DNA from: Acidobacteriota bacterium
Lineage (GTDB): Bacteria > Acidobacteriota > Terriglobia > Terriglobales > Acidobacteriaceae
Length of the DNA: 32,942 bases
Assembly: GCA_019351975.1 (NCBI GenBank)
Contig: JABBOG010000041.1
Span: 1 to 32,942 of the forward strand
Reading direction: 5' to 3'
Part shown: positions 1 to 32,942 of the stretch, piece after piece
Numbering within the stretch: the stretch's first letter is position 1
How the letters are laid out: each line of letters begins with the position of its first letter
The notes under the pieces: model-generated
The model's database searches: none
The model's input: only the letters and a program-made list of their open reading frames with translations
Told to the model about the DNA's origin: nothing
Program-made: the position numbers and the translations under genes

Positions 1-183
1 GGTGGTTTTGTAGAGGCGGCTGAGGTCGCCGGGGCCGCTGGACATGGCGATGGCGGTGGTGGCGTCGAAGGCCTGGATGCCGCGGAGGTCGGCGGTGGTG
101 GGGGCTTGCTGGAGCTGCCACTGCGCCGGCGCGGTGAGCGGTGCGGTGAGGGTGAAGGCTGCTAGTAGGGCCAGAGCGCGCAT
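1..183 (-). CDS. Exported BNR/WD40-like repeat protein, N-terminal part
   Basis: This is the first 61 codons of a gene that runs off the left edge. The start is the ATG at 183-181 on the minus strand. The protein begins MRALALLAAFTLTAPLTAPA followed by QWQLQ, a clear signal peptide with likely cleavage after Ala20. The mature part has the pattern TTADLRGIQAFD then TAIAMSSGPGDLSRLYKTT. That pattern resembles the first blade of acidobacterial exported BNR / photosystem-II-stability-factor-like beta-propeller proteins, in which a line comparing the expected and actual state ends in L(Y/L)KT. The role is unknown; such proteins are usually annotated only as exported oxidoreductases or sialidase-like. 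It is divergent from purH. The family call rests on a short stretch, so only the exported N-terminus is certain. Confidence 0.6.
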   Translation of the reverse strand, partial: MRALALLAAFTLTAPLTAPAQWQLQQAPTTADLRGIQAFDATTAIAMSSGPGDLSRLYKTT

Positions 184-552
184 GGCGGAAGGATACCGCA
201 GGAGGCGTAGCTGGATCAGTCGGTGGAGGCGTTACGGGCCTGGCCAGGGCTCTCATCGTAGGCTGGGGTGGGAACGTGCTGGACCGCGTCGGGTCAAACT
301 TTGGATTGCTTCTTTGCTGCAAGATTGCTTTTTTTGTATCGATTGGTGGCTTATACGTCGACGTTAGTGCGCTTCTCGCTGGAGTTGGTGGATTGTAGGC
401 GGCTGCGATGCGTCAGTGGCGGTCCGTTGCTGTCTTGGAGAACAAGGACTCAGATTATCTGCGGCAAGAACAAGCAACGAAGATTTGGGAGGCTGTGCCT
501 CGCGCTTGTGGGCAAGAGATGGCTTTGGAAGCGTGTCGTAAAATTAAAGGCT
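184..552. other. Divergent intergenic region upstream of purH
   Basis: This 369-base stretch separates the exported protein at 183 from the purH start at 553. The frame of purH stays open upstream to 268, but that extension (95 residues, rich in Arg, Cys and Trp) is unlike any PurH N-terminus and is not taken as coding. It presumably holds the promoters of both genes. I see no convincing -35/-10 pair, riboswitch or terminator. Confidence 0.4.
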
Positions 553-2136
553 ATGAGCGATTTGAAGGCTGTGCGTCGGGCGTTGTTGTCGGTTACGGAC
601 AAGAGCGGGTTGGTGGAGTTTGCAGGGGTACTGGCGGAGTTGGGTGTGGAGCTGGTTTCGACGGGGGGGACGGCGAAGGCGCTGCGGGATGCTGGAATGA
701 AGGTGCTGGATGTGGCGGAGCTGACGGGGTTTCCGGAGATGCTGGATGGGCGCGTGAAGACGCTGCATCCGGGGGTGCATGGTGGGATTCTGCACCGGCG
801 GGACGAGCCGGAGCATGTGGCGGCGGTGGAGGAGCATGGGATTCTACCGATCGACATGGTGGTGGTGAACCTGTATGCGTTTGAGAAGACGGCGGCCAAG
901 CCGGGTGTGACGACGGCGGAGCTGATCGAGAATATTGATATCGGTGGGCCGTCGATGCTGCGGTCGGCGGCGAAGAACTTTCAGGATGTGGCGGTGGTTT
1001 CGAGCGCGGAGGCGTATGGGGCGCTCGGCGAGGAGTTGCGGGCGAATGGCGGGAAGCTGAGCCTGGAGACGCGGTGGAGGCTGGCAAGGGCGGCATTTGC
1101 GACGACGGCGGCGTATGACTCGGCGATTGCGACGACGCTGGAGGGGTTGCCGGAGGGTATGGAGGCCCAGGAGCCGGAGCCGGAGAAGGGGATGGCACCG
1201 GTGCTGCGAATTTCGGCGAAGCTGAAGAACTCGCTGCGGTATGGGGAGAATCCTCACCAAGCTGCGGCGGTGTATACGGACGGCACGAACCGGGGGATTG
1301 CGAACGCGGAGCAGATGCAGGGCAAAGAGCTCAGCTACAACAATCTGGTCGATCTGGATGCTTGCTGGTCTCTGGTGAGTGAGTTTGAGACGACGGCGGT
1401 GGCGATTATCAAGCATACGAACCCGTGCGGCGTGGGCATCGGTGCGACGGTGAAGGAGGCATATGGGCGCGCGCTGGAGGCTGATCCGGTGTCGGCGTTT
1501 GGCGGGGTGATTGGGGTGAACGGCGTGGTGGATGGGCCGGCGGCGGCGGAGATGGCGAAGCTGTTTGTGGAGGCGATTGTTGCGCCGGGGTATACGCCTG
1601 AGGCGCTGGCGACGCTGGCGGCGAAGAAGAACCTGCGGGTACTGCGGATTGTGGCGGCGCCGAGGAGCAGTGTGATGAAGCAGATCTCGGGCGGGTTCCT
1701 GGTGCAGGATGAGGACCATGCGCGGGTGGGTGAGGACATGCTGAGCTATCCGACGAGCCGTAAGCCGACGGCGGATGAGAGGGCGGCGCTGCTGTTTGCG
1801 TGGAAGGTGTGCAAGCACGTGAAGTCGAATGCGATTGTGTATGCGCGGCTGCAGGATGGATTCGGGCAGACGGTGGGGGTTGGCGCGGGGCAGATGAGCC
1901 GCGTGGATGCGGCGCGCTTCGGTGCGATGAAGGCGGCGCTGCCGCTGGAGGGGACGGTGGCTGCGTCGGATGCGTTCTTCCCGTTCGCGGATGGTCTGGA
2001 GGCGATTGCGAATGCGGGTGCAACGGCGGTGATTCAGCCGGGCGGGTCGATGCGGGATGCTGAGGTGATTGCGGCGGCGGACCAGCTGGGGATCGCGATG
2101 GCATTTACGGGAATTCGGCACTTTCGGCATGGATAG
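553..2136 (+). CDS. purH: Bifunctional AICAR transformylase / IMP cyclohydrolase
   Basis: It catalyses the last two steps of purine synthesis in the cytoplasm: formylation of AICAR with 10-formyl-tetrahydrofolate, then ring closure to IMP. The 527-residue product is the usual size for PurH. Residues 1 to about 150 form the MGS-like cyclohydrolase domain, starting [17 protein letters not shown] and including [13 protein letters not shown] and [13 protein letters not shown]. The transformylase part follows, with RYGENPHQ at 229-236 and the catalytic KHTNPCG at 287-293 (the Lys-His pair is essential in the family). The ATG at 553 was chosen because homology begins there. Its ribosome site is weak (AAAGG only two bases before the ATG), while the open frame extends far upstream. 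It heads a + strand series with the TPR gene and dgt. Confidence 0.97.
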
Positions 2137-2203
2137 AACGTGGCGGGATTGATGGGGATGCACGAAACCCTGTAATGTACCGTCTAAGGGGATAGAGCGA
2201 GCA

Positions 2204-4282
2204 ATGGTCAAGAGGTTTCAGGACATGTACATGGGTCGTCTACTCCGCGCAACCGTTCTGCCGATAGCGGTGGTTGCGGTTTGTGCTTCGGCGGGGGCGC
2301 AGAGCACGGCGGGAACGCAGCCTGCTGTGGACCACGCGGCGTCGTATTACCACTACGGGTTAGCCAAGATTTATGAAGACCAGGCGGTTGCGTCTGGGCG
2401 TCAAGATACGGCGACGCAGGCGATTGAGCAGTACAAGCTGGCGATGGATGCTGATCCGGATTCGCGGGTGTTGCAGGACGGGATTGCGAATCTGTACTTC
2501 CGGCTGGGGCGGATCGGAGATGCGGTTTCGGCGGCGCAAGACCAGATTGCGAAGCACCCGGATGACATTGACGCGCACTTATTGCTCGGGCGGGTGTATC
2601 TGCGGACGCTTGGAGACGGGCAGGGGCCTCAGGCGACGCAGGTTCTGCAGGCAGCGATCAAGGAGTACGAGACGATTGTGGCGTTGAAGCCGAGCAGCCT
2701 GGAGAACAGGCTGTTGTTGGGGCAGTTGTATGGGTTGGATCACGACTCGGCGAAGGCGGAGGAGCAGTTTAAGGCGGCGCAGAAGATCGATCCGAATAAT
2801 GAAGAGGTTGTGCTGAGTATCGCGCGGCAGTACTCGGAGCAGGGGAATCTGGATCGCGCGGCGAAGGTGATTGCGGACGTGCCGGAGAGCGACAGGACCG
2901 AGCGTATGGATTATGCGCTGGCGGGGCTGTATGACCAACTGAAGAAGCCGACCGATGCTGCTGCGGCGTACAAGGCGGCGCTGGCGGAGGACCCGGACAA
3001 TACGGATGCAAAGCGCGGATTGGCGGCGGCGCTGGCGGCGTCGGGCCAGATGGATGCGGCGGCGAAGATCAATGCGGATATTTTGAAGACAGACCCGCAG
3101 GACCCGCAGGCGCTGATACGAGAGGCAGAGATTCAGCGGCAGAAGGGCGACTTTGCGCAGGCACTGGTGACGCTGAAGAAGGCGGAGGGTCTGGTATCCG
3201 TTGGCGGAGACCCGGAGCTGAGCTATAACGAGGCCCTGGTGTATGACGGGCTGGGGCGGTTTGATGATGCGATCAAGACACTGAAACAACTGCTGGCGAC
3301 GAGGGCTTCAACAGACGGGAAGTACACCGGCGGCGAATTGAGCAACCGTGCGCTGTTTCTGGATCTTCTGGGAAGTGCGGCGCGCCAGGTAGGGAATACA
3401 GGCGAGGCGATTGCGGCGTTCGAGCAGATGGGCGCGCTGGGCGGGGATTATGTGGCGCGCGCAAGTGATGCTGAGGTAGATACGTATCGCGAGGCGCACC
3501 AGTGGACCAAGGCGCTGCAGGTTGCGGCAGATGCGGCGAAGGCGATGCCGAGCAATCATGATGTGCAGCTGACGTATGCGCGGCAGTTGGCCGACGCAGG
3601 CAAGGTGAACGAGGGCGTCAAGCTGGCAGAGGCGCAGTTGACGGGCGGGCCTGAGGACAGGGAAGTCTACTTCGACCTAGCTGATATGGACGTGCGTGCA
3701 AAGCGGTGGAAGGATGCGGCGGCGGCGTTCGACAAGGCCGATGCACTGGCGACAAAACCGGAGGACAAGATCTACGTCGACTACTTCCGTGGCGATGCGG
3801 CGATGCGGGAGAAGTTGTATGACGAGGCGGAGTTGGAGTTCCGCAAGGGCCTGGCGCTGGATCCTAATAACGCAGCGATTGAGAACGACCTTGGGTATAT
3901 GTATGCGGACCGCGGCATCAAGCTGGATGAAGCTGTTGCGATGCTGAAGAAGGCGGTGGCGTCGGATCCGCAGAACTATGCGTATCTGGACTCGCTGGCG
4001 TGGGCGTACTACAAACAGGGGCAGTATGCGATGGCAGAGGATTATGAGAACAAAGCTGCTGCGCGGATGTCGAATGACCCGACGGTGTTGGACCATCTTG
4101 GCGAGATAGAAGCACGGAACGGAAAGCTGCAGGCTGCGATTACGGAGTGGCAGAAATCGCTGCAGGAGTACTCGGATTCGCTGCCGCCGGAGGCAGATCC
4201 GGAGGATGTGGCGAAGGTGCAGCGGAAGCTGGAGAAGGCTCGTGTGCGGCTAGCGCACTCGGGAAGTGCTCCGTCGAAGTGA
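2204..4282 (+). CDS. Exported tetratricopeptide-repeat protein
   Basis: A 692-residue protein made almost wholly of TPR helices after a signal peptide. The N-terminus MVKRFQDMYMGRLLRATVLP continues into a hydrophobic core ending AGAQ, with likely cleavage near Ala32. ATGs at 2225 and 2231 are possible alternative starts that would give a shorter n-region. Repeats with the pattern A..Y..AL..DP.N (for example AAYKAALAEDPDN, AELEFRKGLALDPNN and AVAMLKKAVASDPQN) recur from about residue 45 to 660. No enzyme motif is visible. TPR proteins act as scaffolds, so this one is probably periplasmic or outer-membrane associated. It lies 67 bases after purH and 39 before dgt, so co-transcription is possible, though nothing links it to purine metabolism by sequence. 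Confidence 0.85.
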   Translation: MVKRFQDMYMGRLLRATVLPIAVVAVCASAGAQSTAGTQPAVDHAASYYHYGLAKIYEDQAVASGRQDTATQAIEQYKLAMDADPDSRVLQDGIANLYFRLGRIGDAVSAAQDQIAKHPDDIDAHLLLGRVYLRTLGDGQGPQATQVLQAAIKEYETIVALKPSSLENRLLLGQLYGLDHDSAKAEEQFKAAQKIDPNNEEVVLSIARQYSEQGNLDRAAKVIADVPESDRTERMDYALAGLYDQLKKPTDAAAAYKAALAEDPDNTDAKRGLAAALAASGQMDAAAKINADILKTDPQDPQALIREAEIQRQKGDFAQALVTLKKAEGLVSVGGDPELSYNEALVYDGLGRFDDAIKTLKQLLATRASTDGKYTGGELSNRALFLDLLGSAARQVGNTGEAIAAFEQMGALGGDYVARASDAEVDTYREAHQWTKALQVAADAAKAMPSNHDVQLTYARQLADAGKVNEGVKLAEAQLTGGPEDREVYFDLADMDVRAKRWKDAAAAFDKADALATKPEDKIYVDYFRGDAAMREKLYDEAELEFRKGLALDPNNAAIENDLGYMYADRGIKLDEAVAMLKKAVASDPQNYAYLDSLAWAYYKQGQYAMAEDYENKAAARMSNDPTVLDHLGEIEARNGKLQAAITEWQKSLQEYSDSLPPEADPEDVAKVQRKLEKARVRLAHSGSAPSK

Positions 4283-4321
4283 AGGCGCTGCACAGTGGCG
4301 GAAGACGATAGAATCGTGTAG

Positions 4322-5521
4322 ATGATGCATCACTTGCAGGCGGTTGGCGTATTCGGCGAAGAGGCACGGAAGCTTTCGGCGCGTGATTTTCCGGCACCTT
4401 CGAGTGATGATCGTACGTCGTTTGAGCGCGATCGTGACCGCGTGGTGCAGGCGAGAGCGTTCCGTCGGCTGGCGGGAAAGACGCAGGTGTTTACCAGCCG
4501 AGCGTCGGACCACTTTCGTAGCCGGTTAACGCATACGATTGAGGTGGTTCAGGTGGCGAGGCACGTCGCTTCGGCGCTGGGTTTGAATACGGATCTCACA
4601 GAGACGCTGGCGCTGGTCCACGATATTGGGCATCCGCCATTCGGGCATGCGGGGGAGCGCGCGCTTGATGAATGTCTGCAGCGGTATGGACTGCGTTTCG
4701 ATCATAATCTCCATGCGCTGCGGATTGTGGAGCGGTTTGAGCAGCGGTATGCGGCGCATCGGGGGCTGAATCTTACGGTGGGAGCGCGCGAGGGAATTGT
4801 GAAGCACTCGCGGGATTATAGCGTGAAGGAGCATCCGGAGCTGGCGCAGTATTTTCTGGATTGCAGACCGCCGATCGAGGCGCAGTTGATCGATCTGGCC
4901 GACGAGATTGCGTACCTTACGGCGGATCTTGATGACGGGGTGGAGTCGGGAATTCTGGAGATTAGGCATATCCGCGAGCATGTCGGGATTCTGCGCCGAA
5001 GCTATGCTGCGATGGAGCGCGCCCACCCAGATGCGGAGGAGAAGTACATCTTCCACGATGCGCTGCATGCGATGCAAAAGACGCTGATTCTGGATTTGAT
5101 CGAGACAACGGCTGCAAATGTCAGGCAGTCTGGGGCGAAGACGCTGGCGGATATTCGTGCGATGCCGGACCGGGTGGCTGTGTTTTCGCCGCAGGCAGAG
5201 GCGGAGAGGGTAGAAGAGAAGCAGTACTTATACGAGACGCTGTACACCTGCCCGGCCCTGGCGCTGGAATACTCGAAGGCCGAAGAGGTGGTGAAGGAGT
5301 TGTTTGAGTTTTGGGTCAACGAGCCGGAGGAGCTGCCGGAGGCGTACTTTGAGGATGTGAAGACCGAAGGTTTAGCACGCGTGGTGGCCGACTACATTGC
5401 GGGGATGACGGACAATTTTATTCTGTTGCAGTTTGCAGAGATGCGACGCAGGGTGCGCTCCGGGCGGATCTCATCTTCGCCGGGAGGGGTTGAAGGAGCT
5501 GCGAGTCTGGGGCTTCTTTGA
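4322..5521 (+). CDS. dgt: dGTPase-like HD-domain dNTP triphosphohydrolase
   Basis: A 399-residue cytoplasmic HD hydrolase of the deoxyguanosinetriphosphate triphosphohydrolase-like group, which splits dNTPs to deoxynucleoside and triphosphate and so limits dNTP pools. The family signature RDRDRVVQARAFRRLAGKTQ is at residues 36-55. The metal site is H71 (in RLTHTIEV), H100-D101 (in LVHDIGHPPFGHAGE) and D194 (in DLADEIAY). The length matches the short Dgt type 2 family rather than the 505-residue E. coli Dgt. The start is the first of two adjacent ATGs (4322 and 4325), with no clear ribosome site. The gene ends 62 bases before tRNA-Glu, with no obvious terminator between them. The exact nucleotide preference cannot be read from the sequence. 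Confidence 0.93.
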   Translation: MMHHLQAVGVFGEEARKLSARDFPAPSSDDRTSFERDRDRVVQARAFRRLAGKTQVFTSRASDHFRSRLTHTIEVVQVARHVASALGLNTDLTETLALVHDIGHPPFGHAGERALDECLQRYGLRFDHNLHALRIVERFEQRYAAHRGLNLTVGAREGIVKHSRDYSVKEHPELAQYFLDCRPPIEAQLIDLADEIAYLTADLDDGVESGILEIRHIREHVGILRRSYAAMERAHPDAEEKYIFHDALHAMQKTLILDLIETTAANVRQSGAKTLADIRAMPDRVAVFSPQAEAERVEEKQYLYETLYTCPALALEYSKAEEVVKELFEFWVNEPEELPEAYFEDVKTEGLARVVADYIAGMTDNFILLQFAEMRRRVRSGRISSSPGGVEGAASLGLL

Positions 5522-5583
5522 CAGAGAACGCCCATGTTGATAGCGTTATAGAAGACTCTACGCCTTCAACTCGTAGATCGAGC

Positions 5584-5658
5584 GTCCCCGTCGTCCAGCG
5601 GTTAGGACACCGCCCTTTCACGGCGGTAACACGGGTTCGAATCCCGTCGGGGACGCCA
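5584..5658 (+). tRNA. tRNA-Glu (TTC)
   Basis: A complete cloverleaf. The acceptor stem is GTCCCCG (5584-5590) with CGGGGAC (5648-5654). The anticodon stem CCGCC/GGCGG encloses the loop CTTTCAC, with anticodon TTC at 5617-5619. The T arm contains GGTTCGAATCC. The discriminator is G5655 and CCA is encoded at 5656-5658. Directly downstream on the opposite strand is a decayed tyrosine recombinase, so this tRNA was probably an integration target. Confidence 0.97.
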
Positions 5659-5753
5659 ATAGCATCAGTTATTTACGGTTCGGTGTAAGCGACGCGACAT
5701 TCTAAGAACGATGTTGAACCGCGAGTTTCGCCCATTCCCCCCACATAAGATGT

Positions 5754-6070
5754 TTACGACTCGGCTTTGCGCGTTCCGCTTATTTTGCGTGATCGCCTGG
5801 CATGGAGATTCATCGTAACCCAATAGTTTGCATGGCGCATGAGTTCCTGCACCGTCTTGACATCCTCATCGTCGCCATTAGACGGGTGGCGTACGTTCGT
5901 CGGAAGGTGCGCCTACCGATGTGTGAGTCGATTCCTGCTGCTCTCGCAGCCGGCTCCAGATGCGCGCGCTACAGCGTCCACGGCTACCAGGGGCCGCTAT
6001 CCCGCAGATGCGGACTTTCGAAAGCCCACTCCTTGTCTTCGGGACAGGGCGGCTCATGGGTCAAGACCTG
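5754..6070 (-). pseudogene. Tyrosine recombinase (phage/ICE integrase), C-terminal relic
   Basis: Read on the minus strand, one frame gives DKEWAFESPHLRDSGPW, stop, PWTL, stop, RAHLEPAARAAGID, then HIG followed by RRTFRRTYATR. A shifted frame then gives NGDDEDVKTVQELMRHAN and VTMNLHARR before a stop at 5754-5756. This follows the catalytic domain of tyrosine integrases box by box: WVFASP, YWPDTLM, PAARAAGI, GWHTFRRTYAT, NGEDVKTVQELMRHAN and MDLYAQ. It is dead: two TAG stops (complements at 5969-5971 and 5984-5986), a frameshift near 5880, Arg in place of the His of HxxR, and His (codon complement 5802-5804) in place of the catalytic Tyr. The N-terminal DNA-binding part is absent. It ends about 95 bases from the 3' end of tRNA-Glu. 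Confidence 0.85.
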
Positions 6071-6129
6071 GTTGGGAATGACTGGTGTCGGTCGCACGCA
6101 TGCTGGACGATGACGTTGCAGGCGCTGGG

Positions 6130-6510
6130 TCAAAAGATGTTGATGAGGAATAGTCCGGCGATCACCATGACTGCGAAGGTCATACCGTGGATTGAAAGGG
6201 CTGCCTGCTTGGAACCGCCCGAACCCAGTACGTTCGACATATCGCCGAACGCGGTGAGGGATTCAACGAGAAGCGCTATTCCCACCGTCCGCGGGCCGGT
6301 CGTAAGCATCAGGGTGAGGACAAGTAAACCGGATACGATGTCCCGGATTCCTTTGAGGCGCAGCCAGGCCCGCGTTTCAGCATCAGGCGAGGGCAGTTTG
6401 AGGCCGAAAGATCCTGTCATCTTCTCGGGGGACGCAATGTAGAGACTACCGATGATGATGATGCCGACGCCGAGGAGGGCGGCCACGGAGAGTGGGATGG
6501 TGGTGTGCAT
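6130..6510 (-). CDS. DUF4267-type small membrane protein
   Basis: A 126-residue protein with about four hydrophobic segments: residues 6-26, 52-70, 72-90 and 104-125. The central motif WLRLKGIRDIVSGLLVL and the surrounding layout match the DUF4267 family of small membrane proteins, whose function is not established. The start ATG at 6510 has a good ribosome site, GGAG at 6521-6518 with seven bases of spacing. It is transcribed away from the TetR regulator at 6616, and a palindrome that also occurs next to the regulator start lies 22 bases upstream of this ATG. That is the usual arrangement for a TetR-controlled target. DUF4267 genes paired with TetR genes are common, which supports repression by the neighbour. 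Confidence 0.8.
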   Translation of the reverse strand: MHTTIPLSVAALLGVGIIIIGSLYIASPEKMTGSFGLKLPSPDAETRAWLRLKGIRDIVSGLLVLTLMLTTGPRTVGIALLVESLTAFGDMSNVLGSGGSKQAALSIHGMTFAVMVIAGLFLINIF

Positions 6511-6531
6511 GATGTATCTCCTATAGAAAAA

Positions 6532-6544
6532 ATAGCAACGCTAT
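6532..6544. promoter_or_regulatory. Palindromic operator candidate 1 (TetR)
   Basis: ATAGCAACGCTAT has perfect 5-base arms (ATAGC/GCTAT) around a three-base centre. It lies 22 bases upstream of the DUF4267 start. It matches the second site at 6594-6606 at 10 of 13 positions, including both arm cores (TAGCA and GCTAT). The centres are 62 bases apart, close to six helical turns. Confidence 0.65.
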
Positions 6545-6593
6545 AAAAGATGCTTACGGTAACTGTACGACTCAACATATATCTCAATATTTT

Positions 6594-6606
6594 CTAGCAG
6601 TGCTAT
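6594..6606. promoter_or_regulatory. Palindromic operator candidate 2 (TetR)
   Basis: CTAGCAGTGCTAT contains the perfect palindrome TAGCA-G-TGCTA and ends nine bases before the TetR ATG. It is a near copy of the palindrome at 6532-6544. A repressor bound here would cover the start region of its own gene, so autoregulation is likely. The sequence TATTCT at 6604-6609 could be a -10 box that would put transcription at or near the ATG itself, but no convincing -35 is seen. Confidence 0.65.
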
Positions 6607-6615
6607 TCTTGGTCT

Positions 6616-7218
6616 ATGGAAACGACGATGGCCGCGAGCCGCATTGCGGAGAGGAAACTACGCGACCGGCAGGCGCGGCGAGCACAGATCATCAGCGCGG
6701 CGCGGCGAATCGCGGAGACTGAAGGGTGGCCGAGCGTGACCGTTCGGCGACTGTCCGACGAGATTTCGTATAGCCAACCGGTTTTATATGCACACTTCGG
6801 GAGCCGCGAGGGGATCCTCTCCGCGGTTGCTATCGAAGGATTTCAGGAGCTAGGCGTTGCGTTGGCGAAGGCAAAGAGACGTTCGAAGCGTGACGTTTCC
6901 TTAGAAGGTTTCGCGTCCGCGTACTTGGCGTTCGCGTCGCAGTCGCCCGCACTGTACGAAGTGATGTTTTCTCTCAGCCTCAATGTAGCTTTCGCAGACC
7001 CTGCGACTCCGGCGGAGTTGCAGTTCGCCTTTGCGCAACTGATGGAGCTCTTTCAAGACCAGGGTTCGAGGTTAGAGGTGCTCTCCGAGTTGTTCTGGGC
7101 CGGACTCCACGGGCTTGCCGAGCTTACCAGAACCAAACGACTTCCACGCAGCCGCCAGAAAGAGCGCATCAAGATCCTTGTTGAGCTCTTTCATTGCCGC
7201 GCGGAACAGGTTCCATAG
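6616..7218 (+). CDS. TetR/AcrR-family regulator with WHG domain
   Basis: A 200-residue dimeric DNA-binding repressor. The N-terminal helix-turn-helix covers about residues 20-65: RAQIISAARRIAETEGW, then TVRRLSDEISYSQPVLYAHF and the closing GSREGILSAVA. The C-terminal ligand domain carries the FWAGLHGLAEL motif (residues 160-170), which defines the WHG (TetR_C_13) subgroup. The ATG at 6616 is used because the nearest alternative (ATG at 6628) removes little, and no Shine-Dalgarno sequence is visible for either. The mRNA may therefore be leaderless. It is divergent from the DUF4267 gene, with two matching palindromes in the 105-base gap. The ligand is unknown. Confidence 0.9.
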   Translation: METTMAASRIAERKLRDRQARRAQIISAARRIAETEGWPSVTVRRLSDEISYSQPVLYAHFGSREGILSAVAIEGFQELGVALAKAKRRSKRDVSLEGFASAYLAFASQSPALYEVMFSLSLNVAFADPATPAELQFAFAQLMELFQDQGSRLEVLSELFWAGLHGLAELTRTKRLPRSRQKERIKILVELFHCRAEQVP

Positions 7219-7482
7219 TTGTAGGATCAATATGTTTGCTTCGTCAGTGGCGCGTCATTTAACGGCGGTCGGTGGTCCGATGGGAACACTCAGGGATCGA
7301 ATGCGGAGTCGCAAGCTGATCCTGAGGCTGGAGACTGTATCGCATCGATGTGCTTGTACGTGTAACGTGGCAATAACGGTGAGACGTTCGCCCACATCTG
7401 TCACGCTCGGAATTCGTCTCGCGGCTCTTGTTCTATGTCGATGGGTTAGTTCGGTTTCGTCCGGAACAGTAAGTCAGGTCCT

Positions 7483-7995
7483 CTAAAACAATGCACCTGC
7501 CACCTGTCTCGCGATTTCTTCAACTTTTGCAGCGAGAACATCTCGGGTTGCTTGAGACCCATTTCCAGTACCGGTATTGATGTCGACTGTAAATATGTTG
7601 GCTCTTACCCGGCCAACCACGAGTTCGCTGCGAGCCAGTCCCTTATTGCTTGCGCACAGGACTGCCTCATTCCCGATCGCCCTCAGCGACGCTTTCGGGG
7701 AAGTGCAGCCGCTTTCATAGGGTTTCATATCCCCCCCTGGATCCTCTGCATGATCTGCTTTGGTGACTGCTATGCGCAAAGTATCGTCCGAGGCTCCGTT
7801 CAGAAGCCGAAATACACATGACCCTGTACCGGCACCAGTATTGTTTACCTCCACGGTCGCCGGGCCCGCAAGCACACCGGATGCGGTTGCGGCGTTCAGC
7901 CATGGGCAGGTACTCTGTGCGCCGCATGTGCCGGATAACAGTGAGAAGCCTGCGACGACGATAATCCAGATCCCGATTTTTACCTTTGTCTTCAT
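7483..7995 (-). CDS. Exported Cys-containing hypothetical protein
   Basis: A 170-residue protein that I cannot assign to a characterised family. It begins MKTKVKIGIWIIVVAGFSLL, a signal peptide likely cleaved near Gly25-Ala26. The mature part has four cysteines (30, 60, 97 and 114) that could form two disulfides. The layout CPWL..A...G then GSCVFRL is loosely like DUF3558-type secreted domains, but that is only a resemblance. It ends with an amphipathic helix (residues 150-168). The start ATG at 7995 lacks a strong ribosome site. It stands alone between the TetR gene and the broken cupin gene, and the 264 bases on its 3' side (7219-7482) show nothing recognisable. Confidence 0.6.
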   Translation of the reverse strand: MKTKVKIGIWIIVVAGFSLLSGTCGAQSTCPWLNAATASGVLAGPATVEVNNTGAGTGSCVFRLLNGASDDTLRIAVTKADHAEDPGGDMKPYESGCTSPKASLRAIGNEAVLCASNKGLARSELVVGRVRANIFTVDINTGTGNGSQATRDVLAAKVEEIARQVAGALF

Positions 7996-8138
7996 ATCTA
8001 CCGAACCCCAAGATTGAGTTCATTGCGGGCTAGCCAGCCGTCATCCATCCATACTCGATGGAGGTGGGTTGGACATGTGACGTTTGCGCATTCTGCTCAA
8101 TGCGGCTGCATCGACACTGCGTCTCTCGATTAGCCGCA

Positions 8139-8429
8139 TCACAATGCGCACCTAATGACCCTGTATGGCGTCGACTGATGTGGCGCGTTGGCAGGAGTAT
8201 GTATGGTTTCGCGTGCACGCACCAGCAATCCCCCCCGAAGCGTCGCTTCCATCTCGCCTTCAAGCATAACGAACGTCTCTCCGAAATCGTGCCTGCGGGG
8301 CGCGGGCGGGGGAATGTGCATGTCGATGACGCAGAAGCGACCGGCGGTCTGCGCCAGCAACGGTGATGGTATAGGTATCGCCGACAAGGCCGATGTGCGG
8401 CAAGCTCTATCCGTGTCAGGATACTTCAT
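8139..8429 (-). pseudogene. Broken cupin-domain protein gene
   Basis: The open frame encodes RFCVIDMHIPPPAPRRHDF, then GETFVMLEGEMEATLRGG and RETIHTPANAPHQ, the first half of a cupin barrel. The segment just upstream is cupin-like only in another frame (LPHIGLVGDTYTITVAGAD, about 8349-8405), and the family would read GAD-T-GGRF straight on. The present frame is therefore reached through a roughly two-base loss near 8345. The first metal motif is also damaged: families have PPPHRHDFEE, here APRRHDFGE, so one His is lost. After NAPHQ the family-typical second half is missing and a stop follows. A functional product is unlikely. A sequencing error could explain one shift but not all the defects. 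Confidence 0.65.
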
Positions 8430-8555
8430 TCCGAGAGATCACGTAGATCCCTCGACTGCCTGAGCCAAACACCGCTTGTTTGCGCACCTGGGGCTCGTGC
8501 TTGGTCCTGATCCATCGACAAATGTGTATCCTTTCCTTCGGAGAGACTAAAGACC

Positions 8556-10046
8556 ATGCGTTGCTTCCTGTTGAGAATCTTCTACGCCACAATGCTTACC
8601 ACCGCCGCACCGGCCCTCCTGGCTCAGCAGCCGACCGCAGTGCCCGAGCGCGCGGCTCACCCGCAGCGGCCGTCAATCGAGCAGCAACTCACCTTCTCTC
8701 CTTTCCATATAAGCGGCATTTATACAATCGGCGATACCGTCGGGTGGACCGTGACTCCTGGTCCGGTCTCTCCTACCTACTCCTACAAGTACACCGTGCG
8801 GCGCAACAACGCCGTCGTTCTGAAGGAGGGAAAACTCGATCTCAGCAGGGGTAAGGACACCATAGAGGTCATCGGCGACCAACCCGAGATGATCTATGTC
8901 GCCGTCGAACCGTATGCTAGCCTGCCGTCTGCCTCATCCGGCGGCACGCCGGCAGCAGTCGACCCCAAAGGCTCGAACAGCTCTATGGTCAGCCCGCTGA
9001 ATGCCGCAGCTCGTTCCGTTACCGATGCGGCCGCCGGCGGGCCTCCATCGCGTTCTCCCTATATCGGAGGCAACACGGGTCGCAACAATGGTTTTTATGC
9101 TGTAGGCGCTGCTGTCGCGCCACAACAGATCGGCATGGACACACCGCGGCCCAGTGATTTCGACACATTTTGGAACAACAAGCTCGCCGAGCAGGCGAAA
9201 GTTCCGATCCATCCAATTCTGAATCCTATTGCGAGCGATATTCCGGGGGTTGACATTAAGATCTTCACTCTTGACGCCCTCGGTTCTCATGTTCACGGAT
9301 ACGTCGCGAAGCCTGCTAGGGACGGCAAGTACCCTGCCCTCATCCAGCTTCAGTATGCCGGCGTCTACGCCCTGAACGCCCGCGGAGACGAACAACGCGC
9401 CTCGTCCGGATGGCTGGTCCTCAACGTAGATTCGCATGACAAACAGCCCAACGATCCATCTGGTGGCATTCCGCAGGACTACCAGACGGTTGGCAACACC
9501 GATCGTGAGAAGTCCTATTTTCTCGACATGTACCTCCGCGACTCCCGCGTAATCGACTATCTCCTTACCCGGCCCGACTGGGACGGTAAGACGATCGTCG
9601 TCACAGGGGGCAGCATGGGTGGCCAGCAGAGCCTGGTCTTAGCAGGGCTGCGGCCGGAGAAGATTACGGATGTTTTGGTTTGCGTACCCGCCGGCGCGGA
9701 TACGAACGGTGATCTACACGGGCGTAAAGCGGGTTATCCGAACTGGCCCTCCAGCAACCCTGACATCATGCATACTGCTCTGTACTTCGATCCTGTCAAC
9801 TTCGCATCGCGGATTACAGCGCCGGTAATGGCGGGCATGGGCTTTATCGATACCACCGCTCCGCCTGCGGGTATCTGGACTGTGTTGAACCAAATTCGCG
9901 GCCCCAAGGAGCCGTTGCCGATGATTTGGTCCGATCATGACAACATGACGCCGCGCGAGGGTCATGCGTGCCCAGCCCGCGTCAGTGCCGTCCTCGACCA
10001 AATCGTTCAAGGGGATACCTACACACCCGTTCCTATGGAGCCATAG
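8556..10046 (+). CDS. Exported acetyl-xylan esterase (CE7/AXE1-like alpha/beta hydrolase)
   Basis: It removes acetyl groups from xylan or short acetylated sugars. Residues 1-23 are a signal peptide ending LLAQQ. Residues about 45-120 look like a beta-sandwich (SGIYTIGDTVGWTV, KYTVRRNN), followed by a Ser/Gly/Ala-rich linker to about 190. The AXE1 hydrolase domain then runs to the end, starting RPSDFDTFWNNKLAEQAK. The nucleophile is S353 in GGSMGGQQS and the acid is D432 in GFIDTTAPP. The His is H461 (SDHDN) or H470 (EGHAC); I cannot decide which. Characterised CE7 enzymes are about 320 residues and mostly intracellular, so 496 residues with an export signal is a longer exported form. It is flanked by the broken cupin gene and, convergently, by the TPR operon. 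Confidence 0.85.
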   Translation: MRCFLLRIFYATMLTTAAPALLAQQPTAVPERAAHPQRPSIEQQLTFSPFHISGIYTIGDTVGWTVTPGPVSPTYSYKYTVRRNNAVVLKEGKLDLSRGKDTIEVIGDQPEMIYVAVEPYASLPSASSGGTPAAVDPKGSNSSMVSPLNAAARSVTDAAAGGPPSRSPYIGGNTGRNNGFYAVGAAVAPQQIGMDTPRPSDFDTFWNNKLAEQAKVPIHPILNPIASDIPGVDIKIFTLDALGSHVHGYVAKPARDGKYPALIQLQYAGVYALNARGDEQRASSGWLVLNVDSHDKQPNDPSGGIPQDYQTVGNTDREKSYFLDMYLRDSRVIDYLLTRPDWDGKTIVVTGGSMGGQQSLVLAGLRPEKITDVLVCVPAGADTNGDLHGRKAGYPNWPSSNPDIMHTALYFDPVNFASRITAPVMAGMGFIDTTAPPAGIWTVLNQIRGPKEPLPMIWSDHDNMTPREGHACPARVSAVLDQIVQGDTYTPVPMEP

Positions 10047-10151
10047 ATCATGAATTCCCGAGATTTGCGAAGCGATTCGTGAGGCATTCAGTGGCATCTC
10101 GCACCAAGACTTGACCGCAATCCGGATGGGATCTGCGAAGCAAGGATGCTT

Positions 10152-12254
10152 TCACTTTTTGATTTTCTCTGCGACGCCCTTCCGGTGATAGGCTTCCGTA
10201 AGTTCTAGACGGATCGCACTATCCTCTGGTGCCAATCTGGCCGCGGCCTCCAGGCTGCCAATCGCGTCATCTGTATCCCCGTGGTCGAGTTGAAGCTTGC
10301 CGAGCTGATAATAAACTGCCGGTTTGCTGGTTCCAGACTGCGCCAGTTCTTTTAGCAGTGACTGCGCTTGATCCTTTTGACCGAGGGCCATCAAGGTAAG
10401 TGCAAGATCATATTTCGCATTCTTATTCGAGGGATCGATAGTTAGCGCCGTATGCAACTGTGCTTCTGCTTTCTGATACTGCTTCTGACCTGCGAAGGCT
10501 TCTCCGAGAGCAGCGGGAACCAACGCAAGACCAGGGTCTGCCGCCTCGAGGCGCTCGAGGCGATCGATTCCCTGATCCACGTCGCCGGTCTTTATCAGCG
10601 ACTCGGCGTAAGCATAAGCCAGCAGTGGAACCGTATTCAACTGAGCGCCCAATGGGGAAAGTGTATGGACGGCGTCACTGTAATCCGACAGCATGAACTG
10701 ACTCATTCCGAGAGGCACGCGCGGACGAGCGTCGTCTGGATGGGCCTGCATGTACCTGTCGAGGCAGATCAAAGCCTGATGGTACTCTTGCGCGCCGAAG
10801 GCGGCTCTCCCCCAGTTGTAGTCCAAACCCTCCATCCCCGGATTCCATTCAGCAGCCTGTTTAAAGTAGGTGGATGCTGACGCATAATCCTCACTCTCTG
10901 CGCTGATGACTCCAAGATTATTGAAGCTGTCTGCAATGGCGGGTCCAACCTGTTGTTCAAATTGCTTCACTTTTGTAACAGCAGCGGGATCGGTTATTGT
11001 GTCGGATTTACGGGGAGGGAATTTGATGATTGTTTTGCCGGCAAGGTTAGCGGTATCAAGCTTTCTGTTCTGGAGCAGCATGTCCTGGGCGAGGCGCATC
11101 TCTTTTTTGCCCTCGTCTGCCTTTCCTTCCTGAATGAGTAATAGGCCCAGTTCGTAGTGAGCGCCGCGAATCTGGTAGTGGTTCCGCGAAGGGTCAGTGC
11201 ATAACTGAATCGCCTTTCGCAGCGCGACCTCTTCGTCCGTGGATTTGCCCATTTGGCTATACAGGTCGCCCAGCAGTAGAAACGTATCGTCACTGTATGG
11301 GTTCAATGCAGCAGCACGATTAAGGTCGCGGGCTGCTTCAGTCAGTCGATGTGTATTCATCGCGAGATAACCGAGTTCATAGTAACTAAAAAAATCGTTT
11401 GGATGAATCGAGAGCTCCTTGCGGAACTCCGCCTCGGCTGCGGGAAAGGCAGCGTCTCCCGACCTTTTCAAATAGGAGGCGCCGAGGGAGTAATGTGCAT
11501 CAAGGTATCTGTTATCTCTCGCGAGCGTCTTCTTGAACTCTGGGATAGCTTCTTCGGGAAAATCCGCATCCGCATAGGCTAGGCCGAATTGCATGTGGAT
11601 CTGCGCTGTGTCTCCGAATTCAGCCTGTATCTTTCCAAAGATTTTCGACGCGTCTTCCTTATCCGGGATTGCGAGATATGCCTGCGCCAATGCGTACTCA
11701 TTTTCAAACGTGGGACTGATCGCTGCGGCTTCTGCAAACTGCTCTCTAGCTCCCTTGTTGTCATCCATGCCAAGAAGCGCCTGTCCAAGGAGTCGATGCA
11801 GGGTTGCCGTATGGGTGTCTCTGGCGTTCTTTGGAGAAGCGTTTATCAATTCCTGTGCCAGATGTTGGGCCTTGAGCAGATCGTGCGCGTCCAGTGCTGC
11901 TTTGGCATAGTCCATGCTCAGTGCTGTGTGGTTCGGGGTGAGCGTGAGCGCTTCGTCAAAAAGTGGTACTGCTTCTGGATACTCTCCGACGTTGGCCCGA
12001 CCATTTGCAACGCGATGCAGCGCTGCGGCGAGAAACAGCTTGTACTCAAACGCAGCTTGCGCCAAATCGCCTTTGCCCTGCAATGTCTCCGCGGCATCGT
12101 AGTGCTCCTGTAGTGGCGACTCTGCTGAGCTTGTCTTCGAGACACTTTGACCAGATACAACGACAGCCGACATAAATATCACGACAGCTATGCCGATGCC
12201 ATGTGATATCCATCTTGCGAACGATCGATTGATCCACATATAGTTATCGCTCAC
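10152..12254 (-). CDS. Exported TPR protein, third gene of the CRTAC1/cytochrome operon
   Basis: A 700-residue protein. It has an N-terminal hydrophobic segment (ISHGIGIAVVIFMSAVVVSG, residues 17-36) that acts as signal peptide or anchor. TPR units then run to the C-terminus, for example VPLFDEALTLTPNHTAL, AEAQLHTALTIDPSNKNA and AIGSLEAAARLAPEDSA. No catalytic motif is seen. Its ATG (12254-12252) overlaps the TGA of the cytochrome gene (12253-12251) as ATGA, so translation is probably coupled and the two products made in step. With 15 or more TPR-like repeats it is a likely periplasmic scaffold for its operon partners. An ATG at codon 6 is an alternative start. Confidence 0.85.
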   Translation of the reverse strand: MSDNYMWINRSFARWISHGIGIAVVIFMSAVVVSGQSVSKTSSAESPLQEHYDAAETLQGKGDLAQAAFEYKLFLAAALHRVANGRANVGEYPEAVPLFDEALTLTPNHTALSMDYAKAALDAHDLLKAQHLAQELINASPKNARDTHTATLHRLLGQALLGMDDNKGAREQFAEAAAISPTFENEYALAQAYLAIPDKEDASKIFGKIQAEFGDTAQIHMQFGLAYADADFPEEAIPEFKKTLARDNRYLDAHYSLGASYLKRSGDAAFPAAEAEFRKELSIHPNDFFSYYELGYLAMNTHRLTEAARDLNRAAALNPYSDDTFLLLGDLYSQMGKSTDEEVALRKAIQLCTDPSRNHYQIRGAHYELGLLLIQEGKADEGKKEMRLAQDMLLQNRKLDTANLAGKTIIKFPPRKSDTITDPAAVTKVKQFEQQVGPAIADSFNNLGVISAESEDYASASTYFKQAAEWNPGMEGLDYNWGRAAFGAQEYHQALICLDRYMQAHPDDARPRVPLGMSQFMLSDYSDAVHTLSPLGAQLNTVPLLAYAYAESLIKTGDVDQGIDRLERLEAADPGLALVPAALGEAFAGQKQYQKAEAQLHTALTIDPSNKNAKYDLALTLMALGQKDQAQSLLKELAQSGTSKPAVYYQLGKLQLDHGDTDDAIGSLEAAARLAPEDSAIRLELTEAYHRKGVAEKIKK

Positions 12255-14590
12255 TTTGGGGTTGCCGGGCTTTCATCATTCGGCAAATCTGTATGGAGAT
12301 GCCACGGGACGCTCTCGTGCGAGTCGTCAGGGTGGCTGCTCAAAAAACGAAGCGAGCTGGTGAGCGCTTCCGGATCGGCCTTTTCAGTGAGCAGGAGTGC
12401 CTGCTCTTGCTCAGCCTGCTTTTTCATGTGCATTCGTCGATAGAGAATAGACAAATTGTAGTGTGCCGCTACATCGTCTGGATCGATCGTTTCGAGCGCC
12501 TGGAACTGCTGCATAGAATGCTCGTCATCGTCCCGCTGGAAATAGGTGACACCCAACTCGCGCCGAGCGTCGCGCGACTGAGGATACTGCTGCACCACTT
12601 CTTCGAGATCAGCCAGCTCTGCGTCGGACTCTCCCGCTCTCCGCTCCAACAGCGCCCGATAATAGAGAGCGCGGGCGTTGTTTGGACTTAACGACAGCGC
12701 CTTTTCTACAGCGTTCCGCGCTGACCTATACTTCTCCCACTCGGTCTCGGCTAATGCAATATTCGTGTAGCCGTCTGCGTAATCGGGCCTCAGGTGTACC
12801 ACTTCAGAAAATGCGTGTACTGCTGCGCCGTATTGAAGCTGATCGAGATAGCTGATTCCTAGGTTGTTCCAACGCATCCAATCCGGATTGTCTCCAGGCG
12901 AAGGCTGAACTGGAGAATTCTTACCGATTCGCAGCGTTCGGCTGCGCGCCGCTATCTCCACCACGGGATAGGCGGGATGATGCTTGCCAAGCACGTTATT
13001 GGTATAGCTTTCCCGAAGATGGCGGTAGTTTACCTTCGCTGTAATGGTAATGGAGTCTTTGATATCTGCAGGAACGCGGAAACGGTATCGAACCAACGTC
13101 GACCGCCCCGACTGGACGGTATTATCGTAGGCGACCGAGTGGATGGTCTGCACCTGGTGGTTATCGACAAACGCGCCGTCCTTATCCACTGGCCGATTGG
13201 TGAAGCTGTGTGCGCGCGGATCGAGTTCGCCGTCCGGCCGTAGAAAGCCACTGTGGTAGATGTCCTTGCCATGTTCGTCTTTGACTGTGAATTCTACCCA
13301 TGCTTCATATAGGTCGCGGACCTCCGGGATCAGTGAGTGACCTATGTTCTTATTCTGGATTACGACGTACGCGTCGAGGATATCGTTCGGTTGGATATGA
13401 AAAGGCACCGATCCAAGTGGACCAATCAACTGCTCTTCACTGGCCTTCTTTATCCCGAAGATATCGACATTCAGATAATCTCCTGCCTGCAGAAACTTTA
13501 TTGTTTTCTCTAGTTGTTCGTCGAAGCCGTAATAAAAGGGGACAGCTGTATTTCCTGCCGGCCAGCTATGCGATGCGAACGTTCCATTCTTTGCGCCATA
13601 GTCCGGCATCGTGAGCGAGGCGCGCTTCATGTGGCAGTTCTGACAGGTCTTGAAGTCTCCGGGATAAAAAGTTAACGGATTCCGATGCGAGAACTTCGAG
13701 TTCTGCCACTCGTCAAACGTGACAAATGCGCTCAGGAATTTGTAGTCATTCAGATGTTGCGGCAAATTCGCCTTGTGGCATGCGGCGCAGAACTCAGGGG
13801 TCCGGTAGAAGCTTTGCATCACGGCCCTGGAATGACGGTCCGGATGCTTGATGATCTCGTCGTACGGAACTTCTCCAGGGATGCGTTTGCCGTTCTCATC
13901 CACCATCACCGACGGAACTCCTATAATGTAGCCGCCGTTGCCGCTGGTAGACTTCAGGCCCTGGATGGAGTGACAGACCATGCAGGTCACGCCGTTGTCG
14001 TCGAATTTTCTGTCTACCTGCGAATTTTCAGTGAGAGCACCGCTGAGCACGCCGATCGGGTTATGGCAGCTATCGCAGTGCCGTGAGAACTCAATGCCTT
14101 TGGTATTGTTGAGGAGGTTGACGCTGGTGCGGTAAAACGGCTCACGAAACGAGTTCGAATGCAGCGCCTGACGCCACTGGTGGTATGCCTCCTGGTGGCA
14201 ATGCGCGCAATATGTAGCGTTTGGAAAAGCTCCAGGCTGGATGAAGCCGCCGCCCTGCACCTCCGGGTTACCTGGCGCGAAGGGAAGGTCCTTGCCAAAG
14301 CGGAAGTTGTAGCCAGACGCGATCTTCTCCGAGTATTGTTTTCGAGCCGCGTCCTGGTCCTTGCCTGGCGTAACTTCCTGACCCGGTGCGATAGAGACGA
14401 ACAGCATAGCGACTGGCATCACACCGGCGAGAGCGGCAAAGCGCCAGTTTAATCGCTTCAATCTAGACACAACAAAACAAGCGTTCCACCACGGCTCGAA
14501 GCGAACAGCCGTTAGCAGTCTTTGGGCAACATGAGAAGGCCAACTTCTCATAAAGCGCTCGCTCTCTGGAGATAGTCGACGAGCATTCAT
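12251..14590 (-). CDS. Membrane-anchored pentaheme cytochrome c with C-terminal TPR domain
   Basis: A 779-residue electron-transfer protein. Five CXXCH heme-c sites are visible: CAHCH 128-132, CDSCH 172-176, CMVCH 203-207, CAACH 268-272 and CQNCH 316-320. Their spacing fits the cytochrome c554-like multiheme fold. A hydrophobic segment at about 51-68 is a signal anchor preceded by an unusually long, basic n-region. Residues about 400-570 are beta-rich with no clear family, and TPR repeats cover about 585-735. The ATG at 14590 is chosen because it overlaps the TGA of the upstream CRTAC1 gene as ATGA. The frame is open 43 codons further, but that stretch is upstream-gene shadow. It is probably periplasmic. 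Electron donor and acceptor are unknown. Confidence 0.88.
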   Translation of the reverse strand: MNARRLSPESERFMRSWPSHVAQRLLTAVRFEPWWNACFVVSRLKRLNWRFAALAGVMPVAMLFVSIAPGQEVTPGKDQDAARKQYSEKIASGYNFRFGKDLPFAPGNPEVQGGGFIQPGAFPNATYCAHCHQEAYHQWRQALHSNSFREPFYRTSVNLLNNTKGIEFSRHCDSCHNPIGVLSGALTENSQVDRKFDDNGVTCMVCHSIQGLKSTSGNGGYIIGVPSVMVDENGKRIPGEVPYDEIIKHPDRHSRAVMQSFYRTPEFCAACHKANLPQHLNDYKFLSAFVTFDEWQNSKFSHRNPLTFYPGDFKTCQNCHMKRASLTMPDYGAKNGTFASHSWPAGNTAVPFYYGFDEQLEKTIKFLQAGDYLNVDIFGIKKASEEQLIGPLGSVPFHIQPNDILDAYVVIQNKNIGHSLIPEVRDLYEAWVEFTVKDEHGKDIYHSGFLRPDGELDPRAHSFTNRPVDKDGAFVDNHQVQTIHSVAYDNTVQSGRSTLVRYRFRVPADIKDSITITAKVNYRHLRESYTNNVLGKHHPAYPVVEIAARSRTLRIGKNSPVQPSPGDNPDWMRWNNLGISYLDQLQYGAAVHAFSEVVHLRPDYADGYTNIALAETEWEKYRSARNAVEKALSLSPNNARALYYRALLERRAGESDAELADLEEVVQQYPQSRDARRELGVTYFQRDDDEHSMQQFQALETIDPDDVAAHYNLSILYRRMHMKKQAEQEQALLLTEKADPEALTSSLRFLSSHPDDSHESVPWHLHTDLPNDESPATPK

Positions 14591-16494
14591 TTTCCCGAAG
14601 ACGCTTCTTTTGCGATGCCATCGTAGACGCTGGCGACGATACCTTTGCCTTCTTCGACAACAAAGTAGCGGTCGATACCGGGCAGCTTGACGTGTTCCAC
14701 CTTCCCGCTGCCGGCCCAATGAATCTCGACAGAGTCCACCGAAGTAGACTGTCCGAGACCAAAGTGAAGACGCTGGTCGTTGGAGGACTCATAACTTCCG
14801 GCGCTCATCACATCTCCCCGTTGTCGAGTCGCGCCGGACGTCAGATATACCGTGGACCCAACTGCATCGCGGGGGCTTCCCGAGCCACCAACAAGCCGAA
14901 TTCCTACCCAATGGTTGTGGTCGGGATTGACATTGCGCAGCAAAACGGGAGTGTGATCCATGCAGTTGATGACGACATCGATTTTGCCGTCATTGAATAG
15001 ATCGCCAAAAGCCGCCCCCCGCGCAGGAATAACCTCTGCGAGTCCCGTGCCATCAACCGCCGGCATCGCCATAAATTTTTGACCATGATCGACATTATGG
15101 AAAAGCAGTGGGCGCTCGGCATAGCTGGTTCCCCAGTCATGGTGCGCGACCTCCGGATATACGTGTCCGTTGGCGACAAAGATATCCTTCCATCCATCGT
15201 TGTCGTAATCGATGAACTCCGTGCCCCAGCCCAGAAATGGATAAGTGATCTCATCGATCCCGGTCCGCGAAGTCACTTCGGAAAAATTGCCGTCGCCTTT
15301 GTTATCAAACAATGTGTTGTAGTCATCTGAGAAGGTAGTGGTGTAGATCCCCACCTGTCCGCTGTTCTTGTAATCTCCAACAGCCAATCCCATAGACGCC
15401 GTCTCACGTCCAGACCGATTCAGCGCAAAGCCGGAGTAGTAGCTGGCATCTTCGAAAGTCCCATCTCCCTTATTGATATACAGGTAATTGGAGGAAGAGT
15501 CGTTTGCGACCAGCAAATCCACCTTGCCATCGTTATTTATATCGACGAAGGTAGAGCTGAAGCCGTAATAATGATTTGGATCACTGACACCGGCCTTTAC
15601 GCTCACATCGGTAAAGGTTCCGTCGCCATTGTTGTGGAACAAATGGTCAGGTTCGCCTTCGAGTCCCCGCGGACCGCAACTGACGTTCACTCCCCGATAT
15701 TGGCAAAATCCGAGACTGTCTGAACCCGCACGAGGTGGATGCGCCATGTCGTAGTGAACATACCCCGGCACAAACAGATCCAGACGCCCATCTCCGTCAA
15801 AATCCCCAAAACTCGCGCCGGTCGACCAATTGCCTAGAGTTACGCCTGCTTTTTCGGCAGTGTCGGTGAATGTGCCATCGTGGTTATTGCGGTAAAGACG
15901 GTTCTTACCGAAATTCGTCACGTATAAGTCGGGCCATCCGTCATTGTCATAGTCTCCTACTGCGCAGCCATATCCCCACCGACCGTTTGTCACCCCTGCA
16001 GATGTAGCGACGTTCGTAAACGTGCCGTCATGATTGTTGTGAAAGAGTGCAGCGTGTGGTGGCTCGGTCTTCCCGTCCTGCGCGTCGTAGGTTGATCCAT
16101 TTACCATGTAGATGTCTAACCAGCCATCATGGTCGTAATCAAGCAGGCAGACGCCGGAACCCGTCTCTTCGATAATATATTTCTTCTCCGGCGTTCCCAT
16201 GACATGGTGCCAGCTTGTCAGCCCCGCCTTCGCCGAAATATCCTTGAAGATGATGGGGCCAGTCTTGACGAACCCGCCGGCTGTGATCGGCCGATGCTCT
16301 GAATCGAGTACAGGTGCGAATTCGCCCGCAGTCGATGACCCTCCCTGCTGCTTTGGAGCCGGAGCGTCTGAACTCTGGGGTGTGGTTTGAATTGCCTGCT
16401 CGCTCACCTGAGCTGACGCGGATGAAAAAAGAAGGAGTGTCGCAACGGTAAATGCCCATATGTACAACTGTTTTCGGCCAATTCTGCTACGCAT
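14587..16494 (-). CDS. CRTAC1-like FG-GAP/VCBS beta-propeller protein with ASPIC/UnbV domain
   Basis: A 635-residue exported protein and the first gene of the three-gene operon. A signal peptide covers residues 1-28 (LLLFSSASAQ). A propeller of FG-GAP/VCBS repeats follows, each with a calcium-binding DxDxDG loop: DYDHDG 119-124, DYDNDG 181-186, DFDGDG 231-236, and later DINNDG and DYDNDG. The repeats alternate with the HNNHDGTFT(N/D)V type. The C-terminal ASPIC/UnbV domain starts about residue 530 (NHWVGIRLVGG, DAVGSTV, SSNDQRLHFGLG, VDSVEIHWAGSG). Such proteins are presumed to bind calcium and partner proteins or glycans outside the cytoplasm; the biochemical role in bacteria is not settled. 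Its TGA overlaps the cytochrome ATG. Confidence 0.9.
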   Translation of the reverse strand: MRSRIGRKQLYIWAFTVATLLLFSSASAQVSEQAIQTTPQSSDAPAPKQQGGSSTAGEFAPVLDSEHRPITAGGFVKTGPIIFKDISAKAGLTSWHHVMGTPEKKYIIEETGSGVCLLDYDHDGWLDIYMVNGSTYDAQDGKTEPPHAALFHNNHDGTFTNVATSAGVTNGRWGYGCAVGDYDNDGWPDLYVTNFGKNRLYRNNHDGTFTDTAEKAGVTLGNWSTGASFGDFDGDGRLDLFVPGYVHYDMAHPPRAGSDSLGFCQYRGVNVSCGPRGLEGEPDHLFHNNGDGTFTDVSVKAGVSDPNHYYGFSSTFVDINNDGKVDLLVANDSSSNYLYINKGDGTFEDASYYSGFALNRSGRETASMGLAVGDYKNSGQVGIYTTTFSDDYNTLFDNKGDGNFSEVTSRTGIDEITYPFLGWGTEFIDYDNDGWKDIFVANGHVYPEVAHHDWGTSYAERPLLFHNVDHGQKFMAMPAVDGTGLAEVIPARGAAFGDLFNDGKIDVVINCMDHTPVLLRNVNPDHNHWVGIRLVGGSGSPRDAVGSTVYLTSGATRQRGDVMSAGSYESSNDQRLHFGLGQSTSVDSVEIHWAGSGKVEHVKLPGIDRYFVVEEGKGIVASVYDGIAKEASSGK

Positions 16495-16611
16495 AGGCTT
16501 CCGCTACCCTCCGCTTGAATCTTAGCAGGCTGGAAGAATTGCGCGCATCATCCAAAGCTTGGCGAAGATCTACAAAGTCGGGTGGATCGCAGAGCATGAT
16601 GCCGGCACTCG

Positions 16612-16885
16612 CTATAACGTCTTATCAAGCTTAATTGGTAGGTCTCGTACACGTTTTCCTGTGGCGTTGCAGACAGCGTTTGCAACCGCCGCCCCAACGC
16701 CTGTAATTCCTATTTCCCCCAACGCCGCGTGCACCCGTCGGGGCGTGAGGGTCTGGGATGTCTGTCCAGATGACATCGATCTTAGGAACATCCATGTGCA
16801 CTGGAACGTGGTATTCGGGCAAGGGTCGGATTCATGACACGCCCGTTTCGTTCATCGCGGGCAGCCTCAAGAGAGGATGCATTTG
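16612..16885 (-). pseudogene. Xanthine dehydrogenase-family molybdopterin subunit, C-terminal relic
   Basis: On the minus strand three frames join to give the classic C-terminus of aldehyde oxidase / xanthine dehydrogenase large subunits. GRVMNPTLA is followed after one extra base (CCC at 16817-16819) by EYHVPVHMDVPKIDVIW, then TDIPDPHAPTGARGVG. One extra G in a five-G run (complement 16716-16720) shifts into EIGITGVGAAVANAV, then CNATGKRVRDLPIKLDKTL and a stop at 16614-16612. The upstream part (before about 16885) is not recognisable and the partner FAD and [2Fe-2S] subunits are absent. Only about 85 residues of a roughly 750-residue protein remain, so this is debris even if the homopolymer shifts were sequencing errors. 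Confidence 0.85.
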
Positions 16886-16998
16886 ACGGGTCTTACGAGC
16901 GCGCGCAAGGGGGATCCATGACGCGCATTTGCGAAGTCGACCCGCTTGAGTTTGATCCGAATGGCTAACGTCTGTTTGGCCTGAACGCAGAGATTCAT

Positions 16999-17029
16999 CG
17001 CTACGAACGCGAGCGACTCGTTCGTAGCG
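16999..17029. terminator. Perfect 11-bp inverted repeat after the alpha-galactosidase gene
   Basis: CGCTACGAACG (16999-17009) and CGTTCGTAGCG (17019-17029) are perfect complements around a nine-base loop. The hairpin begins 22 bases past the GH36 stop codon, where a terminator is expected. No U-tract follows on the minus strand, so it is either a non-classical terminator or an mRNA 3'-end protector. Confidence 0.5.
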
Positions 17030-17051
17030 TCTGGCTGCTAACGGCCAAGTA

Positions 17052-19295
17052 TTAAGGATGAGTGTTTGTGTTTGTTTCATCAAATCGAAAGGCGGCTGCC
17101 TGAAAGTCACCGCGTAGATCAATATCCAATCCATGATTCATCCAGTAGCTACCACTTGCTACTTCGGGTGAATCGCTCGCCACCGAACCTGAGATTGAGC
17201 TGATGCGGTAGTCCTTTCCGGGATCAAGACCGCGCAGGTAGACGCGTGGAAAGGGATAACCCATCTGGCTGGAGTGTAGAAATGCGAAGAGCACCCCTTG
17301 TTGTCGGTTCAGCGAGACGGATTCTGTGACGGAGACTTCGCTTCCATCGCGCGGCGAAACTAACCGGTACAACGATCCATGCTGAACCGTCTCTCGAACA
17401 CGCTTATATGCCTCGACCATTGCTTTTGCAGTTGCGAAGTCCGTAGAGGTCCATTGATTCAGATTTGCGCCTACGCCTAGCGACCCTTGCATTGAAGACA
17501 GGAATCTATATGTAAGTGATGTTGTTCGGTGATTGACCCAGTTCGGTGAATCTGTGACCCAAGCCATCATGACGCCGGGCGAATATGCATATGTAAAGCC
17601 ATCCTGGATGCGCAGTCGGTCAAACGGATCGGTGTTGTCGGAAGGCCAGACCTCATCTGTGAGTCCAAGGATTCCAAGGTCTACGCGCCCTCCACCACCA
17701 GAGCAAGACTCGATTTCTACGTTCGGATATTTCGTGTGTAATTCCTGCAGGATGCTGTAGAGGTTGCGAACGTATTTTACGTACACCGCCTTTTGTTCAT
17801 CTGGTGCAACTGCTGGCCAGCCCGGTTCCGACCAGTTACGGTTGTAATCCCACTTGAGAAATGCAATCTGATTGTGGCTGAGAAGATTGTCCAAAAATCC
17901 GTAAACATACTCGCGCACATCTGTTCGCGCGAGGTTGAGGACTAATTGATTTCGTTGTTCTGTTCGTGGCCGTCCGGTGAAGTTCAGAACCCAGTCTGGG
18001 TGTTTCCGGTAGAGGTCGCTGTTCGGATTCACCATTTCAGGCTCAACCCATAATCCAAAATCCATGCCGAGGGCGTGAACCTTGTCGATCAGAGGTTTGA
18101 GCCCATGCGGAAACTTCTGCTGATTGACGTACCAGTCACCTAGTCCTGCGTGGTCGTCTTTTCTCTGGCCAAACCAACCATCATCCATGATGAAACGCTC
18201 GACACCAATCGATGCAGCTTTCTCCGCCAAAGCTTCTTGTCCCGGCTCATCAACGTTGAACCCAGTAGCTTCCCACGAGTTGTAGATGACTGGCCGAGGT
18301 CTGGGGTTTGGTGCGTTCGGAACAATCTTTGTCAACTCAAACCGATGCAGTAAACGCGATGCGCCGCCGATGCCATCCTTTGAAAATCCGCCGTAGAAGA
18401 CAGGTGTTTCGAGATGTTGACCAGGCAGAAGCTTGTATCCAAAGTCGAACGGATTGAACCCGCCAGTGACACGAATCTGCTGTAGTTGGTCTTGCTCGAC
18501 TGTGATGCGCCATGATCCGCTCCAAGCTAAAGCGCCAAACCAAACTTCACCGGTGTCCTCGTCTGCGTGTTCGCCGCGCTCTATCGCGAACCATGGATTG
18601 TTCTGATGTCCTGTCGATCCCCGCTTGCTTTGCAACACGGTTTCGCCGGGGCGGATGGTCTGTTTCTGCAGCCCCCACTCACCTGCCCATCTGCCAGTTA
18701 GATACCGCAGCGAGTAGTCATCTCCTCGCGGGAGACTCCAGGACGCTGCGGCAGCTTGTTCAATTATCACCGGTGCCTGCGTTCCATTTGTGATGACGGC
18801 GGATCGACCGATGATTCCAGTATGTGGATCGACGCTATAGTGCAGCTCCACATAAAAACTCCGTTCGATATCCTTCGTTGTAATCACCAAATCGTTTTGG
18901 TGGATCTGGTGTGAGACATAATGCAAGACCAGATCCCGATTGCCGTCAGGGAAGGTGACTTTCAGGGCCGGTTCAACATAAAGTCCACCACCCCAGCCAG
19001 CATATTCGTTGGGAGTTGTTGTTACAGATGCATCGAATGCAGCGGCCTCAGGTTTTTCATGAGTCGCTGGGAAATGATCGTTGGTTGCTAGCTGTGGTCC
19101 CCAATAAACAGGTTGAAGCTCATCAACATTATTGATACCGAACGCATACGTAGTTCCTGCAGCGTCGATGCGGAATATTCTCATCGCTGCGTTGTAACTA
19201 ATATCGTTATTGCTCTGAGCTCTTGACAGGGATGGCTGGAGCGCTGCGCCCGCTAAGGCTATTGCGCCGATCAAGCCGATATAGAGACGGGTCAT
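17052..19295 (-). CDS. Exported GH36 alpha-galactosidase
   Basis: It releases alpha-linked galactose from oligosaccharides such as raffinose, or from galactomannan side chains. The 747-residue length fits the tetrameric GH36 bacterial group. Residues 1-26 are a signal peptide ending LSRAQ. An N-terminal beta-supersandwich runs to about 330. The catalytic barrel follows, with YNSWEATGF, RFIMDDGWFGQRKDD and GLWVEPEMVNP. The nucleophile is D483 in FLKWDYNR and the acid/base is D553 in WPSDNTDP. The start ATG at 19295 has a strong AAGGAG (complement 19301-19306) five bases upstream. Most GH36 enzymes are intracellular, so the export signal is notable. A LacI regulator lies 69 bases upstream in the same direction, which suggests sugar-responsive control. 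Confidence 0.93.
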   Translation of the reverse strand: MTRLYIGLIGAIALAGAALQPSLSRAQSNNDISYNAAMRIFRIDAAGTTYAFGINNVDELQPVYWGPQLATNDHFPATHEKPEAAAFDASVTTTPNEYAGWGGGLYVEPALKVTFPDGNRDLVLHYVSHQIHQNDLVITTKDIERSFYVELHYSVDPHTGIIGRSAVITNGTQAPVIIEQAAAASWSLPRGDDYSLRYLTGRWAGEWGLQKQTIRPGETVLQSKRGSTGHQNNPWFAIERGEHADEDTGEVWFGALAWSGSWRITVEQDQLQQIRVTGGFNPFDFGYKLLPGQHLETPVFYGGFSKDGIGGASRLLHRFELTKIVPNAPNPRPRPVIYNSWEATGFNVDEPGQEALAEKAASIGVERFIMDDGWFGQRKDDHAGLGDWYVNQQKFPHGLKPLIDKVHALGMDFGLWVEPEMVNPNSDLYRKHPDWVLNFTGRPRTEQRNQLVLNLARTDVREYVYGFLDNLLSHNQIAFLKWDYNRNWSEPGWPAVAPDEQKAVYVKYVRNLYSILQELHTKYPNVEIESCSGGGGRVDLGILGLTDEVWPSDNTDPFDRLRIQDGFTYAYSPGVMMAWVTDSPNWVNHRTTSLTYRFLSSMQGSLGVGANLNQWTSTDFATAKAMVEAYKRVRETVQHGSLYRLVSPRDGSEVSVTESVSLNRQQGVLFAFLHSSQMGYPFPRVYLRGLDPGKDYRISSISGSVASDSPEVASGSYWMNHGLDIDLRGDFQAAAFRFDETNTNTHP

Positions 19296-19364
19296 AGCTT
19301 CTCCTTAATAAACAATAGGTGGGTTATCGTGATGGACGGGGCCGCATTTGCAACAGACATAGCT

Positions 19365-20375
19365 CTAAAGGAGTGCGGGCCCAGTCGATTTGCGTGTCAC
19401 GAACTCTGGAAGAATCGTCTGCTCGGTGCCCGGAACGGGTTGCGAACCTTTTGATTGCAAGGCGTGCAAGAGGGATTGGAAAGCTGCATTGGCAATCTGG
19501 ACGCGCGGCAGACTGACTGTGGTCAAGGGAGGCATCGTATAGGCACTGAGTTGGATGTCGTCATAGCCGACGACAGATATATCGTGAGGCACACTTAATC
19601 CAGCTTCGCCGATCGCACCCATTGCGCCGATTGCGGTAAGGTCGTTGGATGCCAGGACAGCAGTGGGACGGGCCCCGGAACTTAGTATGCGATTCATGGC
19701 AGCATGCCCGCCGTCGACGCGATGATTGCCTTCCTCGATGAGTTGTACATTCGCATCGAGACGAACCCTCGATGCGCTATCCATAAATGCCTTATACCGC
19801 ATGCGTGCTGAAGCCAGCCGCATAGGGCCGCTGATGAAAGCGATGCGATTGTGACCAAGCTGGATGAGATGATTTACAGCCATATCAATGCCAGCTGAAT
19901 AATCGATGCGAACGCAGCCAACGCCGGGGGATGGTACGCCCGTATCTAGAAAGACGAGAGGGATATGTCTGCGGCTGAAATCCTCGATGAGATGGTCGTC
20001 CATTTCGGAAGTCATGATGGCAACGCCATCTACCTTGCGTTGCAACATTCGCCGCACGCAAATCTTCATACGTTCAGAATCATAATTCGTGTTCGCGATC
20101 AGGACTTCCTGGCCATGAAGGACGGCGATATCCTCGAAGGATTTCACTAACTCAGGGAAGAATGGATTTGTAATATCCGAAATGATCAATCCGTAGAGGC
20201 CGCTGCGGCCGGAACCTAACGCTCGCGCATTCGTATCAGGATAAAAGTTGAGCTCTTCGATGGCCTTTCGTACGCGCTCTGCGGTCTCGGGATTTACCTT
20301 CGCTGATCCATTTATGGTGCGCGAAACGGTAGCAGTGGAAACCTTAGCGCGCTTGGCGACAGCTTTGATGTTCAT
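19365..20375 (-). CDS. LacI-family transcriptional regulator
   Basis: A 336-residue sugar-responsive DNA-binding protein. The N-terminal helix-turn-helix and hinge are textbook: IKAVAKRAKVSTATVSRTIN (residues 3-22), then ETAERVRKAIEELNFYPDTNARAL. The periplasmic-binding-protein-like core starts GLIISDITNPFFPELV and ends with the domain motif GYDDIQLSAYTMPPLTTV. It is co-directional with the GH36 alpha-galactosidase 69 bases downstream, so that gene is the likely target and galactosides the likely effector; this is inferred from position only. The start ATG at 20375 gives the standard length. An inverted repeat (CTATC-GGA-GATAG, 20421-20433) lies 46 bases upstream and could be its own operator. 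Confidence 0.92.
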   Translation of the reverse strand: MNIKAVAKRAKVSTATVSRTINGSAKVNPETAERVRKAIEELNFYPDTNARALGSGRSGLYGLIISDITNPFFPELVKSFEDIAVLHGQEVLIANTNYDSERMKICVRRMLQRKVDGVAIMTSEMDDHLIEDFSRRHIPLVFLDTGVPSPGVGCVRIDYSAGIDMAVNHLIQLGHNRIAFISGPMRLASARMRYKAFMDSASRVRLDANVQLIEEGNHRVDGGHAAMNRILSSGARPTAVLASNDLTAIGAMGAIGEAGLSVPHDISVVGYDDIQLSAYTMPPLTTVSLPRVQIANAAFQSLLHALQSKGSQPVPGTEQTILPEFVTRKSTGPALL

Positions 20376-20770
20376 CAGCTATAGTAACCCCATGTAAAGG
20401 CTTTCATCATGGTATCGCATCTATCGGAGATAGCATGCAATGAATTGCAACGGTGTCGATTAGGAGATGATCCGCCAAACTAAATATGACGTGATCTGCG
20501 AGGGCGGTGTACCTAAATCACCGGATGCGGCAGAGCTAGGTGGTGTGGAAGTGAGGCGCACAGAGCGAAGGTGGGCCGTCATCGTTCATGGAGGCGGTAA
20601 ACATTGATTGCGGTCCCACCGAATACACACATTTTCTCGAACGATGTACAGCACGTACTCCTGTCTTTCAAGCACGTATCTCAGTGCGATTTCTTTGAAG
20701 CCGAACGTGCAGACGCTCAGCAATGCAAGCAAGCGGTGGATTATGTCGCCGGAAAATACGGACGCAAGAG
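20376..20770. other. Intergenic region upstream of lacI-type gene
   Basis: 395 bases between the LacI start and the end of the A-PCP-TE gene. It holds the inverted repeat CTATC-GGA-GATAG at 20421-20433. It also has two small open frames I cannot assign: 46 codons on + at 20467-20607 (start MIRQTKYDVICEGG) and 69 codons on - at 20586-20795, which overlaps the 3' end of the neighbouring gene. Neither has a known family pattern, and no transposase remnant is visible. Confidence 0.35.
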
Positions 20771-23461
20771 TCAGGGTTTCTGATGTGGCAACCACTCAGC
20801 AATGTTTTGGACGATGAGCGGCACGTTTGATTGGCGAAACATCGTGTCGTGCTCACCGGGTATAACTATCGTGCGAATCCCTCCGCCTGCAAACAACCTC
20901 CACGCGTGTCTCGATGATTCGAGCAGAGGATCCTGAGCGTCGGTAGCCATGATGTGAAGTATGGGAGAGCTGATCGTTGTGGGTGAGATGAAGGAAAAGT
21001 ATCCGGCTCTTGACTGCTCGGACAGCCAGCGCATCGGTTGCTTCTTCCATGACGTGCCGCGTCGTTGCATGCTTCGAAAGGCGAGCCATAGAACCCTGCG
21101 CATCAGGCGCCGCACTATACTCAGGATAGGACGCATCTTGCCAGCACGCAGGGATGACGTAACCGTCTTTGCAATTGCTTTCAAGATGGCAGGTCCATCC
21201 TGAATGAGGCGCGGGAAACCCGGCGTCGGCACATCAAATAGCAGCAGCAAGCAAGATCTGCCTCGCTGTTCCAGCGCGCGTGCCGTTTCGAAGGCTACGA
21301 CGCCGCCGTAGCAGAATCCGCCAATCACGCACAAACATTGATGCGATCGCTCAATCACTAAAGCTGCGGCCTGCTTGCCTGCAACTTGGATGGAATCAGC
21401 GGAATGTTCATGCCAGAGGCTACCAGGTCGCAGTAAATCCAAGCTCCATGCAGGCTTGAGTTGTCGTCCCAATTCGCGAAAACTGAAACCCTCAGCACCA
21501 TCGGAGGGGATCATATATAAAGCAATATTCGGACCGTTATGGGTCACGACGGGTATCAATTCCATCTTGCTGGACGCAGGCTTGCTCGCACAACCGGCCA
21601 TGGCTTCGGTCGCCAATTTGTAGAGGGTTGTCAAAGTTGGATTACGAAAAAATTGGCTATCTGAGAGCTTGGACGGTAGAGAAAATATGGATTCGACTTC
21701 AGCCAGCATCGTGGCTGCATTGATAGAGTCGCCGCCAATCTCGAAGAAGTCGTCATGGATGCCAATCTGTTCCGTTCGCAAGCATCTTCTCCAAATGCTC
21801 AACAAACACTCCATGAGATCTGTAGGTATGCCTGGTTTTACTACGACAGGAGGTCCATCCTTCAGCGACCGCTGGGGTATTACTGCTTCGGCGGGTGCAG
21901 GTTCGAGCGAGGAGTGCGAGAAGTCGACAGAGTTTGAGAAACGTTCACGAAGTACAAGGCGTTGTGGTTTGCCTGTCGCGCCGCGCGGTATAGCGTTGAG
22001 TCGGTAGATCCTGCGGGGAAGTTTATAAGTGCTCAATTTCATTGCGGCGAATTCTCGCAGTTCCTCATCGTCCACGCGAGATCCTTCACGAACCACAATT
22101 GCGCAGGCTACATCTTCACCCAGAGAGGGATGTGCGACCGCAAACGTAGCGACCTCGCGAATTGCCTCATGAGCTATGAGTACGGCGTCCACTTCATCGG
22201 GAATGAGTTTTTGTCCGCCGCGATTGATCATCTCTTTGATTCTTCCAGTAATCCAGAGAAAGCCGGCATCATCGATTCGGCCTAGATCGCCTGTCAAGAA
22301 CCAGCCATCCCGATATGCATCGCGGTTTGCATCTTGGTCGTTGACGTACCCAGGCATAACGTTCGGACCGCGGACCACGATCTGTCCTTCTTGGCTCGTT
22401 CCAAGGAGTGTGCCATCGCTATGCATGACCGCGATCTCTGGTCCCGTGCTCGGTCCTACGGGTCGCGATGTTGAGGTGCCGGTTACCCTGGGAGAGCCAA
22501 GAGGTGTCGATGCGATACCACCAACCTCGGTGAGCCCATAGACGTCTAATACGGGAACGCCCAGCGAATCTTCAAGCGCGTCTGCAAGTTCAGCGGGCAA
22601 GATAGCGCCACCCGACCGTACGAAGCGCAGGGAAGTTGGCTTGGGTATCGGGTAGGAATTCAGATTGGATACGATAGCCCGGTGTAGCGTAGGACCACCG
22701 GTATACCAGGTGGGACGATACGTAAGCAGGCATTGCTGGAATGATTGCGGGGTGTACTCAAGACCGGTGATGACGCAGCCGCCCGCTCGCAGTTGCGCCC
22801 ATGCTCCTATGATGCCTTGAATGTGAAACAGCTTTGCCATTAGTAGCAGACGATCATCAGAGGTCAGATGTAGAGCATGTGATGTGTTTCTAAACATTGC
22901 GTCCAAGTTGCCGTTTGTAAGTGGAACAATTTTCCTACGACCTGTTGTGGCTGAAGTGTGCAGGAGCAATGTGGTACAAGCAGGTAACTGGATCGGAGAG
23001 CGCTTAGATTCGACCATCTTTGTTTTTACGCGCCAGGAACACCTGTCTTCGGTGACCGTAGATACGATCACTAACAGACCCAGCTTTTCTCCCATAGCGC
23101 TGAAAGCCTCGTTTTCGTGCTCGATCACGATCGCTACTGCTCCAAGCTCGAGGAGGTCTCTCTCTAACTCAGGTGCAGAAACGGCGGGGTTGATGGGCGC
23201 GCAGGCACAGATACGCGAGATACCCAGAGTACTGATGAGACCGCAAAGCGCATCTGGAAGGACAACCGCAACCGTCTCATGCGATTGAATCCCTTCCGAC
23301 TTTAATAATTGTCGAAGCGCCTCGCACATCGTCCATAGCTGAATGTAGGAAAACGCATGACCGCCGGGTTCGAGAAGTGCAGTGCGACGCGGTGCTTCAA
23401 CGGCAAACTTGGCAATTTCTACAAATAACAGATCGTGTTCCATATTTTGGTGAGACACCAT
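20771..23461 (-). CDS. Stand-alone A-PCP-TE (NRPS-like) protein with cysteine thioesterase
   Basis: An 896-residue three-domain assembly enzyme that should adenylate a carboxylic acid, load it on its carrier and release it. The adenylation domain (about 10-505) has A3 variant TSATTGRRK (169-177), GLTE 309-312, TGD 390-392 and Lys498 in GATGKPQR. At the A4 position it has LFHIQGI, as in acyl-CoA ligases, not the FDxS with the amino-binding Asp of NRPS, so a substrate without an alpha-amino group is likely. The carrier has Ser579 in FEIGGDSI. The thioesterase has GFCYGG with Cys717 at the nucleophile position, then D743 (LFDVP) and H871 (GEHDTM). The start is unsure: GGAG abuts the ATG at 23461, and ATG 23443 is an alternative. 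No PPTase, MbtH or export gene is nearby. Confidence 0.85.
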   Translation of the reverse strand: MVSHQNMEHDLLFVEIAKFAVEAPRRTALLEPGGHAFSYIQLWTMCEALRQLLKSEGIQSHETVAVVLPDALCGLISTLGISRICACAPINPAVSAPELERDLLELGAVAIVIEHENEAFSAMGEKLGLLVIVSTVTEDRCSWRVKTKMVESKRSPIQLPACTTLLLHTSATTGRRKIVPLTNGNLDAMFRNTSHALHLTSDDRLLLMAKLFHIQGIIGAWAQLRAGGCVITGLEYTPQSFQQCLLTYRPTWYTGGPTLHRAIVSNLNSYPIPKPTSLRFVRSGGAILPAELADALEDSLGVPVLDVYGLTEVGGIASTPLGSPRVTGTSTSRPVGPSTGPEIAVMHSDGTLLGTSQEGQIVVRGPNVMPGYVNDQDANRDAYRDGWFLTGDLGRIDDAGFLWITGRIKEMINRGGQKLIPDEVDAVLIAHEAIREVATFAVAHPSLGEDVACAIVVREGSRVDDEELREFAAMKLSTYKLPRRIYRLNAIPRGATGKPQRLVLRERFSNSVDFSHSSLEPAPAEAVIPQRSLKDGPPVVVKPGIPTDLMECLLSIWRRCLRTEQIGIHDDFFEIGGDSINAATMLAEVESIFSLPSKLSDSQFFRNPTLTTLYKLATEAMAGCASKPASSKMELIPVVTHNGPNIALYMIPSDGAEGFSFRELGRQLKPAWSLDLLRPGSLWHEHSADSIQVAGKQAAALVIERSHQCLCVIGGFCYGGVVAFETARALEQRGRSCLLLLFDVPTPGFPRLIQDGPAILKAIAKTVTSSLRAGKMRPILSIVRRLMRRVLWLAFRSMQRRGTSWKKQPMRWLSEQSRAGYFSFISPTTISSPILHIMATDAQDPLLESSRHAWRLFAGGGIRTIVIPGEHDTMFRQSNVPLIVQNIAEWLPHQKP

Positions 23462-23489
23462 CTCCGAGATTGTTGACGCGATTTTGATA

Positions 23490-23920
23490 GTACACGGATC
23501 GTCGGGGGCCTGTGTCGATTGGCATGACGAGTAGCCTTTACCGAAGCTCCTGCCAGATCTAGCCCCGTCCGATTGATATGCTCCCGGTCGATGGTTGAAA
23601 GGAGCACAGGTGCCTTATCGCGCCTCTGCGTGCACTTGAGATGTCGAACTTGTCAACGCTCACTTGGACAGCGTCTTTAGAATTGTCCGCGACCCCAAGA
23701 TCCGCGCGAGCACTTCCTGGACCGCAGAAGCCGTCGCAGCCGCTTCTCGATCTCCAGTAGGTACCTCCGAACCCGAAGATAAATCGTAGAGTGATCAACG
23801 GGCACGCCGCTCTCTCCTATCATCCGCTCGAGATCTCGATAACTGATCCCATGCCCGTAGTATCAACGCATCGCTACAAAGGATGATCTCGCCTTCAAAT
23901 TGACGCTACTTGAATCTGAC
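23490..23920 (-). pseudogene. IS6-family transposase relic
   Basis: On the minus strand RFK, stop, RQFEGEIIL and, after a shift, VAMR, stop, YYGHGISYRDLERMIGES then GVPVDHSTIYLRVRRYLLEI and EKRLRRLLRS follow the N-terminal half of IS6 transposases (FKWRQFEGEIIL..VRWYLRYGISYRDLEEMM..GV.VDHSTIYRWVQ). Both stops replace a conserved Trp (complements at 23906-23908 and 23863-23865). Weaker traces continue (GSWGRG for SWRVDE, VDKFDISSARR, NRHRPPTI) to about 23490, with the DDE core collapsed. The part from 23720 to 23920 is secure; the remainder is tentative. It ends about 30 bases before the start of the A-PCP-TE gene. No terminal inverted repeats were recognised. Confidence 0.8.
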
Positions 23921-24009
23921 ACGACACGCTTCGCAATTATTCAGCCCATTCTTACGCGATAACCAAAGCTTTCCACCAGAGCCCAGGCACGCGCGTGCAG
24001 CATCAGCGC

Positions 24010-25167
24010 CTAACGAAAGAGAATTGGCGCGACCTGATACAGATAGAGTCGCCAGTTCTTCCATTCATGGCCGTCGGGTGTCTCTTCGGTCTCGAGATGT
24101 ACGCCGTCGGCTTTAAAGCGCGCGACGCAAGCAATGGCATTGTCCCGCGCGATATCGGTCTGGCCCCAACCCCACCAGAAGAGTTTGAGCTCAGAGTTAT
24201 ACTGCGGGATACGCGCAGCGTCTGGACCGCTGAAGAAGGCCTTGCGATCGGCGGGGAACCAGCCTGAGCTCATTACGACGAGCCAGCGGAACGTACCCAG
24301 ATTATGAAGGCCTATATTGAGGGTTTGAATCCCGCCCATCGACAGCCCACCTAGTGCGCGGTTTTCAGCATCGGCATGCGTACGATAGTGTGTGTCGACA
24401 AAGGGGATGATGTCGTGAATGAGTTCGTTGTTGAAGGGATCTTTCGTAGCGTCGCCAGTCATCACCTGGGGGCCAGTGGGTGTCCAGCCGGAGGGCATGA
24501 CGATGATCATCGGCTTTGCTTTGCCGGCAGCGATCAGGTTGTCCAGGATATCGCCGGCGCGGCCAACGGTTGACCACGATGAGTCGGTCTCACCGCCACC
24601 GTGGAGAAGGTAGAACACGGGGAAGGTGCCCTCGCCTTTCTCGTAGCCGGGCGGGGTATAGATGTACATCTCACGCGCAGCGCCCTTAAATGTAGAGGCG
24701 TTGTAGACGACGCGGGCAACCGCACCGTGGGGAACCGACCGGGTCTCGGAGAAATCGCCTGGAACGATAAGGAGCCTTTCCATACCATTCTGCAAGGGCG
24801 ACGAGCGCACATTGCGTGGGTCGGGAACATCCATGCTATCCACGCGGAAGTGGTAGCGCCATGCGCCGGGCAAAAAGCTGGAAGTCGATGTGCCGGTCCA
24901 CACGCCGTCGGACCCCTTGTTCATGGGTATGGACGAGGGCGGTGCAAGCGTGGTGCCCGCACGAGGCAGGCCCTGATAGATGTCACCGGCAACTGCGACG
25001 GAGGTGGCGTGGGGCGCCAGAAGCCGGAATGTCACTCTGCCATCTGGAAGCAACTGGGGAGACGGTGCAGGAGGCTGACGCAGTTGCGGCGGTGCAGCCG
25101 GTGCGGCAGTCTGTCCCATGGCTGGGATGGCAAAGGTGAGTGCGAGCAGAAGACGGCAGAGTGGCAT
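24010..25167 (-). CDS. Exported CE1-type esterase with N-terminal E-set domain
   Basis: A 385-residue alpha/beta hydrolase of the esterase-D / feruloyl-esterase type. It probably cleaves ester links on plant polysaccharide or oligosaccharides. A signal peptide (PLCRLLLALTFAIPAMGQ) is followed by a Pro/Ala-rich linker. An E-set/CBM48-like domain is at about 40-140 (VTFRLLAPHATSVAVAGD, GVWTG, RYHFRVDS). The hydrolase domain has YLLHGGGETDSSW and the nucleophile Ser276 in LGGLSMGGIQ. The acid is probably the Asp in GWGQTDIARD and the His is H367 in DGHEWKNWR. The ATG at 25167 is chosen because it begins the signal peptide; the frame also opens at a GTG at 25200 that would add 11 residues. It is the last gene of the co-directional hydrolase set. 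Confidence 0.87.
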   Translation of the reverse strand: MPLCRLLLALTFAIPAMGQTAAPAAPPQLRQPPAPSPQLLPDGRVTFRLLAPHATSVAVAGDIYQGLPRAGTTLAPPSSIPMNKGSDGVWTGTSTSSFLPGAWRYHFRVDSMDVPDPRNVRSSPLQNGMERLLIVPGDFSETRSVPHGAVARVVYNASTFKGAAREMYIYTPPGYEKGEGTFPVFYLLHGGGETDSSWSTVGRAGDILDNLIAAGKAKPMIIVMPSGWTPTGPQVMTGDATKDPFNNELIHDIIPFVDTHYRTHADAENRALGGLSMGGIQTLNIGLHNLGTFRWLVVMSSGWFPADRKAFFSGPDAARIPQYNSELKLFWWGWGQTDIARDNAIACVARFKADGVHLETEETPDGHEWKNWRLYLYQVAPILFR

Positions 25168-25379
25168 CGGACGAGTACACCTCACAAATGAAGAGATCAC
25201 CCTTGAAGGAGGGAATATTGATTGCGGTAGAGAAACTCAGCTTCATCGTGAAGCATGTTTTGCGAGCGATCTACGGATTCGCTTTCAACGTAGTCGACAG
25301 GCGTGTTCGATGGATCATGCAAGCTACGGAGCTTTAGGTAAACGCAGCATATTTATCTACGCAGCACCAGGTGAGGCTT

Positions 25380-27068
25380 TCAGGCTAGGACGATCTTGCG
25401 GGCGTTGCCGTCCGGATCATTGACCATGCGACATTCGTTATCAAAGATCATGGTCCGGTTGGTTTCAGGGTCAGTCGGCTGCCATGCGACGCCTGGGACG
25501 CTGGGTTTGCCTGTAGCGGCAAACGCTGCCCAGGAAGCAGCCATCTTATGCGCCAAAGCCTGCGCCTGGGGCGTATTGCCTGTGCCTTGCTCACAGCGCT
25601 TGGTGTTGTCAAAACAGAACTGGAGGTCGGATGTGTGCCAGGCACCGGGGCGTCCCTCAAACAGCGGTGTTTGCCACGTAAAGTAGTAGGCGTAAGCCGG
25701 TGCGGCCTGTAGCTCATGCTTGAGCCCGCACATTTTGACGACATTGTTGCGCATGTAAAGGCTGTTCAATCCCGGTCGGCCGCTGCACATGTAGGAGAGC
25801 GTGGCAATCTCCTTGTGAGGGTAGCTAGCCTTGAGTGTCGTCACGATGGCAGTCGCTTTTTCTTCGCCGAACGTCTTCGCCAGCCCGGCGTGCCACTCCG
25901 TCTCGGTAGGGATGGAACTCATACTGTTGCCCTCTTCCGAGACCGAGCCAATGAGGACAGGGATGTTTTTGCTGATCTCGGGCGCTGCGTCGAAAAACGG
26001 GCGCATGGTGAGAATCTTCCCATCGATCGAGGGCGTCCAGCCAGCCCTGGGATGGCCGGGAAGTCCAGGGCCGAAGAAGCCCGAACCCGGTGGATTAACT
26101 TTAGCGATAGCGGCGTTCCCGGCGGACATTAGACTGTGCCAGTCCATCTTTTGGAGCGTTCCGATATCGTTCGGTGCGAGGTCGAGGTCTTTCATCATGA
26201 CGCGCGCAACCTCGCGCTGCTGCTCATGAGTAGGCATATTGCCGCCGCCGCCAGACTGCACCGCGGCGCGATGCATAAGGCCTGAGGCTGACGGCATGCC
26301 GAGCAGTGTGGTGACCTTGGTTCCACCTCCGGATTGCCCATAGATCATGACTCGATCCGGGTCGCCGCCGAAGTTGGCGATGTTCTCGCGCACCCACTTC
26401 AGGGATTCCACCAGATCCATCATGCCTGCGTTAGCAGAGTCTTCGTAGGCTGAGCCACCAATATCCGAAGCGTCGAAAAAGCCCAGGACGTTTAGCCGAT
26501 GGTTGAAGGAGACCTGAACCACGTCGTGATTGCGCGCCATCTGTGCACCCTCATGCGAGGGAAGCTCGTAGGACGAACCGAAGGAGAAACCACCGCCGTG
26601 GTAGTACACCATCACCGGACGTGAACCCGTGAGCGAAGGCGTCCAGATATTTGCCTTGAGCATATCTTCGCTCAGCCAGCCGTCATCCCAATCCTGAATG
26701 AAGGTTTGCTCGATTGCCGTCCAGGGATGCAGGGATTGCGGGCAGTTTGCGCCATAGGTGAAGGCAGGGTACTCGTCGGTCCAGGGCGTTGGCGGCTTGA
26801 GGGGCAGCCAGCGGTTTTCGCATCCCGTGTTTTGACCGTAAGGCACGCCCTTGAAGGTAAAGACACCACCAGCGAGGAAGCCGCGGACACGCCCGTACTG
26901 GGTTTTGGCGATGGCCGAGCGCGGCGTGGAGAGGGTGCCGGCTTCCTGGTGCGCACCCGTCTTGATGCTGTCAGAGGCAAGCATCGTGGAAGGCGTAGCA
27001 GCAGCGATGCCGGCAGTGGCGGAGAGAAATAAAGCTTCGCGACGGGTCAGTACGGGTATACGTGTCAC
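25380..27068 (-). CDS. Exported type-B carboxylesterase (Tat-type signal)
   Basis: A 562-residue ester hydrolase of the carboxylesterase / cholinesterase fold. The start is GTG at 27068, supported by AAGGAA (complement 27077-27082) eight bases upstream. The N-terminus TRREALFLSATAGIAAATP looks like a twin-arginine signal. Family landmarks are GRVRGFLAGGVFTFKGVPYG, the oxyanion HGGG at 157-160, the nucleophile Ser246 in IYGQSGGGT, the acid Glu in SVSEEGNS and the His in GAWHTSDLQF. Its natural substrate cannot be read from the sequence. It is 128 bases downstream of the GH9 gene and 212 upstream of the CE1-type esterase, so deacylation of the same polysaccharide is a reasonable inference. Confidence 0.9.
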   Translation of the reverse strand: MTRIPVLTRREALFLSATAGIAAATPSTMLASDSIKTGAHQEAGTLSTPRSAIAKTQYGRVRGFLAGGVFTFKGVPYGQNTGCENRWLPLKPPTPWTDEYPAFTYGANCPQSLHPWTAIEQTFIQDWDDGWLSEDMLKANIWTPSLTGSRPVMVYYHGGGFSFGSSYELPSHEGAQMARNHDVVQVSFNHRLNVLGFFDASDIGGSAYEDSANAGMMDLVESLKWVRENIANFGGDPDRVMIYGQSGGGTKVTTLLGMPSASGLMHRAAVQSGGGGNMPTHEQQREVARVMMKDLDLAPNDIGTLQKMDWHSLMSAGNAAIAKVNPPGSGFFGPGLPGHPRAGWTPSIDGKILTMRPFFDAAPEISKNIPVLIGSVSEEGNSMSSIPTETEWHAGLAKTFGEEKATAIVTTLKASYPHKEIATLSYMCSGRPGLNSLYMRNNVVKMCGLKHELQAAPAYAYYFTWQTPLFEGRPGAWHTSDLQFCFDNTKRCEQGTGNTPQAQALAHKMAASWAAFAATGKPSVPGVAWQPTDPETNRTMIFDNECRMVNDPDGNARKIVLA

Positions 27069-27076
27069 AGTGTGTG

Positions 27077-27082
27077 TTCCTT
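27077..27082 (-). promoter_or_regulatory. Ribosome binding site deciding a GTG start
   Basis: AAGGAA on the minus strand, eight bases upstream of the GTG at 27068, supports that GTG as the start of the type-B carboxylesterase; it places the twin-arginine motif near the N-terminus. Confidence 0.6.
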
Positions 27083-27196
27083 ACGGGGTACAAAGTTTTG
27101 GGGCGGTGCGTCTCTTTGCAATCGTCTTCATCTCTTAGGCAATTGCGACACTATTCTAAGTTACTGCTACCACAAGAATGGAGATCCATTGGTCCA

Positions 27197-29863
27197 TCAC
27201 ATTGTGTGACTCTCTTTCGTGATCGCGTTTGCAGCATTGCCTGCCACAACCCAATTGGCTGACCCAGCAACAACAGCTTCATCCTCAAACCAAAGAAACC
27301 CGAAGTCATCGATGCACTCCGGAAAGTCCGGCTTGATGATCACGTAGCCTGGAATGACGGCACCCGGGATGTAGGAGGCGTCTGCCCGGTTGTTGCTGTA
27401 GGTCTTCGTCTTCGAAACCGTACCGACGCCGGCGACATACGACGTGCTGGAGACCGGATGGGTGCCCAGAATGTAATTGACCGCGCGCAGTGTGTATTGT
27501 GGGCCTACGACGTCGGGGAATGCCTCGTGCAGAAAGTACATGTGGATCGCCATGTCGACCACCGCACCGGAGCCGCCCCAAGTGCCGAGACTTGGCGGCA
27601 CGCCGAACGGAGTGGAATCTAACTGCTGATTTAATCCAGCCATATAGACTTTCACTGCTCCTCGCATCTGCTCTTTAGCGCCCGGGTCGAGGTAGGGCAG
27701 CGCTCGGACCGCGCTCCAGCCACGTAGCCCCATCTGCTGTGGTGTAATGACCTCAGGAAACAGCTCCTTCAATCGGGATCGGTACGGCTCAGCGCCATGC
27801 GTCGCGATGGTCAACTCCAGAGCTGCATTCCAGTCCATAGCAACTCCGAAGCTGCCACGGGCGGGGGCTGCTGCTGAAGCGCTGGTGGACCGTGCAGTCC
27901 GCGCACCAGCCACCTGGCCCTGGGATGCGCCCAAGACGCCGCCGCTGGGAGCGCTTGCGGGTGTTGGCGCTCCGCCGAAACTGCCCGGAGGAGTTGGCGT
28001 CGGATTGGCTATCTGGGCATTCCAGGCCTTGATCGCGGTGTCGAGGCAGTCCTTCGCCATTGCGTCATCGTAGCCTTTCAGCACGTCGGCCGCCGCCGCG
28101 AGTGCTGCAATCGCGTTCCACTCAAAATATGGATTGTCGGTAGTGAAGATCCAGCGATCATCCGGCTTGCCGGAGTAGTCGCCTTTAACTTCGTTGGGGC
28201 CGAGCTTTGGATCGTAAATGCGTCCATCCGTCTTCGACGCCCCATCACCCAAATGCGTGTATTGGCGAAGATCGGGTTCATGCGTGCCTCGAATTGCATG
28301 CCCGATATTGTGATACTGCGCGAGGATCAGCATGGCTCCGTGCTTCACTTGCTCGACCGCATCGGGCACGCCATCGGGGCGATGCATCTCGACGGAACGG
28401 TCACCTTCATTCACCGTCAACTCGTCGTACTTCAGGTTGAACGTGCGATACGCTAGTGCAAGGCTTTGGATCACGCTTAGTTGCGCCGGTTCTTCGAGGT
28501 CAAAGTCACCGGCGTCATACCATCCGCCTACGTTCATGCCCGGAATGTGATCGCCGCCCTTGTATCTCCCGTCGGTCGCTTTGTCCTGGTACCAGCCATC
28601 GAACTGTTCGCCAACGACGGGTGCCATTCGGCCATCATCCAGATGCGAAGCGCCATGCCATACGCGGTACGCTTCGCGCACAGATACGTGGTCCATCTGT
28701 TCGGCAAGATGATGGTCGAGGCTATCCTGCCATATATTTGCATATACATTCTTCGCTATCGGAAATGGTGCCGTCCGCACTCCCGCATACTCGATGACGT
28801 ACAGTCCCGGGTCATTGACCGAAGAAAAATCGAACTTCGAATATACGTAGCGCAGCCACGGAGTTGAGGGCGTAATCGGCCCTTCAAACACCTGCTTGTA
28901 CGATCCATCTTCGGTCAGGCGAAGCACCTTGGCGGTCGGCGGCCCGGTGTACTTTGGGTCGAGCTCCAGAACTGCCACCTTGGAGAAGCCTGGTGCATAG
29001 CCTACCTGGCTGTGCGCGATCATCGGCGGACGCGTCCAGTTCGGAATATCGTTAGGCCGGATATGCCAGACGATGGCGTCCTTCGTCTTTCCCGCAGGGA
29101 TCAGCGAACGCAAAACGAACCATCCATTCTGCGCGCGGTCGCGGCCATCGAATAACATCAGATCGCCCGTGTCCGAAGTTACGTTGATCCGAGCCAGCGC
29201 GTCATCGACTCCGAGGGTAATGCTCTTGCCTTCGGCGAATGGCAGCGGCTGGGTGTATCCTTTAGCCTTATCCCAGTCCTCCAGGTAGTAGGCCTTTTTG
29301 GGCTCATCAGGCAGCGGCAGTACTTTGATCATTGGATCGTCAGGCGTACGCGGAAAGATACCGGCCTTGGTTCCATCAACCAAGTAAGCCTTGCCCATGT
29401 AGATCGAAGGCAGGAACTCCAGATTGAAACCCGCGCGCCCCATCAACTTCTGCGGTAGCGGCTTATCCAGGTTGACGCTGACCCTGACGCCCCCTGGCTC
29501 TGCCTCAACCTGCAGCGTGTAGTTGAGACTGAACGTTGGAAATGCCAGGCTGGCCGAAAGTTTGTTGTCAGCCTTGTCTATCTGCCGTCCCTTCAGCGTG
29601 GCTACAAGGTCCCACTGCTCTGGCGTGGGCATCAGCCTCACATCACCATTCGTGGCGATGCGCTGGCCGTGCAGAATCATCTCCATCGCTGTATTCTTCT
29701 GATCCACGAAGACCGGATGATAGGTGCTGTCGTATAGGAAGACGCTGAACCCTTGCGTGTCGAGATAGCCTTTATCGTTGACTGTCATGGCAACTTGAGC
29801 TTTGGCTAACTGAGAGATCGAAACTGCGGCCATAAAAAAGAAAACTGCGACCCGATTGAACAT
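27197..29863 (-). CDS. Exported GH9 glycoside hydrolase (endoglucanase-like)
   Basis: An 888-residue inverting beta-glucanase. Residues 1-22 are a signal peptide. Residues about 25-290 form a beta-sandwich region I do not recognise. The CelD N-terminal Ig-like domain spans about 297-395 (MIAHSQVGYAPGFSKVAVL, FDFSSVNDPGLYVI). The alpha/alpha barrel runs from about 405 to the end. Catalytic residues are visible: GGWYDAGDFD with D450 and D453 (base), and WFEDEAVV with E860/E862 (acid; most GH9 have ENE). A Pro/Ala/Gly/Ser-rich insert (about 617-671) interrupts the barrel. Substrate may be cellulose, xyloglucan or mixed-linkage glucan. The gene is 81 bases after GH51 in the same direction. The ribosome site at the ATG is weak. 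Confidence 0.92.
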   Translation of the reverse strand: MFNRVAVFFFMAAVSISQLAKAQVAMTVNDKGYLDTQGFSVFLYDSTYHPVFVDQKNTAMEMILHGQRIATNGDVRLMPTPEQWDLVATLKGRQIDKADNKLSASLAFPTFSLNYTLQVEAEPGGVRVSVNLDKPLPQKLMGRAGFNLEFLPSIYMGKAYLVDGTKAGIFPRTPDDPMIKVLPLPDEPKKAYYLEDWDKAKGYTQPLPFAEGKSITLGVDDALARINVTSDTGDLMLFDGRDRAQNGWFVLRSLIPAGKTKDAIVWHIRPNDIPNWTRPPMIAHSQVGYAPGFSKVAVLELDPKYTGPPTAKVLRLTEDGSYKQVFEGPITPSTPWLRYVYSKFDFSSVNDPGLYVIEYAGVRTAPFPIAKNVYANIWQDSLDHHLAEQMDHVSVREAYRVWHGASHLDDGRMAPVVGEQFDGWYQDKATDGRYKGGDHIPGMNVGGWYDAGDFDLEEPAQLSVIQSLALAYRTFNLKYDELTVNEGDRSVEMHRPDGVPDAVEQVKHGAMLILAQYHNIGHAIRGTHEPDLRQYTHLGDGASKTDGRIYDPKLGPNEVKGDYSGKPDDRWIFTTDNPYFEWNAIAALAAAADVLKGYDDAMAKDCLDTAIKAWNAQIANPTPTPPGSFGGAPTPASAPSGGVLGASQGQVAGARTARSTSASAAAPARGSFGVAMDWNAALELTIATHGAEPYRSRLKELFPEVITPQQMGLRGWSAVRALPYLDPGAKEQMRGAVKVYMAGLNQQLDSTPFGVPPSLGTWGGSGAVVDMAIHMYFLHEAFPDVVGPQYTLRAVNYILGTHPVSSTSYVAGVGTVSKTKTYSNNRADASYIPGAVIPGYVIIKPDFPECIDDFGFLWFEDEAVVAGSANWVVAGNAANAITKESHTM

Positions 29864-29944
29864 AAAGTGAAATGATCCCTTTCAGATAAGCCTGCAACAG
29901 ATACCGTGCTTGTACTGCACTCAGGCTGATTGGAGCGGCCGAAG

Positions 29945-32110
29945 TTAACGCGCTACTTGCGCAATCGGAAACTGGTAGACATTGACACTGATAGGCGCAA
30001 CCGAGATCGACCTCGGGACATTCCCAACGGACGATTCCTTGATTGCAAGTTGAGGTGGCTGTCCGACATGGTTCACGGCGTCGGGGCTATCCCCGGTCAA
30101 CTGCCAAAGCGTAGACGTACCGGCCAGATGCACGCCGCGCACGCTCAGGTTGACCTTCTGCTCCGATTGGGTCGCGTTCACCACCGAGAGGATCAGGTAC
30201 TTGCGATCGGCACTCAGTGCGGCATACATATCGAGCGGATACGTTGGGCTACCGCTGCTCTTCTCCGGCTGATCCGGACTGCCGACAGGGAACTTCGGCG
30301 CAGGCTGAGGCGAATTGCCCGACAGCGCAACCGGAATCGCACCGACGAAGTGATCCCCATAGAGCTTGTAAATCAGGCCTAGACCATTCAAGGTCGAAGC
30401 TGTCTTGTTGAAGTCGAGTAATGAGACGCCCGTGGTCTGCGCAGCCATGGTGAGAAAGTCGGTGTAGCGCGCCATCTCGTTCAAGATCATTCCATAGGCC
30501 AGCACTTGCTTCAGGTTTTCGCCTGCGAACGGCGACCCCCTAGGAGCAACGTTGAAGTAGGCGTACTCATCGATCGCAAGCGGAATGTGCTCTTGGACCA
30601 ACTGCGGAAAGCGCTTCTGATACCCCTCCCATTCCTCTGCTTTCAGCCGCACGGTGTCGGCGGGATAACGGGAAGCCTCCAGCAGCGTCTGATCCTGCTT
30701 CACGTAAGCATCGTCATTGGGCTGCGTTGCATTGAGGGTCTTCGCCTTTTCAATGTCCCAATGGTGACCGCCACGCGCATACCAGTGTTCCGCAATGATG
30801 TTGAAGTTCTCCCAGCAATCCTTGATAAAGCCCGCATCCCAATCAGCCTCGGTACCGTACAGCGGGCCAAGATTTCCTACATATTTCGCGCGCTGATCCG
30901 GTGGCACGTTGTCGTTTTGCAACATCAGGCCTGAAGCGATAAGGATAATCGAGGGATCCGCAACACGCATGGCCTTGGCGAACTCGTTGTGCTTCATCAT
31001 GTAATACTTCTCGTCCGTGCGGCCAAGCTGCCACGCACCCCACGGCTCGTTGCCTATATTCCAGAATTTCACATGATACGGCTCCGGGTGGCCGTTCCTG
31101 GCGCGCTTCGCGCCCATGTAGGTGGTGGCAGCGCCGTTCATATACTCGACCTCTTCGGCTGCCGAGTGTGAGTCTCCAAAGCCGGCATTGACGCTGATGT
31201 AGGGCTGAACATTGAGCAGCTTGCACAACTCCATGAACTCATCCAGTCCAAGATCGTTCGTCTGCATGGCGCCCCACGCATGGTCGAAGTCCGGAGGACG
31301 CCGGTCAATGTCACCAACAACGTGATACCAGATCAATCCTGAGGTGTAGTTGCCGCCATACCGCCAGAATCCCATCTTGATCTGGCGGAGAAGCGATGTA
31401 GTGTCCGCACGGAAGCCGTCGATGTTGTCAGCGGGCATCAGTGATACCGTTCCAACGTAAAACGTTCCGGCTCCAACGCCCGTCACCTCGAACACAGCAT
31501 CCGAAGTGTCCGCCTTTGCAGTGAACACCAGCGGAAACTTCTTGTACTCTTCAGTCAGCGCGGAGATCGTGACTGTCTGTCGGTCCTGGGCATCCGGACC
31601 CCAGATCAACGAGACCTTAACCTTACTGCCGGTTGCTCCTCGCAGATAAATCCTACCCGTATACTTTTTGTCTTTGAGTAGAGCGAGTCCCTCCTGCTGA
31701 AAACCGTGCGGTGTTGTGGCATCGAGTGTGATGCGCGGACTCTGATCGCCCACAAATGGATGGACCTTATCCATCACAACATCGCCTGCCTGACCCACGG
31801 TGTGCCACTGCCGCAGCTTGCCGCCGAAAGGGACGCTGGCAGGCTTCGCTTCCGGCTCAGGCTTTGCCATTGTGATGGGAAAGTAGAACTTTCTGTCGTC
31901 CAGCATTTCCGCCCACAAACTGCTGTACATCGTGTTCCGGATGTGTTCGATGAACTGGCCGTAGAGATACTTGGAGATTGGCGGCGAGGTAGTTTGTGCA
32001 TCGATGGTTGCCTGTATCTGGTGAGGAGGTGCCGAGTTTGCTTGCTGTGCGGTCGCACCCCCAAGACCGCAAAACAAGGCCAATGCACATATCAACCTCT
32101 TCGACCTCAT
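29945..32110 (-). CDS. Exported GH51 alpha-L-arabinofuranosidase
   Basis: It removes arabinofuranose side chains from arabinoxylan or arabinan by a retaining mechanism. The start at 32110 is chosen because GGAGG (complement 32115-32119) lies four bases upstream and a signal peptide (RSKRLICALALFCGLGGATA) follows at once; the frame is open 28 codons further but without a better site. The 721 residues match the long GH51 form. A CBM4-like beta-sandwich lies in the first third (KYTGRIYLRG, SLIWGPDAQ). The barrel carries acid/base Glu355 in WNIGNEPWGAW and nucleophile Glu515 in LAIDEYAYF. A C-terminal beta-domain ends the protein. It heads the co-directional set GH51, GH9, carboxylesterase, CE1-type esterase. 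Confidence 0.93.
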   Translation of the reverse strand: MRSKRLICALALFCGLGGATAQQANSAPPHQIQATIDAQTTSPPISKYLYGQFIEHIRNTMYSSLWAEMLDDRKFYFPITMAKPEPEAKPASVPFGGKLRQWHTVGQAGDVVMDKVHPFVGDQSPRITLDATTPHGFQQEGLALLKDKKYTGRIYLRGATGSKVKVSLIWGPDAQDRQTVTISALTEEYKKFPLVFTAKADTSDAVFEVTGVGAGTFYVGTVSLMPADNIDGFRADTTSLLRQIKMGFWRYGGNYTSGLIWYHVVGDIDRRPPDFDHAWGAMQTNDLGLDEFMELCKLLNVQPYISVNAGFGDSHSAAEEVEYMNGAATTYMGAKRARNGHPEPYHVKFWNIGNEPWGAWQLGRTDEKYYMMKHNEFAKAMRVADPSIILIASGLMLQNDNVPPDQRAKYVGNLGPLYGTEADWDAGFIKDCWENFNIIAEHWYARGGHHWDIEKAKTLNATQPNDDAYVKQDQTLLEASRYPADTVRLKAEEWEGYQKRFPQLVQEHIPLAIDEYAYFNVAPRGSPFAGENLKQVLAYGMILNEMARYTDFLTMAAQTTGVSLLDFNKTASTLNGLGLIYKLYGDHFVGAIPVALSGNSPQPAPKFPVGSPDQPEKSSGSPTYPLDMYAALSADRKYLILSVVNATQSEQKVNLSVRGVHLAGTSTLWQLTGDSPDAVNHVGQPPQLAIKESSVGNVPRSISVAPISVNVYQFPIAQVAR

Positions 32111-32114
32111 CGTT

Positions 32115-32119
32115 CCTCC
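32115..32119 (-). promoter_or_regulatory. Ribosome binding site deciding the GH51 start
   Basis: GGAGG on the minus strand, four bases before the ATG at 32110, favours that ATG over the longer open frame beginning at 32194. Confidence 0.65.
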
Positions 32120-32194
32120 ATGTCTTTCGTGAACGTATCCATAAAGCATTCCCGCTACCAAGATTGCCGGAATGTGCAACGTTTGCGTACTCAT

Positions 32195-32774
32195 TCGTGA
32201 TTTTCCTCGAAGGCGTCTGCTTAATCGAATTAGGTCGCCTGAAATTTAAGGAAAACGTATTCTGTGGGGAAGCGTATTCGGTCGATTGCTAGTCTGTCAA
32301 TTTCCAAAAGGTATGAGACTTGACAGAAGATATGTTGCAGGCTTCGAGCCACTACAAGGCTGGCCTTATGTGTACTATGAGTTGTTCCTGCTGGGTCGTA
32401 GTTGAATCGCGTGATTCGCCGCCCCCCATCAGGAAAAAAGGGACTTTCCATGTCGACAAGCTGTGTCAAACAAATTGATGTCGCCGTCACCCTTCGGCGA
32501 TACACCGGTTATAGATGTTGATTCTGCCAGAAGCGGTCAAAGACGCGAATAGATCGGACACCAGCCTGCGATAGGCGCCCAGGATCCTTTTCGTTCAACC
32601 CACCGATAGCGACAGGCATCTGATGATGCGCTCCTTCGCATGACCGGCAAAGCTGAACCTAAAACGGGCTTCCATATCAATAACGTACAACGGCTGACCC
32701 GCAACGTCGACACCTCAAATGCGAGCCGGAGGACAAGTCCAGTGATTGGGATTCTCAGCGGCGCGTAATGGTGG
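32195..32774. other. Long region without recognisable gene upstream of GH51
   Basis: 580 bases that should include the promoter of the GH51-led gene set. A 91-codon open frame on the minus strand (32230-32505, start MYRRRVTATSICLTQ) shows no family pattern and no ribosome site. Other frames are broken by stops. I see no transposase, operator palindrome or terminator that I can support. Confidence 0.35.
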
Positions 32775-32824
32775 TGGTGGCCAGAGACGGGATCGAACCG
32801 CCGACGCCGGCCTTTTCAGGGCCG
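32775..32824 (-). tRNA. tRNA-Phe (GAA)-like 3' fragment, probable integration scar
   Basis: Read on the minus strand, an intact anticodon arm (CGGCC, loop CTGAAAA with anticodon GAA at 32817-32815, GGCCG) is followed by a five-base variable loop. An intact T arm (GGCGG-TTCGATC-CCGTC), an acceptor strand TCTGGCC, discriminator A and CCA ending at 32775 complete it. The expected 5' acceptor strand GGCCAGA and a standard D arm are not present upstream; bases 32825-32850 instead form an unrelated hairpin-like stretch (CCGCTT...AAGGCGG). The gene is therefore only the 3' two-thirds of a tRNA. Elements that integrate into tRNA genes leave such 3' copies as attachment sites. A degenerate but expressed tRNA is less likely. 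Confidence 0.6.
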
Positions 32825-32942
32825 CCTTCCAATTTGCTAAGCGGTTTATAATCAATGTAAGTGATAGATAACAAAGAGCGTAATGTTTGGCTGTTGTGGT
32901 CCTGAGTGGTACTGAAAGGTGCCTTTTCGGATGCAAAATGTG

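Follow-up and report, generated by a model that had tools for sequence, protein, structure and literature searches.

Among PDB entries, the cytochrome described here is best matched by 5ze8, the penta-heme cytochrome c552 from Thermochromatium tepidum, a protein that has no clear role assigned to it according to PMC11976967. As outlined in the same source, a pentaheme domain combined with an Ig-like domain characterizes the PHC family, including ExtKL, Gsu2801 and cytochromes of cable bacteria, and the PHC-type fold is related to ExtKL and, with the T. tepidum protein as the link, to the nanowire AvECN (PMC11976967). ExtKL is also named once, in a table, in PMC13188914. A different connection involves an FG-GAP protein of the CRTAC1 family, the gene for which accompanies hydrazine synthase (HZS)-like genes for multiheme c-type proteins in clusters presented in PMC12758564; cytochrome c554 domains occur in some of these heme proteins. 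The porin-multiheme system of Verrucomicrobia, as far as it is presented in PMC5615132, is distinct from the module analysed here. Searches of the open-licence literature produced nothing joining CRTAC1 with both multiheme and TPR proteins, and nothing joining UnbV with a multiheme cytochrome. The matches listed for CRTAC1 and cytochrome were animal or medical apart from an anammox paper, the only match for 'CRTAC1 family protein'; ASPIC, UnbV and cytochrome c together led only to Solibacter paralogues, with no link drawn in the portion of the source concerned; FG-GAP, cytochrome, Acidobacteri and tetratricopeptide gave no match; 'pentaheme' was absent from the matches listed for acidobacterial names; and an omics paper on Granulicella WH15 contained no match for the module terms. 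In this literature, we found no bacterial role assigned to CRTAC1/ASPIC-UnbV proteins.

The window, i.e., the entire stretch of 32,942 nucleotides analysed, comes from a soil acidobacterium. Three consecutive minus-strand ORFs, called as real genes, encode a CRTAC1-family protein, a pentaheme cytochrome and a TPR protein (Table 1), so that the first-pass annotation of three adjoining genes was correct, down to the domains detected by Pfam in each product. That annotation also described two ATGA overlaps; the one between the CRTAC1 and cytochrome genes is ATGA, and the other reads GTGA. The longest cytochrome ORF starts at TTG 14719, and the 4-nt overlap with the CRTAC1 gene requires the internal ATG. 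Start/stop codon overlaps alone are insufficient to show a complex or fixed stoichiometry. A hydrophobic stretch at the N-terminus of all three proteins suggests that they are exported; in the cytochrome it may be either a membrane anchor or a cleaved signal.

Table 1. Features of the window, with surrounding genes outside the module given as context
Feature	Position	Strand	Description
SML, small cysteine-containing protein	7486..7995	-	homolog of a gene often directly 3' of the cytochrome in relatives; no Pfam match
Esterase	8556..10046	+	separates SML from the cytochrome cluster
TPR protein	10152..12254	-	700 aa (695 aa from ATG 12239), hydrophobic N-terminus
Cytochrome/TPR stop/start overlap	12251..12254	-	GTGA, not ATGA; alternative in-frame ATG at 12239
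Pentaheme c-type cytochrome (P0001)	12251..14590	-	779 aa from ATG 14590; hydrophobic N-terminal segment, five-heme domain, Ig-like domain, C-terminal TPR domain
Five CXXCH motifs	13631..14209	-	P0001 residues 128-132, 172-176, 203-207, 268-272, 316-320
CRTAC1/cytochrome stop/start overlap	14587..14590	-	ATGA
CRTAC1-family protein	14587..16494	-	FG-GAP propeller and C-terminal UnbV_ASPIC, 635 aa, hydrophobic N-terminus
GH36	17052..19295	-	context
LacI regulator	19365..20375	-	context
AMP-binding/PP-binding/thioesterase protein	20771..23461	-	context
Feruloyl-esterase-like	24010..25200	-	context
Carboxylesterase	25380..27068	-	context
GH9	27197..29863	-	context
Arabinofuranosidase-like	29945..32194	-	context; weak match

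The assignment of the first protein as an ASPIC/UnbV FG-GAP propeller holds, with FG-GAP_3 matching in five stretches (161.8 bits, above the cut-off) and UnbV_ASPIC scoring 61.1 bits against a cut-off of 23.4. Five DxDxDGxxD-type loops mark it as a putative calcium-binding-type propeller, and searching the PDB with its sequence yields a single hit at E <= 0.01, to cartilage acidic protein 1 (9etn, E 1.5e-10). The cytochrome likewise has the predicted five CXXCH sites, matches Cytochrome_C554 at 33.0 bits against a cut-off of 20.8, and ends in a TPR domain, which contains no CXXCH. Its gene has no in-frame TGA, so the protein contains no selenocysteine. Because all 50 rows retrieved by VIA-align with the model of the complete cytochrome were TPR or similar helical-repeat chains, we predicted and searched the heme and Ig-like part alone. 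With this model, 5ze8 ranked first both in Foldseek (E 2.5e-18, TMt 0.66) and in VIA-align (Z 25.1, rmsd 3.6, 341 of 385 residues, spanning model residues 43-478; next row Z 9.6), and the beta part resembled Ig-like folds. The 50 matches listed from the Foldseek viral library were partial, mostly to repeat or other helical proteins, with none named as a cytochrome.

Profile search also matched 5ze8 (E 7.9e-10), together with cytochrome c554 (1bvb, 6.3e-5) and the multiheme cytochrome selenoprotein MccSep (9wt8, 3.7e-4). The similarity to MccSep and c554 is local, near the first heme motifs, the best stretches covering 33 and 87 of 489 positions, respectively. Judging from the predicted structure, the cytochrome is a pentaheme protein with an Ig-like domain and the Thermochromatium c552 (PHC-type) fold, to which a TPR domain has been added. 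Window protein and c552 share the same order of five-heme and Ig-like domains at 17-20% identity, the former differing in the TPR domain and in the CRTAC1 protein encoded next door. The PHC family has the pentaheme and Ig-like domains in common with it, but, according to the family description, some PHC members carry truncated hemoglobin domains and extKL clusters with a porin gene (PMC11976967); the NCBIfam ExtKL model NF040886 scores the window cytochrome at 22.5 bits against a cut-off of 250. The heme proteins of the HZS-like clusters, as far as described, are homologs of HZS alpha and beta-gamma, the latter with a propeller (PMC12758564), whereas that of the window has the pentaheme-Ig-TPR architecture and lacks the combination of its own beta-propeller with a C-terminal diheme domain.

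In a 61-row alignment (where L043 duplicates P0001, and the pairs L046/L047 and L053/L054 are near-identical), heme motifs II-V are strict CXXCH throughout, and heme I is strict in 55 rows, with CX4CH in six remote class C rows (classes defined below). Four histidines outside the motifs (144, 253, 341 and 418) are invariant in all 61 rows, and since there are five hemes, one heme may be open. Heme II of cytochrome c554 is five-coordinate. The heme II motif of the window cytochrome aligns, in the profile alignment, with the second heme motif of c554, and Lys273, Tyr283 and Tyr309 are nearly invariant. These features would suit a catalytic reductase or oxidase in which a small substrate reacts at heme II, this heme being devoid of a distal histidine like the open heme of c554 or NrfA-type enzymes, with CRTAC1 playing a structural part only. 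We consider this possible but unlikely, given that His171 (33/33 in L041-L073, 34/61 overall) or His461 (53/61) could supply the fifth ligand and that the model carries no heme, which makes the ligation a prediction.

To characterize the relatives, we surveyed 118 loci classed by the score of their cytochrome to the window protein: A, 640 bits and above (identity from about 57% upward); B, 350-640 bits (about 41-53%); and C, lower. Two near-duplicates (L047, L054) were dropped, and the near-identical L048, L084/L089 and others were kept; each gene was taken to start where its longest ORF does, which makes the number of tight overlaps too low and some of the large negative gaps artificial. In 90 of the 118 loci, the cytochrome gene has a same-strand CRTAC1 gene no more than 500 nt away (A, 61/69; B, 9/22; C, 20/27), and adjacency persists in class C cytochromes with only 28-35% identity over the matched part. 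CRTAC1 is not obligatory because, in 12 of the 22 loci of class B, neither strand carries a CRTAC1 gene within 500 nt. CRTAC1 is present in 70 of the 87 rows scored on a tree of 91 rows from classes A and B, and its state (upstream, downstream or absent) shifts at least 12 times on this tree. The pair also occurs in loci labelled Gemmatimonadota, and 4-nt overlaps of the two genes recur in L245 (Gemmatimonadota) and L247 (Longimicrobiales). Among 80 named loci (the best 80 of 575 relatives), kept separate from the survey because several genomes are common to both, 49 have a same-strand CRTAC1 gene within 500 nt; the ORF found has fewer than five heme motifs in L236, L237 and L242, and two Poribacteria loci have four strict motifs.

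Could genes this abundant simply have come together by chance or shared regulation, without a joint function? The genome of the window encodes 11 UnbV_ASPIC proteins, the third gene varies, and 28 of the 118 loci (7 of them at contig ends) have no same-strand CRTAC1 gene within 500 nt. However, in 20 genomes a same-strand ASPIC domain lies within 3.5 kb in 19 of the 31 cytochrome loci (both G094 and G163 included) against 0.17 expected. As these 19 loci compare with 139 ASPIC matches in the same genomes (13.7%), abundance cannot account for the adjacency, which moreover is maintained in the divergent class C. The adjacency statistics already oppose pure chance, and we regard mere neighbourhood as very unlikely.

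The third gene behaves differently. Its product is indeed the large TPR protein initially reported, but the strictly conserved triplet has to be rejected: a window-like TPR gene lies downstream in only five of the 69 class A loci, the window included, and gene order flips, the CRTAC1 gene preceding the cytochrome gene in 38 and following it in 23. Some same-strand TPR gene is present within 2.6 kb in 28 of the 69, and L129 has a window-like one on the opposite strand. In relatives, other genes take its place or join it, encoding a small secreted protein, a CuA-type cupredoxin or a monoheme cytochrome c. Of the functional redox association suggested at first, the CRTAC1-cytochrome part is supported by adjacency, the c552 fold and the neighbouring carriers, and the fixed triplet is not supported.

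These carriers were counted, like SML, from single-sequence phmmer queries. A monoheme cytochrome c gene lies downstream of the cytochrome in 13 of the 22 class B loci, and a CuA-like cupredoxin gene 331-504 nt downstream in five of the 69 class A loci. One further class A locus has the cupredoxin gene 2.5 kb upstream, and C-x3-C-x3-H-x2-M is kept in five of the six cupredoxins. Both kinds of carrier gene are absent from the window locus. Scanning 18 window proteins revealed no catalytic redox enzyme, and no oxidase or dehydrogenase catalytic subunit was detected among 20 same-strand and 9 either-strand neighbours scanned in relatives (where one list of neighbours alone comprises 73), save for an opposite-strand Pyr_redox_2 protein (pyridine nucleotide-disulphide oxidoreductase) in five loci of one clade. 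Two neighbours of 434 and 435 aa (L052, L060) that match no Pfam family and by eye resemble tyrosine recombinases were set aside, as was a 494-aa neighbour that looks spurious.

Given its PHC-type fold, which PMC11976967 relates to ExtKL and the AvECN nanowire, the cytochrome might alternatively be part of an extracellular conduit or filament delivering electrons to minerals or humics, akin to ExtKL/PHC systems or archaeal nanowires. Genes for outer-membrane beta-barrel proteins recur in the neighbourhoods retrieved for 60 loci, at 11 of which they are present (14 copies, 6 of them same-strand; general abundance uncontrolled), and candidate mtrA/mtrB homologs have been noted in several acidobacterial genomes, including Granulicella and Terracidiphilus (PMC5900883). 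However, that source did not find the mtr/omc operon complete and infers that these strains lack iron reduction of the Shewanella or Geobacter type (PMC5900883), the 18 window proteins scanned include no porin or barrel, and the four barrels tested in relatives combine OMP_b-brl_4 with CarboxypepD_reg and belong to the TonB-receptor type, one of them having a Plug domain. A filament would, in addition, have to accommodate the TPR domain. Such a conduit appears quite improbable.

Collectively, these observations point to an extracytoplasmic unit for handling electrons that has not been described before; its CRTAC1 and cytochrome genes are neighbours in the genomes of many relatives. On balance, and with little better than even confidence, we favour an exported electron-relay or oxidoreductase module built on a known cytochrome fold, with CRTAC1 as a frequent partner and with complex formation and heme loading as putative properties. 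In this relay, electrons would move along the heme chain, which links the substrate side to a small soluble carrier, represented in relatives by the monoheme cbb3-type cytochrome c or the CuA-type cupredoxin; the calcium-loop-bearing CRTAC1 propeller would probably bind a substrate, polymer or surface; and the TPR domain of the cytochrome, together with separate TPR proteins, would hold the parts together. If so, this would be a second setting, besides the HZS-like clusters, where a CRTAC1 protein accompanies multiheme cytochromes.

In Acidobacteriaceae, some copies may serve the use of plant polysaccharides (arabinan/xylan). Some cytochrome paralogs sit in hemicellulose operons; in L065, genes for an arabinofuranosidase, the cytochrome, a monoheme cytochrome, GH43 and LacI follow one another at spacings of 4, -4, -1 and 51 nt. 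GH43 genes occur within 7 kb of the cytochrome in 4 of 31 loci against 0.23 expected (p 8.5e-5 in a post hoc test with a uniform null; two of the four matches are orthologs, and p is 1.4e-3 if the pair is counted once). An elaborate version of the relay, in which the pentaheme-Ig-TPR cytochrome with an open heme and a substrate-capturing CRTAC1 form a modular periplasmic oxidoreductase of Acidobacteriota and Gemmatimonadota that oxidizes a sugar or phenolic derived from plant polymers and passes the electrons via an interchangeable carrier, CuA cupredoxin or monoheme cytochrome c, to a terminal oxidase, is speculative and rather unlikely in all its particulars.

The recurrent pentaheme partner, together with the carriers next door in relatives, provides a concrete redox hypothesis for CRTAC1 that is testable in cultured strains. 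The CRTAC1-cytochrome pair is present in Edaphobacter lichenicola and Granulicella paludicola, and Terriglobus albidus has the pentaheme gene with a monoheme cytochrome. Across the ORFs of 200 loci, no CRTAC1-cytochrome fusion was found; three ORFs fuse TPR with CRTAC1, two of them from the same Pyrinomonas locus.

The window corresponds to contig C110 of a draft genome (3.9 Mb), and the genes for the CRTAC1 protein, the pentaheme cytochrome and the TPR protein are consecutive in it (see the table). Because each of the three proteins carries a hydrophobic N-terminal stretch, all three are predicted to be exported. According to the first-pass annotation, the genes are joined by two ATGA overlaps; the first junction indeed reads ATGA, whereas the second reads GTGA, and the TPR gene has a possible second start, an ATG at 12239.

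Features of the window and of related cytochrome loci
Feature	Position	Strand	Length	Description
Gene trio	16494 to 10152	minus		consecutive genes
CRTAC1	14587-16494	minus	635 aa	FG-GAP repeats and UnbV_ASPIC; five calcium-loop-like motifs
Cytochrome	12251-14590	minus	779 aa from ATG 14590	five CXXCH; TPR part at C-terminal end
Third protein	10152-12254	minus		TPR over most of length
Small cysteine-containing protein	7486-7995			beyond esterase gene on other strand
Second large TPR protein	2204-4282	plus	692 aa	
One-module NRPS-type-like protein	20771-23461	minus		AMP-binding, PP-binding and thioesterase domains
L042 (G000:C85), window's own genome				class B copy; CRTAC1, pentaheme, monoheme cytochrome c
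L053, following CRTAC1, pentaheme and monoheme genes	9859-13474		kinase 999 aa	Reg_prop/Y_Y_Y histidine kinase and LuxR-type response regulator
L065				arabinofuranosidase, cytochrome, monoheme cytochrome, GH43, LacI; gaps 4, -4, -1, 51 nt
L058				GH35-like, cytochrome, monoheme cytochrome, GH43

In the window's family, 110 of 300 genomes contain a match to the cytochrome heme domain at E 1e-100; in the phylum, 146 of 297 genomes do so at E 1e-3, many of these matches being remote. The named relatives among the best 80 of 575 include Edaphobacter, Granulicella, Acidicapsa, Terriglobus and Terracidiphilus, which makes a related acidobacterium the probable source of the window. For the analysis of gene order, 120 regions were read and 118 kept, and the loci were divided by cytochrome score to the window protein into class A (at least 640 bits, about 57% identity or more), class B (350-640 bits, about 41-53%) and class C (lower). 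A CRTAC1 gene of the same strand lies no more than 500 nt away in 61 of the 69 class A loci (four of the eight misses are at contig ends), 9 of 22 class B loci and 20 of 27 class C loci (three of seven misses at contig ends). Likewise, a same-strand ASPIC domain is found within 3.5 kb at 19 of 31 cytochrome loci, against 0.17 expected under uniform placement of the 139 ASPIC hits in 20 genomes. Overlaps of 4 nt between the cytochrome and CRTAC1 genes also occur in L245 (Gemmatimonadota) and L247 (Longimicrobiales); in two Poribacteria loci, one of which ends 688 nt downstream, no CRTAC1 is seen. The CRTAC1 gene precedes the cytochrome gene in 38 class A loci and follows it in 23; judged by score, the downstream CRTAC1 is more distant from the window's CRTAC1 (445-480 bits; one truncated, 182) than the upstream one (931-1485 bits; one truncated, 560). 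A quick tree of 91 rows, with 25 open forks and two long branches, implies at least 12 changes between the upstream, downstream and absent states. In the window's own genome, the class B locus is followed further on by two CRTAC1 genes and a TPR gene on the other strand.

The proposed fixed triplet did not hold up. A window-like TPR gene (same strand, score of 250 bits or more against the TPR protein of the window) is located downstream in 5 of 69 class A loci, namely the window, L117, L123, L138 and L111, the window's closest relative (cytochrome identity of 87% across the matched part). Genes of this type are also encoded elsewhere than beside the cytochrome, with matches at E 1e-30 in 36 of 120 family genomes, and CRTAC1 adjoins them in three of the nine loci read besides the window's. 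Of the 69 class A loci, 31 encode a small cysteine-containing protein no more than 700 nt 3' of the cytochrome, and a further 20 do so at up to 2.6 kb; the two such proteins tested gave no Pfam match. Since the third gene varies, the exact triplet of the window is one local form of a module that varies more widely, and with a changing third partner the argument from gene overlaps to fixed stoichiometry is weak. TPR-CRTAC1 fusions are encoded near the cytochrome gene in L098 and L068 (1198 and 1160 aa, respectively). The second large TPR protein of the window, flanked by a purH-like gene and an HD-domain protein, is unrelated to the operon by position.

AlphaFold2 models were generated for the full cytochrome (mean pLDDT 88.4; 53 sequences) and for its heme and Ig part alone (90.5; 51 sequences), and the top Foldseek match of both was the penta-heme cytochrome c552 of Thermochromatium tepidum (E 7.6e-12 and 2.5e-18, respectively). 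VIA-align superposed 341 of 385 residues of the heme and Ig part on this structure (5ze8; Z 25.1, rmsd 3.6), the runner-up (Z 9.6) covering the Ig-like part only, and in a profile search with the cytochrome E was 7.9e-10 for 5ze8 and 6.3e-5 for cytochrome c554. Passages of PMC11976967 describe a PHC family of pentaheme cytochromes with Ig-like domains (ExtKL, Gsu2801, cable bacteria), the small members of which are structurally similar to the T. tepidum protein, itself cited there as related to the archaeal nanowire cytochrome AvECN. Given these matches and this family, the fold as modeled is already known, and the added TPR is the variant.

In an alignment of 61 cytochrome rows, of which one duplicates the window protein and some are nearly identical, every row has strict CXXCH at motifs II-V; motif I is strict in 55 rows and CX4CH in six class C rows. 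For the five hemes, the invariant His144, His253, His341 and His418 provide four candidate distal ligands. The counterpart of motif II in the profile alignment is the second c554 motif; heme II of cytochrome c554 is five-coordinate. A sixth ligand could possibly come from His171 (33 of 33 rows of L041-L073) or His461 (53 of 61), so that an open heme is a lead, not proof. Near the C-terminus, H-x-H is found in 43 of 61 rows, preceded by Trp in 27.

In relatives, small electron carriers accompany the cytochrome. Of the 22 class B loci, 13 encode a monoheme cytochrome c downstream; the gaps range from -44 to 13 nt, apart from that of L056 with its misplaced ORF start, and the two proteins tested belong to the Cytochrome_CBB3 family. 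Six class A loci encode a COX2-like cupredoxin (Cupredoxin_1 and COX2 domains in the one tested), five of them with C-x3-C-x3-H-x2-M, part of a CuA site. Neither type of gene is present at the window locus. Proteins related to the L053 kinase and regulator cluster in seven loci, which suggests dedicated regulation. The recurrent CRTAC1 adjacency, which persists over great sequence distance and rearrangement, together with these carriers, fits a redox module with a cytochrome and CRTAC1 core. For such a module we infer complex formation and heme loading, and any potential, substrate or direction of electron flow would be likewise inferential. Among the open-licence papers listed in our searches, we found no link between CRTAC1 and pentaheme cytochromes; the single paper found to mention a 'CRTAC1 family protein' (PMC12758564) places its gene next to hydrazine-synthase-like multiheme genes, and PMC5900883 reports candidate mtrA/mtrB homologues, but no complete mtr/omc operon, in several acidobacterial genomes.

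Upstream of the trio, the window's genes include those for GH36, LacI, esterases, GH9 and a weakly matching arabinofuranosidase; GH36 and CRTAC1 are separated by 557 nt, and co-transcription is therefore not implied. GH43 lies within 7 kb at 4 of 31 cytochrome loci (0.23 expected), an association that is no more than suggestive, given a post hoc test in which two of the hits are orthologous. Other loci adjoin genes for ROK kinases, amylases or GH77, or unrelated ones, for example for a pantoate enzyme, a phosphoesterase or a CN-hydrolase. In counts made without a control, 11 of 60 loci have TonB-type outer-membrane barrels, and five loci of one clade encode a pyridine nucleotide-disulphide oxidoreductase on the opposite strand. 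The window also encodes a single protein resembling a one-module NRPS-type enzyme.
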